From: Actinomycetospora lutea
GTDB lineage: Bacteria > Actinomycetota > Actinomycetes > Mycobacteriales > Pseudonocardiaceae
Length of the DNA stretch: 64,000 bases
Assembly: GCF_028737205.1 (NCBI RefSeq)
Contig: NZ_JAQZAL010000005.1
Coordinates: forward strand, 62,001 to 126,000
Direction: 5' to 3'
The notes under the pieces were generated by a model, which did no database searches, was not told where the DNA came from, and was given only the letters and a program-made list of their open reading frames with translations. Shown piece after piece: positions 1 through 64,000 of this stretch (within the stretch, counting starts at the first letter, position 1; every line of letters starts with the position of its first letter). Position numbers and translations under genes: made by a program.

Positions 1-431
1 TCCAAGGTCCGCACCACGTCCCCGGCCCCGAACCGCGGCTCGGCGTCGACCTCGCGCAGCGAGCCGGCCGCGGTGGGCTTGTAGTCCGGGCGGGCCGGCT
101 CGGGGAACGCCGGCTCGGTGACGTCCTGCCCCTGCTTGCGACGCGCCCGGGCGTCGACGGCGCCCGGCGCGAGGATGCGGGAGTCGGTGAGCATCAGCTC
201 CGCGGCGTTCAGCCACCGGCCGTAGTAACCGTCGACGAGGTAGTCGACGGGGTGCAGCCGTCCCAGGGCGTGGCGGAACGCGTCCAGGTTCTGCCCCGAG
301 ATCCGGCCCATTGTGAGGACCGTGATCGCGAAGCTGCGACCCTCCCAGGGCTCGGCGAACGGCGGCTCGTCGGTGGGCACCTGGGCGGGGCCCCACCCGT
401 GCATCCCGCCCATGTCGGCGATCGAGTCCAT
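1..431 (-). CDS. nthB: Nitrile hydratase beta subunit (C-terminus cut by window edge)
   Basis: The visible 143 residues open with a Met-Asp-x-Ile-x-Asp-Met-Gly-Gly-Met-His-Gly-like N-terminus, continue with a helical segment (RHALGRLHPVDYL) and enter a domain beginning PRFGAGDVVRTL. This matches the beta subunit of nitrile hydratases, whose C-terminal half is an SH3-like barrel. The family hydrates nitriles to amides as an alpha/beta heterodimer with Co or Fe in alpha. Thiocyanate hydrolase subunits are related and cannot be excluded. The alpha subunit and activator would lie outside the window. The gene follows the DsrE-like gene by 78 nt on the same strand, so they are probably co-transcribed. 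Confidence 0.75.
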   Translation of the reverse strand, partial: MDSIADMGGMHGWGPAQVPTDEPPFAEPWEGRSFAITVLTMGRISGQNLDAFRHALGRLHPVDYLVDGYYGRWLNAAELMLTDSRILAPGAVDARARRKQGQDVTEPAFPEPARPDYKPTAAGSLREVDAEPRFGAGDVVRTL

Positions 432-509
432 GCTCCAGGCCCCTCCTCGGGCTCCGCGGACGTCCCGGGGCGGCCGGCGTCGGGTCCGGCCGCCCCGCGG
501 GCGGTGGGG

Positions 510-995
510 TCAGACGGTCCAGGTCTGCATCACGAGCGCACCCTCGCGCCGCGCGGTGAGCTGGGCGTCGAGGACGTCGAGCGGGTTGATCGGCTTCACG
601 CCCTCCATCATGTCGACCTCGCGCATGCCGTAGAGCATCGCGGCGGAGAACCGGCAGGCGTAGACCTTGCCGCCCTCGTTCATGAAGGTCGTGAGCTGCT
701 TGTTGTAGCCCAGCGCTCCGGGGAACGCCTCGTCACCGACCTTCGGGAAGCCGCGTGACGCCGAGGCCATCAGCGACCCCGGGCCGAAGAGCACGATGCT
801 GGTGTCGAACCCCTTCCGGTTCACGCGGGTCGCGGTCAGCATGTTGACCAGCCCGACGGAGCCCTCGAAGGGCACCGTGTGCATGAAGATGTAGGCCTTC
901 TCGCCCGCCTCGGCCTGGATGTCGTCGAAGACCTTGTCCTCGTAGTCGACGATCGCGTCGCCGGGGCTGACACGCTCACCCACGATCTGGACCAC
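510..995 (-). CDS. DsrE-fold protein of the Sll0783/MSMEG_0572 type
   Basis: This is a 161-aa soluble protein starting at GTG 995 behind a GAGGGG element. It contains [25 protein letters not shown] and [14 protein letters not shown], which look like a DsrE/DsrF-type alpha/beta fold with one Cys (YACRF) near the usual DsrE cysteine position. I match it from memory to the Sll0783/MSMEG_0572 nitrogen-starvation family that occurs in Nit1C nitrilase/cyanide-assimilation clusters. Its biochemical role is unknown. A nitrile hydratase subunit follows directly and a flavoenzyme precedes it, so a function in nitrile, cyanide or sulfur metabolism is inferred only. Confidence 0.68.
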
Positions 996-1064
996 TGGTA
1001 CCCCTCGTCTCTGTCTTCGGTGGTGCTCCCGGCGGGTGGGTCCCGCCGCTGTCCGGTGGGGCCG

Positions 1065-1346
1065 TCAGACGGCCGGCTCGCGCCGCTCCGGTGGCGGCGC
1101 CCAGGTCTGCCGGTGGCTGCCCGGCATCGCGCGCAGGATCCGGTGGCGCAGGGGCCACGGCAGCGCCCGGTAGACCGGCGCGAACACGCGCAGCCAGGCG
1201 AGCTCGAGCGCCCCGTGCGGGCGGCGCGGCCGTCGGGTGCCGGGGTAGCGCCGCGCGATCTGCTCGTGGGCGCCGACCAGCAGGTAGTGCTGGGAGTTCT
1301 CGCGCAGCCACCGGGAGAAGGACGGGCGCGCCCTGCTGCCGGCCAT
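1065..1346 (-). CDS. Small basic protein of unknown function
   Basis: This 93-aa protein is rich in Arg, Pro and Trp, with no membrane segment and no cysteine. A central stretch (ALELAWLRVFAPVYRALPWPLRHRIL) could form an amphipathic helix. Its ATG lies one nucleotide after the stop of the flavoenzyme gene, so translation is probably coupled, which argues that it is a real gene and not a shadow. I do not recognise the family. It may be an accessory or metallochaperone-like factor for the neighbouring enzymes, but nothing in the sequence shows this. Confidence 0.6.
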   Translation of the reverse strand: MAGSRARPSFSRWLRENSQHYLLVGAHEQIARRYPGTRRPRRPHGALELAWLRVFAPVYRALPWPLRHRILRAMPGSHRQTWAPPPERREPAV

Positions 1347-1347
1347 G

Positions 1348-2694
1348 TCAGAGCTTCCCCGCCGTGCGCAGCTCCTCGAGCCCGTTGGTCGCGGCGACGA
1401 CGATCGGTTCGTTCAGCGCCCCGATGGCCGGGGAGTAGACGTTCTCCATCGTCGACAGGTCGTGGAACGTGAAGCCGTGCCTGACGGCCATCGCCAGGAA
1501 GTCGGCGCGCTCCTTGATGCCCTCCTGGCCGACCATCTGGGCCCCGATGAGGCGCAGACTCCCCGGCTCGGCCAGCAGTTTGACCTTCACCGGCTTGACA
1601 CCCGGGTAGTAGCGCGCCCGCGAGATGCCCTGGGCCTGCCCGAGCACGTAGGGGATGCCGAGCGCGGTGGCCGTGGTCTCGCCGAACGAGGCGCCGCCGA
1701 TGACCCACTTGCCGGCCGGCGTGCCCCACGGGACGTAGACCGCCCTGTAGGCCCGCGAGCCGCCGCCCGCGTTGGTGCCCGCGGTCTTGCCCTGCGCGTA
1801 GGCGTGGCTGCCGGTGAGCCCCTGCAGCGGCACCCGCGTGAGCCCGTGCGGGACCTCGACGGCGTCGCCGGCCGCGAACACCCCGGGCACCGAGGTGGCC
1901 ATCCGCTCGTCGACGATGATCCCGCCGGTGGAGCCGATCTTGAGGCCGGCGGCGGCGGCGAGCCGCGCGTTGGGCGTCTTGTGGGTCGCGACGACCACCA
2001 GGTCGCAGGGCAGCTCGCCGTCGGAGGTCGCGACGGCGCTGACGTGGCCCTGCCCCACGAAGCCCTTGAGCGTCGTGTTGAAGTGCGCGACCACCCCGAG
2101 CTCGCGCCAGGACTCCTCGACCGGCGCCATGATGTCCGCGTCGGCCATGTCGGCGAGCGGCCAGGGGTTCGGGTCGATGAGGTGGGTCTCGATGCCGCGG
2201 TGGGCCAGCGAGGTGGTCATCTCGACGCCCAGCGGGGTCGCGTGGACGACCACGGCCCGCTTCACCGAGTCGAGGACCTTGTCCCACTCCATCGCCGCGC
2301 GGATGTTCTTGACGTAGTAGAGGCCCTCGAGGTCGCCGCCGGGCACGCCGGGGTCGGCGTACTCGAAGCCGGTGGCGACGATGAGCGTGTCGTAGCCGAC
2401 CGTGCCCTCGCCGGTGACCTGCACGGTGCGCGCCGCGGTGTCGATGCCCGTCACCGAGGTCTCGTAGTGGACGTCGATGCCGACCGAGACGTACTGCTCC
2501 TTCGTGGCCAGGAACAGGCGCTCGAAGTCCGGGATCTCCTGCCCGTGGACGTAGGGGATGCCGCACGGGCTGTAGGCGACGTCCTCGAACTCGGTGTAGA
2601 CGACGACCTCGGCGTCGGGCCGCGCCGCCTTCACCCCACCGGCGGCGCCCAGACCGGCGGCCCCGCCGCCGATGATCACGGTCTTGTGCGGCAC
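1348..2694 (-). CDS. CoA-disulfide-reductase-like FAD/NAD(P)H oxidoreductase (single active-site Cys)
   Basis: This is a 448-aa pyridine nucleotide-disulfide oxidoreductase. An FAD-binding GGGAAGLGAAGG is at residues 9-20, and a lone redox Cys44 sits in YSPCGIPY, the position of the single catalytic Cys of CoA-disulfide reductases and NADH oxidases. A second Rossmann region and GVFAAGDAVE follow. A C-terminal ENVYSPAIGALNEP aligns with the catalytic-Tyr segment of that family. I chose GTG 2694 because AGGAAAGG lies 6 nt upstream; the longer frame runs into the divergent promoter. The enzyme would use NAD(P)H to reduce a small-molecule disulfide or polysulfide. The coenzyme M operon next to it makes a CoM-type disulfide a reasonable but unproven substrate. 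Confidence 0.85.
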   Translation of the reverse strand: MPHKTVIIGGGAAGLGAAGGVKAARPDAEVVVYTEFEDVAYSPCGIPYVHGQEIPDFERLFLATKEQYVSVGIDVHYETSVTGIDTAARTVQVTGEGTVGYDTLIVATGFEYADPGVPGGDLEGLYYVKNIRAAMEWDKVLDSVKRAVVVHATPLGVEMTTSLAHRGIETHLIDPNPWPLADMADADIMAPVEESWRELGVVAHFNTTLKGFVGQGHVSAVATSDGELPCDLVVVATHKTPNARLAAAAGLKIGSTGGIIVDERMATSVPGVFAAGDAVEVPHGLTRVPLQGLTGSHAYAQGKTAGTNAGGGSRAYRAVYVPWGTPAGKWVIGGASFGETTATALGIPYVLGQAQGISRARYYPGVKPVKVKLLAEPGSLRLIGAQMVGQEGIKERADFLAMAVRHGFTFHDLSTMENVYSPAIGALNEPIVVAATNGLEELRTAGKL

Positions 2695-2779
2695 GCGGAC
2701 CCTTTCCTCGAAAGCCCTACGATGCGTGGCTGCGAGCCGGTCGACGACACGCGCCGGATCCGACAAGATGTCCACCAAA

Positions 2780-2805
2780 GTTGATGCGTGTTGACCATAC
2801 TGACC
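2780..2805. promoter_or_regulatory. Repeated GTTGA half-sites in divergent promoter
   Basis: Between the flavoenzyme and the XRE-cupin gene the sequence carries GTTGA, a second GTTGA ten bases later, and then CTGAC. This spacing of about one helical turn is typical of an operator for a dimeric HTH regulator. The neighbouring XRE-cupin protein is the obvious candidate to bind here and control both divergent genes. No binding evidence exists, and the arrangement could be chance in this AT-richer gap. Confidence 0.3.
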
Positions 2806-2832
2806 GCGTCGTGGGTGTCAAGGAGTAGCGCC

Positions 2833-3438
2833 ATGGCCCGATCAGCAGCCGAGCCCGCAGGCCCGGCCGACACGCCGCGCGTCTGGGAGACCGTCGTCGA
2901 CGCGATCGGCCCCAAGGTGCGTGACCTGCGCCAACAGGCGGGGCTGTCGCTCCAGCAGCTCGCCCGCCGGGCCGACGTCTCGGCCGCCGCCATCCACAAG
3001 GTGGAGCGCGGCGACATGGTCCCGACGATCACCACGCTGCTGAAGCTCGCGGACGCCCTCGAGCGGCCCATCGCCCACTTCGTGGGTGACGAGGGCCCCA
3101 CGACCGTCGCGAGCGTCGTCGCGGCCGGGGCGGGCGCGGAGGTGACCGACGGATCGGGCACCACCCGCACCGCGATCACGGCCGCGCCGGAGCGCTTCCG
3201 GGTCGGCGGCGCGGCGGTGGTGGTGGAGCCCGGCGCGGAGGGCTCGTCGGCGGGGCCGCAGGCCGGCGAGGAGCTGGTGCACCTGCTCGAGGGCGCGCTC
3301 GAGGTCGAGGTGGCCGGGGAGCGCCACGTCCTGGGCGCGGGCGACACCATCCAGTTCCCCGCCGACCGTCACACCCGGTGGCGCAATCCCGGGCCGGGGG
3401 CGGCGCGCGCGGTCTGGCTCACCACGCGGGGCAGCTGA
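2833..3438 (+). CDS. XRE-family transcriptional regulator with C-terminal cupin
   Basis: This is a 201-aa protein. An HTH_XRE domain at about residues 22-75 contains LQQLARRADVSAAAIHKVERG, which is the recognition helix region. A small cupin barrel occupies about residues 115-198 (ELVHLLEGALEVEV, GDTIQFPADRHTRWRNPG). AAGGAG lies 8 nt before ATG 2833. Regulators with this layout usually sense a small metabolite in the cupin and control adjacent catabolic or biosynthetic genes. It sits between the flavoenzyme set and the 3' end of the coenzyme M operon. Its last 70 nt overlap the convergent DUF2877 gene. It probably controls one or both sets; the ligand is unknown. Confidence 0.88.
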   Translation: MARSAAEPAGPADTPRVWETVVDAIGPKVRDLRQQAGLSLQQLARRADVSAAAIHKVERGDMVPTITTLLKLADALERPIAHFVGDEGPTTVASVVAAGAGAEVTDGSGTTRTAITAAPERFRVGGAAVVVEPGAEGSSAGPQAGEELVHLLEGALEVEVAGERHVLGAGDTIQFPADRHTRWRNPGPGAARAVWLTTRGS

Positions 3439-4211
3439 CCCGGCAGCGTCAGCAGGCGCAGCGCCATCCCCGCCGCGAGGTGCCGGCCCGAGTCGGCGCC
3501 CAGGGCGTGCAGCCGCGCCAGGGCGCGGGTCGCGGCGGCCCGGTCGCCGGCCGCGACGGCGTGCAGCCAGTCGTGCGCCGGGGCGACGGACTGGCCGCGG
3601 GCGGCCCAGGCGAGGAACGCGCGCGAGGGCCCGGTGGTGCGGACCGCGGCGCACACCGCCGCCAGGCGGTCCTCGACGCCCGGCCCGCCCGCGGCGCGCT
3701 CGACGAGCACCACGCCCGCCAGCACGTCGTCGCCCGCCGGTGTCAGGCCCGGGCCGCGCCCGCCGACCGCGGCGGCGAGGTCCTCGGGGCTCGTCGCCCG
3801 GGCCGCGGCGGCCAGCAGCTCGCCCGGGACGAGGGCCGCGCGCACGAGGTCGTCGTCACGCGCCGCGAGCGCGTCCGGGCCGGGCGTCGTGCCCCACCAC
3901 ACCGCGCCCGGCCCCCGCAGCGCCCAGCGCGGACCGGCGAGCCTGCTCCCGTCGCCGGTGACCGCCTCACCGATGCGGCAGGGCGGCAGTGTCGTGCACC
4001 GGACGTGCACCGGACCCGGCTCGACCCCGGGCGCCACGAGCGCGACCAGCGCGCCCGCCCCGTCGATGTGTCCGGCTCCCCTATCGGCGTGCTCCCCTGA
4101 TTGCTCCGTGTCCAGCCGCAGGTAGGCGGCCTTGCGGTGCACCGACACCACGCGCCCGGCGACGGGACGGCGCAGCAGCCCGGCGGCGCCGAGGCCGGCG
4201 TCGACGATCAT
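3369..4211 (-). CDS. DUF2877 (AllH/YlbF-like) protein
   Basis: This 280-aa protein carries the DUF2877 signature GRGPGLTPAGDDVLAG in the middle and LGADSGRHLAAGMALRL near the C-terminus. In E. coli the family member YlbF/AllH works with FdrA (AllF) and YlbE (AllG) as oxamate carbamoyltransferase of anaerobic allantoin degradation. Here it is the last gene of a seven-gene run and its ATG overlaps the stop of the DUF1116 gene as ATGA, so the two are coupled as in the All system. No FdrA and no carbamate kinase are visible in the window, so the All reaction may not apply. The 3' end overlaps the convergent regulator. Confidence 0.8.
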   Translation of the reverse strand: MIVDAGLGAAGLLRRPVAGRVVSVHRKAAYLRLDTEQSGEHADRGAGHIDGAGALVALVAPGVEPGPVHVRCTTLPPCRIGEAVTGDGSRLAGPRWALRGPGAVWWGTTPGPDALAARDDDLVRAALVPGELLAAAARATSPEDLAAAVGGRGPGLTPAGDDVLAGVVLVERAAGGPGVEDRLAAVCAAVRTTGPSRAFLAWAARGQSVAPAHDWLHAVAAGDRAAATRALARLHALGADSGRHLAAGMALRLLTLPGQLPRVVSQTARAAPGPGLRHRV

Positions 4212-5605
4212 CCGGCGAGCGCGGCCAGGGCCTCGACGAAGCACGCGAGCGGCGCCGTCGCCACCCCGGCGCCGACCTGGCCCTGCCCCGACGAGGCCGC
4301 GAGGATGCCGGTGGTGACCCGGGGCGTCACGCCCGTCGCCACCACCCTGCGCAGGTCGACACCGACCGGCGTCCCGGCGAACCCCGCCGCGGGCAGCGTG
4401 AACCGGCTGCTCGACCCGACGCAGACCCGGCGGAACGCGTCGGTGGCCGCGGCCGCGTCGGCCATGGAGCCGCCGAGGAAGGCCGCGACGGCCGGGGAGT
4501 TCGCCGCCGCCGGGCCGCCCAGGCCGACGAGCTCGAGGACGGCGCTGTCGCCGATGTCGGGCGCGGCGTCGTCCGGGCCCAGCCCGGAGTAGTAGAGCGC
4601 CTCGCCGACCGGCGGGGCGGCCGTCGTGTACCAGCGCTCGGAGCCCGGCAGGCGGATGCCGAACGTCGTGCCGTTGCGCGCCATCGACGTCACGATCGAC
4701 GAGCCCGGCACCCGCCCGGCCCACAGCGTCAGCGCCTTCGCCGCGCCCATCGCGGGGGTGAGGAAGAACAGGTGGTTGCCGGCGAGGAAGTCGGCGAAGG
4801 GTCCGCGGACGTCGTCGGGCAGCGCCGCGACGTGCCCCACCCAGCTGCGCACGAGCAGGTTGGTGGCCGCCTGGGTGCGCATGTGCAGGTCGTCGCCCAT
4901 GGCGATGCCCTGGGCGGCGACGGCGAGGACGTCGAGCGGCCCGGAGCGTTCCAGCACCGCGGACAGCGCGGGACCGACGACGTCGCGCAGCAGGCGCAGG
5001 CGCGCGATCGCCGCGTCGGTGTCGCGGCCGAACCACGGCACCTCGCCGGGACCCTGGTTGATCGGGGCGAACGCGCGCACGGGCTCCGACCCGTCGTCGG
5101 GGGTGAGGTCGACGACGAGCACCGGCGCCGACGGCCCGATGGCGCTGGCCATCGGGACGACCATGTCGTGGTGGTTCGCGGGCTCGAGCCGGACGTCGCC
5201 GCCGGCGAGCAGGCGGTCGGCCTCCTCGACGTCGGCGGCCCAGCCCTCGGCGACGGTGGCGGCCCGCATCGAGCGCCGCAGCGGGTCGCAGGCGTGCGCC
5301 CAGTCGACCGCGGGACCGCAGTGCAGGAGCATCCGTCCCGCCACGCCGGGCACGACCTCGTCGGCGCGGCGCACGGCGGTCAGGAACGGCACGCCGGTGT
5401 CGAGGCGGCGCAGCACCTCGGCGTTGGCGGTGTCGATCGCCGGGTCGGCGGCGAGGCGGGTCAGGGCGCGCACGGCGTCCGGGTCGCCGCCGGCGGGCGG
5501 GCGCCAGTCGACGTGGGTGACGGTGCCGCCCTGCGCGCGGACGGCCTCGGCGAACATCGGCAGGCCGACGTTGACCACGGCGATCTCGTCGGGCAGGACT
5601 CTCAT
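4208..5605 (-). CDS. DUF1116 (AllG/YlbE-like) protein
   Basis: This is a 465-aa soluble protein that looks like DUF1116 throughout. It includes EPANHHDMVVPMASAIGPSAP, FAPINQGPGEVPWFG, GDDLHMRTQAATNL, NHLFFLTPAMGAAKA and a C-terminal glycine-rich segment ending in a TPRVTTGILAA-type motif. E. coli YlbE/AllG is a subunit of oxamate carbamoyltransferase. The gene starts at ATG 5605, overlapping the stop of the ArgH-like lyase as ATGA, and ends overlapping the DUF2877 gene in the same way. It is therefore co-translated with the coenzyme M genes. Its substrate in this setting is unknown. Confidence 0.82.
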   Translation of the reverse strand: MRVLPDEIAVVNVGLPMFAEAVRAQGGTVTHVDWRPPAGGDPDAVRALTRLAADPAIDTANAEVLRRLDTGVPFLTAVRRADEVVPGVAGRMLLHCGPAVDWAHACDPLRRSMRAATVAEGWAADVEEADRLLAGGDVRLEPANHHDMVVPMASAIGPSAPVLVVDLTPDDGSEPVRAFAPINQGPGEVPWFGRDTDAAIARLRLLRDVVGPALSAVLERSGPLDVLAVAAQGIAMGDDLHMRTQAATNLLVRSWVGHVAALPDDVRGPFADFLAGNHLFFLTPAMGAAKALTLWAGRVPGSSIVTSMARNGTTFGIRLPGSERWYTTAAPPVGEALYYSGLGPDDAAPDIGDSAVLELVGLGGPAAANSPAVAAFLGGSMADAAAATDAFRRVCVGSSSRFTLPAAGFAGTPVGVDLRRVVATGVTPRVTTGILAASSGQGQVGAGVATAPLACFVEALAALAG

Positions 5606-7110
5606 CGGGTCTCCTCCATCTGGCGGGTGGCGTGCCGGACGGTCTCCAGCAGGGCCGCTTCGGCGCCGTCGAACGCGGCGAGGCGCGCGCGGGCCCGCGC
5701 GTCGAGGTCATCGAGGCGGGCGGTGAGGTCGGCCGTCATGCGCGCGACCGCGGCGGGCGCCGCGCCGCCCTGGGCGTCGCGGGAGAGCACGATCCGCCAG
5801 GGGTCGAGGGCGTCGGTGAGGTCGGTGCCGGCGAGCCCGAGCGCGTGGCCGGTGTGCTCGACCGCCGCCCGGTCGAGCATCTCGCCGGTGATCTCGACGC
5901 CCGGCACGCCGGCCCGGCTCGCGGTCCGCACCGCGCGCCCGACCACGAGGTAGGCGGTGCGGTAGTCGACGTCGCAGGTCTGCACGAGGTGCTCGGCGAG
6001 GTCGGTGGCCTGGCTGTAGCCGCCGCGGACCTCTTCGGCGAGCCGGTCGGCGTTGACGCGCAGGGTGCGCACGACACCGGACGCGAGGCGGGTGATCCGC
6101 AGGGTGAGGTCGAGCGCGCGCGGCACCTCGCCGTAGGCGTAGATCAGGTTGTCGCTGCGCGCGGACGGGCTCTTGCTCACCGCGAGGAAGCCCGACAGCC
6201 GCCCGATCAGCACGCCGGACGCCCCGCGGATGATCGAGAGCGAGTACGGGTTGCGCTTCTGCGGCATGAGCACGCTCGCGCGCGTGAAGCCGTGGTCGAG
6301 GTCGACGTAGTCGAACTCGCTGGACGACCAGATCTCCAGGTCCTCGGCGAGCTTCGAGAGGTTCGAGACCAGGCTGGACGCGACCGCGAGCACCGAGATC
6401 AGGCCGTCGACCTGCCACATCGCGTCGCGCGTGTGCTCGATGACCCCGTCGAACCCGAGCGCCTCGGCGACGAACGCGCGGTCCTCCAGCAGCCGGGTGC
6501 CGTTGACGCAGCCGGCGCCGCCCGGGCTGGTGTCCACCCAGTCGAGCTCGGCGAGCAGGCGGTGCCCGTCGCGCACGGTGGAGTAGACGAACGAGAGCAG
6601 GTAGTGCGCGAACGTCGAGGGCTGCGCGTGCTGCAGGTAGGTCTGGTCGGGCATCACCGTCTCGGCGTGCTCCTCGGCACGCGCGACGGCGTCGCGCCCG
6701 AACCGGGCGGCCTCGGTGACGAGCTCGGCGATCTGGTGGCGCACGTGCAGGCGCAGCGCGATCCGCACGGCCTCGCGGCGCGGTCGGCCGGCGTGCAGCC
6801 AGCCCGCGACGTCGCCGAGCTGCGCGACGAACCACGCCTCGCGGGAGTTGTAGGGCTCGCCCAGCTCGGGGTCGTACGGGAAGTCCTGCGCGGGCGTGGC
6901 CTGGGCGACGAGCAGCAGCTCGAGCAGCGCGCGCCGGGCCTCGGGGGGCACGAGGCCGCGGCGGGACAGGTCGAGCACGTGCGCCATGTCCGCGAGGTTG
7001 AGCCCGCGGTGCAGGAACGGGGCGTCGGCGTTCTCCAGCGCGAACCCCGACGCCACGAGCTCGGGCGCCGGGCCGCCGACCGGCGGCCCCTCGTCGCGGG
7101 AGGTGCTCAC
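5602..7110 (-). CDS. ArgH-like aspartase/fumarase-superfamily lyase, probable coenzyme M pathway enzyme
   Basis: This 502-aa protein has the fold of argininosuccinate lyase, but its active-site motifs differ. The superfamily loop GSSxMPxKxNP reads ASVLMPQKRNP (Ser279, Val280, Lys285, Asn287). The segment normally THLQxAQP reads TYLQHAQP (residues 157-164), so the usual catalytic His is Tyr158. In the bacterial coenzyme M pathway of Xanthobacter two superfamily members, XcbC1 and XcbD1, act after XcbB1; XcbC1 eliminates phosphate from phosphosulfolactate to give sulfoacrylate. This gene is the second of two such lyases in the run. I cannot say which is C and which is D. Its GTG overlaps the PLP gene stop as GTGA. 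Confidence 0.8.
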   Translation of the reverse strand: MSTSRDEGPPVGGPAPELVASGFALENADAPFLHRGLNLADMAHVLDLSRRGLVPPEARRALLELLLVAQATPAQDFPYDPELGEPYNSREAWFVAQLGDVAGWLHAGRPRREAVRIALRLHVRHQIAELVTEAARFGRDAVARAEEHAETVMPDQTYLQHAQPSTFAHYLLSFVYSTVRDGHRLLAELDWVDTSPGGAGCVNGTRLLEDRAFVAEALGFDGVIEHTRDAMWQVDGLISVLAVASSLVSNLSKLAEDLEIWSSSEFDYVDLDHGFTRASVLMPQKRNPYSLSIIRGASGVLIGRLSGFLAVSKSPSARSDNLIYAYGEVPRALDLTLRITRLASGVVRTLRVNADRLAEEVRGGYSQATDLAEHLVQTCDVDYRTAYLVVGRAVRTASRAGVPGVEITGEMLDRAAVEHTGHALGLAGTDLTDALDPWRIVLSRDAQGGAAPAAVARMTADLTARLDDLDARARARLAAFDGAEAALLETVRHATRQMEETR

Positions 7111-8084
7111 GGTGCTCCTTCTGTCGTATGTGAGCGAACTTCGGGGCTATAGCCCGGAACTTCGCTCACGTGGGTCAGGGCGGAGACGAGGCCGCCGGTG
7201 AGCCAGAGGAGGGCGGGGCCGTCGGTGCGGTGCTCGACGGCGACGGCGGCCGCCTTGGCGCCGTACGTGTCGTCGAGGAGCACGCCCTCGGTGCCCAGCA
7301 CCAGGTCGGCGGCGGCCCGGTCGGCGGGCGACGCCACCCCGAACCCGGGACCGCGGGCGTCGACGATCGTCAGCTGCTCCGGGCGCGGCGACGCGGTGCC
7401 GGCGAGCGCCGCGGTCTCCCCCGCGAGCCCCAGGACCTTCGCGGTGATCTCGTCGGGTGGGCGGCTCACCGACGCCCCGAGCACCCGCCACCCGGTGCCC
7501 GCCAGCCCCGCCAGCAGCCCCGCGACGCTGCCGCCGGAGCCGACCGGGAGCACGACGGTCGGCGCGTCGGACCCGCCCCACTGCGCGACGACCTCGGCCG
7601 CCGCGCCCGCGAACCCCAGCGCCCCCACCGGCGTCGACCCGCCCCGCGGCACGGCCAGCGGACGCCGACCAGCCGCCGCGAGCTCCGCGCCGAGGCGGTC
7701 GACCTCGCCGTCGACGCGGCCCCGGTCGTCGGAGCCGAGGGCGTGGATGCGCGCGCCCGCGGCGGTCGCCAGCGCCAGGTTCGTGGTCCCGCGGACGTCG
7801 CCCCACACCACGAGCTCGCAGTCCAGCCCCGCCACGCGTGCCGCCTGGGCCGCGGCGGCGACGAAGTTCGAGTCGGGCCCGCCGCCGGTGACCAGCACGT
7901 CGCAGCCCCGCGCGAGGGCGTCGCCGAGCAGGTACTCGAGCGCGCGGACCTTGTTGCCCGCCACGCCGAACCCCGTGAGGTCGTCGCGCTTGAGCCAGAG
8001 GGGGCCGCAGCCCAGGGCCGCGCGCAGCCGGTCGGCCCGCACGAGCGGGGTCGGCAGGACGGCGAGCGGGAACCGCGGGGTCAC
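7107..8084 (-). CDS. xcbE1: PLP-dependent D-cysteine desulfhydrase/ACC-deaminase-family enzyme, XcbE1-like
   Basis: This 325-aa fold-type II PLP enzyme has Lys45 in VAGNKVRALEYLL as the Schiff-base lysine. The usual GGxQSNHAR segment is changed to GGGPDSNFVAA, and PVGSGGSVAGLLAGL forms the phosphate-binding loop. In the Xanthobacter coenzyme M pathway the homologous XcbE1 is implicated in the late thiol-introducing steps. The start GTG 8084 overlaps the upstream lyase stop as GTGA. The last residues (HVSEVPGYSPEVRSH) are encoded by a 40-nt palindrome at 7130-7169, which looks like a repeat element that has become part of the gene. Confidence 0.82.
   Translation of the reverse strand: MTPRFPLAVLPTPLVRADRLRAALGCGPLWLKRDDLTGFGVAGNKVRALEYLLGDALARGCDVLVTGGGPDSNFVAAAAQAARVAGLDCELVVWGDVRGTTNLALATAAGARIHALGSDDRGRVDGEVDRLGAELAAAGRRPLAVPRGGSTPVGALGFAGAAAEVVAQWGGSDAPTVVLPVGSGGSVAGLLAGLAGTGWRVLGASVSRPPDEITAKVLGLAGETAALAGTASPRPEQLTIVDARGPGFGVASPADRAAADLVLGTEGVLLDDTYGAKAAAVAVEHRTDGPALLWLTGGLVSALTHVSEVPGYSPEVRSHTTEGAP
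7130..7169. repeat. 40-nt near-perfect palindrome inside gene 3' end
   Basis: The two 20-nt arms meet without a loop and match at 18 of 20 positions. The outer arms are GTGAGCGAA and TTCGCTCAC, and the centre is GGGCTATAGCCC. The element lies in the last 60 nt of the PLP-enzyme gene and just before the start of the ArgH-like gene. It could be a REP-like interspersed repeat or an mRNA hairpin that tunes the coupled translation or stability of the operon. A second loop-free 40-nt palindrome of unrelated sequence is at 51191-51230. Confidence 0.75.
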
Positions 8085-9421
8085 GACCCGGCCTCGCGGA
8101 GCCGCGCCACCGTCGCGTCGACCATCGCCACGGCCACCCGGTCGGCCGGGCGCGCGAGCCAGCCCCGCACCTCGTCGGCGCTCGCGATCCCCCGCGCCGC
8201 CAGCTCGCCGGCGAGGTCGCCGCCGTCGGCGAGCACCGACTGGAGCAGGTCCTGCGCGGCGTGCTTGCCCAGGCGCGGGGCGAGCGCCGCGAGCACGCGC
8301 TCGGAGCCCAGCCGGTCGCCGTGGCGGGCGAGGTTCGCCGCCATCGCGTCGGCGTGCACCTCCAGGCCGTCGAGCAATGTCCGCGCCAGCGACACCGCCG
8401 TGCCGACGAGCAGGCAGACCTCGGGCAGCGCCGCCCACTCGGCCTTCCACGCGCGCCCGTCGCGCTCGTGCGCGGCGACCACGCCCTCGAGCAGCACGCC
8501 GGCCGACGACCGCGCCAGGCGCGCCAGGGTGTCGAGGTGCTCGCTGACCTCGGGGTTGCGCTTGTGCGGCATGGTGATGCTGCCGACGGCGGTCGGGGTG
8601 GTCGGCTCCGCGAGCTCGCCGATCTCCGGGCGCGCCAGCTCGTACACCTCGCCGCCGATGCGCGCGAGGGTCCCGGCGATCATCGCGAGCACGCCGCCGA
8701 ACTCGGCGACGCGGTCGCGGCTCGTCGTCCACGAGATCCCCGGGTCGCCGAGGCCGAGCTCCGCGCAGAACGCGGCGCGCAGCTCGAGCGGGTCGACGCC
8801 GTCGTCGTCGTGGAAGGCCAGCGCGCCGACGGCCCCGGCGAGCTGGCCGACCGCCCAACGCGGGCGGCCCTCGTCGAGGCGCGCGACGTGGCGGTCCAGC
8901 TCGTCGGCCCACGACGCCGCCTTGAGCCCGAACGTCACGGGGGCCCCGGGCTGGCCGTGGGTGCGGCCCGCGATCGGGGTCGCCCGGTGGGTCGTGGCGA
9001 TCGCCAGCACGCGGTCGGAGACCGCGCGCACGTCGCGGCGCACGAGCGCGCCGACGTCGCGCATCACCGTGCCGAACCAGGTGTCGGTGACGTCCTGGAC
9101 GGTGGCGCCGACGTAGACGTGCTCGCGGGCGCTCTCCGGCAGCACGGCCTGCAGGCCCCGGATCAGCCCGAGCGTGGAGTGCGAGGTCGCGCGGGTCTGC
9201 GTGGCGACCTCGTCCCAGTCCAGCCGCTCCACGCGCGCGCCGGCGGCGATCTGCTCGGCCGCCCCGGCCGGCACGAGGCCCGCCCGCGCCTGCACCCGCG
9301 CGAGCGCGACGAGGATGTCCAGCCACGCCTGCCAGCGGGCCTCCTCGCCCAGGAGCGCGGTCAGCTCGGGCGTCGTCCAGAGGTGCGCGTAGACGGGCGA
9401 GTCGGTCAGGCGGGCGACCAC
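8081..9421 (-). CDS. PcaB/PurB-like aspartase/fumarase-superfamily lyase, probable coenzyme M pathway enzyme
   Basis: This 446-aa protein resembles 3-carboxymuconate cycloisomerase and adenylosuccinate lyase. GRTHGQPGAP keeps the superfamily Thr154-His155 pair. The catalytic loop GSITMPHKRNP (Ser281, Lys287, Asn289) has Ile282 where most members have the second Ser of GSS. No purine or protocatechuate genes surround it. Instead it follows the synthase and the 306-aa gene and is coupled to the PLP gene by GTGA. It therefore fits XcbC1 or XcbD1 of the bacterial coenzyme M route. The start GTG 9421 has GGAG 5 nt upstream and overlaps the preceding gene by 16 nt. Confidence 0.82.
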   Translation of the reverse strand: MVARLTDSPVYAHLWTTPELTALLGEEARWQAWLDILVALARVQARAGLVPAGAAEQIAAGARVERLDWDEVATQTRATSHSTLGLIRGLQAVLPESAREHVYVGATVQDVTDTWFGTVMRDVGALVRRDVRAVSDRVLAIATTHRATPIAGRTHGQPGAPVTFGLKAASWADELDRHVARLDEGRPRWAVGQLAGAVGALAFHDDDGVDPLELRAAFCAELGLGDPGISWTTSRDRVAEFGGVLAMIAGTLARIGGEVYELARPEIGELAEPTTPTAVGSITMPHKRNPEVSEHLDTLARLARSSAGVLLEGVVAAHERDGRAWKAEWAALPEVCLLVGTAVSLARTLLDGLEVHADAMAANLARHGDRLGSERVLAALAPRLGKHAAQDLLQSVLADGGDLAGELAARGIASADEVRGWLARPADRVAVAMVDATVARLREAGS

Positions 9422-10326
9422 CGGGGCTCCTCCCGCTGCGCCAGGCGGGCCAGGGCCTCGCGGACGTGCTCGAGCGACGACCCCCACGGCACCGACACCC
9501 ACCGCGTCGCGCCGTCCGGTCCCTCGACGGTGCCCTCGGCGAGCTCCTCCTGCTGCAGGCAGCACTTGGTGAGCACCGCGCCGGCTCCCTCGGCGGCGAC
9601 CGCGGCGAGCGGGCAGGTGTCCACCCCGGGCGCCTCGCGGCCGTAGAACCAGCGGTGGATCTGCCGGGAGCGCTCGCAGCCCAGGAGCGTCCAGTCGGCC
9701 TCCGGGGGGCGCTCGTCGAGGTAGGACACGGCCGCGCCCGGCACCTCGCCCCCGCCGCCGCGGCAGGGCAGCAGGTAGTGCGCGGCCGGGTGCGCCGCGG
9801 CGAGCTCGGCGAGGTCGACGGTGTGCGGCGTCAGCGCCATCGGCGGGAGGTCCTCGCTGACCTCGAGCACCCGGCGCGCCTGGTCGGCGAGCTTCGCCGG
9901 CCGGGGCGGCACCACCTCCCGCACGGTGACGGGGAGCGGGCGGGCGTCGAGGATGAAGTTCACGTGCTCGTAGCGGCCCTGCACGACGACCGCGCGCGCC
10001 TCCGGGACCTCGGCCGCCGCGGCCGCGAGCAGCGTGGGCACGCCGGTGTCGAGCTCGGGGCGGTGCAGCAGGACCGTCTCGTCGGGACCCGCGAGCAGCG
10101 TGACCTCGACGATCGGGCTGAACAGCTCGTCGTCACCGGCGCGGGCCACCGCGAGCAGCGCGACCGGGCCGTGGTCGGTGTCGGGCGGGCGCACGACGAG
10201 GAAGCGGGTCTTCCAGTACGCCTCGCGCCCGAGGTAGCGCTCGCGCAGCGTCGCCTCGTCGTAGGGCAGCGGCGCGCGCGCCACCGCGACGCCGCGGTAG
10301 CGGCCCGGGACGAGGTTCGCCGTCAT
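9406..10326 (-). CDS. Unrecognised 306-aa Cys-rich protein in coenzyme M operon
   Basis: I do not recognise this family. The N-terminal 180 residues look like mixed alpha/beta with no cofactor motif. All cysteines lie in the C-terminal third, at Cys188, Cys217, Cys238, Cys255 and Cys256, in PCRGGGG, LLGCERSRQ, DTCPL and TKCCLQQ. Such a set could bind an iron-sulfur cluster or zinc, or carry a thiol or persulfide. It starts at ATG 10326 overlapping the synthase stop as ATGA and is followed by a lyase with a 16-nt overlap, so it is locked into the operon. A role in sulfur delivery or in the reductive last step is plausible but only inferred. Confidence 0.85.
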   Translation of the reverse strand: MTANLVPGRYRGVAVARAPLPYDEATLRERYLGREAYWKTRFLVVRPPDTDHGPVALLAVARAGDDELFSPIVEVTLLAGPDETVLLHRPELDTGVPTLLAAAAAEVPEARAVVVQGRYEHVNFILDARPLPVTVREVVPPRPAKLADQARRVLEVSEDLPPMALTPHTVDLAELAAAHPAAHYLLPCRGGGGEVPGAAVSYLDERPPEADWTLLGCERSRQIHRWFYGREAPGVDTCPLAAVAAEGAGAVLTKCCLQQEELAEGTVEGPDGATRWVSVPWGSSLEHVREALARLAQREEPRWSPA

Positions 10327-11111
10327 CGCGCCAGCTCGGCGCTGATCGCGGCGCCGACCGTGCTCGAGGCGGTGTCCGAGCGCAGCCCGAGCCGCAGGGT
10401 CTCCAGGCCCATGACGTCGTCGAGCGCGATGTTGCCCAGGTTGACGTCGGGCCCGAACCGGCGCACGAACCACGCCTGCTGGTGCGCGCGCGGCGCCTCG
10501 AACACCAGGTGCGCGGGCCCGACCGCGTCGGCCAGGGCCTCGACGACGTCCTCGCGCACGCCGCCGTCGGCGCCGAAGATCCCCACGGTGCCGCTCTGCC
10601 GGCCCTCGGCGACCACGAGGTGCGCACCGGCCGCGCGGTCGGCGGCGGCCTCGTCGCGCCACTGCTCGAGGGTGTGCTGCTGGTCGGGGTCCTTCGCGCC
10701 GACCTCGGTGACGACCGCGAAGCGGTCGGCCGCCCGCTCGACGAGGGCGCGCTTGTCGGCGACGGTCATCGGCACCGTCCCGCGGGAGACCTCGACCTGG
10801 CGGAACCCGACCCGGTGCGCCCACGCCAGGCACTGCTCGGCGACGCCCTGCGCCCACGCGATCTCCAGCAGCGTGCCGCCGAGGCAGGAGGCGACCCCGT
10901 GCCCGTCGAGCACCGCGATCTTCTCGGCGATCCGCGGGTCGACGTAGGCGGTGCCCCAGCCGGTCTTCCAGATGTCGACGAAGGCCCCGGCGCCGGCGAG
11001 CAGGTCGGCCGCCGCGGCGGGGCTCACCCCCGGGTCGAGGACGTGCGTGAGCCCGACCGTCCGCGGCGCGGACGACCGGTCAGGCAGCGTCAGGAAGCTC
11101 GGGGTCGCCAT
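10323..11111 (-). CDS. xcbB1: Phosphosulfolactate synthase (ComA/XcbB1 family)
   Basis: This 262-aa TIM-barrel protein carries the ComA family landmarks in order: GLTHVLDPG (20-28), DIWKTGWGT with Lys49, CLGGTLLEIA, VEVSRGT, TEVGAKDP, VAEGRQSGTVGIFG, FEAPRAHQQAWFVRRFG and VNLGNIALDDVMGLETLRLGLR. The family adds sulfite to phosphoenolpyruvate to give (2R)-phosphosulfolactate, the first step of coenzyme M synthesis in methanogens and in Xanthobacter. Some relatives (HSA32, YitD) have other or unknown roles. Here two aspartase/fumarase lyases and a desulfhydrase-like PLP enzyme follow it, which supports the coenzyme M assignment. It is the first gene of the run, with a possibly leaderless promoter. 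Confidence 0.9.
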   Translation of the reverse strand: MATPSFLTLPDRSSAPRTVGLTHVLDPGVSPAAAADLLAGAGAFVDIWKTGWGTAYVDPRIAEKIAVLDGHGVASCLGGTLLEIAWAQGVAEQCLAWAHRVGFRQVEVSRGTVPMTVADKRALVERAADRFAVVTEVGAKDPDQQHTLEQWRDEAAADRAAGAHLVVAEGRQSGTVGIFGADGGVREDVVEALADAVGPAHLVFEAPRAHQQAWFVRRFGPDVNLGNIALDDVMGLETLRLGLRSDTASSTVGAAISAELAR

Positions 11112-11117
11112 GAGCCG

Positions 11118-11144
11118 ATGTTAGATCACATAATGAACGGGCAA
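11118..11144 (-). promoter_or_regulatory. Putative promoter of the coenzyme M operon (leaderless)
   Basis: On the minus strand TTGCCC (11144-11139) and TAACAT (11123-11118) are separated by 15 bp. The latter ends only 6 nt before ATG 11111. If this is the -10 box, transcription would begin at or next to the start codon, giving a leaderless message, which is common in actinobacteria. No Shine-Dalgarno is seen before the ATG, in agreement. The short spacer lowers confidence. Confidence 0.35.
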
Positions 11145-11166
11145 CCACTATCGATGACGATGGGAC

Positions 11167-12153
11167 GTGACCCGGGTGACCCCTGCTGAGGCTCCCGTCC
11201 GCGACCTCCACGCGCTCGCCCGCCGCGTCGCCACGCACCCCGGCACCCGTGGCAAGGCGGCGATCGGGCTGGTCAGCGAGGTCTTCGGCGGCGCCGACTG
11301 GCTGCGGGGCCCCGGCGACGACGGCGCGGTCGTGGAGACCGGCGGCGGGCGCGTGGTCGCCTGCGGCGAGGCGCTGTGGCCGCCGTTCGTGGCGCGCGAC
11401 CCCTGGGGCGCCGGGTTCGCCGCGGTGCTCACCAACGTCAACGACGTCGCCGCCATGGGCGCCGAGCCGCTCGGCATCGTCAACACGGTCAGCGCGTCCG
11501 AGGGCCACGCCCGCGCCGCCCTCGAGGGGATGAGGCACGCCTGCGCCCTCTTCGACGTCCCCGTCCTCGGTGGGCACCTCACGAGCCACGACGGCGAGCC
11601 GTCGATCTCCGCGTTCGCGCTGGGCGCCGTGGACCAGCCGCTCTCGGTGACCCGCGTGGCGCCCGGGCAGGGCCTCGTCGTCGCGGCCGCCCTCGACGGC
11701 ACGATGCGCCCCGACTTCCCCTTCTTCCCCGCCTTCGAGCAGCGCGGCGGGCGCTGCGCCGGCGATGTCCGGGTGCTTGCCGCCCTCGCGCGCCGCGGCG
11801 CCGCCGTGGCGGCCAAGGACGTCAGCATGGCGGGCCTCGTCGGCTCGCTGGCCATGCTGCTGGAGTGGGGCACCTTCGGGGTCGAGGTCGACCTGGACGC
11901 CGTGCCGACCCCGGCCGGCGTCGACCTCGGCGACTGGCTGACCTGCTTCCCGAGCTTCTGCTTCCTGCTCTGCGTGCCCCCGGGACGCGAGGCCGACGCC
12001 GTCGGACCGTTCCGGGCGCGCGGGCTCGAGGCGGCCGTGGTCGGGCGCATCGACGAGACCGGGCGGGTGCGCCTGCGCCGCGGCGACGAGGTGGCCGACG
12101 CGTTCGACCTGACCCGCGAGGGCGTCACCCGGCTGACGCGGGACGACCGGTGA
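11167..12153 (+). CDS. AIR-synthase-related (PurM-like) protein, Sll0787 type
   Basis: This 328-aa protein has a PurM/SelD/ThiL-like two-domain layout. GPGDDGAVV near residue 50 is the ATP-binding DD motif, and GEALWPPFVARDPWGAGFAAVLTNVNDVAAMGAEPL and GGHLTS follow. The second domain contains AKDVSMAGLVGSLAMLLE. This agrees with the Sll0787 AIR-synthase-like family of Nit1C nitrilase/cyanide-assimilation clusters, as I remember it. The family likely phosphorylates or ATP-activates a small substrate, which is unknown. It is divergent from the coenzyme M operon by 55 bp and may share its promoter region. GTG 11167 or the in-frame GTG 11176 could be the start. Confidence 0.8.
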   Translation: MTRVTPAEAPVRDLHALARRVATHPGTRGKAAIGLVSEVFGGADWLRGPGDDGAVVETGGGRVVACGEALWPPFVARDPWGAGFAAVLTNVNDVAAMGAEPLGIVNTVSASEGHARAALEGMRHACALFDVPVLGGHLTSHDGEPSISAFALGAVDQPLSVTRVAPGQGLVVAAALDGTMRPDFPFFPAFEQRGGRCAGDVRVLAALARRGAAVAAKDVSMAGLVGSLAMLLEWGTFGVEVDLDAVPTPAGVDLGDWLTCFPSFCFLLCVPPGREADAVGPFRARGLEAAVVGRIDETGRVRLRRGDEVADAFDLTREGVTRLTRDDR

Positions 12154-12158
12154 GAGCC

Positions 12159-12497
12159 TCAGAGGGCGCACCGGACCCCGGTCACCGGCGCGCCCCGCAG
12201 CGCCACGTCCGCGGCGAGCGCGAACAGCCGCAGGACGCGGTCGGGGCACCGCCACACGTGGTCGGACGCGAAGTCGAGCCACGACTCCGGCGACAGCACG
12301 TCCTCGTGCGTGTAGTCCAGCTCGCCCCACGTCACGGCGATCTCGAAGAGGTCCAGCACGGCGTCCGGGTCGGACTCCACCGCCAGCAGGCGATCGTGGT
12401 GGGCGCTGCGGCGACGCGACGGGGCGCAGCCGCACCGGACGGGCCCGAGGTCGGGGGTCAGCGGGACGACGACGTCGCTCGCGACGGACCGGGTCAT
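12159..12497 (-). CDS. Hypothetical protein, 112 aa
   Basis: ATG 12497 is preceded by GGAGGTGA with 6-nt spacing, a strong ribosome binding site that decides this start over the longer frame. The protein is acidic and contains RCGCAPSRR near the N-terminus, ITVTWGELDYTHEDVLS-like acidic text and a C-terminal hydrophobic helix (LRLFALAADVAL). I recognise no family. It is convergent with the AIR-synthase-like gene (5-nt gap) and divergent from the OsmC gene. Confidence 0.6.
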   Translation of the reverse strand: MTRSVASDVVVPLTPDLGPVRCGCAPSRRRSAHHDRLLAVESDPDAVLDLFEIAVTWGELDYTHEDVLSPESWLDFASDHVWRCPDRVLRLFALAADVALRGAPVTGVRCAL

Positions 12498-12554
12498 GCT
12501 GCCCTCACCTCCGGGGACGGTGACGCTGTGACGCGAGACACTGTGCTCCGCGCT

Positions 12555-12583
12555 GTTGCACCGGTGTTGCACGCGGGTGCGAC
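12555..12583. promoter_or_regulatory. GTTGCAC repeats in divergent promoter
   Basis: Two copies of GTTGCAC start 11 bp apart (12555 and 12566), followed by an inverted related half-site GTGCGAC. They lie between the divergent starts of the 112-aa gene and the OsmC gene. One-helical-turn spacing is compatible with a regulator binding site. No regulator gene is adjacent. Confidence 0.3.
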
Positions 12584-12586
12584 ACG

Positions 12587-12979
12587 GTGACGAAGCGTTC
12601 CGTGGGCGCCGTCTGGGAGGGCGGCATGCGCTGCACGGTCGACGCCGGCGGCTTCCCCCTCGTCGTCGACGAGCCGCCCGAGGCCGGCGGCACCGGGCAG
12701 GGACCGCAGCCCACCGAGCTGCTCCTCGGCGCGATCGCGTCGTGCTTCACCCTCGCGCTGGCCCACAGCGCCGCCAAGCGCGGGATCGCGCTGCGCGGGC
12801 TGTCGGTGGACGCGACGGGCACCTACGACGGCCCGCGCTTCACCGCGGTGGAGATCGCGGTGCGCGCCGAGGCACCGCGGGGCGAGGAGCTCGCGCGGCT
12901 CGCCACGGTGGCGGAGCGGGTCTGCTACGTCACGAACACCCTGCGCGGGAACCCGCCGATCGCGATCACGACGACCTGA
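12587..12979 (+). CDS. OsmC/Ohr-family protein
   Basis: This 130-aa protein has PTELLLGAIASCFTLALAHSAAKRG, where the Cys after AIAS is the first conserved OsmC thiol, and VCYVTNTLRGNPPI, whose Cys is the second. OsmC/Ohr proteins reduce organic hydroperoxides with this Cys pair and are often auxiliary thiol enzymes. The start GTG 12587 is the first in frame. The 3' end overlaps convergent larC by 14 nt. Nearby thiol-cofactor genes make a link to thiol chemistry conceivable. Confidence 0.82.
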   Translation: MTKRSVGAVWEGGMRCTVDAGGFPLVVDEPPEAGGTGQGPQPTELLLGAIASCFTLALAHSAAKRGIALRGLSVDATGTYDGPRFTAVEIAVRAEAPRGEELARLATVAERVCYVTNTLRGNPPIAITTT

Positions 12980-14159
12980 GCGCGCGCCGGGCCCGCTCGG
13001 CCACCTCCGCGGCGGGCAGGCCCAGGGCGCGCGCGGCGGCCTCCACGTCGGCGATCTCCGGCTTCGCCCGCTCGGTGCCGTCGCCGAGCTGCGCGATCTT
13101 CACGGCGATCTCGTGCGCACCGACCCGCACGGTGACCGCGCGCCGCGGCAGCGTCGCGCGGTGCCGGGACGACCAGCGCAGCCCGATCGTCGTGGTGTGC
13201 CGGAACACCGCGTCGGCGACGGCCGGGCGCACCGCCTCGTCGCACACCGCCGACAGCACGTGCCCGGGCCGTCCGTGCCGGGCGACGATCGGGCTGGTCC
13301 AGCAGTCCCACGCGCCCGCCGCCCGCACGGCCTCGAGCACCGCGGGCCAGAGCTGCGGGTCGAGGTCGTCCACGGTGGCCTCGAGGACGACCACCTCGCC
13401 GGTCCGGACGGCGTCGGTGACGGGCGCGGCCCCGAGGACGACGCGGGTGACGTTCGGCCGGTCCGGGGTGTCGCGCGCTCCCCCGCCGACACCGACCGCG
13501 CGCACGGTCAGCGCCGGGAACGACCCGGGGCGGGCGAGCGCGGCGAGCAGCGCGGCCCCGGTCGGCGTGGTGCGCTCGCCGGCCAGGTCGTCGCCGCCCA
13601 GCGCGAGCCCGTGGCGGGCGGCGAGCTCCACCACCGCGGGCACCGGCACCGGCAGCCGCCCGTGCGCGGCGCGGACCGTCCCGCTCCCGGCGGCCAGGGG
13701 CGAGCACACGACCGCGGCGCCGTCGGCGAGCAGCCCGAGGTCGTCGGCCGCCGCGACCACGCCGACGACGTCGGCGAGCGCGTCGTGGGCGCCGACCTCG
13801 TGCAGGGTCACGTTCTGCGACGACGTCCCGTGCACCGCGGCCTCGGCCTCCGCGAGCAGCGTGAACGTCCGGCGGGCGGCGTCCGCAGCACGTCCGGAGA
13901 GGGCACTGCGGTCGACCAGGGGGAGGATCGCCGCGAGGTGCCGGTGCGTCGGGTCGTCGCCCGGCGCGGTGACGTGCGCCCGGCGGCACCGCAGACCGCC
14001 GCGGCGGTCGGTGTCGGTGTGCACGGCGAGCCCGGGCACCCCGAGCGACGCGACCGCCGCGCGCACGCGGTCCTCGTCCGCCCCCGCGTCGACCAGGGCG
14101 GCAAGCAGCATGTCGCCGGCGACGCCCGCCGTGGCGTCGACCCAGCAGGCCTCACCCAC
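12966..14159 (-). CDS. larC: Nickel-pincer cofactor synthesis protein LarC
   Basis: This 397-aa protein opens with CWVDATAGVAGDMLLAALVDAG, the DUF111/LarC signature. It also has NVTLHEVGAHDALADVVG, TPTGAALLAAL and EATVDDLDPQLWPAVLEA. LarC is the CTP-dependent cyclometallase that inserts nickel into the pincer nucleotide of lactate racemase-type enzymes. It is a single uninterrupted frame, unlike the ribosomal-frameshift larC1/larC2 of Lactiplantibacillus. GTG 14159 overlaps the larB stop by 8 nt. It is the last gene of larE-larB-larC. Confidence 0.9.
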   Translation of the reverse strand: MGEACWVDATAGVAGDMLLAALVDAGADEDRVRAAVASLGVPGLAVHTDTDRRGGLRCRRAHVTAPGDDPTHRHLAAILPLVDRSALSGRAADAARRTFTLLAEAEAAVHGTSSQNVTLHEVGAHDALADVVGVVAAADDLGLLADGAAVVCSPLAAGSGTVRAAHGRLPVPVPAVVELAARHGLALGGDDLAGERTTPTGAALLAALARPGSFPALTVRAVGVGGGARDTPDRPNVTRVVLGAAPVTDAVRTGEVVVLEATVDDLDPQLWPAVLEAVRAAGAWDCWTSPIVARHGRPGHVLSAVCDEAVRPAVADAVFRHTTTIGLRWSSRHRATLPRRAVTVRVGAHEIAVKIAQLGDGTERAKPEIADVEAAARALGLPAAEVAERARRALRSS

Positions 14160-14817
14160 CGGCCGCCGACCTCTCGATCTTCGCCGCGTGCACGGCGGCA
14201 CCGAACCCGTTGTCGACGTTGACCACGACCAGGCCCGGGGCGCAGGTGGCCAGCATGCTCGCGGTGGCCGCGAGGCCCCCGGCCGCGACCCCGTACCCGA
14301 CGCTGGTCGGCACCCCGATCACCGGCGCGGCGACCAGCCCCGCGACGACGCTCGGCAGGGCCCCGTCCATGCCCGCGACGACCACCACCACGTGCGCGGC
14401 GCGCACCCGCTCGAGGTGCCCGAGCAGCCGGTGCAGGCCGGCGACGCCGACGTCGGGGACGAGCTCCGCCGCGACGCCCAGCACCGCCAGGGTCGCGGCG
14501 CACTCGCGGGCCACCGGGACGTCGGCCGTGCCCGCGGTGAGCAGCACCGTGTCCCCCACCGGCACGGGGACCGCGCCGACGACGACCGTGCGGCCCACCG
14601 GATCCACGGCCACGGGCTCGCCGGGGAACGCGTCGGGCGCGGCGGCGAGCACCGCGTCGGGGCAGCGCGTGGCGAGCGCGGGCCCGGACGGGTCGCCCCG
14701 CCGCAGCGCCGCCAGCAGGGCGAGCGTCTGCCCGGTGGTCTTGCCGGAGGCGAGCACCACCTCGGGGACCCCGGTGCGCCGGCGCCGGTCGTGGTCGAGC
14801 TCGGCGTGCTCGGTCAC
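14152..14817 (-). CDS. larB: Pincer cofactor carboxylase/hydrolase LarB
   Basis: This 221-aa protein is related to AIR carboxylase PurE. It has RRTGVPEVVLASGKT near the N-terminus and VVVVAGMDGALPSVVAGL followed by GVPTSVGYG in the C-terminal half. LarB carboxylates nicotinic acid adenine dinucleotide and cleaves it to the P2CMN precursor of the nickel-pincer nucleotide. The start GTG 14817 overlaps the larE stop as GTGA, so larE, larB and larC are co-translated. Confidence 0.9.
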   Translation of the reverse strand: MTEHAELDHDRRRRTGVPEVVLASGKTTGQTLALLAALRRGDPSGPALATRCPDAVLAAAPDAFPGEPVAVDPVGRTVVVGAVPVPVGDTVLLTAGTADVPVARECAATLAVLGVAAELVPDVGVAGLHRLLGHLERVRAAHVVVVVAGMDGALPSVVAGLVAAPVIGVPTSVGYGVAAGGLAATASMLATCAPGLVVVNVDNGFGAAVHAAKIERSAAGG

Positions 14818-15629
14818 CCGCGCTCCACCGGCGTGAGCACCAGGTTGAGCGAGCCGGACCGGAACGGCCGGTCCTCGACGACGACCTCGTCGTACCCGGC
14901 GGCCCGGACGACCTCGTGCACGCGCGCCCGGGCCCCGTCGTCGAGCGCCGCCAGCTCGTCGGCGCCGAGCTCGACGCGCGCCAGCGTCCCGAAGTGGCGG
15001 ACCCGCAGGATCCGCAGGCCCAGCGCCTTGAGGCCCGCCTCGGCCCGGTCGACGCGCGCCAGCACGTCGACGCGGACCTCCGTGCCGTAGGGCAGCCGCG
15101 AGGAGAGGCACGGCGAGGCGGGCTTCTCGGCGCTCGGGACGCGCAGGAGCCGCGCGATCGCCCGCACCCCGTCCTTGCCGATCCCGGCCTCGAGCAGCGG
15201 GTGGCGCACGCCGTGCTCGGCGGCGGCGCGCAGGCCCGGACGCCAGTCGCCGAGGTCGTCGGCGTTGGCGCCGGAGACCACGACGGCCCCGCCCCGGCCG
15301 GCCGCGAGCCCGTCGAGGCGGTCGTAGAGCTCGCTCTTGCAGTGGTAGCAGCGGTCGCGGTCGTTGCGCCGGTAGCCGGGACGCTCCAGCTCCGCGGTGT
15401 CGACCACCTCGTGCGCGATCCCCAGCGCCCGCGCGACCTCCCGCGCCCCGTCGAGCTCGCCCGAGGCCAGCGCGGGCGACACCGCGGTGACCGCGGTCGC
15501 GCGGGCGCCGAGCTGCTCCACCGCGACCGCGGCCACCACCGACGAGTCGACCCCGCCCGAGAAGGCGACGACGACCGGCCCCGACGCGCGCAGGCGCCGG
15601 CGCAGATCCCCGAGCCGCTCCTCGATCAC
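14814..15629 (-). CDS. larE: Pincer cofactor sulfur transferase LarE
   Basis: This 271-aa protein has the PP-loop SGGVDSS (24-30), CYHCKSELY with Cys94 and Cys97, and KPASPCLSSRLPYG with Cys174. The last corresponds to the sacrificial Cys176 of Lactiplantibacillus LarE, which donates its own sulfur. LarE thiolates the adenylylated P2CMN ring acids. The extra CxxC is present in many homologues. It heads the larEBC run. No larA (lactate racemase or another DUF2088 enzyme) is seen in the window, so the enzyme that receives the cofactor lies elsewhere. Confidence 0.9.
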   Translation of the reverse strand: MIEERLGDLRRRLRASGPVVVAFSGGVDSSVVAAVAVEQLGARATAVTAVSPALASGELDGAREVARALGIAHEVVDTAELERPGYRRNDRDRCYHCKSELYDRLDGLAAGRGGAVVVSGANADDLGDWRPGLRAAAEHGVRHPLLEAGIGKDGVRAIARLLRVPSAEKPASPCLSSRLPYGTEVRVDVLARVDRAEAGLKALGLRILRVRHFGTLARVELGADELAALDDGARARVHEVVRAAGYDEVVVEDRPFRSGSLNLVLTPVERG

Positions 15630-15689
15630 AGGACCTCCCGTGCCGGTGTCGCCGCCAGTCTCGCGCGCACGACGCCGGCGTGGTGGGGG

Positions 15690-16205
15690 TCAGGCCCGGT
15701 CGGCCACCTTCGCGGCCTTCTTCCCCGCCTTGAGCTCCGCGACGGCCGCGCGCTTCTCGGCCTTCGCCACCCGCCTCTCGGCCTTCTTCTCCGCGCGCCG
15801 GGCCCCGTTGCCCAGCACGAGCGCCACGCCGATGCCCAGCATCCAGATGTCCTTTGCGATGGGCGTGCCCTGCTGGGTCGGGCGCAGGTTCCCGTCGTGC
15901 ATGCCCGGCGTGCGCAGGTAGAGCCCGAGCATGCCCGCGGAGAAGCCGCTGAGCACGAGGCCGGCGAGGCGGCCGGGGACGAACGGCGCGAGCAGCGTGG
16001 TGCCGACGGCCATCTCCCCGACGGAGACGGCCTTGAGGAAGGTCGGCGGGTCCATGTCCTCGAGGAACGGGTAGGTACCCGCGGCGAAGCCGTGCAGCCC
16101 GGCAGCGGTCTCCTCGTCGCCCGACCACTTCTGCAGGCCGGAGTTGAGGATGAAGGCGCCCGTCGCGAGACGCTGCGGTACCTGGGCGAGGTCGACTGTG
16201 GTCAT
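15690..16205 (-). CDS. DoxX-like membrane protein
   Basis: This 171-aa protein has about four hydrophobic segments. An N-terminal ATGAFILNSGLQKW motif is typical of DoxX/DoxD proteins. A C-terminal tail of about 45 residues is highly Lys/Ala-rich (EKKAERRVAKAEKRA) and likely cytoplasmic and helical. DoxX proteins are small membrane proteins linked to redox stress or thiosulfate:quinone chemistry. No operon partner is apparent. Confidence 0.75.
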   Translation of the reverse strand: MTTVDLAQVPQRLATGAFILNSGLQKWSGDEETAAGLHGFAAGTYPFLEDMDPPTFLKAVSVGEMAVGTTLLAPFVPGRLAGLVLSGFSAGMLGLYLRTPGMHDGNLRPTQQGTPIAKDIWMLGIGVALVLGNGARRAEKKAERRVAKAEKRAAVAELKAGKKAAKVADRA

Positions 16206-16303
16206 GGGCCGATCGTGCGCCCGTGTCGGCGGGCGCGCAGCGGCGGGTCGGTCCCCCGGGCCCGCTACGCTCCGCCCGTGCCCGCCGAGGACCGGGACCA
16301 GCG

Positions 16304-17074
16304 GTGACCATGCTCCCCGTCTGGCTGCTCTTCGTGCTGCTCGTGGTCGTGGGGCCGCTCCTGGTCCTCGGGCTGCAGGTGCTGGTGCGCCGGCGCTGGC
16401 CCCACCTCGCCGAGGGCGAGCACAACGACGTCGCCGGCTACCTCATCGCCATCGTCGGCGTCATCTACGCCGTGCTGCTGGCCTTCGTCGTCGTCGTGAC
16501 GTGGCAGCAGTTCAGCCAGGCGGGCGAGGTCGTCGGCCAGGAGGCGAGCGCGCTGCGCGGCCTCTACCGCGAGAGCGTCGCGTTCCCGCCCGAGGTCCGT
16601 GAACAGATCCAGGGCGACGTCCGCGACTACGCGGCGGTGGTGATCGCCCACGAGTGGCCCGCGATGGGCCGCGGCGAGCCCGGGCACCCCGCGGTCGCGG
16701 CCGCGCTCGACCGCACCGCCGCGCACCTCGCCGCCCTGCCCACCGACACCCCGATCCAGCAGCAGTACGTGGCCGTCGAGGCCGACCGGTTCGCCGAGGT
16801 GGTCTCCTACCGGTCCCAGCGCCTCGACTTCGTCGGCCAGGGCCTGCCCGGCGTCCTCTGGGTGGCGCTGGTGCTCGGCGGGGTCGTCACGATCGCCTTC
16901 GGGCTGATCTTCGGGCTGCGCAGCACCGCCCTGCACCTGTTCATGACGGGCAGCCTCGCGGCGACGATCGGCGTGCTGCTCTTCGTCGCCATCGCGATCG
17001 ACCAGCCGTTCCTCGGTGACGTCGCGGTGCCGCCGGCACCGATCCAGCGCGTGCTGGACGACTTCGCGCGCTGA
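16304..17074 (+). CDS. DUF4239-type membrane protein
   Basis: This protein of about 256 aa has two N-terminal membrane helices (LPVWLLFVLLVVVGPLLVLG and GYLIAIVGVIYAVLLAFVVVV), a helical soluble middle (residues 75-180) and two C-terminal helices. This is the DUF4239 (bestrophin-like) layout. The function is unknown; channel activity is suspected for the family. GTG 16304 and ATG 16310 are equally possible starts and no clear Shine-Dalgarno decides. Confidence 0.7.
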   Translation: MTMLPVWLLFVLLVVVGPLLVLGLQVLVRRRWPHLAEGEHNDVAGYLIAIVGVIYAVLLAFVVVVTWQQFSQAGEVVGQEASALRGLYRESVAFPPEVREQIQGDVRDYAAVVIAHEWPAMGRGEPGHPAVAAALDRTAAHLAALPTDTPIQQQYVAVEADRFAEVVSYRSQRLDFVGQGLPGVLWVALVLGGVVTIAFGLIFGLRSTALHLFMTGSLAATIGVLLFVAIAIDQPFLGDVAVPPAPIQRVLDDFAR

Positions 17075-17081
17075 GACCGCG

Positions 17082-17117
17082 CCGTCACCCGCACCGTCAC
17101 CCGCGCCGTCACCCGCG
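17082..17117. repeat. Three tandem 12-bp repeats
   Basis: CCGTCACCCGC(A/G) occurs three times head to tail between the convergent DUF4239 and ThDP genes. The last copy contains the stop codon of the ThDP gene. It probably arose by slippage and is a potential length-variable locus. Confidence 0.7.
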
Positions 17118-18665
17118 CGTCGCGGCGAGGACCGCGGCGTAGGACGCGGGGTCGATGCGGGCGTCGACGAGCCGCGGACCGCGACCGGACCGGGCCAGGA
17201 CCGCGTCCAGCGCGGACCGCGAGGCGACGACGTCGGCCGGCATGCCCATCGCGGCGGCCACGGCCGCGAAGTCGATCGCCCCGTAGCGCACCGCGTTCGC
17301 CGCGCCCTGGCCCGCGGTCTGCTTGATCTCGATCAGGCTCAGCGCGGCGTCGTCGAACACGACGACGGTGACGTCGAGGTCCAGGCGCACGACCGTCTCG
17401 AGCTCGGCGAGGGTCATCCCGAGCCCGCCGTCGCCGACGCAGCACACCACCGGCTCCCCCGGCCGGGCCAGCGCCGCCCCGATCGCCGCGGGCAGGGCGA
17501 ACCCCATGGTGGCCAGGCCGTTGGAGATCAGGACGCGGCGCGGCGCCCGGGCCGGCCACAGCGGCATGGCCACGAGCATGTGGGCGCCGGCGTCGACGGT
17601 CAGCGTCGTGGTCGGCCCCGCGCACCCGGCCAGCGCGCGGACGACCTCGTGGGGAGTGAACCCCGCCCCCGCGGGCTCGAGGGCGGCGAGGGTGCGGCGC
17701 CGGTGCCCGGCGGCGGTCCCGGGCTCCCACCGCGGGTCGAGGACGTCGAGCAGCGCCGGCAGCGTCCGCGCGAGCGGCCCGACGACGATCTCCGGCTCCC
17801 CGAACCACCGGCCGTCGAGGGGCTCGGGGTGCAGCATCACCACGGGCGCGCCGTGCGACCACGCGGACGGGATGGGCTCGACGGGGTCGACGCCGACGGC
17901 GAGCACCAGGTCCGCGGCCTCGAGCAGCGGGCGCTCGAGGGCCCCGCCGGTGAACAGCCCGGCGCCCGCGTCGTGCGCGACCGCGCCCGCGGCCTGGTAG
18001 GTGACGAGCACGGGGACACGCGCCGCGAGCGCCTCGAGCCCGGGCGCGTCGACGCCCGCCGGGCCGACGAGCACCACCGGGTGGCGCGCACGCCGGGCGC
18101 GGGCGAGCGCCCGGTCCAGCGCGGTGCCGTCGAGGTCCGGGAGCGGGTCGAGCCGTGGCGGCGGTCCGCCGTCGGCGGTCGGGTCGAGCTGGAGGTGCAC
18201 GCCGCCGGCCGGGCCGCGGCGCGCGAGGGCGACGGCCGCCTGCGCCACCGCCGCCGGCTCCCGCGTCCCGAGCGTGCCCGACCACTTGGCCAGGGGGCGG
18301 GTGGCCGCCTCCTGGTCGAGGCGCTGGTGGGCCACCCGGGCCGCCGCCTGCCGCGGCACGGCGTCGCTGACCAGCAGCAACGGCGAGCGGTCGAGCGTGG
18401 CCTGCGCGAGCCCCGTCGCCGCGGCGGTGACGCCCGGGCCGCGGGTGACGACGGCGGCGCCGACCGTGCCGGTGAGCAGGCCGTGCGCGCCGGCCATGAT
18501 CGCTGCGGCGGTCTCGTCGTGGGCGAGGACGAACCGCAGGCCCTCCTCCTCGGCCGCGCCGACGACGTCGAGGTTGGCCCCGCCGCCGGGCACGCCGAAC
18601 AGCACCGGGGTGCCCGCCGCCCGCCAGGCCCGCGCGAGGTGGACCGCCAGCGCTCGTGCCGTCAC
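17109..18665 (-). CDS. Thiamine-diphosphate enzyme, acetolactate synthase/benzoylformate decarboxylase-like
   Basis: This 518-aa protein has three ThDP domains. The N-terminal domain has AHDETAAAIMAG, with the Glu that activates ThDP. A central Rossmann domain follows. The C-terminal ThDP-binding motif GDGGLGMTLAELETV ends in FDD where most members have an Asn, so one Mg ligand is Asp. The start GTG 18665 has AGGAG 5 nt upstream. Family members decarboxylate or ligate 2-oxo acids. The substrate cannot be read from the sequence, and neighbours give no pathway. A sulfopyruvate or sulfoacetaldehyde role is tempting given the coenzyme M genes but is unsupported. Confidence 0.8.
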   Translation of the reverse strand: MTARALAVHLARAWRAAGTPVLFGVPGGGANLDVVGAAEEEGLRFVLAHDETAAAIMAGAHGLLTGTVGAAVVTRGPGVTAAATGLAQATLDRSPLLLVSDAVPRQAAARVAHQRLDQEAATRPLAKWSGTLGTREPAAVAQAAVALARRGPAGGVHLQLDPTADGGPPPRLDPLPDLDGTALDRALARARRARHPVVLVGPAGVDAPGLEALAARVPVLVTYQAAGAVAHDAGAGLFTGGALERPLLEAADLVLAVGVDPVEPIPSAWSHGAPVVMLHPEPLDGRWFGEPEIVVGPLARTLPALLDVLDPRWEPGTAAGHRRRTLAALEPAGAGFTPHEVVRALAGCAGPTTTLTVDAGAHMLVAMPLWPARAPRRVLISNGLATMGFALPAAIGAALARPGEPVVCCVGDGGLGMTLAELETVVRLDLDVTVVVFDDAALSLIEIKQTAGQGAANAVRYGAIDFAAVAAAMGMPADVVASRSALDAVLARSGRGPRLVDARIDPASYAAVLAATRG

Positions 18666-18762
18666 GGGACTCCTGCTCAGCGTCGTCGGAGCGTTGTGCG
18701 CCTGATCACCGGAACCTACGCTCGGCCATCGGATCACGCCCACACCGTCGCGGGAGGCCGTC

Positions 18763-19290
18763 GTGGCCATCAGGGTCGCCAACATCAAGGACGTCTCCCA
18801 GGGCGTGCAGCCCGGCCAGTTCACGGTCGGCGACCGGCACACCGTGGGCCACCTCGGCGAGCTCGACCCGACCTACCGCCAGCTCCTCGACCGGCCGGTC
18901 ACCGCGACCGTGGCCGTGCTCGGCAACGACGGGCTGCCCAACCTGACGCCGGTGTGGTTCGACTACGAGGGCGAGCTGGTGCTCCTCAACCTCGCGCACC
19001 ACCGCAAGAAGGTGGGCTGGCTGCGCGCCAACCCGCACGCGACGTTCCTGCTGATGAACCCCGACGAGCCCTATCACTGGGTCTCGATCAAGACGACCGT
19101 CCACCGGGAGATCGCCGAGGACGACCCCACCGACGGCCGGCGGGTCACCGACCAGCTCGACCGCATCTGGCGCAAGTACACCGGCGACGACGGCAGCTAC
19201 GGGCTGCGGGACGCCTCGGTGGGCGAGAGCCGCATCCTCTTCGAGCTGACCGTCGACAAGATCGCGACGTTCGGCGTCCCGCCCTCGTGA
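18763..19290 (+). CDS. PPOX-class flavin/F420-dependent oxidoreductase
   Basis: This 175-aa split-barrel protein has PVTATVAVLGNDGLPNLTPVWFDYEGE, AHHRKKVGWLRANPHATFLL and a C-terminal beta strand, typical of the pyridoxamine-5'-phosphate oxidase-like superfamily. In actinobacteria such proteins usually use F420 or FMN. GTG 18763 follows GGGAGG. The stop overlaps the next gene as GTGA, so it is probably a partner (for example a reductant) of the FAD monooxygenase. Confidence 0.8.
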   Translation: MAIRVANIKDVSQGVQPGQFTVGDRHTVGHLGELDPTYRQLLDRPVTATVAVLGNDGLPNLTPVWFDYEGELVLLNLAHHRKKVGWLRANPHATFLLMNPDEPYHWVSIKTTVHREIAEDDPTDGRRVTDQLDRIWRKYTGDDGSYGLRDASVGESRILFELTVDKIATFGVPPS

Positions 19291-20534
19291 CGACATCGAC
19301 GGGTCGAGCTGCGCTGTCGGCGGGCTCGTCCGGTCGCTCCGTCTCCCTGCGCGTCGCCGTCGTCGGCGGCTCGATCGGTGGCCTCACCGCCGCCCTGCTG
19401 CTGCGCGACCTCGGCTGCGACGTGCACGTCCACGAGCGCTCGCACGCCGAGCTCGACGCCCGCGGGGCGGGGATCGCGGTGCTCGACGCCACCGTGCGCT
19501 ACTTCCGCGAGCGCGGCGGGGTCGACCCGGACGGGTTCTGCTCGCGCACGTCCGCGATCCGCTACCTGTGGCCCGACGGCTCGTGCCGCCACCGGATCGA
19601 CCACGCCTACCGCTTCTCGTCGTGGAACGCGATCTACCGCGAGCTCCTGGCGCTCCTCGACGCCGACCGCTACCACCTCGGCCGCGAGATGACCGCGTTC
19701 ACCACCGACGACGACGGCGCGCGGGTCGCGTTCGCCGACGGGTCGACCGAGGACGTCGATCTGCTCGTCGCCGCCGACGGCATCAACTCGATCACCCGCG
19801 AGCGGCTCTTCCCCGCCGCGACCTCGCGCTACGCGGGCTACGTCGCCTACCGCGGCACCCTGGCGGAGGGGGAGCTGACCGACGCGGCGTTCGCCGAGCT
19901 GCGCGACGCGATCACCTACCAGGTGATCACCGACAGCCACGTGCTCGTCTACCCCATCCCCGGCCCCGGCGGCACCACCGTGCCGGGCGAGCGGCTGGCC
20001 AACTTCGTCTGGTACCGCAACGTGGCCGACGGCGAGCCGCTGGACCGGCTGCTCGCCGGCCGCGACGGGGCGGAGCGGCGGGTCTCGGTGCCGCCCGGGA
20101 TGCTCACCGACGAGGCGGTCGACGAGTTCCGCGGCACCGCGCGCCGCGAGCTCGCGCCGCCGATCGCCGAGGTCGTCGCCGGCGCCGAGCAGCCCTTCGT
20201 GCAGGCCGTCTACGACATCGAGGTCCCTGCGATGACCTCGGGGCGGGTGGCGGTGCTCGGCGACGCGGCGTTCGCGGTCCGCCCGCACGCCGCCGCCGGG
20301 ACGGCCAAGGCCGCCGACGACGCGTGGGCGCTGGTCGACGCGCTGCACGACCACGGCGTCGCCGACGGGGGCGAGGTCACCGCCGCCCTCGCCGCGTGGG
20401 AGCGCGGCCGGCTCGCCGTGGGGCGCCGCCTGCTCGAGCGCTGCCGCGACATCGGCCGGCGCTCGCAGGTCGACAACACCTGGGACCCCGCCGACCCCAC
20501 CCTGATCTTCGGGCTGCACGGGCCCGGTCGCTGA
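19287..20534 (+). CDS. FAD-dependent aromatic monooxygenase (2,6-dihydroxypyridine hydroxylase-like)
   Basis: This 415-aa group A flavoprotein monooxygenase has GGSIGGLTAALLLRD (FAD Rossmann), AADGINSITRERLF (DG motif) and LGDAAFAVRPHAAAGTAKAADDA (GD motif). The segment YAGYVAYRGTL and the PHAAAG signature resemble 2,6-dihydroxypyridine 3-hydroxylase, which hydroxylates N-heteroaromatics with NADH and O2. The substrate is uncertain. GTG 19287 overlaps the PPOX gene stop, giving a two-gene unit. Confidence 0.82.
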   Translation: MTTSTGRAALSAGSSGRSVSLRVAVVGGSIGGLTAALLLRDLGCDVHVHERSHAELDARGAGIAVLDATVRYFRERGGVDPDGFCSRTSAIRYLWPDGSCRHRIDHAYRFSSWNAIYRELLALLDADRYHLGREMTAFTTDDDGARVAFADGSTEDVDLLVAADGINSITRERLFPAATSRYAGYVAYRGTLAEGELTDAAFAELRDAITYQVITDSHVLVYPIPGPGGTTVPGERLANFVWYRNVADGEPLDRLLAGRDGAERRVSVPPGMLTDEAVDEFRGTARRELAPPIAEVVAGAEQPFVQAVYDIEVPAMTSGRVAVLGDAAFAVRPHAAAGTAKAADDAWALVDALHDHGVADGGEVTAALAAWERGRLAVGRRLLERCRDIGRRSQVDNTWDPADPTLIFGLHGPGR

Positions 20535-20537
20535 GGA

Positions 20538-21311
20538 TCAGCCGGTCAGGTCCCTGACGAGGCGCGGCAGGATCCCGCTCACGCCGCCGCGCAGCACCAC
20601 CGTCGCGACGTCGTCGTAGGGGGTGGGCTCGGCGTTGACGATGACCACCGCCGCCCCGGCCGCCGCGGCGAGGTCGACGACGCCGGCCGCCGGGTGCACG
20701 CCGAGCGAGGTGCCGGCGGCGAGCAGCACGTCGGCGTCGACCGGGGCCCGGCGCGCGCGCATCAGCACGCCGGCGTCGAGCGCCTGGCCGAACGAGATCG
20801 TCGCCGACTTGAGGACGCCGCCGCACCGCGGGCACGGCGGGTCGTCCTCGCCGGCGGCGACGCGCGCGAGCGCCTCGCCCATCGGCGCACGGGCCCCGCA
20901 GCTCAGGCACTGCGTGTGGTGCATCGTCCCGTGCAGCTCGACGACGAGGTCGGGCGACGATCCGGCCGCCTGGTGCAGCTCGTCGATGTTCTGGGTGAGC
21001 AGGGCGACCAGTCGCCCCGAGCGCTCGAGGTCGACGAGCGCCGCGTGCGCCGCGCCGGGGCGGGCGTCCCAGATCGGGTGCACCGCGCGCTGGCGCCACG
21101 CCTCGCGGCGGACCTCCGGGTCCTCGACGTAGGCCTGCAGCGTCGACAGGCGCTCGGCCGCCGGGTTGCGGGTCCACACACCCTGCGGGCCACGGAAGTC
21201 CGGGATGCCCGAATCGGTGGAGACGCCTGCTCCGGTCAACACGGTCACGCGCTCCGCACGGCCGAGGAGGTCGGCGGCCCGGGCGATGTCCGGATCCTCG
21301 TCGGCACTCAT
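20538..21311 (-). CDS. Sir2-family NAD-dependent protein deacylase
   Basis: This 257-aa sirtuin has [28 protein letters not shown], a catalytic His in [12 protein letters not shown] and a zinc site made by CLSC and CPRC. It removes acyl groups from lysines using NAD. ATG 21311 is the best start although no strong Shine-Dalgarno precedes it. It converges on the FAD monooxygenase gene with a 3-nt gap. Confidence 0.9.
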
Positions 21312-21439
21312 GCGTTCACTGTCCCCCGTCCGGGTGGCGGCTGTAACGCGCACTTGATTCACCCCGAACACACCCGTGCGACGTCGCGAGCACCTCCGGG
21401 TGACGGAACCCCGGCTCCGGCGCGCAGGGGGAGGGTGTC

Positions 21440-21970
21440 GTGGGGACCCACCGTCAGTCGACATCGCGCGTCATCGGTGTGCACAGCCTGCCGATGGCCG
21501 TCATCTCGCTCATCAAGGAGCAGGCCGCGGTCCGCGGGCTGTACCGCGACCCCCTGCCCGAGGTGACGCACGCCGTGCGCACCGAGCTGGTCACGAGCAC
21601 CACCGGCTGGTTCGGCCGGGGCCGTCAGCGCCGACGGGCCATCGAGCTGCTGCTCACCGCCGACGTGCTCGTCGTGACCGACCGCGACCCGGACGGACCC
21701 GACACGGACGCCCAGGTCACGTTCCACCGCCTCCAGCAGCTCGAGGTCACCCGCGTCGACGGCCCGGAGCCGGGCCTCGAGCTGGTCGGCACGCCGGTCG
21801 GCGCCACCGAGCGCGGCTCGCGCCTGATCGAGACCGACGCCGGCCCCGAGATCGCCCGGTTCCACCGCGCGCTGCTCGAGGCCGCCGAGGACTCGCGCCG
21901 CGTCGACGTGCCGGCGTCGCGCTTCCCGGCGGAGTCCGAGGTCGGCACCCGCTCGCCCGAGTTCTCCTAG
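21440..21970 (+). CDS. Hypothetical protein, 176 aa
   Basis: This soluble protein has no recognised domain. It has a basic patch (FGRGRQRRRAIELLL) and a predicted beta-rich middle (TADVLVVTDRDP, AQVTFHRLQQLEV). The start is GTG 21440 after GGGGGAGGG; ATG 21494 is an alternative. Its stop codon TAG is part of the CTAG target duplication of the adjacent insertion sequence, so the gene stayed intact despite the insertion. Confidence 0.6.
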   Translation: MGTHRQSTSRVIGVHSLPMAVISLIKEQAAVRGLYRDPLPEVTHAVRTELVTSTTGWFGRGRQRRRAIELLLTADVLVVTDRDPDGPDTDAQVTFHRLQQLEVTRVDGPEPGLELVGTPVGATERGSRLIETDAGPEIARFHRALLEAAEDSRRVDVPASRFPAESEVGTRSPEFS

Positions 21971-23786
21971 GAGACCGCTGAAGAACAGGGGTTGGGGGCG
22001 GGGCGCCTCGGCAGTCGTGCTGCGGTGAGGTCGGCACCCGTGGGTGCGACAAGAGGTTGCCCCGCTCGGTGGGGATGGTGGCTTCGAAGGGGCATGGTGT
22101 CGAGTCCTTGGCTGCCGGTGCCGGCGGCTTAGACGCCGGCGAGGGCCCAGCGACCGCGGTCGAGGTGAAGACCCAGGTTCAGGAGCCGTCGCAGGTTGAT
22201 CGCGGCGACGCGGGTGTGCAGCCAGGCGTTGTTCTTGGTCACCCCGCGGTGGGGGACGCGCCGGTTGCCGCGGGTGAGCCAGGCGATGGAGCGCTCCACC
22301 ATCGGCCGGTGCCGGCGGTAGCTCTCGAGGTGATCGGCGCTGCGTGCCCGGAGCCGGTGGGCGCGTTGCAGGGCGTGATGGGGCCCGAGGGTCAGGCTGC
22401 GCCCGGCGATGGCGGTGGTGCAGCGCTGGCGCAGCGGGCAGCCGCGGCAGTGCGTCCCGAAGGTCACCGCCCCGCTGGCGGCGACCGGGCGGGTAACCCC
22501 GTTCGGGCAGGTCACCGTGTTGCTGGTGGCATCGTGGGTGAAGTCGTCGAGGGTGAACCCGCCAGCAACGGTCGGCCGCAGCGGCCAGGGCTTGACCATC
22601 GCGCGGTGCCCGGCCGCCTCGAGCGCGGCCAGGGCGTCGCCGGTGGCGTAGGCCGAGTCGGCCAGCACCTCGACCGGCTCACCGGCGGCACGATCGAGGC
22701 TCGGGTCGTCGGCGAGCAGGCCGATGCCGACGGTGGCGTCACTGTTGTCCGGGCCGGTGGCCTTGGTCAGTCCGGTGGCGGTGATCAGTCCGGTGTCGGG
22801 CTCGACCACGACGTGGGCCTTGAACCCGTCCTGGCGGCGCTCCCGGGACTTGTGCGCGTGACGGGTGTCGGGGTCGACGGTGGAAATCGTTCGGTCCGGG
22901 GCGGTGCGCCGCGCGATGCGCCACCGCCCATCGGTGCCATCCGAGCCCTCCGCGGGCTCGACGTCCTGGCCGGCGACCAGCGCCAACAACGCCACCGCCT
23001 GCGTGGCCTTCTCCTCGAGCCCCACGCCACCGGGATAGCGGGCCTCGAGTCCGGCCAGCACCGCCAACGCGTCGTTGACCAGCGCCGAGACCAGCTCGTC
23101 ACGAGCCTGCGGGTCGTCCCAGGCGATCTCGGGCTTGCCCGGCCGCGCGTAGTCGTGGCCACTCGTGGCAACGGTGGCGATGATGTCGGCGCCGTCGGGA
23201 ACCTCCCGAGCGACCCGGCGGATCGCAGCGATCAGCTGGGTCACAGTGTCCTGGCGGGCCACCGCGTCATCAAGGATGGTCGAGTCCAGCGCCCGGCGGG
23301 TCTTGCCGGCCACGGCGCCGCTTTCAGCGACGACCTGGGCGACGGTCTCGAAGATCCGGTTCGGACGGTCGGAGCCCGCCAGGCGCCGTCGCCAGTAGGT
23401 CAACGTCGACGGGTCGAACGCGGTGTCGGTGATCGCCAGCCCGCAGGCGGCCTTCCACCGCAGATCGAACGTGAGTGCCTCGACCGCTTCCCGGTCCGAG
23501 AGCCCGTGCAGCGCTTGGAGGACCAGCACCGTGGCCACCACCTCCGGCGGCACGCTCGGCCGGCCCCTATTGGTGGGGAACAGGTCGGCGAACAGCTCCG
23601 GCGGGAACAGCCGGGCCCGGTGCGCGGCCAGGAACGCGAACACGCTGCCCGGCTTGAGCAGGTGCCCCGCGACCGACTCCACATCCAGCAACTCACGCTG
23701 ATCATCCGAGCGACCCTGCACCCGAGGAGGATCCCAGCCCCAGCGCCGACCACCAGCGCCGACGCGCTGACTTCTTCAGCAGTCTC
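21971..23786. mobile_element. Complete IS1182-family insertion sequence
   Basis: The 1816-bp element is bounded by imperfect inverted repeats, GAGAC(C/T)GCTGAAGAA (14 of 15 identical). It is flanked by CTAG on both sides (21967-21970 and 23787-23790), a 4-bp palindromic target duplication. It carries one transposase on the minus strand with an intact frame, so it may be active. Base composition is less GC-biased than the surroundings, in agreement with recent arrival. Confidence 0.88.
22129..23721 (-). CDS. IS1182-family DDE transposase
   Basis: This 530-aa protein has an N-terminal DUF772-type segment (RGRPSVPPEVVATVLVLQAL). The DDE triad is probably ALDSTIL, EVLADSAYATGDAL and VERSIAWLTRGNRR. 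A Cys-rich insertion CRGCPLRQRC lies between the second and third acidic residues, as usual in this family. It fills most of the insertion element. No frameshift or truncation is seen. Confidence 0.93.
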   Translation of the reverse strand: MQGRSDDQRELLDVESVAGHLLKPGSVFAFLAAHRARLFPPELFADLFPTNRGRPSVPPEVVATVLVLQALHGLSDREAVEALTFDLRWKAACGLAITDTAFDPSTLTYWRRRLAGSDRPNRIFETVAQVVAESGAVAGKTRRALDSTILDDAVARQDTVTQLIAAIRRVAREVPDGADIIATVATSGHDYARPGKPEIAWDDPQARDELVSALVNDALAVLAGLEARYPGGVGLEEKATQAVALLALVAGQDVEPAEGSDGTDGRWRIARRTAPDRTISTVDPDTRHAHKSRERRQDGFKAHVVVEPDTGLITATGLTKATGPDNSDATVGIGLLADDPSLDRAAGEPVEVLADSAYATGDALAALEAAGHRAMVKPWPLRPTVAGGFTLDDFTHDATSNTVTCPNGVTRPVAASGAVTFGTHCRGCPLRQRCTTAIAGRSLTLGPHHALQRAHRLRARSADHLESYRRHRPMVERSIAWLTRGNRRVPHRGVTKNNAWLHTRVAAINLRRLLNLGLHLDRGRWALAGV

Positions 23787-24221
23787 CTAGGACCCCTCGC
23801 GGCGCGGGCGGCGCGCGCCCTCCCGGGCCGCCGCGTGGGCGTGCGCCTCGTCGATCAGCCGCTGCACCTCCGACCACGTGCGATCGGGGTTCAGCACGCA
23901 GACGAAGCCGTACGCGCCGTAGACGGGGTGCGGCATCAGCACGTCGAGCGCGGTGAGGTCGTGCTCGGCGGGGTCGGTGCGCCCCCCGACCACCTCGGCC
24001 GCACGCTCCCGCGGCAGCCCGAGGTTCAGACGGAACACGCCGGGCCGGTCGAGGTCCGACGCGGTGTCGTGGGCGTCGGACGTGACCACCGTGGCCCAGC
24101 CGTTGCGCGGACGCTGCGCGTAGGTGCCGTCGGAATCGCAGATCGCGTAGACGTCGCCGTCCGCCTCGACGACCAGCGTGTCGGGGAAGCGGAGCGTGGC
24201 GGTGACGGTCTCGAGGTTCAT
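23787..24221 (-). CDS. DUF6194-like protein
   Basis: This 144-aa protein contains GWATVVTSDAHDTASDLDRPGVFRLNLGLPRERA, DLTALDVLMPHPVYGAYGFVCVLNP and a C-terminal helix. This is the pattern of DUF6194, a common actinobacterial family of unknown function. The stop TAG is shared with the target duplication of the insertion sequence. Start ATG 24221. Confidence 0.78.
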   Translation of the reverse strand: MNLETVTATLRFPDTLVVEADGDVYAICDSDGTYAQRPRNGWATVVTSDAHDTASDLDRPGVFRLNLGLPRERAAEVVGGRTDPAEHDLTALDVLMPHPVYGAYGFVCVLNPDRTWSEVQRLIDEAHAHAAAREGARRPRREGS

Positions 24222-24311
24222 GCCCGCAGACGAGCACGGTTTCGTGATCGCTCGTCCGCATCGGGTGACCCACATCACGGACGGGCCGGAGCGGTGACGA
24301 CCCCGCCGTCG

Positions 24312-24365
24312 CTGCTGGCTCAACGGCCGGCGGAGCCGCCCCGACCGCCGGCCGTCGGCCAGCAG
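24312..24365. repeat. Large inverted repeat upstream of tRNA-Arg
   Basis: Two nested stems, an 8-bp outer stem (CTGCTGGC/GCCAGCAG) and an 11-bp inner stem (ACGGCCGGCGG/CCGCCGGCCGT), surround an 11-nt loop. The repeat lies between the DUF6194 promoter and the tRNA gene. It could be a transcription terminator that insulates the tRNA or a REP-like repeat. No T-run follows. Confidence 0.6.
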
Positions 24366-24457
24366 TGCCCAACCGTTTCCCGATCCGGTGCCCTCCCGAA
24401 ACGGCCCGGACGGGACCGGGATCGCCGCGCGGGCGCGGCCGCTACCCTTCTCGCCGG

Positions 24458-24530
24458 GCCCCCGTAGCTCAGGGGATAGAGCACGGCTCTCCTAAAGCCG
24501 GTGTCGCAGGTTCGAATCCTGCCGGGGGCG
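24458..24530 (+). tRNA. tRNA-Arg (anticodon CCT)
   Basis: The 73-nt sequence folds as a cloverleaf. The acceptor stem is GCCCCCG/CGGGGGC, the D arm contains TAGCTCAGGGGATAGAGC, the anticodon arm CGGCT CTCCTAA AGCCG carries CCT, and the T arm is GCAGGTTCGAATCCTGC. CCA is not encoded. A degraded copy of its 3' half lies at 28211-28262, so the gene may have served as an integration site. Confidence 0.95.
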
Positions 24531-24895
24531 CTCAGGGGTGTCTCAGGACATCGGCACAGCCCCGGACCCTCACAGGTTCGCGCGGCTGGCTGGACCGGTG
24601 GCGTGGCCCCGTCGGGCGAGGTAGGCCGCGAGTGGAGTGCGTCGGGCCAGGGAGCGGTGCCCGGGGTCGGGGTGGACCCGTGCGCCATGGCGGATGCGAG
24701 GCCGCACCTCACCGTCAGGTGAGTGAAACCTGCCAGGACCGGCAGCACACCCTCACCCCGCGGTCATGGTCCCGCCTTTCCGACCTCGCGGACGATTGTT
24801 CCTGGCCCGCCCCCTGGCGGGGCGATCGACGACGGCGACGACGCCGGGGGCGGTGACGAGCGCACGGCGCGACCACCTCGCACCAGGAGACGATC
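24531..24895. other. Gene-free stretch after tRNA
   Basis: I see no gene here. Antisense reading frames across the tRNA are artefacts. A small hairpin CTCAC-CGTCAG-GTGAG lies at about 24706-24722. The first 25 nt after the tRNA resemble the sequence after the degraded tRNA copy at 28250, which supports a duplicated attachment region. Confidence 0.5.
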
Positions 24896-25570
24896 ATGAC
24901 CAGCACGCAGTCCTCGGGCGGTCCGTATCCCGGCGGCCCATACTCCGGCGGCCCGTACTCCGGCGGCCCGTACCCCGGCGGCCAGGGCGGCCCCGCCTGG
25001 GGGCCACCCTCACCGCCGACCGGTCAGCCCCCGCCGCCCCCGGACCGGCCACGACGCAGCGCGCTCCGCGTCGTCGGCATCATCGCCTCGGTGATGGTCG
25101 GTGTCCCCGTCCTCCTCTTCGTGATGGCGATGGTGGTCACGCTCGTCCGGGGCCCGTCGTCGGCCGCTCCCGCGACGGGCCCGGGGTCGGCCGGGTCGTC
25201 CGGTCCGGGACCGGTCACGGTGCTCCAGCTCACGACCGGCGACTGCTTCAACTCGCCGGCGATCCCCGCCGACGGGTCCACCGTGGCCGTCGACGAGGTC
25301 CTTCCCGTGCCCTGCTCGAGCCCGCACACGCGCCAGGTCGTGACCACTCTCGCTTACCCGAACCTGACGTGGGAGGGCGGCGCCGAGGCGCAGTCCGGTG
25401 AGCAGTGCACGAACTCGTTCCGGACCGATCTCCGCGACGGCGTGCGGACCGACGATCGCTACCTGCCCGCGCGGATGCACGGTGTCGTGAGCTCGCCGGG
25501 CAAGAACTCCGTGTACGTGGCCTGCGTGATCGCGACGGAGGCTCCCACCACGGGGTCGGCGCTGCGCTGA
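24896..25570 (+). CDS. Membrane-anchored protein with extracytoplasmic Cys domain (septum-formation-like)
   Basis: This 224-aa protein begins with a Gly-Pro-Tyr repeat region (GGPYPGGPYSGG units, residues 8-30), then a Pro-rich linker, one membrane helix (VVGIIASVMVGVPVLLFVMAMVV, about 57-81) and an exported C-terminal domain with four cysteines (GDCFNSP, VPCSSPH, EQCTNSF, VACVIAT). This matches the layout of the septum-formation domain proteins of actinobacteria. ATG 24896 follows AGGAG. It precedes the Hsp70 fusion and may act with it at the membrane. Confidence 0.75.
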   Translation: MTSTQSSGGPYPGGPYSGGPYSGGPYPGGQGGPAWGPPSPPTGQPPPPPDRPRRSALRVVGIIASVMVGVPVLLFVMAMVVTLVRGPSSAAPATGPGSAGSSGPGPVTVLQLTTGDCFNSPAIPADGSTVAVDEVLPVPCSSPHTRQVVTTLAYPNLTWEGGAEAQSGEQCTNSFRTDLRDGVRTDDRYLPARMHGVVSSPGKNSVYVACVIATEAPTTGSALR

Positions 25571-25841
25571 CGGTGCAGGACACGGAGCCTGCTCGACAAG
25601 CAACTCGTTCTCGGTGTTGACGGAGCGTGCAGCTCGCTACGCTGGTCGGTTCACACGACTGAGACCGGGCCGCGATCGGCTACGACGCTCCGTGAACGCC
25701 TCTGCACGTCGTGGGGATGAGAACGCCGCCGCGCGGATCACGGGGGCGGAGAGGAGTTCGGCGGCACGTCCGACACGGCGGGGGGGTCCGACCACGTCAC
25801 GCAGGGGTGCCGACGCGCGAGACAGGCGAGGGGGAAGACCG

Positions 25842-28160
25842 GTGGAATACGGGCTCGGTGTCGACCTCGGCACCACGTTCACCGCCGCGGCGGTCGAGCG
25901 CCACGGGCGCGTCGAGATGGTGACGCTCGGCGACCGGTCGGCAGCGGTGCCGTCGGTGGTCCTCATCCGCGACGACGGCACGATCCTCGTCGGCGACGCC
26001 GCCGACCGCCGCGCCGTGACCGAGCCCGACCGCGTCGCCCGCGAGGTGAAGCGACGCCTCGGCGACCCGATGCCCCTGGTGCTCGGTGGGAGTCCGTATG
26101 CGGCCACCCAGCTGATGGGCCTGCAGCTGCGCGACGTGGTGAAGCTGGTCAGCGAGCGCGAGGGCGGCGCGCCCGACGTGGTGACTCTCACCCACCCCGC
26201 GAACTGGGGCCCGTACAAGAGGGAGCTGTTCAGCCAGATCCCGAAGATCGCCGGCCTCGGCCGGGTCCGGATGCTCACCGAGCCGGAGGGGGCGGCCGCG
26301 CACTACGCGTCCAACGAGCGGCTCGAGGAGGGCGCGCTCGTCGCCGTCTACGACCTCGGCGGCGGGACGTTCGACGCCACGGTCCTGCGCAAGGCCGGCA
26401 GGGGCTTCGAGATCCTCGGGACGCCCGAGGGCCTCGAAGGGCTCGGCGGCATCGACTTCGACGAGGCCGTGTTCAGCCACGTCGACCGCAGCCTCGGTGG
26501 TCCGCTCTCCGCCCTCGACCCGTCGGACCCGCACGACACCAGCGCGGTCATCCGCCTGCGCGAGGACTGCGTACGGGCCAAGGAGGCCCTCTCGGCCGAC
26601 ACCGAGACCACGATCCCGGTGATGCTTCCGGACCTGCAGACCGAGGTGCGCCTCACGCGCGGCGAGTTCGAGGAGATGATCCGGCCCTCGATCAGGGCGA
26701 CCATCGAGACGCTCAACCGGACGCTGCTCTCGGCGGGTGTGACGCCCGACCACCTGGACACCGTGCTGCTCGTCGGCGGCTCGTCGCGCATCCCGCTGGT
26801 CTCGCAGATGGTCTCCGCGGAGCTCGGGCGACCCACAGCGGTCGACGCCCACCCCAAGCACGCGATCGTGCTCGGCGCCGCGGTGATGTCCGGCCGCGGC
26901 TTCGTCGACGACGGCGGCACGTTCACCGGGCCGCGCAGCGGGGCCGCGCCGGTGACGACGACCATGGACCGGTCCGACCCTCGCACCGGCGCGGGCCCCA
27001 CCGGACCGCGTGACGCGATGCACCCACCGACGGGCCCGGTCCCGATCGGTCGGAGCGCCCCCGCCCGCCCGATGGTCCCGCCGGTGCGGCCGGCCGGGCC
27101 GGGTACCTCGGTCCCGTCCCCGGCACTCGCCACCTCCGCCCAGACGGTCGCCGGAGGCCGCCGGCGCGCGGTCACGATCCCGCGGCGCCGGCTGATCGCC
27201 GTCTGGGCGGCCGCGGTCGTGCTGGTGCTCGTCGTGGCCGGGTTCGCGTTGGTCGTGCTGGTGGGGCCGCCGGCGGCGGCGAGTGAGACGACCCTGGAGC
27301 CGGTGAACACCGCCCAGGCCAACCCGTTCCTGCCGCAGGCCGGCGGTACCGATGCTCCCGGCGTGGCCTCGCCGCCCGACGCGGCCGGCTCGGTGGGGGG
27401 CAACACCCCGGGCCTGTTCGGCGGCAGCGGGAGCAACGCGTGTCGGCGCGACGAGATGGCGGACTTCCTGGCCGGCCACCCCGACCTGGGCGCGGCGTGG
27501 GCGCAGGCCCAGGGCATCGACCCGAGCCAGATCGGTGACTTCCTGGCGCACCTCAGTCCCGTGGTCCTCCGCGCGGACACGGCGGTGACCAACTACGGGT
27601 ATGCCGACGGGCACCTCACCAGCCGTGCGGCGATCCTCCAGAGCGGCACCGCGGTCCTGGTCGACGGGTACGGCACCCCACGGGTCAAGTGCTACTGCGG
27701 GAACCCGCTCACCGCACCCCCGCGCGACCTGTCGCTCCGGTTCGAGGGAACGGCGTGGCCGACCTTCGCGCAGAGCAACATCGTGGTCGTCCAGCCCGCG
27801 GCCGTGCTCGTCGACGAGCTCACCGTCGTCGACGTGGCCACCAACACCACCTACGTGATCGTCCCACCGCCGTGGCGATACGGATACGCGCCCGCGACGA
27901 GCCCGGTGAGGGGCTCGGGAACCTCGAGCACCGAGACCACGACAGCTCCTCCGACCAGCACGACCACCACCAGCACGACGGATGCCGCCACCACCACAGC
28001 TCCCACCACGACGGCACCCACCACGAGCAGCGCCTCGCCGAGGAGCACGGCGACGAGCCCCGCGAGGTCGTCGAGCCGGACACCGGGATCATCACCGACG
28101 GCTGACGCGACGAGGGGCGAAGCAGGTGCGGACGAAGCGGGCAGGTCGCCGGGCCCGTGA
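25842..28160 (+). CDS. Hsp70-like ATPase fused through a membrane helix to a DUF6777-type domain
   Basis: This 772-aa protein has an N-terminal actin/Hsp70 nucleotide-binding domain, with GVDLGTTFTAAAV, AVYDLGGGTFDATVL and LLVGGSSRIPLV. There is no substrate-binding domain. A Pro-rich linker (about 360-445) leads to one membrane helix (about 449-476). An exported domain has CRRDEMADFLAGHPD, LSPVVLRADTAVTNYGY and GYGTPRVKCYCGNPL, as in DUF6777. A Thr/Ser-rich tail of about 70 residues ends the protein. The start GTG 25842 has GAGGGGGAAG upstream. It is probably a membrane ATPase that signals across the envelope; the function is unknown. Confidence 0.82.
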   Translation: MEYGLGVDLGTTFTAAAVERHGRVEMVTLGDRSAAVPSVVLIRDDGTILVGDAADRRAVTEPDRVAREVKRRLGDPMPLVLGGSPYAATQLMGLQLRDVVKLVSEREGGAPDVVTLTHPANWGPYKRELFSQIPKIAGLGRVRMLTEPEGAAAHYASNERLEEGALVAVYDLGGGTFDATVLRKAGRGFEILGTPEGLEGLGGIDFDEAVFSHVDRSLGGPLSALDPSDPHDTSAVIRLREDCVRAKEALSADTETTIPVMLPDLQTEVRLTRGEFEEMIRPSIRATIETLNRTLLSAGVTPDHLDTVLLVGGSSRIPLVSQMVSAELGRPTAVDAHPKHAIVLGAAVMSGRGFVDDGGTFTGPRSGAAPVTTTMDRSDPRTGAGPTGPRDAMHPPTGPVPIGRSAPARPMVPPVRPAGPGTSVPSPALATSAQTVAGGRRRAVTIPRRRLIAVWAAAVVLVLVVAGFALVVLVGPPAAASETTLEPVNTAQANPFLPQAGGTDAPGVASPPDAAGSVGGNTPGLFGGSGSNACRRDEMADFLAGHPDLGAAWAQAQGIDPSQIGDFLAHLSPVVLRADTAVTNYGYADGHLTSRAAILQSGTAVLVDGYGTPRVKCYCGNPLTAPPRDLSLRFEGTAWPTFAQSNIVVVQPAAVLVDELTVVDVATNTTYVIVPPPWRYGYAPATSPVRGSGTSSTETTTAPPTSTTTTSTTDAATTTAPTTTAPTTSSASPRSTATSPARSSSRTPGSSPTADATRGEAGADEAGRSPGP

Positions 28161-28210
28161 CCAACCGTCCGGTCCTCCGAGAAACGGCCCGCCAAGGACT
28201 CGGCGGTCCT

Positions 28211-28262
28211 CCTGAAGCCGGTGTCCCAGGTGCGAATCCTGCTGGGCGCTCTGTGATGTCCC
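28211..28262 (+). repeat. Degraded copy of the tRNA-Arg 3' half (att-like)
   Basis: From 28211 the sequence follows tRNA-Arg positions 24491-24532 base for base with three substitutions in the first 30 nt and a 2-nt deletion in the acceptor stem. Similarity continues weakly beyond the tRNA end. It lies 50 nt after the Hsp70 gene. Such a partial tRNA repeat is the usual mark of an integrated element or of tRNA duplication and decay. No integrase is found between the copies. Confidence 0.75.
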
Positions 28263-28363
28263 GGGCATCCCGGGGACCAACCCATCGAGTACCGGGGTGT
28301 GCGGACCCGCCCGTCTCGGAATCGAGATCGCCGCCGCCACCCCCTCGGTGGTAGGACGACCTC

Positions 28364-29272
28364 ATGGGTACCGGGCCCGACGCCGGTCGCGTCGTGCTGG
28401 ACATCGTGGCTGCGCGGGTGGACGCCCTGCGCGGGACGGTCGACCCGGTGCGGGCCGACGAGCCCGACGCGGTCCACCAGTTCCGGGTCGGCGCCCGGCG
28501 TCTACGGACCGTGATGGCCACCTACCGGCCGGTGCTGCGACGGGAGGTCACCGACCCGCTGCGCGACGAGCTGCGCTGGGTGGCCGGCGAGGCCGGGACC
28601 GCGCGCGACGCCGAGGTCGCCGAGGAGCACCTCACGCAGATGCTCGCGACGATCCCCGCGGTCCACGTCCTCGGGCCCGTCGACCAGCGGGTGCACGCGG
28701 TCCTCCGCCGGCGCTATCGCCGGGCCCACCGCGAGCTGGTCACCATCGTCGACGGGGCCCGCTTCGCCGACCTGGTCGCGGGACTGCAGCACCTGACCGA
28801 CGATCCCCCGCTCACCGAGGTCGCCGCCGACGACGCCGCCGGCGTCCTCACCCGGTGCGTCCGCCGGGACGACCGGCGTCTGCGCGCCGCGGTGCGGGCC
28901 GTGGCCCGCGCGAGCTCCGAGCCGGATCGCGCCGAGCTCCTGCACGAGGTCCGCAAGGCGGCCAAGCGTCTGCGCTACGCCGCGGAGTCCGCCGAGGGCG
29001 TGCACGACGGCGAGGCCGCGCGCGTCGCCGCCGTCGCGAAGACCGTCCAGACCCGCCTCGGGGACCACCAGGACACCGTGGTCGAACGGGAGGTGATCCT
29101 CGAGCTCGTGGCGCTCGCCCACGCCGCGGGGGAACCGGGGTTCACCTACGGACTCCTCTACGCCGAGGCCGCCCGACGCGGTGTCGAGGCCAGGGCCCGC
29201 GGGGAGACCGTGCTGGCCGAGCTCACCGGGGACACCACGTCGTGGCCGGGTGGACCCCGTCGAGCCCCGTGA
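28364..29272 (+). CDS. CHAD-domain protein
   Basis: This 302-aa helical protein is rich in conserved His and Arg, in AVHQFRVGARRLRTVMATYRP, LHEVRKAAKRLRYAAE and TRLGDHQDTVVER. These are hallmarks of the CHAD domain, which binds inorganic polyphosphate. No CYTH domain is attached. It lies alone after the tRNA-like repeat; the role is probably polyphosphate-granule association. Confidence 0.88.
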   Translation: MGTGPDAGRVVLDIVAARVDALRGTVDPVRADEPDAVHQFRVGARRLRTVMATYRPVLRREVTDPLRDELRWVAGEAGTARDAEVAEEHLTQMLATIPAVHVLGPVDQRVHAVLRRRYRRAHRELVTIVDGARFADLVAGLQHLTDDPPLTEVAADDAAGVLTRCVRRDDRRLRAAVRAVARASSEPDRAELLHEVRKAAKRLRYAAESAEGVHDGEAARVAAVAKTVQTRLGDHQDTVVEREVILELVALAHAAGEPGFTYGLLYAEAARRGVEARARGETVLAELTGDTTSWPGGPRRAP

Positions 29273-29303
29273 CGCCGCGAGGGCCCTTGGCGCGGCGGAC
29301 CTC

Positions 29304-29978
29304 TCAGGCGCCGCGCGCGGCGGCCTCCTCGGAGGCGTTGACGACCTGGACCTTGTCGCCGTTCTGCAGCTCGGTGAACGTGGCGCGGGCGTCGGCGGTC
29401 TCCATGCGGATGCACCCGGCCGAGGACCGCGAGGGGTCACCGGCGTGGAAGGCGATGCCCCCGTCGGCGAAGAACGTCGAGTACGGCATCGGGGCCGGCC
29501 GCCCGTCGCGGGTCGTCGACTCCCTGCTGACGTGGTGCTCCTCCTTGCGGTAGACGCGGTAGGAGTGCCCGACCGGGGTGGCCTTGCCCTCCCCGCCGGA
29601 GGCGATCCGCATCGGGCCGCGCACGACCCGGCCGTCGCGGATGAGCCACGCCTGCTGCGACTCGAGGTCCACGCACGCCCGTGCCGACACGGAGCAGGGC
29701 GTTCCCGGGACGACCGCCTCCGCGTGCGCCGCCTGCGCCACGGGGCTGGTCTCCGGGTTCGCCGTCGGGCCGCTGTCGGCCAGCGCCGGGACGGCGAGCG
29801 TGCCGGCGGTCGCCACGGCGACCACCCCGAGGCCGATGGTCGTCCACCATCTCCGGGGAGACCGAGAGGCGTCTGCCGCGCGGTGCCGGCCGACCGGCCG
29901 GGCCGTCTTGTCGATGATGGGTGGACCTCCTCCTCGCCGGGAAGCCGCTGCCTCCCCGTCCGTCGTCGCCCCCTCCAT
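29304..29978 (-). CDS. L,D-transpeptidase (YkuD domain)
   Basis: This 224-aa protein has an N-terminal basic region, one signal/anchor helix (about 44-68) and a C-terminal YkuD domain whose active site reads HAGDPSRSSAGCIRM, with the catalytic Cys following SAG. It makes 3-3 cross-links in peptidoglycan or attaches proteins to it, on the outer face of the membrane. Start ATG 29978; a later start nearer the helix cannot be excluded. Confidence 0.88.
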   Translation of the reverse strand: MEGATTDGEAAASRRGGGPPIIDKTARPVGRHRAADASRSPRRWWTTIGLGVVAVATAGTLAVPALADSGPTANPETSPVAQAAHAEAVVPGTPCSVSARACVDLESQQAWLIRDGRVVRGPMRIASGGEGKATPVGHSYRVYRKEEHHVSRESTTRDGRPAPMPYSTFFADGGIAFHAGDPSRSSAGCIRMETADARATFTELQNGDKVQVVNASEEAAARGA

Positions 29979-30169
29979 CGACGGGACGCGGCGCGCGCCC
30001 GAGCCGCCGACCGGGGGACGCCGACCCCGAGATCGATCTCGGACCGTGACCGGTGCGGCGCTCGGTGGAGGCTGCGGGCCGGTGCGCGCCGGAGCGGAAG
30101 GGCGTCCGCGTCGCGCTGAGCCCCGACGGGCGGTGGTGACGGCGTCGTCGCTGGTGGACGCTGGAGTGC

Positions 30170-32053
30170 GTGGCCGCCGAGCTGGGTCCCTACCGCCTGG
30201 GCCGGTCGCTGGGCAGCGGCGGGATGGGCGAGGTGTTCCACGCGTGGGACACCCGCCGCTCGCGCTGGGTCGCCCTCAAGCTGCTCCACGCCCGCTTCGG
30301 CGCCGACGAGGGCTACCGGCAGCGGTTCCGTCGCGAGGCCGAGGCGGCGGCCGACCTGCGGGAGCCGCACGTCGTGCCCGTCCACGACTACGGGGAGATC
30401 GACGGCCAGCTCTACCTCGACATGCGGCTCATCGACGGCACCGACCTCGCCACGCTGCTCCGCGCCGGCCCGCTCGACCCCCGGCGGGCGGTCGCCCTGG
30501 TCGCGCAGGTCGCCGCCGCCCTCGACGCGGCCCACGGGGCGGGGCTGGTGCACCGCGACGTCAAGCCCTCGAACGTCCTCGTCGGCCCGGACGACTTCGC
30601 CCACCTCGCGGACTTCGGCATCGCGCGCCCCGCGGGCTCGGTGAGCGTCGGCGAGGACGGCGCGGTGATCGGGACGCTCGCCTACATGGCGCCCGAGCGG
30701 CTGCGCGCCGAGCCCGCCGACGCGCGGTCCGACGTGTACGCGCTCGCCTGCGTCCTGCACGAGTGCCTCACCGGCGCGCCGCCGTTCGGCGACGGGGACC
30801 CGTCCGCGCTGGTCGGGGCGCACCTCTACCTCTCGCCCCCCGTCCTGCCCGACGACGTCCCCGCCGCGCTCGGCGAGGTCGTCGCGCGCGGCATGGCGAA
30901 GGACCCGGCGGCGCGGTACGCGAGCGCCGGCGCGTTCGCCGCGTACGCCGCCGCGGCACTGCGGCGACGCCCCACCGCGCCGCTCGACCCGCCGGAGCCG
31001 GACCCGGAGCCGCCCCCCGCCGACCGGGTCGTCGCGCCGCACCGGTGGTCCACGATCGCCCCCCGGCCGCTGCCCCGGTGGGTCCGCCGGACGTTCGTCG
31101 TCGCGCTCGTCGCCCTCGTCGTCGTCGCGGGCGTGGCCGCCGTGCGCCGCTACGCAGGCACCGGGATCTCGATCGGGATCAGTCCGGTGGCGGTGGCCTT
31201 CACCGCGAGCGGCGCCGAGGCCGTCGTGGCCAACGCGGGCAGCCGGACGGTCACGGTGCTCGACACCCGCGGGCGCGGCGTCGTCGCGGAGATCCCGCTC
31301 GGTGACGGGCGCACCGTCGGCGCCGTCGCCGACGCCGCCGGCGAGCAGCTGTACGTGGCCACCACCCGCCGCGCGCGCGACGAGCTCGTCGTGGTCGACC
31401 TGCGCCGGTCGGCCGTCGCGGCCACCCTGCCGCTCCCGGAGCCTGCGGTGGGCGCACCGGTGGTCGACGCCCGTCGGACCACCGTGTTCGTCCCGGTCCG
31501 CGCCGGCGTGCTGGTCGTCGACCTGGGGACCGGGCGGGCCGTGGGCCGGCTCGACCGGCGTCCCGGGGGCCTCGCGGCGGGCGTGGACGGCACCCGGCTG
31601 CTGGCCGTCGACGACCGCCGCTCCACCGCCGAGGTCGTCGACGTCCGCACCGGCGCCCCCGTGCGGTCGATCCGGCTCGGCGCACCCGCCCACCTCGCCG
31701 TCGCCGCCCCGGACGGCGACACCATCTACCTGGGCAGCACCGACCCGCGGCACGCCCTGACCCTCGTCGACCCCGACCGGGCCGCCCCGCTCGACGAGGT
31801 GGCCCTGCCCGGTCCGGTGTCGGGGATCGCGGTCGCCCGTGACGGCTCCCGGGTGTTCGTCACGCTGGCCACCGACCCGCCGGAGCTCGCCGCCGTCGAC
31901 GTCGCGACCCGGGCGGTCAGCACGGGCTGGTTCGTCGAGGAGTTCGCCGACGGCGTCGCCCTGGCCGTCTCCCCGGACGGCACCGAGGTGTGGATCGCCA
32001 ACACCGACCTGGGCACGCTCACCATCGACGACGTCTCGCGCCCGCCCGCGTAG
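30170..32053 (+). CDS. Ser/Thr protein kinase with extracytoplasmic beta-propeller (PknD-like)
   Basis: This 627-aa protein has an N-terminal kinase domain, with GSGGMGEV, VALKLL, HRDVKPSNVL, DFGIARP and GTLAYMAPE. A membrane helix follows (about 310-325, FVVALVALVVVAGVAA), and an exported domain of about 280 residues has YVTN/beta-propeller-type repeats (VVANAGSRTVTVLDTRGRGVVAEIPLG and similar). The propeller probably senses an envelope ligand. GTG 30170 follows TGGAG. The 3' end overlaps the convergent methyltransferase gene by 35 nt. Confidence 0.88.
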   Translation: MAAELGPYRLGRSLGSGGMGEVFHAWDTRRSRWVALKLLHARFGADEGYRQRFRREAEAAADLREPHVVPVHDYGEIDGQLYLDMRLIDGTDLATLLRAGPLDPRRAVALVAQVAAALDAAHGAGLVHRDVKPSNVLVGPDDFAHLADFGIARPAGSVSVGEDGAVIGTLAYMAPERLRAEPADARSDVYALACVLHECLTGAPPFGDGDPSALVGAHLYLSPPVLPDDVPAALGEVVARGMAKDPAARYASAGAFAAYAAAALRRRPTAPLDPPEPDPEPPPADRVVAPHRWSTIAPRPLPRWVRRTFVVALVALVVVAGVAAVRRYAGTGISIGISPVAVAFTASGAEAVVANAGSRTVTVLDTRGRGVVAEIPLGDGRTVGAVADAAGEQLYVATTRRARDELVVVDLRRSAVAATLPLPEPAVGAPVVDARRTTVFVPVRAGVLVVDLGTGRAVGRLDRRPGGLAAGVDGTRLLAVDDRRSTAEVVDVRTGAPVRSIRLGAPAHLAVAAPDGDTIYLGSTDPRHALTLVDPDRAAPLDEVALPGPVSGIAVARDGSRVFVTLATDPPELAAVDVATRAVSTGWFVEEFADGVALAVSPDGTEVWIANTDLGTLTIDDVSRPPA

Positions 32054-33338
32054 CCGCCACCGATGAGCGCACCCCGGCCGCGAGGCCCCGCAGCACCGAC
32101 GCGTGCGGCGCCGACCCCGGCCGGCGGGCGTAGCGCGGCGGGAGCCCGAGCAGGACGAAGCGCTCGACGAGCTCCGCGACCGACCCGCCGGCCCGCCCGG
32201 CCACCAGGTCCTCGAACTCCTCGGCGTCGAGGCGCTCGCCCGGCGAGGTGTAGCCGAGCATCGCCGCGTTCTCGAACGCGTACCAGGTCGACGGGAACGA
32301 GAACGCGAGCACGACGTCGTCGCCGTCGCGGCGCACCGCGTAGGCCGGGTTGATCCCCAGCGCTCCCGCGGCGTGGGGCGGCGCGTCGAACGGGCCGTGG
32401 TCGGTGAACAGGCTGCGGTCGGTGCTCGAGAAGAGCGCGAGCCACTTGCTGCGGCGCAGCCCGGCGGGGTGGCGCCGCTCGGCCAGGCGGGGGCCGTGGC
32501 CGTCGAGGTAGTCGCGGACGACCTCGTCCTCGCTGGTCAGACGCCACGGCGCTCCGCGCAGGAGAGCGACGTAGCCGGCGGCGTCCCGCTCCCCCGCGGC
32601 GTCGCGGGGCTCCATCGCGCGGTTGCCGACGCGGTCGATGAGCACCGTGTCCGCGCGGGCCACGCGACGCAGCTCGTCCATCGCGCCCTGCTGGTCGTCG
32701 AAGTAGTGGAACGCGTCGGTGCACGTGGAGGCGGCGAACGCGTCGTCGGCGAACGGCAGCGCGTCGACCCGGTCGGCGCAGACGAACGTCTGGCCGGGGG
32801 CGATGTAGCGGCGCCCCACCCACAGTTGGAAGAAGTTGCGGTCGACCCCCACCGTGCGCACCGGCCGCGCCCGCGCGCCGAGGTGGTACATCGTGTGGCC
32901 GAACCCGCACGCGAGGTCGAGCACCGGGGCGTCCGTGTCGGGCAGCGCCCGCAGCAGGGAGATCGACGCCAGGTAGCGCGGCTGCCCGTAGCGGACGAAG
33001 AAGTAGCCGAACATCTCATCGTCGATCCGCTCCGAGGACCGCAGGTAGGCGAGCTCCATCCAGTCCTGCGCGGTCAGCGCGTCGACCTCGTCGAGCATCG
33101 CGCGGACCTCGGCGCGGCGGGCGGCGAGCGCCAGCGCGGCCACGGGCCCGCGCCGCGTGAGCCGACCCGGCAGCCGCGGCGGGAACGCCAGCATCGCCAC
33201 GAGCGCGTCGACGCCGCGGCCGGCGCGGAGCAGGGCCACGAGGTCGCCGGCGGTGGGGCCGTCGACCTCGGTGCGCCCCGTCGCGTGCTCCTGCACGTCC
33301 ACGCGTCCGCGGCGCACCACCGGGATGCCGTCGAGCAC
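32019..33338 (-). CDS. Class I SAM-dependent methyltransferase (separated from its zinc ribbon)
   Basis: This 439-aa protein has VLDLACGFGHTMYHLG as SAM motif I and DALPFADDAFAASTCTDAFHYF as the following acidic and motif IV region. The N-terminus VLDGIPVVRRG is the normal end of a Trm112/zinc-ribbon module. The front half of that module lies in the same frame just upstream (33351-33563), cut off by a TGA. Translation could start at GTG 33338, without a strong Shine-Dalgarno, or the TGA could be read through. Substrate unknown. Confidence 0.72.
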   Translation of the reverse strand: MLDGIPVVRRGRVDVQEHATGRTEVDGPTAGDLVALLRAGRGVDALVAMLAFPPRLPGRLTRRGPVAALALAARRAEVRAMLDEVDALTAQDWMELAYLRSSERIDDEMFGYFFVRYGQPRYLASISLLRALPDTDAPVLDLACGFGHTMYHLGARARPVRTVGVDRNFFQLWVGRRYIAPGQTFVCADRVDALPFADDAFAASTCTDAFHYFDDQQGAMDELRRVARADTVLIDRVGNRAMEPRDAAGERDAAGYVALLRGAPWRLTSEDEVVRDYLDGHGPRLAERRHPAGLRRSKWLALFSSTDRSLFTDHGPFDAPPHAAGALGINPAYAVRRDGDDVVLAFSFPSTWYAFENAAMLGYTSPGERLDAEEFEDLVAGRAGGSVAELVERFVLLGLPPRYARRPGSAPHASVLRGLAAGVRSSVAATRAGARRRRW

Positions 33339-33350
33339 GGGGTACTCGCC

Positions 33351-33563
33351 TCAGCCGCAGGTCAGGACACCGAACGACCCGGCGAACGCCGCGACGGGGG
33401 TCGGGGTGAACGCGAGCCGGTCACGGCACCAGGGGCAGGTCAGCGACACGGGCCCGTGGCTCGCGGTCGCGGGGAGGTCGGTCGGGAGGGATGCGGACAG
33501 CGTCACGCGGCAGCCTTCGAGATGGGTCGACCCCGGTGCGGGTCGAGCGGTGTCCGTGGGCAC
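33351..33563 (-). pseudogene. N-terminal zinc-ribbon fragment ended by in-frame TGA
   Basis: The 70 codons include VSLTCPWCRDRLAF and end FGVLTCG, followed by TGA (33353-33351) and then, still in frame, GEYPVLDGIPVV. In intact relatives the pattern is CPxC...CGC-x-EYPVxDGIPV, so the TGA sits where the fourth zinc-binding Cys (TGC or TGT) is expected. This may be a nonsense mutation, a sequencing error or a recoded UGA. I treat it as a broken N-terminus of the methyltransferase gene. Confidence 0.6.
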
Positions 33564-33614
33564 GGCGGGCCGAGCCGGCGCGGGGAGCCCCGCCCGGCGG
33601 ACGGCCGGGTGGGG

Positions 33615-34151
33615 TCAGGCGACGGACACGGCGACGGCGGGCGGGCCCCGGTGGGGGCGGCACCGCAGGAGGGCGGCCGGGCGCCCCACGCGGGCCGCGG
33701 GCTCCGGCGGGCGCGGCCGCGGCGTGCCCGGCGCCGGCACCGGCGCGAGCCCGAGGGCGGCCCGCAGCAGCCGCAGGTGGGCGTGGCGGCCCGCGACGAG
33801 CAGCGGCTCGCTGCTCGCGACCACCACGACGAGCAGCGTGATCGCGAGCTGGAGGGCCAGCGCGGTCAGGTGCTCGGGGACGACGTGCTCGTGGTGCAGG
33901 CGCGCGGCGCCCGCCTGGGTCAGCGTCGTCAGCGCATGCGCGGCGGGCTGCACGAGCACGGCCAGGTTGACGACGACGAACAGGCCCTGCAGGCGGCCCC
34001 GCAGCGCGAGGCGGACCACGCCCACGCTCGCGGCGGCCAGGGCGACCCCGAGGACGTGCAGGAGCGACTCGTCGGCCAGGAGGTCGAACCCGCACGCGAC
34101 GAGCACGACGGCGATCACCGAAGCGACCCGCGCCGAGGACCCGTTCACCAC
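33615..34151 (-). CDS. Small membrane protein of unknown function
   Basis: This 178-aa protein has about four hydrophobic helices in the first 120 residues (VASVIAVVLVACGFDLLA, VLGVALAAASVGVVRLAL, LFVVVNLAVLVQPAAHAL, LALQLAITLLVVVVA) and a Pro/Arg-rich tail. No family recognised. An ATGACA-N4-TGTCAT palindrome lies 30 nt upstream of ATG 34151. Confidence 0.6.
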   Translation of the reverse strand: MVNGSSARVASVIAVVLVACGFDLLADESLLHVLGVALAAASVGVVRLALRGRLQGLFVVVNLAVLVQPAAHALTTLTQAGAARLHHEHVVPEHLTALALQLAITLLVVVVASSEPLLVAGRHAHLRLLRAALGLAPVPAPGTPRPRPPEPAARVGRPAALLRCRPHRGPPAVAVSVA

Positions 34152-34181
34152 ACCGACGCTATCAGCCGGCCCGAGTGCCGA

Positions 34182-34197
34182 ATGACACCGTTGTCAT
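34182..34197. promoter_or_regulatory. ATGACA-N4-TGTCAT palindrome
   Basis: A perfect 6-bp inverted repeat with a 4-bp spacer lies about 30 nt upstream of the membrane-protein start. The shape fits a TetR- or MerR-type operator. No regulator is adjacent, so this is a tentative call. Confidence 0.35.
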
Positions 34198-34203
34198 GCG
34201 CTG

Positions 34204-34249
34204 ATCGCGAGTCTGACCGACTCATCGCGATGGACCGGGAGCTTCCCGG
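34204..34249 (-). terminator. Two hairpins after the sigma-factor gene
   Basis: Just past the sigma-factor stop, CCGGGA-GCT-TCCCGG (34235-34249) forms a tight 6-bp stem. It is followed at 34204-34231 by a structure with ATCGCGA/TCGCGAT and GAGTC/GACTC arms. Neither has a U-run, as is common for actinobacterial terminators. Confidence 0.4.
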
Positions 34250-34265
34250 GGTCGTGCCCGCGCCG

Positions 34266-35636
34266 TCATTCGACCTGGAACTCGTCGTCGCCGCCACCGT
34301 CGTCGCCGGAGGCGCCACCGTCGCCGTCGTCCGGTGGCTGGTCCCCGTTCTCACCGTCGTCTCCACCGTCGTCTCCACCGTCGTCACCACCGTCGTCACC
34401 ACCGGATTCGCCGCCCCCGTCGTCGCCGTTCCCGCCGTCCCCGTCGTCCCCCACGGGCGGATCGGCGCGCTCGCCGGGCGGGGAGTCGGCGCCGTCGGAC
34501 GGCTCGTCCTCGGCCGGGATGATCGGCGGCGCGGCGGTGGGCGGCGTCGCGGTCGTCGGCGGGGCCGCGGACGGCGCGGCCGGGGGCCCGGCACCCGGTG
34601 GCCTCGGTGCGATCTCGCCGGAGTTCGAGGTCGGCGACGAGGTCGACACGGCGATCGCCGGCCGCGTGAGCATCCAGGCCGCGGTGAGCAGCGCGGCGAG
34701 TACCGACGCGACCAGCACGGTGCGCACCGCCCTCGGGCGTCGGCGGAACCACCGGCCCGCGGCCGCCTCCTCCCTGACCGGGGGCGGCCACCACTCGCCG
34801 TCCGTGCCCGGGGGCAGGGGCCGCGTGTGCGCGACCAGCTCGACCGAGCCCACCGTCCTGTCCCGCAGCCACAGCGGCGCGGTGACGAACGGGATCGCGG
34901 CGAACAGGGCCGACGGGTGCACGCGACGTCGCCGCTGCTCGGTACACACCGGGCACCGGTCCGCGTGGCGCGCGAGGCGCTTGCGCATGGGCGGGGTCGG
35001 ACGCCCGTCCCGGCCCGCGAGGAGCCCGGCGAGCTCGGCGCAGTCGCCGGCGCCGTGACGGGCGAGGACCAGCGCGCCGACGGCCCGATCCAGGCTCTCC
35101 CGCGCGCGGGAGAACAGGTCGGCCGCGTGAGCGGCGCCCACGCCGAGCGCGGCGCCGAGATCCGCTCCCGACAACCCGTGGCGAAGGTGGAGCTCGAGCA
35201 CCGCGCGGTCGCGATCGGCGAGGCCCTCGCACGCGGCCTGCACCAGCCGCGCGAGCTCCGCCTGCGAGATGCGACGCGCGGGATCGTCCCCCGGGGCCGG
35301 GACGTCGGGCAGCTCCTCGGTGGGCTGCTCGCGTCGCCGGGTGCGCCGCAGCGCCTCGTGGCGGGTGATCGCGTAGAGCCAGGGCCTGAGGCGCCCCGCG
35401 TCCCGCAGCCGGCCCCACCGTGTCGCGGCGACCACGAAGACGTCCTGGACGACGTCCGCGGCCTCGTGCCCGTCCCGCACCATCGCCACCGCGAAGGCGA
35501 ACAGGGCGTCCGCGTACCGGTCGTAGATCGCAGCGAACGCCGCGCGATCACCCGCTGACGCGCGGCGAACGAGCTCGGCGTCGTCCAGCGTGAGGACATC
35601 GCTCTGCCGATCCTCAGCATCCTCAGCAGAGGTCAT
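34266..35636 (-). CDS. ECF sigma factor fused to a zinc-finger, membrane helix and acidic tail
   Basis: This 456-aa protein has sigma-70 region 2 (residues about 25-95, AAFAAIYDRYADALFAFA, DVVQDVFVVAATRW) and region 4 (about 130-185, DRDRAVLELHLRHGLSGADLG). A HADRCPVC motif about residue 225 resembles the anti-sigma zinc finger. One membrane helix (about 300-318) is followed by an exported Pro-rich segment and a Gly/Asp repeat tail (GGDDGGDDGG units). Sigma and anti-sigma-like parts in one chain suggest a membrane-held sigma factor. Partner and targets unknown. Confidence 0.82.
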   Translation of the reverse strand: MTSAEDAEDRQSDVLTLDDAELVRRASAGDRAAFAAIYDRYADALFAFAVAMVRDGHEAADVVQDVFVVAATRWGRLRDAGRLRPWLYAITRHEALRRTRRREQPTEELPDVPAPGDDPARRISQAELARLVQAACEGLADRDRAVLELHLRHGLSGADLGAALGVGAAHAADLFSRARESLDRAVGALVLARHGAGDCAELAGLLAGRDGRPTPPMRKRLARHADRCPVCTEQRRRRVHPSALFAAIPFVTAPLWLRDRTVGSVELVAHTRPLPPGTDGEWWPPPVREEAAAGRWFRRRPRAVRTVLVASVLAALLTAAWMLTRPAIAVSTSSPTSNSGEIAPRPPGAGPPAAPSAAPPTTATPPTAAPPIIPAEDEPSDGADSPPGERADPPVGDDGDGGNGDDGGGESGGDDGGDDGGDDGGDDGENGDQPPDDGDGGASGDDGGGDDEFQVE

Positions 35637-35715
35637 GGCTGGTCTCCCCCGCAGGCTCTGCCCACGATGTCACCGCGGGGGGCCGCCGGGACACCGCCCA
35701 CAAGGGCGATTTCCG

Positions 35716-38123
35716 TCAGCGCAGGAGCGACCGCACCGCTGTCGCGTCCGGGCAGGTCAGGGCGGCCGCGGCCAGGTCGCGGGCGAGCGCGAGGTCCACG
35801 TCCCGCACCGCCTGCTTCACGGTCGCCACGGACCCGGGGGCGACGCTGAGCTCGCGCACCCCCAGCCCGATCAGCAGGGCGGCGGCCTGCTCGTCGCCGG
35901 CGAGCTCACCGCAGACGGCGACGAGCACGTCCTCCCCCGCGCCCTCGGCGGTCGCCGCGATGAGGGCGAGCACTCCGGGGTCGAGGGCGTCGGCGAGCGC
36001 GGCGACGGCGTCGTTGCCGCGCTCGGCGGCGAGCGTGTACTGGGTGAGGTCGTTGGTGCCGATCGAGAAGAAGTCGACGTCCGGGGCGAAGGCGGCGGCC
36101 TTGAGGGCGGCCGCCGGGACCTCGACCATGATCCCGACACGGAGGTCGGCGGGACGCCCGCGGCCGACGGCCTCGACCGCCTCGTCCAGCGCTCGGCGGG
36201 CGGCGGCGAGCTCGTCGGTGCCCGCGACCATCGGGAACATGACGTCGACCGGGTGATCGTGGGCGACGCGCACGATCGCCTGCAGCTGGTCGGCGAGCAG
36301 CGGCGGGCGGGCCAGCGCCAGCCGGATGCCGCGCACGCCGAGGAACGGGTTGGCCTCGGCTCGCATCGGCAGGTAGTCGAGGGGCTTGTCGCCACCGACG
36401 TCGAGCGTCCGCAGGGTGATCCGCCGCCCGCCCATGGCCTCGGCGATCGCCCGGTAGGCCGCCTCCTGCTCGTCCACGTCGGGGGCCTCGCGACGATCGA
36501 GGAAGCCGAACTCGGTGCGCACCAGACCCGCGAGGTCCGCCCCGACCCCGGCCCGCGCGTCGGCGGCCGAGCCGACGTTGACGCCGACGAGCACGGTGGT
36601 GCCGTCGCGGGTGACCGCCGGCTCGCCGGCCCGGCGCGACGCCTCGTCGCGGTGCTCGGTCAGCGCCTCGGCGCGGGCACGGAAGTCCGCCAGCGCCGCG
36701 GGGTCGGGGTCGACGACCACCTCGCCGGTGCTCCCGTCGACGGCGAGGACGGCGGCCTCGCGGGCCCGGGCGGCGAGCGCCGCGCCGACGCCGACGACCG
36801 CGGGCACGCCGCGGGCGCGCAGCAGGATCGCGGCGTGCGCGGTGGGGCTGCTGCCGGCGAGGACCACGGCGGGCGTGCGGGCGGGGTCGAGCACGGCGGC
36901 CTCGGCGGGCGTGAGCTCGTCGGCGACGAGGATCCCGTCGCCCGCCGTGTCGGCGTCCGCCACGCCACCGAGCGCGCGCAGCACCTGGTCGCGCACGTCG
37001 CGCACGTCGGCCGCCCGGGCGCGCAGGTACTCGTCGGCGGCCGCCGCCAGCCGGCCCTCGACCTCGTCGAGCGCGTCCGCCCAGGCCTGCGCCGCGTCGG
37101 TGCCGGCGTCGAGGCGGGCGCCGGCGTCGGCGAGCACCTCCGGGTCGTCGAGCAGCAGCGCCTGCGCGTCGAAGATCGCCGCCTCGGCGGCCCCGATGTC
37201 GCGGGCGGCCCGGTCGCGGACGGTCCGCAGGTGGTCGCGGACGCCCGCGCGGGCGTCGTCCAGGCGACGGCGTTGGTCCCCGGGCACCGGCGCGGGCACG
37301 GCGACCGTCGCGGCACCCGCCGCGAGCACCGGCCCGATCCCGATGCCCGCCGAGGCGGGGATCGGGCGACCGGTGCTCACCGGCGCCGGCGGGGCGACGG
37401 TCGCGGACTCGCCGAAGTCGTCCTCGGCGAGCGCCAGCAGGCGCCGGACGGCCTCGGCGGCGTCGCCCCCGCCGGCCCGGACGGCGATCTCGTGGCCCTG
37501 CAGCGCGCCGAGCGTCGCGACCCGGGACAGGCTCGCGCCCGACACCTCGGGCCCGTCGACGGTGACGTTGCGCAGGCGGACGTCGGCGTCGAGGCCGCGC
37601 AGCGCGCCCACGAGCGCCGCGGCCGGGCGCGCGTGCAGCCCGTGCGGCATCCCGACGGTGAACGTGGCGGTCTCCTCGGCCCCCGCACTCGGCTCGGGCG
37701 TCGCGGCCTCGGCGGGCGCAGGCCCCAGGTGGCCCGACTTCGCCAGCAGCGCGTCGGACGCCTCGGCGGCCACCTCGGCGGCCGGGGCCCCGCCCGCCGC
37801 GCTGACCGCGGCGACCACCAGGCCCTCGACCAGCGGCGCCGGGCACAGCACGACGCGCTCGCGGACGTCGTCGTCGAGGAACTCGAGGGCGAGCTCGGCC
37901 GACAGCACGGCGCTGCCGAGGTCCATCAGCACGACCACCCCGTCGCCGCGGTCGGCGCCCGCGATGGCCTCGCCGATGGCCACGGCGTCGGTGCCGAAGC
38001 CCCCGTCGTCGAGCCCGGCGGCGACCTCCAGCGGCGGGCCGTCCCCGGTGACCATCTCCCCGGCCAGCGCCACCGCCGCGTCGGCGAGGGCCCGGCTGTG
38101 GGAGACCACGACGATCCCGACCG

Positions 38124-38127
<4 letters not shown>
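35716..38127 (-). CDS. dhaM: Dihydroxyacetone kinase phosphotransfer subunit DhaM (EIIA-HPr-EI fusion)
   Basis: This 803-aa three-domain PTS protein starts with an EIIA(Man)-like domain (GIVVVSHSRALADAA with the phospho-His; residues 1-135). An HPr domain follows (GMPHGLHARPAAALVG), then complete enzyme I (phospho-His in SSPTAHAAILLRARGVPAVVG; PEP site RTLDVGGDKPLDYLPMRAEANPFLGVRG; IGTNDLTQYTLAAERGN; VAVCGELAGD). It passes phosphate from PEP to DhaL-ADP. ATG 38127 overlaps the dhaL stop as ATGA. A full enzyme I makes the system independent of general PTS proteins. Confidence 0.93.
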
Positions 38128-39769
<1,642 letters not shown>

Positions 39770-39891
39770 GGGTCCGCTCCTGGGCGTCGTCGGCAGGGGT
39801 AGCCACCCCGATTCTCGCCCCGGCGGACCGAAGTCGGTCAAGGACATGCTCACCAGGTGTCACCCGCCCCGAGCACGCTGGGCCGAACGGG

Positions 39892-40296
39892 TCAGTCGAG
39901 CGCGACCTCCGCCGAGCCCGTGATCACCGGGTCGCCGTCGTCGATCGTCACCCACAGCGCCAGGCGCGCGCGACGCTCGCCGTCGACCTCGACGATCTCC
40001 TCGACACGGCCGTGACAGCGGGGCCGCGCGTGCACCGGGGTGATCCGGCGGAACCGCCCGCCCAACCCGCGCAGCCGCTCCTGCGGGAACCACGCGACGA
40101 GCACCCGGCCGAGGTGGCCCATCGCGACCATGCCGTGCGCGAAGACGTCGTCGAACCCGGCGGCGCGCGCGACGTCGGTGTCGATGTGGATCGGGTTGTG
40201 GTCCCCGGAGGCGCCCGCGAACAGCGCCAGCATCGCCCGCGTGATCGGGCCGGTCTCCACGGGCGGCAGCTCGGTGCCGACCTCGAGCGCGCTCAC
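39892..40296 (-). CDS. MaoC-like (R)-hydratase subunit
   Basis: This 134-aa hot-dog protein has FAGASGDHNPIHIDTDVARAAGFDDVFAHGMVAMGHLGRVL, with the catalytic Asp and His of MaoC hydratase 2. It corresponds to the HadB-type half of a split (R)-specific enoyl-CoA/ACP dehydratase. GTG 40296 overlaps the stop of the partner gene as GTGA, so the two halves are made together. Confidence 0.87.
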   Translation of the reverse strand: MSALEVGTELPPVETGPITRAMLALFAGASGDHNPIHIDTDVARAAGFDDVFAHGMVAMGHLGRVLVAWFPQERLRGLGGRFRRITPVHARPRCHGRVEEIVEVDGERRARLALWVTIDDGDPVITGSAEVALD

Positions 40297-40745
40297 GCCG
40301 CCACCTCGCGCACGACGACGATGGTGTTGCGCAGCTGCGCGACCAGCTCGCCGGCGCGCGTCACGGCCGACTCGCGCACCAGGAACTCGAGACGCCCCTC
40401 GCCGCGCGCGTAGACATCGGTGACCCGGGTGGTGAAGACGATCTCGTCGCCCGCGTGCAGCGGGTGGTGGTAGGTGAAGTGCTGCTCGCCGTTGAGGACG
40501 GCGGAGAGGTCGACGCCGACGTCCTCGAGCGTCCGGTAGATCGCCTCCGTCTCGGTCTCGAGGCCCGCGAGGTAGGTCGGCGGCACGACGAGGTCGGGGT
40601 GGCCGGCGGCGCGCGCGGCCGCGACGTCGCGGTGCACGCCGTCGGGCGGATGGCCGAGCAGGCGGGCGAACAGGCGCAGCCGGCTGCGCTCCAGGGTCAC
40701 GACCTCGCTGACGGCCTCGCGCCCGATCACCGACCTGTCGATCAT
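40293..40745 (-). CDS. MaoC/FAS1-type dehydratase N-terminal subunit
   Basis: This 150-aa hot-dog protein has PPDGVHRDVAAARAAGHPDLVVPPTYLAGLETE and LNGEQHFTYHHPLHAGDEIVFTTRVTDVY, typical of the HadA/HadC-like non-catalytic partner of MaoC. Start ATG 40745 is preceded by GGGAGGA. The heterodimer probably hydrates or dehydrates acyl thioesters. It may serve the acyl-CoA carboxylase/thiolase genes nearby. Confidence 0.85.
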   Translation of the reverse strand: MIDRSVIGREAVSEVVTLERSRLRLFARLLGHPPDGVHRDVAAARAAGHPDLVVPPTYLAGLETETEAIYRTLEDVGVDLSAVLNGEQHFTYHHPLHAGDEIVFTTRVTDVYARGEGRLEFLVRESAVTRAGELVAQLRNTIVVVREVAA

Positions 40746-40800
40746 GCGTCCTCCCGGATCCACGACCGACACGGCGTCGATCACGTCCCGAGGAGAGCAT

Positions 40801-40823
40801 GCCGGGCGGCACCTCCGCCCGGC
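40801..40823 (-). terminator. GC-rich hairpin after DUF4396 gene
   Basis: GCCGGGCGG and CCGCCCGGC form a perfect 9-bp stem with a 5-nt loop 11 nt past the stop of the DUF4396 gene. There is no U-run. It separates that gene from the MaoC pair transcribed in the same direction. Confidence 0.5.
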
Positions 40824-40833
40824 CCGGCCGCGC

Positions 40834-41313
40834 TCACCCCGCGTGGTGGGCGTGCACCACGGCGTGGCCCCGCCCGCGGCCGATCATCCAGCGGTTGACG
40901 GGCACCGTGACGACGAACGCGACGGCCAGCGAGAAGGCCAGCGAGCCCCAGAACAGGACGCTCGCGAGCCCGGCGTCCATGGCACCGGGGATGCCGACCA
41001 TGAGGCCGTTGTCGACGATCTCCATGACGGCGATCGAGACGGTGTCGGCGGCCAGGGCGACGCGCAGGGCCTGGCGGAACCCGACCCCGGCGCGCAGCAC
41101 GCCGCGCATGGTCAGCGCGTAGCCGAACACGAAGGCGAGCGTCACGGACAGCACGACGGTGACCGCGCCGTGCAGCCCGAGCGCGGTCCCGATGACCATG
41201 CCGAGCACCTCGCCGATGGCGCAGCCCGTCAGGCAGTGCAGTGTGGCCTGGGCGGCGGTGGACCAGGACACGGACGCCCAGCCTCGGGTCCCGGTGGTGG
41301 TGGTGTGGTCCAT
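40834..41313 (-). CDS. DUF4396 membrane protein, probably copper-regulated
   Basis: This 159-aa protein has four membrane helices. ATLHCLTGCAIGEVLGMVIG is the diagnostic first helix of DUF4396, with a His and Cys pair that could bind metal, and the C-terminus is His-rich (GHAVVHAHHAG). The ATG at 41313 lies 10 nt after a CsoR-type operator; an alternative ATG at 41325 lies inside the operator. The operator implies expression under copper excess. The molecular function is unknown. Confidence 0.78.
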   Translation of the reverse strand: MDHTTTTGTRGWASVSWSTAAQATLHCLTGCAIGEVLGMVIGTALGLHGAVTVVLSVTLAFVFGYALTMRGVLRAGVGFRQALRVALAADTVSIAVMEIVDNGLMVGIPGAMDAGLASVLFWGSLAFSLAVAFVVTVPVNRWMIGRGRGHAVVHAHHAG

Positions 41314-41323
41314 GGCTCGCACC

Positions 41324-41340
41324 ATACCCCCGGGGGGTAT
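41324..41340. promoter_or_regulatory. CsoR-type copper operator
   Basis: ATACCCC-CGG-GGGGTAT is a perfect palindrome with the TACCC/GGGTA arms recognised by the copper sensor CsoR. It directly precedes and partly overlaps the start region of the DUF4396 gene, where bound repressor would block transcription. csoR itself is not in the window. Confidence 0.75.
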
Positions 41341-41373
41341 CTCGTCAAGGGCCCGCGGAGACGCGCGCGGAAG

Positions 41374-41958
41374 ATGATGGACTTCAAGGCGCCGCACGCC
41401 GCACCCCTGATCGCCTACGCCGACGAGGTCGCGGGGGCCCTGGGCCTGGAGCCCGGCGGCATCCCCTACCCCGACCCGGCGCACGGCGGCACCGGGGCCG
41501 AGGTCCTGTTCGTGCTCTCCCACCCCAGCGAGCACGCGATCCGTGACCGCGGCGGGTCGGGGCTGCTCTCGCTGGAGAACAAGGACTTCCCCTCGCGCAA
41601 CTGCTTCGACGAGTGCCTGCGCATCGGGCTCGAGCCCGAGCGCATCACCCACTGGAACGCGGTGCCCCAGCCCCTGCCGAAGGGGAAGAACCCCGGCGTC
41701 GAGGACCTGCGCGCCGGCGCCCGCTGGCTGCCCGGCCTGCTCGAGCTGCTCCCGAAGCTGCAGGTGGTCGCCCTGCTCAGCCGGAACGCGGAGACCACGT
41801 GGGACGCGGCCCTCCCCCACCCCGCGCTCGACAGCTTCGACCCCGTGCGCGGGCCGGGACCCGGCCAGCAGGGCATGGCCAACCCCGGGGCGCGACAGCG
41901 CCTCAGCGACGTCTTCGACGAGATCGCGCGGCGGCTCGGCACGACCCCGCCGGGGTAG
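41374..41958 (+). CDS. Uracil-DNA glycosylase-superfamily protein
   Basis: This 194-aa alpha/beta protein has FVLSHPSEHAIRDRGGSGLLSLENKDFPSRNCFDECLRIGL and HWNAVPQPLPKG, with a later LSRNAETTWDAALPHPALDSF. The arrangement resembles the UDG fold (substrate loop, NxVP-like motif, HP loop), but the motifs are not those of a named family. It could also be a non-DNA-repair relative. Start ATG 41374 or 41377. Confidence 0.6.
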   Translation: MMDFKAPHAAPLIAYADEVAGALGLEPGGIPYPDPAHGGTGAEVLFVLSHPSEHAIRDRGGSGLLSLENKDFPSRNCFDECLRIGLEPERITHWNAVPQPLPKGKNPGVEDLRAGARWLPGLLELLPKLQVVALLSRNAETTWDAALPHPALDSFDPVRGPGPGQQGMANPGARQRLSDVFDEIARRLGTTPPG

Positions 41959-41989
41959 GTCACCGGGCGCGTGGCGGCGTCGAGGAGGA

Positions 41990-42013
41990 AGATGGTTGTC
42001 AGCTCAACCGTCT
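41990..42013. promoter_or_regulatory. Palindrome upstream of FMN reductase gene
   Basis: A GGTTG-N6-CAACC core with AGA/TCT outer arms gives a 24-bp imperfect palindrome 20 nt before the FMN-reductase start. It suits a MarR- or HxlR-type redox regulator. No regulator gene is adjacent. Confidence 0.45.
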
Positions 42014-42032
42014 TCCCGCGTGAAGGAGCCCC

Positions 42033-42623
42033 ATGACGGAGGCCGCCCGCCCCCTGCTGCAGATCATCGTCGCCAGCACCCGCCCCGGGCGCGTCGGTGA
42101 GCCGATCGCGCGCTGGTTCGCCGCCTACGCCCGCGAGCACGGGGCGTTCGAGGTGGAGATCGTCGACCTCGCCGACGTCGACCTCCCGATGTTCGCCGAG
42201 CCCGAGCACCCCCGCCTCGGCCGCTACACGCTCGACTCGACGAAGGCGTTCAGCGCGACGATCGCGCGCGCGGACGCCTTCGCGATCGTCCACCCCGAGT
42301 ACAACCACAGCTACAACGCCGCCCTGAAGAACGCGCTCGACCACCTCAACCAGGAGTGGGCGGGCAAGCCCGTGGCGCTGCTCGGGTACGGCGGCGTGGC
42401 CGCGGGCGCGCGGGCGACCGAGGCGCTGCTCCCCGTGCTCATCGCGCTGCGCATGTCGCCGGTGCCGGCCACCGTGCCGATCCCCTTCGCCGCCAAGCAG
42501 GTCACCGGCGAGGGCGACGAGCGCACGTTCACCCCGCTCGCCGAGACCGAGGCCGGCGGCAAGGCGGCCCTCGACGGCATCACCGCCTGGCTGGACGTCC
42601 TGGGCCTGCGCGGCGCGCGCTGA
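42033..42623 (+). CDS. NAD(P)H-dependent FMN reductase / quinone reductase
   Basis: This 196-aa flavodoxin-like protein has ASTRPGRVGEPIARWF (FMN phosphate loop), PEYNHSYNAALKNALDHLNQEW and KPVALLGYGGVAAGARA, typical of the NADPH-dependent FMN reductase family. It likely reduces quinones or supplies FMNH2. AAGGAG precedes ATG 42033. It converges on the carboxylase gene with a 3-nt gap. Confidence 0.88.
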   Translation: MTEAARPLLQIIVASTRPGRVGEPIARWFAAYAREHGAFEVEIVDLADVDLPMFAEPEHPRLGRYTLDSTKAFSATIARADAFAIVHPEYNHSYNAALKNALDHLNQEWAGKPVALLGYGGVAAGARATEALLPVLIALRMSPVPATVPIPFAAKQVTGEGDERTFTPLAETEAGGKAALDGITAWLDVLGLRGAR

Positions 42624-42626
42624 CGC

Positions 42627-45600
42627 TCACCACGTGTCGATGTTCGGCCGGACCTTCTCCGCCGGGGGGCCGACCGGCCGCGGGACGAACGACGAGGTGA
42701 TCCAGCGGCGGGTGTCCGCGGGGTCGATGACGTCGTCGATCTCGTACACACCGGCGACGGCGAGCGCCTTGCCCTTCTCGTACTCGGCGGCCACGTAGCG
42801 CTCGAAGAGCTGCTGGCGCTCGTCGGGATCCTCGACGGCGTCGAGCTCCTTGCGGTACCCGAGCCGCACCGCGCCCTCGAGGCCCATGCCGCCGAACTCG
42901 CCGGTCGGCCAGGCGACGGCGAACGCCGGCGCCCTGAGGCTGCCGCCCATCATCGCCTGCGCGCCGAGGCCGTAGCACTTGCGCGTCACGACGAGCCCGA
43001 GCGGCACCGAGAGGTTGCCGCCCACCGAGAACATGCGGCTGAAGTGGCGCACGGTCGCGCGGGTCTCGGACTCGGTGCCGACCATGAAGCCCGGGGTGTC
43101 GCACAGCGAGACGATCGGCAGCCCGAACGCGTCGCAGAGCTGCAGGAAGCGGGCCGCCTTGTCGGCGGCGTCGTGGTCGATGGCGCCGCCGAGGTGCGCG
43201 GGGTCGTTGGCGATCAGTCCCATCGGGCGGCCCTCGACGCGGACCAGCGCGGTCACGATCCCCGCCGCGAAGCCGCGGCGCAGCTCCAGCACCGAGCCGA
43301 CGTCGGCGAGGCCCTCGACGATCGCGCGCACGTCGTAGACCCGCACCCGGTTCTCCGGCACGACGTGGCGCAGCCGCCGCTGGTCGGGCGCCTCCCAGTC
43401 GGCCACCGGACCCTGGAAGTACGACAGGTAGCGCCGCGCGACCCGGGTCGCCTCCTGCTCGTCCGCGACGAGCACGTCGACGACCCCGTTCGCCACCTGC
43501 ACGTCCATCGGGCCCACGTCGTCCGGCGCGACGACGCCGAGCCCGCCGCCCTCGATCATCGCCGGACCGCCCATGCCCAGGCTGGCGCCCTCGACCGCGA
43601 TGATCACGTCGCAGAGCCCGGCAAGCGCGGCGTTGCCCGCGAAGCAGCGCCCGGCGACGACCGACACCAGCGGGACCCGCGCCGAGAGCCGCGAGAAGAT
43701 CTCGAACGCGGGGACGTCGAGCATCGAGGCCCAGCTGCCGTCGGTGTCGCCGGGACGTCCGCCGCCGCCCTCGGCGTAGACGACCAGCGGCCAGCGGCGC
43801 TCCGCGGCGATCGCGAAGGCGCGGTCCTTCTTCTTGTGGTTGGTGAAGCCCTGGGTGCCCGCGAGCACGGTGTAGTCGTAGGCGATGACGACGGCGTGCG
43901 CGTTCTCGGCGCCGACGAGGTCGGCGTTGATCGTGGCCGTGCCCGCGAGCATGCCGTCGGCGGGCGTGCGCTCGACGAGGTCGTCCAGCGAGCGCCGCGC
44001 CCGCTGCGCCGCGATCGCCAGCGCGCCGTACTCGACGAAGCTGTCGGGGTCGCAGAGCTGCGCGAGGTTCTCCCGGGCGGTGCGCAGCCCGGTGCGGCGC
44101 CGCTTCTCCACGGCGGCGGGGCGCCGGTGGTCCAGGCCGATCGCGTGGCGTTCGAGCACCTCGGCGAGATCGGGGCGGACGTGGTCGGGGTCGACGGCGG
44201 CGTGCTGGTCCAGGTCCTCGACGGCGGCGTCGTCCGGCGCCACCACCAGCAGCGGGTCCCCGGCCGCGACCGTGTCGCCCGCGGCCACCCCGATCGTCCC
44301 CACGGTGCCCGAGACCGGAGCGGCGACCACGTGCTCCATCTTCATCGCCTCGAGCACCAGCAGCGCCCCGCCGGCGCGCACGGTGTCGCCCTCGGCGACC
44401 TCGACGGCGACGACGGTGCCCGGCGCGGGGGCGTGCACGGCGTCCCGGTCGGGCACCGGCCTGGCCACGGACCCCGGGTGCTCGCCGGACGGTGCCGGCG
44501 TGAACCGCCGCGGACGCACCGCGGCGAGGATCGCCGCGCGGTGGTCGTCGAGGAAGTCGGTGGTCAGCGCGCCCGCGGCGAAGGCGGGGTGGCCGACGAT
44601 GCCGGCGAGCACGTCGACGTTCGTCCCGACGCCGGCGATGTTGACCTCGGAGAGCGCGCGGGCGGTCCGCGCGGCGACGACGGCGAGGTCGGCGTCGGGG
44701 TCGGCGTCCGGATCCCAGACGATCAGCTTCGCGAGCAGCGGGTCGTAGCGCAGGCTCGTCCGCAGGCCGACGTGGCCGGCGCCGTCGACGCGGATGCCGC
44801 GCCCCGAGGGCAGCTCGTAGGCGGTGAGCGTGCCGGCGGTCGGGGTCGTCGTGCCGTCGGGCTCGGTGTGCTCGAGGGTGATGCGCGCCTGGATCGCGGT
44901 GCCGCGGGGCGGGGGCGCGGGGTCCAGCCCGAGGTCGGCGAGCGTCGCGCCGGCCGCGAGCCGGATCTGCGCGCGGACGAGGTCGACGCCGGTGACCTCC
45001 TCGGTGATCGTGTGCTCCACCTGCAGGCGCGGGTTGACCTCGATGAACGCGGAGCGGTCGCCGCTGACCAGGAACTCCACCGTGCCGAGGCCCCGGTGGC
45101 GCACCGACTCGCCCAGCCGCACCGCGCCCGCGTGCAGGGCCGCACGCACCGCGGGGTCGAGGCCGGGCGCGGGCGCCACCTCGACGACCTTCTGGTGGCG
45201 GCGCTGCACCGAGCAGTCCCGCTCGCCGAGCGCGACGACCGCGCCGGTGCCGTCGCCGACGATCTGCACCTCGACGTGCCGGGCCGGGGTCAGCAGCTCC
45301 TCGACGTACACGCGGTCGTCGCCGAACGCCGCGCCCGCCTCGGACGCGCAGCGGGCCAGCGCGTCCGCGAGCGCGCCGGGGTCGGTGACGCGACGCATCC
45401 CGCGGCCGCCGCCGCCCGCGACGGCCTTGACCATCACCGCGCCGGTCTGCTCCAGCAGCGCCGCCGCACCGTCGCGGTCGGCGGCGGCGAGCACGGGCAG
45501 CCCGGCGGCCGCGGCGAGCTCGCGGGCGCGGGTCTTGTCGCCGAGGTCGGCGAGCACCGCGGGCGACGGCCCGACGAACACGATGCCGTGCTCGGCGCAC

Positions 45601-45893
45601 GCGCGGGCGAACGCGGGGCTCTCGCTGAGGAACCCGTAGCCGGGGTGGACCGCGTCCGCGCCAGCCTCCGCGGCCGCGCGCAGCACGTCGTCGACGTCCA
45701 GGTAGGCGGCGACGCCCGACCCCGCCAGCGCCACGGCGGCGTCGGCCTTCGCGACGTGCGGGGCGTCCGGCTCGTCGGTGGCGTGGACGGCGACCGACGC
45801 GATCCCGAGGTCGGCGAGCGCCCGCGCCACGCGGATCGCGATCTCGCCGCGGTTGGCGACGAGCACGCGCGAGAACACCTGGTCCATGGACAT
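42627..45893 (-). CDS. Acyl-CoA carboxylase, biotin carboxylase-BCCP-carboxyltransferase in one chain
   Basis: This 1088-aa protein has a biotin carboxylase (residues 1-450; KAVAGGGGRGMR, EVNPRLQVEHTITEE), a biotinyl domain (about 495-570; biotin Lys in EAMKMEH) and a carboxyltransferase of alpha and beta type (about 590-1088; ARENLAQLCDPDSFVEYG, SVVAGRCFAGNAALAG, PIVSLCDTPGFMVG, KCYGLGAQAMMGG). It fixes bicarbonate on an acyl-CoA; substrate unknown. Most actinobacterial carboxylases split these parts, so a single chain is less usual. ATG 45893 or 45887 starts it. It is divergent from the thiolase gene. Confidence 0.9.
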   Translation of the reverse strand: MSMDQVFSRVLVANRGEIAIRVARALADLGIASVAVHATDEPDAPHVAKADAAVALAGSGVAAYLDVDDVLRAAAEAGADAVHPGYGFLSESPAFARACAEHGIVFVGPSPAVLADLGDKTRARELAAAAGLPVLAAADRDGAAALLEQTGAVMVKAVAGGGGRGMRRVTDPGALADALARCASEAGAAFGDDRVYVEELLTPARHVEVQIVGDGTGAVVALGERDCSVQRRHQKVVEVAPAPGLDPAVRAALHAGAVRLGESVRHRGLGTVEFLVSGDRSAFIEVNPRLQVEHTITEEVTGVDLVRAQIRLAAGATLADLGLDPAPPPRGTAIQARITLEHTEPDGTTTPTAGTLTAYELPSGRGIRVDGAGHVGLRTSLRYDPLLAKLIVWDPDADPDADLAVVAARTARALSEVNIAGVGTNVDVLAGIVGHPAFAAGALTTDFLDDHRAAILAAVRPRRFTPAPSGEHPGSVARPVPDRDAVHAPAPGTVVAVEVAEGDTVRAGGALLVLEAMKMEHVVAAPVSGTVGTIGVAAGDTVAAGDPLLVVAPDDAAVEDLDQHAAVDPDHVRPDLAEVLERHAIGLDHRRPAAVEKRRRTGLRTARENLAQLCDPDSFVEYGALAIAAQRARRSLDDLVERTPADGMLAGTATINADLVGAENAHAVVIAYDYTVLAGTQGFTNHKKKDRAFAIAAERRWPLVVYAEGGGGRPGDTDGSWASMLDVPAFEIFSRLSARVPLVSVVAGRCFAGNAALAGLCDVIIAVEGASLGMGGPAMIEGGGLGVVAPDDVGPMDVQVANGVVDVLVADEQEATRVARRYLSYFQGPVADWEAPDQRRLRHVVPENRVRVYDVRAIVEGLADVGSVLELRRGFAAGIVTALVRVEGRPMGLIANDPAHLGGAIDHDAADKAARFLQLCDAFGLPIVSLCDTPGFMVGTESETRATVRHFSRMFSVGGNLSVPLGLVVTRKCYGLGAQAMMGGSLRAPAFAVAWPTGEFGGMGLEGAVRLGYRKELDAVEDPDERQQLFERYVAAEYEKGKALAVAGVYEIDDVIDPADTRRWITSSFVPRPVGPPAEKVRPNIDTW

Positions 45894-45922
45894 CGTCGCC
45901 AGTGTCGGTGACAGTGGCGCGA

Positions 45923-47056
45923 ATGGCGATCACGGCGCACGTCGCCGGCGTCGCGGTGACCCCCTTCGGCCGGCAGCCGGGTCGCTCCGCGCTCGACTGG
46001 CAGGCCGCCGCGGCGGGGGCCGCACTCGCCGACGCGGGACTGGTCGCGCCGGAGATCGACGCCGTGATCTGCGGCTACGCCACCACGTCGGGGCACCTCA
46101 TGCCCGCCGACGTGCTCGCCGAACGGATCGGGGCGCGGCCGGCGATCGCCCACGGGACGAGCGCGGGCGGGGCGACGGGGCTGGTCATGCTCGCCCAGGC
46201 GGTGCGGCTGGTGCGGGCCGGCGACGCGCGGGCGGTGCTCGTCGTCGGCGGCGAGGACCGGGCGAGCGGGCAGACCGGTGAGTCGTCCACCCGCACGCTG
46301 GCGCAGGTGGGCCACGCCGAGCTCGAGGTGCCGCTGGGCGGGACCGTGCCGGCGTACTACGCGCTGCTGGCCTCGGCGTACCTCGCGCGTCACGGGCTGG
46401 CGCCCGCCGACCTCGCCCCGCTCGCGGTGGCGCTGCGCTCGCACGCCGTGACGACGCCGGGGGCGCACCTCACGACGCCGATCACCGTCGACGACGTCCT
46501 CGCCTCCCGCCCGATCGCCGAGCCCCTGCGCCTGCTCGACTGCTGCCCGGTCTCCGACGGCGGGGCGGCGGTGGTGGTGACCGCGGCGCCCGCGCGCGTG
46601 GCCGTCACGGGCGTGGGCGAGGCGCACCGCCACCAGCACCTCACCGAGGCCGACCTCACCGACCTCGGGGCGCGGCGGGCGGCGTCCACGGCGTTCGCCC
46701 GGGCCGGGCGCTCGGTGGGCGACGTCGACGTCGCCGGGGTCTACGACAGCTTCACCGTCACGCTGGCGATGCTGCTCGAGGAGATCGGGTTCTGTACGCC
46801 GGGGACGGCGGGCGCCGACGCCGCGGCCGGCCGGTTCGCCCGGCACGGCGCGCTCCCGCTCGACACCCACGGCGGGCTGCTCTCGTACGGGCACTGCGGG
46901 GTCGGCGGCGGGATGGCGCACCTCGTGGAGGTGGTGACGCAGCTGCGCGGGGCCGCGGGCGCGCGCCAGGTGCCGGGCGCGCCGCGGGTCGGGTTCGTGC
47001 ACGGCGACGGCGGCGTCATGTCGGCGCACGCGAGCGCGGTGCTGGAGGTCCCGTGA
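45923..47056 (+). CDS. Thiolase-like protein lacking the nucleophilic Cys (Ltp2-type)
   Basis: This 377-aa protein has a thiolase fold with AHGTSAGGATGLVMLAQAVRLV where condensing thiolases have a Cys, GGEDRASGQTGES, GGTVPAYYALLASAYLARHG and GGLLSYGHCGVGGGMAHLVE. The missing Cys, together with a directly following DUF35 gene, fits Ltp2-like enzymes, which act as retro-aldolases with a DUF35 partner. I prefer ATG 45923; GTG 45902 is an upstream option. GTGA overlap with the next gene. Confidence 0.82.
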   Translation: MAITAHVAGVAVTPFGRQPGRSALDWQAAAAGAALADAGLVAPEIDAVICGYATTSGHLMPADVLAERIGARPAIAHGTSAGGATGLVMLAQAVRLVRAGDARAVLVVGGEDRASGQTGESSTRTLAQVGHAELEVPLGGTVPAYYALLASAYLARHGLAPADLAPLAVALRSHAVTTPGAHLTTPITVDDVLASRPIAEPLRLLDCCPVSDGGAAVVVTAAPARVAVTGVGEAHRHQHLTEADLTDLGARRAASTAFARAGRSVGDVDVAGVYDSFTVTLAMLLEEIGFCTPGTAGADAAAGRFARHGALPLDTHGGLLSYGHCGVGGGMAHLVEVVTQLRGAAGARQVPGAPRVGFVHGDGGVMSAHASAVLEVP

Positions 47057-47346
47057 CGCTCGCCCACGACGAGTGCCCCTCCTGCGGTCTCCGCTGGACC
47101 GTGCCCAGGACCGGGTGCCCGCGGTGCGGGGCGGCGCCCCGGCGGCTGTCGGCGTCGGGGCTCGGGACCGTGGCGGCCGTCAGCGTCGTGCACCCCGCGT
47201 CGGGCGAGCCGTACGTGCTCGTGCTCGTCGACCTCGACGAGGGGGTGCGGGCGATGGGACGGGCGAGGTCGGCGGTCCCGATCGGGACCCGGGTCCGCGC
47301 CGGGCTCGAAGACGGTCGACCGACCTTCGCCCCGGACGGGGCCTGA
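47053..47346 (+). CDS. DUF35 zinc-ribbon/OB-fold partner of thiolase
   Basis: This 97-aa protein has a zinc ribbon (CPSCGLRW and CPRCGAAP) followed by an OB-fold (SASGLGTVAAVSVVHPASGEPYVLVLVDLDEGVRAMGRA). DUF35 proteins form complexes with thiolase-like enzymes and gate acyl-CoA access. GTG 47053 overlaps the thiolase stop, so equimolar synthesis is likely. Confidence 0.9.
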   Translation: MTLAHDECPSCGLRWTVPRTGCPRCGAAPRRLSASGLGTVAAVSVVHPASGEPYVLVLVDLDEGVRAMGRARSAVPIGTRVRAGLEDGRPTFAPDGA

Positions 47347-47584
47347 CCTCGCGGACGGCGAGCACCCGGGGCCGGAGCGTCCACCAGCCGCGACTGACCC
47401 ACCACCCGGCGCCGACGACACGCCACACCAGGCCCGCGGGCAGGACGGCGACGCGACGAATACTCATGCTGACCCCCGAGTATGCAGGCACCGGCGCAGT
47501 GCCTACCGGGCGCCCGCCCGCGTCGTGGCGACCGACACGAGCACGGACGGTGACACCTGCGTGACGGTCGGGTGCCCGCCCCCA

Positions 47585-48991
47585 CTACAGCCCGTAGGTC
47601 TCCAGCAGGCGCAGCCAGACCTCGCTCATGGTCGGGAACGAGGGCACGGCGTGCCAGAGCCGCTCGAGCGGGACCTCGCCGACCACCGCGATCGTCGCCG
47701 CGTGGACCATGTCCGCGACGTCCTGGCCGACGAACGTGGCGCCGACGATCACGCCACGGTCGGTGTCGACCACGATCGAGGCGAACCCGTCGTAGCCGTC
47801 GGCCTGCAGCGAGGCGCCCGCGACGCTCCCCAGCTCGTAGGAGACCGCGCGGACGGTGAGCCCCGCGCCGCGGGCGGCGGCCTCGGTCAGCCCGACCGCC
47901 GCGACCTGCGGGTCGGTGAAGATCACCTGCGGGACGGCAGTGTGCTCCGCGGTCGTGGCGTGGTGGGAGTACCGCCCGCCGAGGTCGGCGCCCTTCGACC
48001 GCGCCACGAGCACGTCGCCGCAGATGCGCGCCTGGTACTTGCCCATGTGGGTCAGCTGCGCGCCGGTGCTCGCGTCGCCGACCGCGTAGAGCCAGTCGCC
48101 CTGCACGGTCGTCGTGTCGTCGGCCGCGAGGTGCGTGCCGGGCTCCAGCCCGACGGTCTCGAGGCCGAGGTCCGAGGTGGCGGGCCGGCGGCCGGCGGCG
48201 ACGAGCAGCTCGGCGGCGCGGACCTCGGTGCCGTCGCCGAGCGCGGCGACGATCTCGCCGCCCTCGCGCCGCACCGCGCTCATCGACGTGCCGAGCCGGA
48301 CGTCGACGCCCTTCGCGGTGAGGGCGTCGTGCAGGCGCCGGCCGGCCTCGGGCTCGGTGGCCGGGATCAGGCGCTCGGAGTGCTGGACGAGCGTCACGCG
48401 GGCGCCGAGGCCCTGGTACGCCGTGGCCATCTCGACACCGACCACGCCGCCGCCGAGGATCACGAGCGAGGCCGGGACCTCCTTGACCTGCGTGGCCTCC
48501 TGGTTGGTCCACGCGTTCACGGTGTCCAGGCCGTCGACCGGCGGGAACACGGGCACCGACCCCGTCGCGACGACGACCGAGCGGGCGTCGACGGAGGTCG
48601 TCGACCCGTCGTGGTGGGTCACCTCCACCGCGCGCTCGCCGGTGAACCGCCCGTGCCCGCGCAGCAGCGTGATGCCGGCGCCGGAGAGCCAGTCGGCCTG
48701 GCTCGAGTCGTCCTCGCCGGCGAACTGGTCGCGCCGCGCCAGCACCTTCTCCGCGTCGACGGCGCCGGGCACCGCCTGCGTCACGCCGGGCATGCGCTGC
48801 GTCGCGGCGTAGAGGTCGACGGGGCGCAGCAGCGCCTTGGACGGGATGCACGCGTAGTAGGAGCACTCGCCGCCGACGAGGCGGGACTCCACGATCGCCG
48901 CGGAGAGTCCTTGCTGGTGGGCGCGGTCGGCGACGTTCTCACCGACCGGGCCGGCGCCGATCACCACGACGTCGACCTCGAGGTCGCTCAT
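47585..48991 (-). CDS. FAD-dependent disulfide oxidoreductase (dihydrolipoamide dehydrogenase/mercuric reductase type)
   Basis: This 468-aa protein has GAGPVGENVADRA (FAD), the redox pair GGECSYYACIPSKALLRP (Cys-x4-Cys), an NAD(P)-binding GGGVVGVEMA, LYAVGDASTG, and a C-terminal HAVPSFPTMSEVW with the His-Glu pair of the active site. This is a class I disulfide reductase. The NxxC spacing and residues CSYYAC differ from 2-ketopropyl-CoM carboxylase. GGAGGAGGACCG precedes ATG 48991. The disulfide substrate is unknown. Confidence 0.88.
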   Translation of the reverse strand: MSDLEVDVVVIGAGPVGENVADRAHQQGLSAAIVESRLVGGECSYYACIPSKALLRPVDLYAATQRMPGVTQAVPGAVDAEKVLARRDQFAGEDDSSQADWLSGAGITLLRGHGRFTGERAVEVTHHDGSTTSVDARSVVVATGSVPVFPPVDGLDTVNAWTNQEATQVKEVPASLVILGGGVVGVEMATAYQGLGARVTLVQHSERLIPATEPEAGRRLHDALTAKGVDVRLGTSMSAVRREGGEIVAALGDGTEVRAAELLVAAGRRPATSDLGLETVGLEPGTHLAADDTTTVQGDWLYAVGDASTGAQLTHMGKYQARICGDVLVARSKGADLGGRYSHHATTAEHTAVPQVIFTDPQVAAVGLTEAAARGAGLTVRAVSYELGSVAGASLQADGYDGFASIVVDTDRGVIVGATFVGQDVADMVHAATIAVVGEVPLERLWHAVPSFPTMSEVWLRLLETYGL

Positions 48992-49158
48992 CGGTCCTCC
49001 TCCTCGCGTGCGGTCACGTCTGACGCATCCTCGGGGCCCGGACCCGCGGGCGCCACCGACGTCGGGGTGTACCCCCGAGTGGAGCTCCCACCGGATCAGC
49101 GGGGTGATCTCCGTGCCACCCGCGGACCCCTCGCTCCCGGTCGGCGCGATCGGCCGCG

Positions 49159-50103
49159 TCAGCGCCGCTTCGCGCCGTCCAGGAAGTCCGTCACGCCCGT
49201 CGCGACCGCGTCCCCCAGCGCGTCGGTACCGGCCGGCTCGGCGATCGCCGCGAGGTCGCCGGGGTTGGTGAGGAACAGCGGCTCGACGAGCGCGCCGGGC
49301 ATGGCGCTGGGCTCGTCGATGTAGCCGGGGATCCGCGGCCCCAGCAGCACGAGGTGGCCCCCGCCGGCCTCGGCACCGGACGAGTCGTCGGCGATCCCGC
49401 GGTCGAGCGGCGCGTGCCCGGCGGCGGTGAGGCGGGCGCGGATGGTGGTCTGCAGCGACTGCGCCAGCGCGCGGTTCTCCGCCGCGAAGGAGCGTCCGGG
49501 CTCCCAGAGCGTCTCGGTGCCGCCGACCTCGGCCTCGGCGAACGAGTTGAAGTGCACCGACACCAGCGCGTCGGCGCGGGCGAGGTTGGCGCAGCGCACG
49601 CGGCCGAGGAGGTCGAGCTGGCTCGCGTCGGTGGTCAGCGCACCGTCCTGCACCGCGCCGCGGCCCAGCGGCGTGCCCAGCGCGTCGGTGCTGCGGGTCA
49701 GCACGACCGTCGTCCCCCGCGCCCGCAGGCGCTCTGCGGCCGCCCGCGTGACGGCGAGCGTGAGGTCCTTCTCCCGGAGCACCGTCCCGTCGGCGGACCG
49801 TCCCTCGCTGCCCGGGTCGGGGCCGCCGTGCCCGGCGTCGAGGGCGACGGTCGCCGCCGGCCCCGGGCCGCTCGGGGGCAACGCGAGGCACCCGCCGGGC
49901 GGGGCGGACGGGTCGAGCGCGACGGGGGCGGGAGCCGGCGCCGCGGCACCACCGCCCCGGGGGCCGCTCGCGGGCGGCGGCTCCTGCGACGCGACGCCGA
50001 GGACGAGGGAGGCCGCGGCGAGGAGCAGCACGATCACGGCCTCGAGGGCGCGGCGCGGCCCGCGGGACCGGGCGCCGGGCACGTCGGTGTGGTGTCGACC
50101 CAC
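49159..50103 (-). CDS. N-acetylmuramoyl-L-alanine amidase (Amidase_3)
   Basis: This 314-aa protein has an N-terminal signal/anchor helix (about 22-40), a Pro/Ala linker and an Amidase_3 domain with VALDAGHGGPDPGSEG (zinc His), LREKDLTL (zinc Glu), ADALVSVHFNSF (zinc His) and ALVEPLFLTNPGD (catalytic Glu). It cleaves the amide between MurNAc and the stem peptide outside the membrane. Start GTG 50103. Confidence 0.9.
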   Translation of the reverse strand: MGRHHTDVPGARSRGPRRALEAVIVLLLAAASLVLGVASQEPPPASGPRGGGAAAPAPAPVALDPSAPPGGCLALPPSGPGPAATVALDAGHGGPDPGSEGRSADGTVLREKDLTLAVTRAAAERLRARGTTVVLTRSTDALGTPLGRGAVQDGALTTDASQLDLLGRVRCANLARADALVSVHFNSFAEAEVGGTETLWEPGRSFAAENRALAQSLQTTIRARLTAAGHAPLDRGIADDSSGAEAGGGHLVLLGPRIPGYIDEPSAMPGALVEPLFLTNPGDLAAIAEPAGTDALGDAVATGVTDFLDGAKRR

Positions 50104-50341
50104 GGGTCACGCCCTCCGCAGGCGCGGGGGGCGCGTCGTCCTGTCCGGCCGTGTCCGTTCGATCACGAGCGGTGAGGCTAGGGCGGCGCCCCGGCGTCCC
50201 GGGCCACGCTGAGAGCCCGGTCCGGTGGGTGCGACCGGCGGCAGCCCGGGCACGACGAACGATCATGCCCGGCCCGGCGACACGCCGTCGCGGGGCAACG
50301 GGCTGGTCCGACGGACCCATCGGGCTCTCAGGTCGCCCGCC

Positions 50342-50938
50342 TCAGACCCCCAGGAACGCCTCCACCGCGAGCCAGGCCCCGAAGACGAGGAACAGCACCG
50401 CGGCGCCGATCCGGATGGCCCGCTCCGGCAGGTTCCGCCCGAGCCAGCGGCCCACGACGATCGCGAGGGCGTCCGCCGCGACCATCCCGACCGTCGAGCC
50501 GAGCCACACGCCGCTGACGCCGCCGGCGCCCGGGTACTGGGTGGCGAGGGTGATCGTCGCGAGCATCGTCTTGTCGCCGAGCTCGGCGAGGAAGAAGGCG
50601 ACCGCGACGGCGACGAACGCCGAGCGCCGGGTGACGCTGCTCTTGTTCTTCTCGTCGTCGCTGAGCGCGTCGCCGCGCCAGGTCCAGACCCCGAACACGA
50701 TGAAGGCGATCGCGGCCGCCAGGGCGATCCAGAACGTCGGCAGGGTGGCGCCCAGGACGTAGCCGACGCCGACCGACACGGCGTGGGTGACGGTGGTGGC
50801 CGCGGTGATGCCGAGCAGGACCGGCAGTGCACGGAACCGCGTCGCGAAGGTCAACGCCATCAGCTGGGACTTGTCGCCCAGCTCGGCGACGAAGATGACG
50901 GCGAAGCTCAGGGCGGTCGCGGCGAGGAAGCCGGTCAC
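50342..50938 (-). CDS. GDT1/UPF0016-family Mn(II)/Ca(II) transporter
   Basis: This 198-aa protein has six membrane helices and two copies of the family signature, VAELGDKSQ (residues 18-26) and LAELGDKTM (118-126). The family exports manganese (MneA/TMEM165 type). I chose GTG 50938 because the longer frame lies within the riboswitch leader. The leader and the motif agree on manganese homeostasis. Confidence 0.88.
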   Translation of the reverse strand: MTGFLAATALSFAVIFVAELGDKSQLMALTFATRFRALPVLLGITAATTVTHAVSVGVGYVLGATLPTFWIALAAAIAFIVFGVWTWRGDALSDDEKNKSSVTRRSAFVAVAVAFFLAELGDKTMLATITLATQYPGAGGVSGVWLGSTVGMVAADALAIVVGRWLGRNLPERAIRIGAAVLFLVFGAWLAVEAFLGV

Positions 50939-50950
50939 GGGATTGCGCGC

Positions 50951-51120
50951 TCCTCTCGGTCGGCCGGACCGAGGGCGCACTCTCCGGCCCGACCCGTGCA
51001 GACGGGTCGTCGCCGAAGGTCTCGCCCGCCGCCGGGACCCGACGGCCGCCGCGGCCGGACGCGCGGGGCGTCAGTGTGTCGACCGCGATGTTGGGAGCTA
51101 CTCCCCTTCGCTGAGGACGA
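50951..51120 (-). ncRNA. yybP-ykoY manganese riboswitch
   Basis: The leader of the GDT1 gene reads, 5' to 3', AAGGGGAGTAGC (around 51108-51097), then CGGTCGACACACTGACG, GGCGAGACCTTCGGC and finally GAGAGGAGCGC. The GGGGAGTAG box and the GCGAGACCTT loop are hallmarks of yybP-ykoY RNAs. TCCTC at the 5' end can pair with GAGGA at the 3' end, which is also the likely Shine-Dalgarno. The class senses Mn(II) and switches on Mn exporters. Boundaries are approximate. Confidence 0.75.
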
Positions 51121-51190
51121 CCGTAGCGAATCGTCCGCGCCATTTCCAACAATAGGTGACCGCGGCCACGGAAGAGCCCGTGTCGGCCTT

Positions 51191-51230
51191 CCGCAGGAAT
51201 TGTTTCGGCGCGCCGAAACAATTCCTGCGG
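51191..51230. repeat. Perfect 40-nt loop-free palindrome
   Basis: The left arm starts CCGCAGGAATTG, the right arm is its exact reverse complement, and the centre is CGGCGCGCCG. It lies in the gene-free region between the manganese leader and the CaCA exchanger gene. No gene covers it. Candidates are a protein-binding site, a REP-like repeat or a bidirectional terminator. Its 40-nt loop-free form is the same as that of the palindrome at 7130-7169. Confidence 0.9.
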
Positions 51231-51363
51231 GGCGCCGGACACGAGTGTCCACCCGGCGCGCGACGCCCCCGTGTGTCGGAGCCCGCCGCGTGGGGGTCGC
51301 AGCGGGGAGGCGGGGAGTCGTGCCAGGTCACCAGGTTCGTCCGCCCCGGCACCGACCTCCCCG

Positions 51364-51404
51364 GGCCGAACAACGGCGTGACCCTGCCGTGGGGCCGTTC
51401 GGCC
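51364..51404 (+). promoter_or_regulatory. Hairpin leader upstream of CaCA exchanger
   Basis: GGCCGAAC pairs with GTTCGGCC and, inside, ACGGC pairs with GCCGT around an 8-nt loop. A short CACAC-A-GTGTG palindrome follows at about 51414-51424. The structure is 120 nt before the exchanger start and could be a leader RNA or a terminator. The rest of 51121-51520 contains the 40-nt palindrome and no gene. Confidence 0.35.
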
Positions 51405-51520
51405 GCACCGATACACACAGTGTGACGCAAGTCAACCGTTGCTTGCCCGGAAGATCACCATCACCATCTCCTGCGACGCGATCTCTTGACGACATCGGCG
51501 TACCGAGGAGCAGTGGTGCC

Positions 51521-52663
51521 GTGATCTCCATCATCGAGTTCGTCCTGGGCATCGCGGTGCTCGTGTACAGCGCCGAGAAGCTCATCGGTTACCTGGTCGG
51601 CGTGGCCAGTCGGTGGGCGGTCTCGCTGTTCCTCATCGCGGTCGTGTTCACCGGGATCGAGTTCGACGACCTGGCCTTCGGGATCGCCCTGAACCTCGAG
51701 GACCTCAGCGAGGTCGCCCTCGGCACGGTCATCGGCACGACGATCGCGATGACCGGCATCGTGCTTGCCCTCATGGCCGTCGTGGCGCCGTGCGAGATCG
51801 ACGTCCCGAAGAGCTACCTCGCGCTGTTCGTCGCCGCTCCGGTGGTCATGTACCTGCTGGCGCTGACCGGCACGCTGGGCACCGGCATCGGTGTCGTGCT
51901 CATCCTGCTGTTCGTGGCGTTCGTCGGCTGGATCGCCTACCGCGAGTACTCCGCCCGGCGCCCGGTGTTCCGCAACGCCGAGCTCTACGAGCAGCTCGAG
52001 AAGGCGGGGGTCGCCCCCGGAGGCGGCACGGTGACGGCGACCCTGACCCGCGAGGGCGGCGGGCGCGGCGGCGGGGGCGGGGGGAACGACGCGACCGCCA
52101 CCGGTCCCGGCGGGTCCGGTGGCCGCTCCGGCGGCTTCGACCTGCCGCCCGACCTGCGCGTCGACCAGGGCTTCCTCAAGGCCCGCGCGACCTCGCCGGC
52201 CGGGACGATCATCCTCGCCGTCGTCGCGCTGATCGGGCTCGTCGTCGGCGCCCTGATCGCCGGGCAGGGCACCGAGGGCATCCTCGAGACCTTCGAGATC
52301 GAGGGCACCGTCTTCGGCGTCACCATCGCGACGCTGGCCCTGACGCTCGAGGACATCCTGCTGTCCGTCGAGCCGTCGCGCCGCGGGGCGCCGGAGATCG
52401 GCATCGCGAACGTCATCGGCAGCGTCGTGTTCTCGGTGACCGGCAAGCTCGGCATCATCCTGCTGGTCGGCGGCGCCATCCTCGTCGACGACGACACGCT
52501 CGCCTGGCACCTGCCGGTCCTGCTCGTGATGACCGTGCTCTCCGCGATCTTCCTGGCCACCGGAAGGCTGCGCCGCTGGCACGGCATCGTTCTGCTCGTC
52601 CTCTACGTCACCTACTTCGTCCTGAGCCTCGTGCTGTTCGGCGAGGTCCCCGTCGACGACTGA
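51521..52663 (+). CDS. Sodium/calcium exchanger (CaCA)-like membrane protein
   Basis: This 380-aa protein has about ten membrane helices in two halves joined by a Gly-rich cytoplasmic loop (residues 165-210). The repeated signatures are FTGIEFDDLAFGIALNLEDLSEVALGTVIGTTIAM and LALTLEDILLSVEPSRRGAPEIGIANVIGSVVFSVTGK. They resemble the alpha repeats of CaCA exchangers, but the acidic ion-binding motif is altered (LED instead of GTSLPE). GTG 51521 follows GAGGAG at proper spacing. It probably moves divalent cations against Na or H; ion unknown. Confidence 0.75.
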   Translation: MISIIEFVLGIAVLVYSAEKLIGYLVGVASRWAVSLFLIAVVFTGIEFDDLAFGIALNLEDLSEVALGTVIGTTIAMTGIVLALMAVVAPCEIDVPKSYLALFVAAPVVMYLLALTGTLGTGIGVVLILLFVAFVGWIAYREYSARRPVFRNAELYEQLEKAGVAPGGGTVTATLTREGGGRGGGGGGNDATATGPGGSGGRSGGFDLPPDLRVDQGFLKARATSPAGTIILAVVALIGLVVGALIAGQGTEGILETFEIEGTVFGVTIATLALTLEDILLSVEPSRRGAPEIGIANVIGSVVFSVTGKLGIILLVGGAILVDDDTLAWHLPVLLVMTVLSAIFLATGRLRRWHGIVLLVLYVTYFVLSLVLFGEVPVDD

Positions 52664-52710
52664 GCCGCACGACCGACCCGCGCGACCGCGAACGAGAAGG
52701 GAGTGACGAG

Positions 52711-52983
52711 GTGACGAAGGATCGAGTCGGAGCGGGCCTCGCGGTCCTGGCCGCGATCATCGGGCTGGTGCTGGTCTTCCAGTTCCCGCAGTCCGAGCCC
52801 GGCGGCGGCGATGACGACGGCCCCGAGACCAGCGAGGTGGCCCCGGCCGCGCCGGGCCAGCCCGCTCCGGCCCCCGGTCAGGTGCAGCAGCCCGCACCCG
52901 GCGGCCAGGTCGAGCAGCCCGCGCCGCAGCAGCAGGAGCAGCCCGGCGACACCGGCGGTGACGACGACGATGACGACGGCTGA
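52711..52983 (+). CDS. Small single-helix protein with Pro/Gln-rich and acidic tail
   Basis: This 90-aa protein has one membrane helix (GAGLAVLAAIIGLVLVFQF, residues 7-25) followed by an exported Pro/Gln-rich repeat region and a run of Asp at the end. GTG 52711 follows GAAGGGAG. It lies 47 nt after the exchanger and is likely co-transcribed. The acidic tail could bind cations. No family recognised. Confidence 0.6.
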   Translation: MTKDRVGAGLAVLAAIIGLVLVFQFPQSEPGGGDDDGPETSEVAPAAPGQPAPAPGQVQQPAPGGQVEQPAPQQQEQPGDTGGDDDDDDG

Positions 52984-52992
52984 GGTCCGCCG

Positions 52993-53664
52993 CTACCTGC
53001 CCTGATCGGCCAGGCGCTCGCGCAGCGTCGCCACCCCGGGGCCCTCGAGGTCGTCGAGGTGCGCGGCGCGGCCGGCCAGCACCATGACGAGCGCGAGCGT
53101 CGGGCCGGTGACGTCGGGGCCGTCACCGGCACCCTCACCGGCACCCTCACCGGCCCGGAACGGGCCGTCGGTCGCGGCGAGGCGCAGGCCCGCGGCCACG
53201 GTCCGGCCGGCCACGGTGAAGTCGCGGCTCGCGAAGAAGCGGGCGACCTCGGTCGTCACGGCCACCGGCGGGACGCGCACGAGACCCAGGGGCCGGCGGA
53301 CGTCCTCGCCGTGCACGACGACCTCGCCGAGCCACGCCTGCTTCGGGCCCCACGTCGACGTGGTGCTGCCGATGACCGCCCGGAACCGCGCGAGGGTCTC
53401 CGCGGGCGTGGCGCCGCGGTGCTCGGCGAGGCGCCGGTCGTTGTGGAGGGCGAAGTCGAAGCGGGCCCCGAGGACGCTGCGCATCCAGCGCCATGGTCCG
53501 GTGCTCGCGGCGGCGGTGAGGTGCGCGACGGTCTCCTCGACCGTCCACCGGTCGCACAGCGAGGGCGTCGCCCACTGCGCAGCGGTGAGCCCCGCGAGGT
53601 CGTCGGCGAGCGCAGCCCGCTCGTCCCGGGTCTCGGCGAGCACGGCGGCGGTGTCGGCGGTCAT
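52993..53664 (-). CDS. Mycothiol-dependent maleylpyruvate isomerase-family (DinB-like) protein
   Basis: This 223-aa helical protein has LCDRWTVEETVAHLTAAAS, the MDMPI N-terminal motif with a metal-binding His, and EVVVHGEDVRRPLG, a second His motif. The family is typical of actinobacteria that use mycothiol. The exact reaction is unknown. Converges on the acidic-tail gene. Confidence 0.85.
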   Translation of the reverse strand: MTADTAAVLAETRDERAALADDLAGLTAAQWATPSLCDRWTVEETVAHLTAAASTGPWRWMRSVLGARFDFALHNDRRLAEHRGATPAETLARFRAVIGSTTSTWGPKQAWLGEVVVHGEDVRRPLGLVRVPPVAVTTEVARFFASRDFTVAGRTVAAGLRLAATDGPFRAGEGAGEGAGDGPDVTGPTLALVMVLAGRAAHLDDLEGPGVATLRERLADQGR

Positions 53665-53837
53665 CTCGATCAGGATCCCTTCCTCGCGGACGTCTGTCGG
53701 GAGGTGGACGGACGCGGCGGGCGGAACTCATCGGTGGGCTCCCCGGGGTGCTCGGACGGCGTGGCGGTCGGCGAGCGACCCGGGGGTTCTGAGCGGAGGG
53801 CACCGTGGTTCGGATAGAGGGCGAGGGGCGCCGCCCG

Positions 53838-53853
53838 CTTGTCCCAGGACAAG
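53838..53853. promoter_or_regulatory. 16-bp GntR operator, upstream copy
   Basis: CTTGTCCCAGGACAAG is a perfect palindrome (the CC/AG centre excepted) 48 nt before the GntR start. The same box occurs at 54844-54859 before dgdA. Two copies flanking a regulator gene strongly suggest autoregulation. Confidence 0.7.
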
Positions 53854-53900
53854 CTGCCGGACAGGACGTAGCATGCCGCCACCCCGTGGAGAGGTGGCGC

Positions 53901-54848
53901 GTGCCCGATCTGAGCCTGGACGCGACGTCGGGCACCCCGGTGTACCGGCAGATCGTCGAGCAGATCCGCTCGCTGGTCGAGGGCGGCAGGCTGCCCGCGG
54001 GCGAGCGTCTCCCGACCGTGCGCCGGCTCGCCGACAGCCTCGGGGTCAACCGCAACACCGTCTCCAAGGCCTACGCCACGCTCCGCGAGCTCGGTGTGCT
54101 CGAGACCCGGGCCGGCGGCGGGACCGCGGTCACGACCCGCCTCCCGCGCCGCACGGAGGACCCCGACGCCCCCGCCGACCCCGACCCCGACCCCGACCCC
54201 CACGCCGACCTCGCCGCCGCCGTCCGCGAGGCCGTGCGGGCCGGCCTGTCACCCGACGAGGTCCGCGACCTCGCCTTCACCCTCGCCCGGCGGGCGACCG
54301 GCGAGGTCCGCACCGTGTTCGTCGAGTGCAACCCCGAGCGCGCGCAGGCGTTCGCGGAGGAGCTGAGCGCGCGCCTGCACACCGCGGTGCACCCGAGCCT
54401 CATCGACGAGCTCGACACCACGACCGCCGACTGCGACCTCGTCGTCACCACCTTCTTCCACCTCGCCGAGGTCCGCCGGTGGGCGCACCGCGCGCAGCGC
54501 GACCTCGCGACGGTCGCCGTCGTCGTGGCGCCGCACATCCGCACCCTGGCGCGGGTCGCGGACCTGCCCGACGGGGCCCGGGTGGGCGTGCGGTACTCGA
54601 CGGCGCACCAGGCCGAGCAGGTGCGGGACTGGCTCCGGTCGGCGGGCGTCGCCGACATCGCCGTCGTGCCCCACGACGACGAGGTGCCACGCGATCTCGC
54701 GGTGCTCGTCGTCCCGAGCGAGGACCCCGCGCTGGCGGCGGGCGCGGGACCGGACACGACGGTGCTGGAGTTCGGCAACGTGCTCGACGAGGGCTCGATC
54801 CGGATGGTCGGCGCGGTCGTGGACGAGCTCCGCGAGCGCCCCTCTTGA
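53901..54848 (+). CDS. GntR-family transcriptional regulator of dgdA
   Basis: This 315-aa protein has an N-terminal winged helix (residues 5-75; PVYRQIVEQIRSLVEGGRLPAGERLPTVRRLADSLGVNRNTVSKAY). An Asp-Pro repeat linker (PDPDPDPDP) leads to an unusual C-terminal domain with two Rossmann-like halves, not the aminotransferase domain of MocR. GTG 53901 follows GAGAGGTGG. Twin 16-bp palindromes flank the gene, one at its promoter and one over its stop codon just before dgdA, so it probably controls both. Confidence 0.85.
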   Translation: MPDLSLDATSGTPVYRQIVEQIRSLVEGGRLPAGERLPTVRRLADSLGVNRNTVSKAYATLRELGVLETRAGGGTAVTTRLPRRTEDPDAPADPDPDPDPHADLAAAVREAVRAGLSPDEVRDLAFTLARRATGEVRTVFVECNPERAQAFAEELSARLHTAVHPSLIDELDTTTADCDLVVTTFFHLAEVRRWAHRAQRDLATVAVVVAPHIRTLARVADLPDGARVGVRYSTAHQAEQVRDWLRSAGVADIAVVPHDDEVPRDLAVLVVPSEDPALAAGAGPDTTVLEFGNVLDEGSIRMVGAVVDELRERPS

Positions 54849-54859
54849 CCTAGGACAAG
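54844..54859. promoter_or_regulatory. 16-bp GntR operator, downstream copy before dgdA
   Basis: CTTGACCTAGGACAAG differs from the upstream copy at two positions. It overlaps the gntR stop codon and ends 22 nt before the dgdA start, where it could control a separate dgdA promoter. Confidence 0.7.
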
Positions 54860-54881
54860 TCGAGCCCTCACCCTCGAGGAC

Positions 54882-56195
54882 GTGTCGGACCTCAGCGAGC
54901 ACCTCGTCCGCTACGGCGTCCCGTTCGCCCCGGACCTCGTCGAGCGGGCCGCCGGCTCGCGCGTGACCACCCGCGACGGCGCCGAGGTCCTCGACTTCAC
55001 GTCGGGACAGATGAGCTCCGTGCTGGGCCACTCGCACCCCGACGTGGTCGAGACCGTCGGCCGGGCCGTCGCGACCCTCGACCACCTGCACAGCGGCATG
55101 CTCAGCCCGCCGCTGCTCGAGTTCGCGGCCGCGCTGGCCGGCACGCTGCCCGCGCCGCTGTCGAAGGTCCTGCTCGTGAGCACCGGCGCGGAGTCCAACG
55201 AGGCCGCCCTGAAGATGGCCAAGCTCGCCACCGGGCGGTATGAGGTCGTCTCGTTCGACCGCTCCTGGCACGGGATGACGTCCGGCGCCGCCGCGGCCAC
55301 GTTCTCGGCCGGACGCCGCGGGTACGGCCCGCCGATCCCCGGCAACCTCGCGCTCCCGACACCCGACGCCTACCGCTCCCCGTTCCGGCGCGCCGACGGC
55401 AGCCACGACTGGGGGACCGAGCTGGACGTCGGGTTCGAGCTGATCGACCGGCAGTCCGCGGGCAGTCTCGCGGCCTGCCTCGTCGAGCCCGTCCTGTCCT
55501 CGGGCGGGATCATCGAGCTCCCGCTCGGCTACCTCGCGCGGCTGCGGGAGAAGTGCGACGAGCGCGGCATGCTGCTGATCCTCGACGAGGCCCAGACCGG
55601 GGTCGGGCGCACCGGCACGATGTACGCGTTCGAGCGCGACGGCGTGGCGCCCGACCTGCTGACGCTGTCCAAGACGCTCGGAGCGGGGCTGCCCGTCGCC
55701 GCCGTCGTGACGTCACCCGAGATCGAGCAGACGTGCCACGAGCGCGGCTTCCTCTTCTACACGACGCACGTCTCGGACCCGCTCGCCGCGTCGGTCGCGC
55801 ACACCGTCCTGCAGGTCGTCACGCGCGACCGGCTGGCCGAGCGGGCCCGCCGGCTGGGCGAGGCCATGACGCCGCGGCTGATCGAGCTCCGCGACCGTCA
55901 CGAGCAGGTCGGCGACGTCCGCGGGCGCGGCCTGCTCCAGGGCATCGAGCTCGTGGCGGACAAGGTGAGCCGGACGCCGAACCTCGCCCTCAACCACGAG
56001 CTCACCGCCGAGTGCCTGCGTCGCGGCCTGCACGTCAACATCGTGCAGCTGCCCGGGCTCGGCGGCGTCGTCCGGATGGCGCCGCCGCTGACGATCACCG
56101 ACGACGACCTGCACCTCGGGCTCGACATCCTCGCCGACGCCCTCGAGGTCACCGCGGGGACGGGCGGGCTCACGCCAGGCGCCCGTAGTCGATGA
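54882..56195 (+). CDS. dgdA: 2,2-dialkylglycine decarboxylase
   Basis: This 437-aa class III PLP enzyme keeps the residues that distinguish dialkylglycine decarboxylase from ordinary aminotransferases: Gln43 in FTSGQMS, Trp129 in RSWHGMT, Ser206-Ser207 in LSSGGIIELP, the PLP lysine Lys264 in LSKTLGAGLP and the alkali-metal/phosphate region FYTTHVSDP. It decarboxylates 2-methylalanine or isovaline and transfers the amino group to pyruvate. GTG 54882 follows GAGG. In Burkholderia the regulator is a LysR protein; here a GntR gene takes that place. Confidence 0.92.
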   Translation: MSDLSEHLVRYGVPFAPDLVERAAGSRVTTRDGAEVLDFTSGQMSSVLGHSHPDVVETVGRAVATLDHLHSGMLSPPLLEFAAALAGTLPAPLSKVLLVSTGAESNEAALKMAKLATGRYEVVSFDRSWHGMTSGAAAATFSAGRRGYGPPIPGNLALPTPDAYRSPFRRADGSHDWGTELDVGFELIDRQSAGSLAACLVEPVLSSGGIIELPLGYLARLREKCDERGMLLILDEAQTGVGRTGTMYAFERDGVAPDLLTLSKTLGAGLPVAAVVTSPEIEQTCHERGFLFYTTHVSDPLAASVAHTVLQVVTRDRLAERARRLGEAMTPRLIELRDRHEQVGDVRGRGLLQGIELVADKVSRTPNLALNHELTAECLRRGLHVNIVQLPGLGGVVRMAPPLTITDDDLHLGLDILADALEVTAGTGGLTPGARSR

Positions 56196-57810
56196 TCGCC
56201 GGGAAGTCGAGGCCGCGCAGGGTGCCGTAACCCGGCCCCCAGCCGCTGCCGAGCCGCGAGGCGATGAACGCCTCGGCCACGACCGTGGGCGCCTCGCGCA
56301 CGAGCAGCGCGGCCTGGGTCGCGAGGGCGATCTTCGCGACCAGGTAGCGCGCGGTGTCCTCGGGCGCCGTCACGAGCTCCTCGATCTCGGCGAGCGCGTC
56401 GGCGAGCAGCGGGTGCTCGTCCGCGACGGGCCGGATCTCGTCGATGACGGGCTCGACGGCCTTGGGCTCGCGGGCCAGCACGCGCCCGACGTCCATGACC
56501 ATCATGTTCGAGGTGCCCTCCCAGATCGCGTTGAGCGGCGCCTCCCGGTAGTAGCGCGGGCAGTCGTGCTCCTCGATGTAGGCGTTGCCGCCGATCGACT
56601 GGATGACCTCCTCGGTCACGCCGGCGACGCGGCGGCAGTTCCAGAACTTCGCGACGGGGGTGAGCAGGCGGCTCACGAGACGCTCGGCGACGTCGTCGTG
56701 CGCGTCCTCCGCCCGCGCCACCCGGAAGCCGAGGTGCGCGGCACCGGCCCACTCGAGGACGAGGTCGGCGAGCACCGGCGCCTGGATCGGCAGCGCCGCG
56801 AGCGGCGCCCCGAACGCGGTGCGGTGGTCGTTGTGGTGCAGGGCCTGCGACAGCGCCGCGCGCATGAGGCCGGCCGAGCCGACCGCGAAGTCGAGCCGCG
56901 TGTACTCGGCGGACGACAGGATCGTCCGGACGCCCTGGCCCTCCTCGCCGACCAGGACGGCCTCGGCGTCGTGGTACTCGATCTCCGAGGACGCGTTGGC
57001 GCGGTTGCCCAGCTTGTCCTTGAGGCGCTTGACCGTGATCCCGTTGAGGCCGCCGTCCGCGCGCCGGCGCGGGAGGAACAGGCACGAGACGCCGCCCTCG
57101 GTCTGCGCGACGGTGAGGTAGCAGTCGGCCATCGGCACCGAGGCGAACCACTTGTGCCCGTTGACCAGGTACGTCTCGCCGGGCCCGCGCCGTCCGACGG
57201 GGCGGGCCACGGTGACGTTGGCGCGCAGGTCGGAGCCGCCGTGCTTCTCGGTCATGAAGTAGCCGATGGTGCCCGCGGACTTCTCGGTGATCGGCACGTC
57301 GGCGGGGTCGTAGCCCTCGACCGCGAGCGCCCGGGCCCACGGCGCGAGCTCGGGCTGGCTGCGCAGGACCGGGATCGACGCGTACGCCATGCCGAGCGGG
57401 CACGCGGTCGAGCCGTCGACCTGGTTCCACAGGTAGGACAGCACCGCGCGCGCCGCGTGGCCGCCGGGCCGGTCGACCGTCCACGCGAGCGAGTGCACGC
57501 CGGAGCCGAAACCCAGGGCCATCAGCTCGTGGTACGCGGGGTGGAAGTCGACGTCGCACACCTCGCGGCCGAGCCGGTCGAGGGTGCGCAGCTCCGGGGT
57601 GTGGCGCTGCGCGTCGCGCGCCGCCTTGAGCACCCGCGGGTCCCACACCCGCGCCCCGAGCGCCTCGGCCCGCCCGCGCGCCCAGGGGGCGTGCCGGTCC
57701 ACGACCGCCGTCGCGACCCGGTCCCCGGTGAACGCGTTCGCGCCGGTCAGGTCCGGGACGAGGTTGTCGGGGACGGGGCGCGGCCGGGCGAAGTCGTCGA
57801 CGAGCGTCAT
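56170..57810 (-). CDS. Acyl-CoA dehydrogenase, AidB-like
   Basis: This 546-aa flavoprotein has ITEKSAGTIGYFMTEKHGGSDLRANVTVA (FAD/substrate motif), SVPMADCYLTVAQTEGGVSCLFLPR, VAGVTEEVIQSIGGNAYIEEHDCPRYYREA and IWEGTSNMMVMDVGR with a likely catalytic acid. Length and motifs match AidB/isovaleryl-CoA dehydrogenase-like proteins. Substrate unknown. Its 3' end overlaps dgdA by 26 nt. Starts at ATG 57810 or 57822. Confidence 0.87.
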   Translation of the reverse strand: MTLVDDFARPRPVPDNLVPDLTGANAFTGDRVATAVVDRHAPWARGRAEALGARVWDPRVLKAARDAQRHTPELRTLDRLGREVCDVDFHPAYHELMALGFGSGVHSLAWTVDRPGGHAARAVLSYLWNQVDGSTACPLGMAYASIPVLRSQPELAPWARALAVEGYDPADVPITEKSAGTIGYFMTEKHGGSDLRANVTVARPVGRRGPGETYLVNGHKWFASVPMADCYLTVAQTEGGVSCLFLPRRRADGGLNGITVKRLKDKLGNRANASSEIEYHDAEAVLVGEEGQGVRTILSSAEYTRLDFAVGSAGLMRAALSQALHHNDHRTAFGAPLAALPIQAPVLADLVLEWAGAAHLGFRVARAEDAHDDVAERLVSRLLTPVAKFWNCRRVAGVTEEVIQSIGGNAYIEEHDCPRYYREAPLNAIWEGTSNMMVMDVGRVLAREPKAVEPVIDEIRPVADEHPLLADALAEIEELVTAPEDTARYLVAKIALATQAALLVREAPTVVAEAFIASRLGSGWGPGYGTLRGLDFPAIIDYGRLA

Positions 57811-57918
57811 GGTCGTCAGCATCCACGATCGGGCAGGGTGAGCCCATGGACCGGGGAGACGGGGCGACGCGGAGGGCCTGCGGCGCTCGGTCGGTTTCCG
57901 GCTCCGAGGGCGAGCTGA

Positions 57919-58002
57919 GCTGCACCCGACTTCTCGACGGCGATCACCGGCAACCTGTACGTCGTCCCGACCGCGGACTTCCTCGACGACCCGCCCGGCT
58001 GA
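57919..58002 (+). pseudogene. Possible C-terminal gene remnant
   Basis: After a stop at 57916, one frame reads APDFSTAITGNLYVVPTADF and ends with DDPPG and TGA at 58000-58002. The composition looks coding, but no start or upstream domain exists. It may be the leftover end of a deleted gene. The rest of 57811-58023 holds nothing I can identify. Confidence 0.25.
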
Positions 58003-58023
58003 GGCGGGCTCGCCCCGCGCTGC

Positions 58024-58545
58024 TCAGGTCGCGACGTAGAGCGCGATCACGGCGATCGGCGCCACGATGTCGAACCAGAAGATGAACCCGGTGTTGCCGG
58101 GCGAGGTGTTGTGCGCGCGCAGCTTCTGGACCACGTGCCCCACCGCCGCACCGAGGTAGAAGATCGAGAAGGCGATGACGGCGGCGAGCTGGAACTGGCG
58201 GTCGAACGCCGGCGCCAGCACCCCGAGCACGCCGATCAGCAGCCCGGCGAGCCCGACCTCCCACTGGAACGGGCTCCCGCGCGGCCAGCCGATGGAGTCC
58301 GCGATGGGGTCGGGCATGACGAGGTGGCCGGAGCCGACGATGATCGCGTTGACGCCGACGATCCAGGCCAGGGCGTTGAGCAGCGACGCCGCGAGCAGCC
58401 CCTCGGTGCCGTACTGCGCGATCTGCACGATCTCCGCGACGACGAACCCGGCGATGCCGATGTAGGTCGTGAGGCTCAGGAGCCGCAGGACCCACGGCGG
58501 CGGGCCCCCGGTGGTCGCCGCCGCCGGCGATTGCTCGGTGGTCAC
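58024..58545 (-). CDS. DUF6790-like membrane protein
   Basis: This 173-aa protein has about five membrane helices (LRLLSLTTYIGIAGFVVAEIV, ASLLNALAWIVGVNAIIVG, WEVGLAGLLIGVLGVLAPAF, LAAVIAFSIFYLGAAVGHVV, IFWFDIVAPIAVIALYVAT), similar to the DUF6790 family. GTG 58545 overlaps the stop of the MTHFR-like gene as GTGA, so it is made with it. Function unknown. Confidence 0.68.
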   Translation of the reverse strand: MTTEQSPAAATTGGPPPWVLRLLSLTTYIGIAGFVVAEIVQIAQYGTEGLLAASLLNALAWIVGVNAIIVGSGHLVMPDPIADSIGWPRGSPFQWEVGLAGLLIGVLGVLAPAFDRQFQLAAVIAFSIFYLGAAVGHVVQKLRAHNTSPGNTGFIFWFDIVAPIAVIALYVAT

Positions 58546-59420
58546 CCGCCCATGATCGCCGCGCCCTGCGCCCCGAGTCCATCCTCCTGTCCGGAAACGG
58601 CGTAGCGCGCCGTCGGGACCACGGCGCCGAACGGGAAGAAGTGCACCGCCGAGATCAGGCTCTCCGGGTCGGCCGCGACCGCGCGGGCGAGGCCGAGCAC
58701 GGTCTCGGTCGGCCGGTAGACCTGGGTCGCGAGCTTCAGCACGCTGCCGGTCTGCTTGCGCAGCACCGCGAGCGACGGCCCGACCCCGCACGACAGGCCG
58801 AACCTGAGCAGGCGCGCCGGCGAGGTCAGCCCGGGGAGCCCGACGCGCACGGGCAGGCCGAGGCCCGCCTCGCGCATGCGCCGCTCCCACCCGAGCACCG
58901 GGTCGGCGGCGAAGCCGAACTGGGTGACGACGTAGAGCGGCAGCCCGTCCTCGCGGGCGATCTTGTCCTTGCGCGCGAGGGCGTGGTCGACGGCGCTCTC
59001 GTCGACGCCCGGGTTGCCCTCCGGGTGCCCCGCGACGCCGATGCTCGCGAACTCCCGGCGCGCGAGCGCCTCGGACTCGAGGACCTGCAGCGTGTTCTCG
59101 ATCGCGCCGGCCGCCGGGCGCGACCCGGCGATGAGCAGCACGTCCTCGACACCGGCGTCAGCGACCGCGCCGAGGGTCCGGTCCAGCGCCGCGAGGTCCG
59201 GGATCGACCGCACCGCGAGGTGGACCACCGGGCGCAGCCCGTGCTCGCGGACGCGCGTCGCGGCGTCGAGGCCGCGGGCGAGGTCGACGCCGGGGAGGTC
59301 GGTGACGAAGACCTTCGTGCCCGGCGGGAGAACGGTCGCCGCCTCGTCGAGCGCCGCCGTCTCGCGCGGGGTCACCTCGATGCTGAAGTCCGTCAGGAGC
59401 CTGCGCACGGCGTTGTTCAT
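58542..59420 (-). CDS. Methylenetetrahydrofolate reductase-like protein
   Basis: This 292-aa TIM-barrel protein of the MetF family has FSIEVTPRE (catalytic Glu region), LRPVVHLAVRSI, VLLIAGSRP, IGVAGHPEGNPG and TQFGFAAD, whose Gln contacts flavin and folate. It probably reduces methylene-THF or acts on a related folate adduct. It shares a divergent promoter with a methyltransferase and a MetE-core gene. Its Shine-Dalgarno GGAGG is sequestered in a hairpin. Confidence 0.82.
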   Translation of the reverse strand: MNNAVRRLLTDFSIEVTPRETAALDEAATVLPPGTKVFVTDLPGVDLARGLDAATRVREHGLRPVVHLAVRSIPDLAALDRTLGAVADAGVEDVLLIAGSRPAAGAIENTLQVLESEALARREFASIGVAGHPEGNPGVDESAVDHALARKDKIAREDGLPLYVVTQFGFAADPVLGWERRMREAGLGLPVRVGLPGLTSPARLLRFGLSCGVGPSLAVLRKQTGSVLKLATQVYRPTETVLGLARAVAADPESLISAVHFFPFGAVVPTARYAVSGQEDGLGAQGAAIMGG

Positions 59421-59424
59421 GGGA

Positions 59425-59465
59425 CCTCCGCATCAGGGGACGTCCGCGAGTCTCGCGGGCGGAGG
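59425..59465 (-). promoter_or_regulatory. Hairpin that sequesters the Shine-Dalgarno of the MTHFR-like gene
   Basis: In the mRNA, CCTCCGC (59465-59459) pairs perfectly with GCGGAGG (59431-59425). The latter is the Shine-Dalgarno and ends 4 nt before ATG 59420. Between them is a second perfect 7-bp stem, CCGCGAG-A-CTCGCGG. Translation initiation would be blocked unless the outer stem opens, as in riboswitches, RNA thermometers or protein-controlled leaders. I match it to no known riboswitch class. Confidence 0.6.
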
Positions 59466-59585
59466 CGTCGGGATGCTTCGTGCGCGACCACAAGGCTGGG
59501 TCGCCGTTTCCTGTCGTCGGCGACGATGACGCCCGTCACTCCCGGGCAGCAGGCTGCGACGAGACGCCTTGCGAAGGAGACGCGG

Positions 59586-61064
59586 ATGCTCGTCGATTTC
59601 CGCCCGCACGCCCGCCTGTGCAGTCCGACGACGCCGGTGACGATCGACGAGTCGCTCGGCCCGGTGGTGGGCGCGCTGGGCGAGAGCGGGACCGACCTGT
59701 CCCGCGTGCGCGTCGTGTGCGACTGGGTGCAGTACAAGCAGAACTTCCGCGAGGTCGTCGAGGTGCGGCCGATCCTCTCGGGCGACCCGGACGGTCCGGT
59801 GCCCGAGGGCGTGCGCGACGACGACCTCGAGGTCGCCGTCGACGTCCGTCGCGCGGCGGGGGTCGACCTGCGGGCCCGCACGCGGGAGGTCCTCGAGGGC
59901 ACCGCCGGCGTCGGCGACGTGTTCCTCGAGGACTGGACGCCGACGCGGCAGAGCTGCCTCTGGGGCTTCAACGCCCTGTACTGGTCGGCGCTCGAACTCT
60001 GGGAGAAGGCGACCGGGCAGGCCTACGAGCAGGCGCTGCCCGGCGGCGAGAGCGACGCCCGCAACCGGGGCGCCGCGCGGGACGTCATCGGCGAGCTGTT
60101 CGCCGTCTGGGACGGGCTCGCCGACCGCGGCGCCCTGCCGCCCGAGCTCTACGTCGTCGAGATCGGTGTCGGCAACGGCGCGCAGGCCCGGGTCTTCCTC
60201 GACGAGCTCCGCGACATGGACGCCCGGCACGGGCGCGGGTACTACCGGCGGCTGCACTACCTCATGTGCGACTACTCGCAGCACGTCCTGGACCTCGCCC
60301 GCGAGACCGTCGCCGACCACGCAGAGCACGTCAGCGCGTTCGTCGTCGACGCCTGCAGGCCGCGCTCGGTGCTGGCGTTCCTGCAGTTCCGGGTGTTCCT
60401 GATCTACATCTCGAACGTCTACGACAACCTGCCCAACGACGAGGTCGCGCAGCTCGGCGGGCGCACCTACCTCGTCGAGTCGCGGGCCTACCTGCCCGCG
60501 GCGGAGGCCGCCGAGATCGCCGCCTCGGTGAACGCGCGCCCCGACCAGCTGCCCGGGCTGGTGTCGACGCTGCTGCGCCTGGGCCCGACGCTGCTGGCCG
60601 AGGCGCGCCCGGACCACGTCGGGAGCCCCGACGAGGCCGTGGCGTTCTGGCGCCGGGTGTGGTCGGCGGTGCGGCTCGCCGAGCGCTACGCGGGCCTCGC
60701 CGGCCTCGACCTCTACGAGCTCTCCCCCACCGTCAACGGCGAGGCGCTGCGCCCGCTGCTGGAGTCCGGCGCGGACGTGCGCATGCACGTCAGCAACGGG
60801 GCGGTCGCGAGCTTCACCGAGACGATCGGGCTGCTGCACCCGTTCGGCAAGCTCGTCTGCCACGACCTGTTCGCCCGCGACGTCGGCGCCTACCGCACCG
60901 GCTTCCGCGGGCCGGGCAAGTACGACGGCTCGGTCGTGAACTGGGTGAACGGCCCGCTGCTGGCGCACATCGGGCGCCGCCGCGGGTTCGACGTCTCCTA
61001 CGCGCCGTTCGCCCACCGGACCGGCACGAACATCGTCACGATGACCGCTCAGGTGAGGGACTGA
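59586..61064 (+). CDS. SAM-dependent methyltransferase-like protein
   Basis: This 492-aa protein has VVEIGVGNGAQARVFLDELRDMD as SAM motif I and LIYISNVYDNLPNDEV as an acidic post-motif (MidA-like). The C-terminal third (LHPFGKLVCHDLFARDVGAYR) completes the fold. AAGGAGA precedes ATG 59586. The stop is 2 nt before the MetE-core gene, so the two are one unit. Methyl acceptor unknown. Confidence 0.75.
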   Translation: MLVDFRPHARLCSPTTPVTIDESLGPVVGALGESGTDLSRVRVVCDWVQYKQNFREVVEVRPILSGDPDGPVPEGVRDDDLEVAVDVRRAAGVDLRARTREVLEGTAGVGDVFLEDWTPTRQSCLWGFNALYWSALELWEKATGQAYEQALPGGESDARNRGAARDVIGELFAVWDGLADRGALPPELYVVEIGVGNGAQARVFLDELRDMDARHGRGYYRRLHYLMCDYSQHVLDLARETVADHAEHVSAFVVDACRPRSVLAFLQFRVFLIYISNVYDNLPNDEVAQLGGRTYLVESRAYLPAAEAAEIAASVNARPDQLPGLVSTLLRLGPTLLAEARPDHVGSPDEAVAFWRRVWSAVRLAERYAGLAGLDLYELSPTVNGEALRPLLESGADVRMHVSNGAVASFTETIGLLHPFGKLVCHDLFARDVGAYRTGFRGPGKYDGSVVNWVNGPLLAHIGRRRGFDVSYAPFAHRTGTNIVTMTAQVRD

Positions 61065-61066
61065 CC

Positions 61067-62077
61067 ATGGAGACCCAGCTGCTGCCGACCGCCGTCGTCG
61101 GATCCTGGCCCGTCCCGGAGTGGCTCGAACGCCTCAAGACCGACTGGTTCCGCAGCCGGATGAGCCGGACCCAGCTCGACGAGATCCACGACTGCGCGGT
61201 GACCGCGGCGATCAAGGAGCAGGAGCTCGCGGGCATCGACATCGTGTCCGACGGTGAACTGCGCCGCGACAACGACGTGGACTACCTGCTCGCGCGCATC
61301 CCCGGCATCGCGATCCCGCCGACCGGCAAGGACTTCTACTACGACTACTACGACGCCTCCGTCGCGGCGACACCGTCCTCGTCGGCGGGCGCGCCCGGGC
61401 TGGGCCTCGACGCCGACTTCGCGTTCACGCGCGCCCGCACCGACCGGCCGGTGAAGTTCTCGTTCACGGGGCCGTTCTCGTTGGCGCGACGTCTCACCGA
61501 CGACGTGCACCGCGACCCCGCCGACCTCGTGCGCGCGATCGCGCACGTACTCGCCGGGGCCGCCGGGGCCCTGCGCGACGCGGGCGCGCAACTGCTGCAG
61601 ATCGACGAGCCGTTCCTCGCGGGCTACCCCGAGCAGGTGGACCTGGCGGTCGAGGCGATCAACATCGTCACCCGCGACGTGGACGTCAGCTGGGCGCTGC
61701 ACGTCTGTTACGGCAACCGCTACGCGCGCCCGCTGTGGGAGGGGCACTACGACTTCCTGTTCCCCGCCGCCCTCGACGCGCGGGTGGACCAGCTCGTGCT
61801 CGAGTTCGCGCGCAAGGGCGACGAGGACCTCCCGGTGATCGAGCGCTCCGGGTGGGACCGCGCGGTCGGGCTCGGCGTCATCGACGTCAAGTCGCGCACG
61901 GTCGAGACGCCCGAGATCGTCGAGGCGCGCATCCGGCGCGCGCTCGAGTTCGTGCCGGCCGAGCGCCTGGTGATCAACCCCGACTGCGGGCTGCGCAACC
62001 TGCCGACGGCCGTCGCGACGGCGAAGCTGCGCGCGATGGTCGACGGGGCCGCGAAGGTGCGGGCGACCCTGACCTGA
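61067..62077 (+). CDS. MetE-core (cobalamin-independent methionine synthase/epoxyalkane:CoM transferase family) enzyme
   Basis: This 336-aa zinc TIM-barrel has TAVVGSWPVPEWL, IVSDGELRRDND, LQIDEPFLAGYP and the zinc ligands His212-x-Cys214 (LHVCYGN) and Cys307 (INPDCGL). The family activates a thiol on zinc and alkylates it. Members include methionine synthases without the N-terminal barrel and epoxyalkane:coenzyme M transferase. The neighbouring MTHFR-like gene favours methyl transfer to homocysteine. The coenzyme M operon in the same window keeps the CoM option open. RBS GAGGGA, ATG 61067. Confidence 0.85.
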   Translation: METQLLPTAVVGSWPVPEWLERLKTDWFRSRMSRTQLDEIHDCAVTAAIKEQELAGIDIVSDGELRRDNDVDYLLARIPGIAIPPTGKDFYYDYYDASVAATPSSSAGAPGLGLDADFAFTRARTDRPVKFSFTGPFSLARRLTDDVHRDPADLVRAIAHVLAGAAGALRDAGAQLLQIDEPFLAGYPEQVDLAVEAINIVTRDVDVSWALHVCYGNRYARPLWEGHYDFLFPAALDARVDQLVLEFARKGDEDLPVIERSGWDRAVGLGVIDVKSRTVETPEIVEARIRRALEFVPAERLVINPDCGLRNLPTAVATAKLRAMVDGAAKVRATLT

Positions 62078-62090
62078 GCCGCCTGGGGCG

Positions 62091-62723
62091 TCACCGCTGC
62101 CCGTACCCGCCGAACGCGACGCGGGCCGCCTCGAGCTGGTCGGCGTCGAGGAGGCGCGGCTCGCCCAGGGTGCGCGCCTGCGCCCAGAGCCGGCAGAGCC
62201 ACTCCAGGTAGATGCTGCGCGTGTAGGCCTGCTCGAGGTGCGCGCCGTAGGTCGTGGCGCCGTGGTTCGCGAGGATCACCGCCGTGCGGTCGGCGAGCCC
62301 CTCGACGCCGAGGCGGGCGAGCTCCTCGGTGCCGTACGGCGCGTAGGGCACGACGCGGACCGGGCCGCCGAGCAGCGCGATCAGGTAGTGCACTCCGGGC
62401 AGCTCGTCGACCAGCAGCGACAGCGCGGTCGCGTGCAGCGGGTGGGTGTGGACGACGGCGCCGGCGTCGGTCGCTGCGTACACCGCGGTGTGCATCGGGA
62501 CCTCGGACGACGGGCGCAGCCGCGCCTCCACCGGCTCCCCGTCGAGGTCGACGAGGCACACGTCGGCGGCGGTGAGGTCGTCGTAGGCGACGCCGGTCGG
62601 GGTGATCGCGATGAGGTCACCGGCGCGGACCGAGACGTTGCCCGACGTCCCCACCGCGAGCCCATCGCCCGCCATCCGGCGCGAGTAGGCGATGACGGCC
62701 TCGCGCTCCTCGCGCATCCTCAC
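62091..62723 (-). CDS. Class II aldolase/dehydratase (5-methylthioribulose-1-phosphate aldolase or MtnB type)
   Basis: This 210-aa protein has VGTSGNVSVR (phosphate loop), SSEVPMHTAVY with the catalytic Glu, VVHTHPLHATAL with two zinc His, and ANHGATTYG with the third. It follows mtnA in the same direction by 24 nt, so its substrate is likely a ribulose-1-phosphate from methylthioribose or 5-deoxyribose. MtnB dehydrates it; Ald2-type aldolases of the DHAP shunt cleave it. Sequence inspection alone cannot separate these. Confidence 0.82.
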   Translation of the reverse strand: MRMREEREAVIAYSRRMAGDGLAVGTSGNVSVRAGDLIAITPTGVAYDDLTAADVCLVDLDGEPVEARLRPSSEVPMHTAVYAATDAGAVVHTHPLHATALSLLVDELPGVHYLIALLGGPVRVVPYAPYGTEELARLGVEGLADRTAVILANHGATTYGAHLEQAYTRSIYLEWLCRLWAQARTLGEPRLLDADQLEAARVAFGGYGQR

Positions 62724-62747
62724 CGCGGCCCCCTCATCGCAGCCCTC

Positions 62748-63764
62748 TCATCGCAGCACCGCCGTGCGCTCCCACGCCCCGGCGCGGAACGTCGCCTCCT
62801 CGGTGACCACCGCGGCGAGCAGCTCCGCGGGCGTCACGTCGAAGGCGGGGTTGTAGACGGGCGTGCCGGGCGGCGCGATCGGCACGCCCGCGAACGCCCG
62901 CACCTCGTCGCCGTCCCGCTCCTCGATGACGATGTCGTCGCCGGACGGGGTGGCGTGGTCGACGGTCGACTCGGGCGCCACGACGACCATCGGCACGCCG
63001 TGGCGCGCCGCGGCGCAGGCCAGCGCGTAGGTGCCGATCTTGTTGGCGGCGTCGCCGTTGGCCGCGACCCGGTCGGCGCCGACGACCACGCCGTCGACGA
63101 GGCCGCGGGCCATCGCGGAGGCGGCCGCGGAGTCGACGAGCAGCCGGTGGGCGACCCCTATCTCGCGCAGCTCCCAGGCGGTCAGGCGCGCGCCCTGCAG
63201 CAGCGGGCGGGTCTCGCAGGCGAGCACCTCGGCGACCCGGCCGCGCTGGGTGAGCTCGCGGATCGTGCCGAGCCCCGTGCCCCACGCGACGGTGGCCAGG
63301 GCACCCGAGTTGCAGTGGGTGAGCAGGCGCAGCGGGCGGTCGGGACCCAGGGCGGTGAGGACGTCGGCGGCGCGGCGGGCGAGCCGGCGGTTGGTGGCCT
63401 CGTCCTCGTCGAGCACCGCGCACGCCTCGGCGACCACGGCGTCGGGGCCGTCGTCGAGCCGCGCGAGCGCCCGCTCGACGCCGCGGCGCAGGTTCACCGC
63501 GGTCGGCCGGACCGCGGCCACCCGCTCCGCCTCGGCGCGCACACGGGCGGGATCGCCGGGGTGCCGGCGCGCGGCGAGCGCGACGCCGAGCGCGCCCGCG
63601 GCGCCCAGGGCCGGCGCGCCGCGGATCGTCAGGTCCGCGATCGCGGCGACCAGCGAGTCGACCGACGCGAGCCGCTGGACGCGGTACTCGCCGGGCAGCG
63701 CGCGCTGGTCGATCGCCGTGACCGCACCACCGTCGCCGTCGTCCCAGTCCACCGTCCGCACCAT
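62748..63764 (-). CDS. mtnA: Methylthioribose-1-phosphate isomerase
   Basis: This 338-aa protein has IRGAPALGAAGALGVALAA, LLTHCNSGALATV with the catalytic Cys, ETRPLLQGARLTAWEL, and VVGADRVAANGDAANKIGTYALA with the catalytic Asp. MtnA converts methylthioribose 1-phosphate to the ribulose form in methionine salvage; it can also act on 5-deoxyribose 1-phosphate. It pairs with the class II aldolase gene. No mtnC, D, K or P is in the window. Confidence 0.93.
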   Translation of the reverse strand: MVRTVDWDDGDGGAVTAIDQRALPGEYRVQRLASVDSLVAAIADLTIRGAPALGAAGALGVALAARRHPGDPARVRAEAERVAAVRPTAVNLRRGVERALARLDDGPDAVVAEACAVLDEDEATNRRLARRAADVLTALGPDRPLRLLTHCNSGALATVAWGTGLGTIRELTQRGRVAEVLACETRPLLQGARLTAWELREIGVAHRLLVDSAAASAMARGLVDGVVVGADRVAANGDAANKIGTYALACAAARHGVPMVVVAPESTVDHATPSGDDIVIEERDGDEVRAFAGVPIAPPGTPVYNPAFDVTPAELLAAVVTEEATFRAGAWERTAVLR

Positions 63765-63783
63765 GGCGACCAGTCTGCCGTGA

Positions 63784-64000
63784 TCAGGGCTCGCGCAGGG
63801 CCGCCCGGTGGGCGAGCATCGCCGCGATCCCCGACGCCGCGGCCCGCACGGCGTCGGCGTGGCGTGCGGGCCGGAAGCGGTGCACGGGACCGGTGATGCT
63901 CACGGCCGTACGCACGCCCTGCCCGGGCTCGGCGACCCCGGCGGCGACGCAGGTGATCCCGGTGGCGGACTCTTCGTGCTCGAACGCGACCCCGCGCTCG
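63784..64000 (-). CDS. IclR-family regulator (C-terminal part only)
   Basis: The last 72 codons before TGA 63786-63784 read RGVAFEHEESATGITCVAAG, then VRTAVSITGPVHRF and a final helix. This is the end of the IclR effector-binding domain (GITCVAAPV...AALSVSGP pattern). The start lies beyond the window. It is upstream of mtnA on the same strand by 19 nt and may regulate it. Confidence 0.75.
   Translation of the reverse strand, partial: ERGVAFEHEESATGITCVAAGVAEPGQGVRTAVSITGPVHRFRPARHADAVRAAASGIAAMLAHRAALREP

Follow-up and report, generated by a model that had tools for sequence, protein, structure and literature searches.

Coenzyme M (CoM) serves as a cofactor in the metabolism of methane, alkanes and alkenes. 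In the open-licence PMC literature, bacterial CoM is tied to alkene and epoxide metabolism, and the chemistry of the Nit1C cluster past the nitrilase is unexplained. A stretch of 64,000 nt from Actinomycetospora lutea (NCBI RefSeq GCF_028737205.1, contig NZ_JAQZAL010000005.1, positions 62,001-126,000; hereafter the window, to which feature coordinates refer) carries a CoM-type operon, and the question is what this operon makes and which pathway uses the product. The operon may well make CoM or a very close sulfonate thiol for nitrile or cyanide nitrogen assimilation of the Nit1C type, not for epoxide metabolism. The basis of this reading is gene content, its recurrence, conserved catalytic residues and a separate AllG clade, from which we infer the steps of the mechanism.

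An operon of five xcb genes with allG and allH

The seven open frames on the minus strand at 3369-11111 form one operon with overlaps at all six junctions, and the sequence bears out the coordinates and overlaps given in the first-pass annotation: the overlap measures 4 nt (ATGA or GTGA) at five junctions and 16 nt between the genes of the 306-aa protein and the following lyase. The arrangement is not due to chance, because the same gene set is found again in other genera.

Five of the genes, in the order xcbB-A-D-E-C, make up the bacterial gene set known for CoM synthesis. The ComA-type phosphosulfolactate synthase XcbB (10323..11111, minus strand, 262 aa; PF02679, 260.6 bits) is the only ComA match in the genome and stays below the cut-off of the archaeal equivalog TIGR03849 (227 bits, cut-off 280). 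It is followed by XcbA (9406..10326, minus strand, 306 aa), a Cys-rich protein of the DUF7714/XcbA family (NF052538, 296 bits, cut-off 150), and by XcbD (8081..9421, minus strand, 446 aa), a member of the aspartase/fumarase superfamily called 3-sulfopropionylcysteine synthase in NCBIfam, which is assigned by a tree and by its score with NF052536 (575 bits, cut-off 600) versus the adenylosuccinate lyase subfamily (387) and PcaB (267). XcbE (7107..8084, minus strand, 325 aa) is a D-cysteine-desulfhydrase-like PLP enzyme (NF052537, 240 bits, cut-off 450); a palindrome is carried at its C-terminus. The phosphosulfolactate phosphate-eliminating lyase XcbC (5602..7110, minus strand, 502 aa) scores 419 bits with NF052535 (cut-off 575) versus 287 bits with argH, but it also passes the argH cut-off of 279.5, which cuts against its Xcb identity. 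Family scans thus agree with the earlier identification of the Xcb set, and both lyases fit the Xcb models better than the ArgH, adenylosuccinate lyase or PcaB models. It should be noted that proteins of mycobacterial alkene clusters also miss NCBIfam cut-offs (XcbC 399, XcbE 310; XcbD passes with 711), the window's XcbC scoring higher than its mycobacterial counterpart, and that XcbC, XcbD and XcbE are prone to annotation as ArgH, PurB/PcaB or D-cysteine desulfhydrase.

The residues that are invariant in the Xcb proteins of alkene clusters are kept in the window's set. Positions invariant across the loci with nitrile context (nit-type) and those with alkene context (etn-type) number 33 in XcbB, 30 in XcbA, 67 in XcbD, 28 in XcbE and 59 in XcbC, and include C188, C217, C238, C255 and C256 of XcbA, K45 of the conserved N44-K45 of XcbE, and S279, K285 and N287 of XcbC.

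The first-pass annotation had counted three genes as additions to the CoM set. Two of them stand, allG and allH, and the count of three fails because the 306-aa protein is XcbA, homologues of which lie between xcbB and xcbD on the ethene/CoM plasmids of Mycolicibacterium chubuense NBB4 (two) and Nocardioides JS614. XcbA probably acts in a late thiolation or reduction step of CoM synthesis. Its AlphaFold2 model has a mean pLDDT of 92, and a firm fold match to this predicted structure was not found. In the available part of PMC8727900, the protein encoded between xcbB1 and xcbE1 has 308 aa and is named xcbF1. By their family matches, the two genes beyond the CoM set are AllG (4208..5605, minus strand, 465 aa; DUF1116, PF06545, 203.5 bits, cut-off 27), which belongs to an xcb-linked clade, and AllH (3369..4211, minus strand, 280 aa; DUF2877, PF11392, 67.9 bits, cut-off 25), relatives of the subunits of oxamate carbamoyltransferase.

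A nitrile cluster surrounds the operon

The operon is part of a cluster of about 20 kb (contig C62, ~54.7-75.0 kb), the left end of which lies ~7 kb before the window. Its genes encode a GNAT protein, a radical SAM protein, the protein c11, carbamate kinase, AllF, the glycosyltransferase MSMEG_0565, nitrile hydratase accessory, alpha and beta proteins and MSMEG_0572, followed by a disulfide-reductase-like protein, an HTH-cupin protein, allH, allG, xcbC-E-D-A-B, an AIR-synthase-like protein and OsmC. The genes of the accessory protein and alpha subunit of nitrile hydratase are outside the window, on its left side, and the beta subunit (3..431, minus strand; TIGR03888, 161 bits, cut-off 152) is cut by its edge and continues on C62. 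The radical SAM protein MSMEG_0568 (NitD; C62:55290-56318) reaches 376 bits with TIGR04043 (cut-off 303.7) and the glycosyltransferase 352 bits with TIGR04047 (cut-off 260); AllF, with 376 bits, is below the NF004760 cut-off of 433.

Within the window, the MSMEG_0572/Sll0783 protein (510..995, minus strand; TIGR04044, 224 bits, cut-off 110) is weakly DsrE-like (E = 0.003, missing the cut-off). A conserved 93-aa protein, c27 (1065..1346, minus strand), recurs in 29/47 nit-type loci, as does an HTH-cupin regulator with HTH_3 and Cupin_2 domains (2833..3438, plus strand) in 30/47. The CoA-disulfide-reductase-like flavoprotein (1348..2694, minus strand; TIGR03385, 255 bits, cut-off 579) has the redox cysteine motif SPCGIPYV, found in 30/30 PNDR rows, and is a candidate CoM-disulfide reductase. 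Divergent from xcbB lies the gene of an AIR-synthase-like protein of the sll0787/NitF type (11167..12153, plus strand; best match TIGR04049, 247 bits, cut-off 321; 39/47 nit-type loci), beyond which follow the small conserved neighbour c16 (12159..12497, minus strand; cluster 16, 23 loci) and an OsmC family protein (12602..12979, plus strand; PF02566; 36/47 nit-type loci).

The nitrilase (NitC) query matched nothing in the window or the stretch to its left, where the nitrile hydratase genes are found instead. Alkene monooxygenase, EtnE, CoA-transferase and 2-ketopropyl-CoM carboxylase (2-KPCC) were not found in the window or in the 26 kb to its left, in agreement with the earlier statement that neither the monooxygenase nor the carboxylase is nearby. 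The only matches to this set were a methionine-synthase-like protein at 31% and the disulfide-reductase-like protein at 23%. The use of the product had been left open; it is less open than that because the surroundings are a cluster of Nit1C, nitrile hydratase and carbamate kinase genes. Classical Nit1C clusters without xcb also occur, including one in this genome (contig C40).

Recurrence of the xcb-nitrile association

When xcb loci were classed by marker genes (Nit1C markers versus etnE/CoA-transferase), 48 of 65 had a nitrile context, 13 an alkene context and 4 neither, a 48:13 ratio that is not a census because 58 loci were collected with the window's own XcbA as query. The nitrile-context loci comprise 47 with Nit1C markers only and one (L069) that carries both marker sets, as an EtnE remnant lies at a distance of ~20 kb; the four loci of neither context fall two in each XcbD tree clade. 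Genes not used for sorting separate the classes as well: allG is present in 35/47 nit-type versus 0/13 alkene-type loci, nitrile hydratase alpha in 27 versus 0 and allF in 24 versus 0. At the level of genomes, the radical SAM protein exceeds its cut-off in 39/43 and AllG is present in 42/44 of the nit-type. Among the alkene-type genomes, one (G033, locus L042) has an AllG fragment that scores 199 bits as well as a further XcbE-like match, and another (G043) has an ordinary AllG. The nitrile hydratase alpha motif is CTLCSC or CSLCSC in 28/32 rows, the remaining four being cut short. In three genomes (G024, G025, G028) with allG and carbamate kinase, nitrile hydratase alpha was not found in the genome and a nitrilase was not in view.

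The nit-type loci span three phyla, Actinomycetota, Pseudomonadota and Chloroflexota. The gene order is A-B-C-D-E in the Chloroflexota and B-A-D-(E)-C in the other nit-type loci. Among 397 genomes of the order, A. lutea included, XcbA occurs in seven, five nit-type and two alkene-type, and all five nit-type genomes have a variant radical SAM protein (376-385 bits) and AllG on the same contig. The Fisher p of the association is 1.6e-9 (7.4e-8 without the A. lutea genome), in a test that ignores kinship and with a class limit chosen after the scores were known; one genome (G238) has the variant radical SAM protein without XcbA.

In the AllG tree, which included unlinked members from the same and related genomes and left out E. 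coli AllG, 35 xcb-linked and 17 chosen unlinked proteins lie on opposite sides of a branch with support of 93. The N-terminus of the window's AllG resembles the C-terminus of FdrA. Chloroflexota not counted (carbamate kinase present in G049, absent from G048), all 27 searched nit-type genomes that lack a linked nitrilase have carbamate kinase, versus 0/4 of those with one. The contrast is numerically weak: these four are all Pseudomonadota, with the nitrilase beside xcb in three; in Paraburkholderia, which has no AllG, the contig with xcb carries it at a distance of ~33 kb, and in Sphingobium AllG and AllF are on another contig. AllF and AllG are kept in 3/4 nitrilase-type genomes, where a carbamoyl step should not be needed.

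Proposed function and alternatives

In the proposed pathway, PEP, sulfite and a thiol donor would be the starting materials from which XcbB-A-D-E-C build the thiol, which would then be kept reduced by the CoA-disulfide-reductase-like protein. The shared radical SAM, GNAT, AIR-synthase-like, MSMEG_0572 and MSMEG_0565 proteins would form a nitrile, perhaps by cyanide capture; the simplest guess is a cyano group bound to the thiol (CoM-S-CN), and this step as a whole, together with the S-cyano identity, is doubtful and the weakest part of the scheme. Nitrile hydratase would convert the nitrile to an amide or S-carbamoyl group, AllF-AllG-AllH would transfer the carbamoyl group onto phosphate, and carbamate kinase would yield ATP, NH3 and CO2, with regeneration of the carrier. 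The proteobacterial versions would release NH3 directly by the nitrilase, without carbamate kinase. Weighing against this reading are the Acidimicrobiia loci that lack xcbE, the three genomes with allG and carbamate kinase in which neither nitrile-hydrolysing enzyme was seen, AllF and AllG in nitrilase-type genomes, AllG matches in two alkene-type genomes, the uneven carbamate kinase of Chloroflexota, and the variant radical SAM protein and classical Nit1C clusters that occur without XcbA or xcb. The specific proposal that CoM carries cyanide or the nitrile in a Nit1C-type pathway, with hydration by nitrile hydratase, after which AllFGH and carbamate kinase would conserve the carbamoyl group in the form of carbamoyl phosphate and ATP, is speculative and rather unlikely. 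According to the available part of PMC11049912, Nit1C is essential for cyanide use in Pseudomonas. In the open-licence PMC literature, no link between xcb or CoM synthesis and Nit1C, nitrile hydratase or AllG was found; PMC4412061 mentions, in separate passages on the same sponge community, a phosphosulfolactate synthase and a transcript for nitrile hydratase.

A CoM operon of the ordinary kind, with its alkene or epoxide pathway encoded elsewhere in the genome, would have the same five genes in B-A-D-E-C order with nearly the same invariant residues, its XcbC and XcbE could likewise fall below the NCBIfam cut-offs, and the EtnE search covered only the window and the 26 kb to its left. Incidental neighbours are nevertheless very improbable, since both marker sets coincide in 1/65 loci only, there as an EtnE remnant, nit-type and alkene-type Xcb proteins form largely separate clades, Methylocystis Sn-Cys has two separate xcb sets, one of each type, and the window's single EtnE-like frame is of the methionine-synthase type (31% identity). 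That AllG and AllH are the oxamate/oxalurate carbamoyltransferase subunits of purine breakdown, beside xcb by accident, would fit their families, which are those of E. coli AllG and AllH in the available part of PMC11326118, and the nearby AllF and carbamate kinase. It is a remote prospect in view of the single separate clade of linked AllG, the other AllG paralogues in genomes such as G008, G011, G015 and G025, and a block that tracks xcb over families and phyla despite rearranged order.

A different sulfonate or sulfonate thiol, as the first-pass annotation had also considered, is possible as the product, for example an XcbD-type cysteine adduct or conjugate for the nitrile pathway; it is not likely, yet deserves serious attention. 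The XcbE scores point that way in part, with 240 in the window and 209-210 in nit-type Methylocystis, compared with 310 in mycobacteria and 518-523 in alkene-type Methylocystis and Xanthobacter. In addition, 11 loci of Acidimicrobiia have xcbD and xcbC adjacent, with no xcbE between them, and xcbE is absent from 11/12 searched Acidimicrobiia genomes, so that the pathway does not necessarily end in CoM there. However, nit-type XcbE of Chloroflexota (332-336) scores as high as alkene-type XcbE, only two fixed differences separate nit- from etn-type XcbE (two to six in each of the other Xcb proteins), and XcbA with its presumed late role is kept, though it served as search query. Improbable, too, is a natural-product or cofactor pathway in which Xcb, glycosyltransferase, GNAT, AIR-synthase-like and radical SAM proteins build a glycosylated sulfonate that the nitrile enzymes tailor. 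The mixture of biosynthetic enzymes, the weak likeness of MSMEG_0565 to MshA (81 bits) and BshA (57 bits), and Nit1C chemistry that the available part of PMC11049912 does not work out past the nitrilase would suit it, but carbamate kinase with AllF-AllG and the alternation of nitrile hydratase and nitrilase look catabolic.

The presence of xcb genes alone does not imply alkene oxidation, and the CoM-nitrile cluster of Actinomycetota, Pseudomonadota and Chloroflexota is a new place to look for CoM. It also offers a hypothesis for the function of Nit1C-type genes and a possible energy-conserving route from nitrile via carbamoyl phosphate to ATP.

Comparison with known systems

The Xcb clusters of the alkene oxidisers Xanthobacter Py2, Mycolicibacterium NBB4 and Nocardioides JS614 share all five Xcb proteins and their catalytic residues with the window; the NBB4 and JS614 plasmids also share the B-A-D-E-C order, whereas that of Py2 is A-B-C-D-E. 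In the cluster of A. lutea, the place of EtnE, CoA-transferase, 2-KPCC and alkene monooxygenase is taken by genes for nitrile hydratase, AllFGH and carbamate kinase and by those of Nit1C. With the Nit1C cluster (nitBCDEFGH) of Pseudomonas and others, the window's cluster has in common the radical SAM protein MSMEG_0568, GNAT, glycosyltransferase MSMEG_0565, MSMEG_0572, a nitrile-hydrolysing enzyme and, with a score below the family cut-off, the AIR-synthase-like protein, but the Actinomycetota loci differ in a radical SAM protein of ~360-400 instead of ~480-600 bits, in nitrile hydratase for nitrilase, and in the addition of xcb and allFGH(K). Homologues of AllF, AllG, AllH and the carbamate kinase AllK of the E. 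coli allantoin pathway lie near each other here too; the differences are that the window's AllG is of a clade apart from the unlinked AllG and has an FdrA-like N-terminal piece, the genes form two blocks around nitrile hydratase, and no allantoin-pathway gene was seen among the genes examined around them. Also close is the annotated locus on plasmid pSS37A-Re-1 of Methylocystis iwaonis, which has, as in A. lutea, xcbB-A-D-E-C beside a Nit1C cluster with AllF-like, AllG, MSMEG_0572 and disulfide-reductase-like proteins; it differs in a nitrilase, in nearby cydAB, in an EtnE remnant elsewhere on this plasmid, and in that nitrile hydratase and carbamate kinase were not found in the 42 kb examined.

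The seven-gene operon and its surroundings

The seven minus-strand genes of the xcb operon (3369-11111) are all present as the first-pass annotation had described them, and are transcribed in the order xcbB, xcbA, xcbD, xcbE, xcbC, allG, allH. The overlaps claimed between them are likewise seen in the sequence at six of six junctions (4 nt at five, 16 nt at one), and because all junctions overlap, a single transcript with coupled translation is likely. An AIR-synthase-like gene (11167-12153, plus strand) is divergent from xcbB, with 55 bp to the xcbB start.

Profile scans assigned XcbB to the ComA type and the 306-aa protein to DUF7714, which is the XcbA family in NCBIfam naming; this XcbA has 91% identity to that of Actinomycetospora succinea. 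The reading of the two lyases as coenzyme M (CoM) enzymes was upheld insofar as the XcbD and XcbC models outscored PurB, PcaB and ArgH, but the XcbC protein also lies above the argH cut-off. For the PLP enzyme XcbE was the best-matching model, though weakly so. XcbC, XcbD and XcbE of the window are all below the NCBIfam cut-offs, which says little for XcbC and XcbE, because those of the Mycolicibacterium NBB4 alkene plasmid, used as a control, also fail (XcbC 399, cut-off 575; XcbE 310, cut-off 450; XcbD, at 711, is over its cut-off).

A long palindrome (7130-7169), with arms GTGAGCGAAnTTC around GGGCTATAGCC, lies within the 3' end of xcbE. Of 99 fetched loci, L006 and L073, both from the A. 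succinea genome, have it at the corresponding position and the remaining 97 do not; the C-terminus of the window XcbE past residue 288 is outside the family-model match.

The operon is part of a cluster of about 20 kb (contig C62, about 54.7-75.0 kb), of which the window covers C62 positions 62001-126000. Leftward follow an HTH-cupin regulator, a CoA-disulfide-reductase-like protein that has the redox Cys motif, a protein of 93 aa, MSMEG_0572 and, cut by the window edge, nitrile hydratase beta, and then, in the stretch left of the window (L064), the alpha subunit and accessory protein of the nitrile hydratase, the glycosyltransferase MSMEG_0565, AllF, carbamate kinase, a 212-aa protein, a radical SAM protein and a GNAT protein. 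Rightward are the AIR-synthase-like protein, a small protein and OsmC. Contig C40 of this genome carries another Nit1C-like locus, of the classical kind, at which no xcb or allG match was seen. The 212-aa protein (family c11, L064:6432-7070) occurs in 21 of the 47 nit-type loci defined below; the family has no Pfam or NCBIfam match, and its predicted structure (pLDDT 90) had no PDB match under E 0.001.

The MSMEG_0568-type radical SAM protein (L064:5237-6394; L069:8204-9304 on the Methylocystis iwaonis plasmid) has C-x8-C-x2-C or C-x9-C-x2-C where C-x3-C-x2-C is usual, and the atypical spacing is found in 38 of 39 rows. The nickel-pincer cofactor genes larC, larB and larE (12966-15629, all over cut-off) directly adjoin the cluster, and in 16-17 loci of Pseudonocardiaceae three families likened to Lar by size alone (c19, c20, c22) adjoin xcb. 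Because LarE transfers sulfur, a link of the Lar genes to a thiol cofactor is conceivable. At 61067-62077, the window encodes a cobalamin-independent methionine-synthase-like protein that is 31% identical to EtnE; its best model is a methionine synthase, with a score below cut-off.

Two types of xcb loci

The 65 xcb loci compared comprise 63 that were retrieved with the window's own XcbA as query (58) or taken from plasmid records of Xanthobacter Py2, NBB4 (two), JS614 and M. iwaonis (its plasmid H2 left out), together with the window and a further set from Methylocystis (L076). Loci with AIR-synthase-like (AIRS), radical SAM, GNAT or MSMEG_0572 genes and no etnE or CoA-transferase were termed nit-type, and the reverse alkene-type, which yielded 47 nit-type and 13 alkene-type loci. 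Four loci show too few genes for sorting; the XcbD tree places L021 and L027 with the nit-type and L050 and L055 with the alkene-type. As absence of the other type's markers is part of the rule, the informative point is the single locus with both sets, the M. iwaonis plasmid (L069/L070, counted as nit-type), in which the nit-type cluster is complete and a remnant of EtnE (L070:8665-9005) lies about 20 kb from xcb. Near this cluster are cydAB (L070:11054-13489), encoding a bd-type oxidase; such oxidases are often cyanide-tolerant.

The partners in the 47 nit-type loci, many of which end early with genes out of view, are AIRS (39), OsmC (36), allG (35), GNAT (34), the disulfide-reductase-like protein (32), MSMEG_0572 (30), allH (28), nitrile hydratase alpha (27), radical SAM (27), allF (24), allK (21) and nitrilase (4); weak 2-KPCC-like and SDR-like matches occur in one locus each. 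Twelve of the 13 alkene-type loci have etnE, and none of the 13 has allF, allG, allH, allK, nitrile hydratase, nitrilase or OsmC. Gene order within the nit-type cluster is highly variable and content constant, which favours joint function more than passive neighbourhood.

When 44-50 nit-type sequences (34 for XcbE) were compared with 11-15 alkene-type sequences, with the four sparse loci assigned by hand, 28 to 67 positions per Xcb protein were invariant in both types and only 2 to 6 showed nearly fixed differences. The chemistry of nit-type Xcb proteins is thus probably the same as that of the alkene-type, or nearly so. Wu et al. 2022 (PNAS) reportedly described a route in five steps: addition of sulfite, elimination of phosphate, decarboxylation, thiolation and reduction.

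At the genome level (50 of 58 genomes covered in the radical SAM search), the radical SAM family exceeded its cut-off in 39 of 43 nit-type genomes; of the other four, G010 had no match, G015 fragments, G021 a partial match and G047 a match of 24 bits. It also did so in two of seven alkene-type genomes, both with the classical class. Among 44 nit-type genomes, 42 yielded AllG, the exceptions being G023 and G048; among seven alkene-type genomes two did, G033 with a fragment of 199 bits and G043 with a match of 324 bits. In G033, the genome of the alkene-type locus L042, the AllG fragment lies where a contig ends, and XcbE gives a second match, of 232 bits; these may be part of a second cluster.

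In a less biased survey, XcbA was found in seven of 397 genomes of the order. Five of these (family codes f1, f5 and f10), including the window's own, carry on one contig AllG and a radical SAM class of 376-385 bits; the remaining two, G313 (L093) and G150, are alkene-type, and from its identical AllG match we infer that G150 is the genome of L042. This variant class occurs in six of the 397 genomes, the sixth (G238) showing only radical SAM, GNAT and glycosyltransferase. Its association with XcbA gave a Fisher p of 1.6e-9 (7.4e-8 without the own genome), with the class limit set after the scores were known and kinship ignored. Among XcbA carriers, only the window's genome has the classical class (over 440 bits) as well.

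Possible transfer of the module

In quick maximum-likelihood trees with SH-aLRT support, the alkene and nit labels need only two changes on the XcbD, XcbA and XcbC trees. In the two that were drawn, XcbD and XcbC, nit-type sequences of Actinomycetota and Pseudomonadota cluster together, whereas those of Chloroflexota group with the alkene-type of Py2 and Methylocystis, with which they share the order A-B-C-D-E; the Nit1C link thus spans the two sides of the xcb family. A long-branch warning attaches to the XcbC tree, in which the alkene-type L054 stands next to the nit-type group. Methylocystis Sn-Cys has a separate alkene-type xcb set (L076; XcbE 518 versus 210 bits).

In the AllG tree, 35 linked proteins separate from 17 unlinked ones, hand-picked from whole-genome search matches, with support of 93 (100 without a long Chloroflexota row). 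Methylocystis, Nitrobacter and Sphingobium stand beside Nocardioides and Kribbella in both the AllG and XcbD trees, as would be expected if the module had moved as a unit.

A possible branching of the pathway at the nitrile

The way these genes co-occur is consistent with a pathway that branches at the nitrile. Carbamate kinase was searched for in 40 genomes. It was found in none of the four of nitrilase type (nitrilase adjoins xcb in G029, G030 and G040 and lies about 33 kb from it, on one contig, in G023), in all 27 of the remaining nit-type genomes that are not Chloroflexota, in one of two Chloroflexota and in four of seven alkene-type genomes. Nitrile hydratase alpha occurs in 24 of those 27, and in G050 carbamate kinase and the xcb-linked AllG are on different contigs. 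Among loci showing a nitrile enzyme and the AllF block, carbamate kinase accompanies nitrile hydratase in 16 of 16 and nitrilase in none of three. The nitrile hydratase metal motif is kept. The disulfide-reductase-like protein and OsmC are compatible with a small-thiol pathway. In alkene clusters, too, xcb is flanked by a CoA-disulfide-reductase-like protein whose Cys motif is similar; as the two are only about 30% identical, it may be regarded as a functional parallel only. A proposed further feature is that the thiol itself would carry the cyano group.

Several observations hold our confidence in this nitrile-pathway role near one half. No xcbE was found in 11 of 12 searched Acidimicrobiia genomes; xcbD directly precedes xcbC in 11 of 14 loci (L030, L034, L035, L039, L041, L043, L044, L048, L057, L059 and L063), with 20-46 nt between match ends in ten and 193 in L035, while L040 and L058 are ambiguous and L029 has xcbE. 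Nitrile hydratase alpha was not found in G024, G025 and G028, AllF-AllG are retained where nitrilase makes them seem needless, Nit1C is also found without xcb, and in at least one genome XcbA is missing although the variant radical SAM is present.

The control genome of Methanosarcina acetivorans has a DUF7714/XcbA family match over cut-off, a finding of possible relevance to how archaea complete CoM synthesis.

The genomic association of xcb with nitrile genes is well supported, and the cluster, as far as its genes indicate, is a new version of two known systems.
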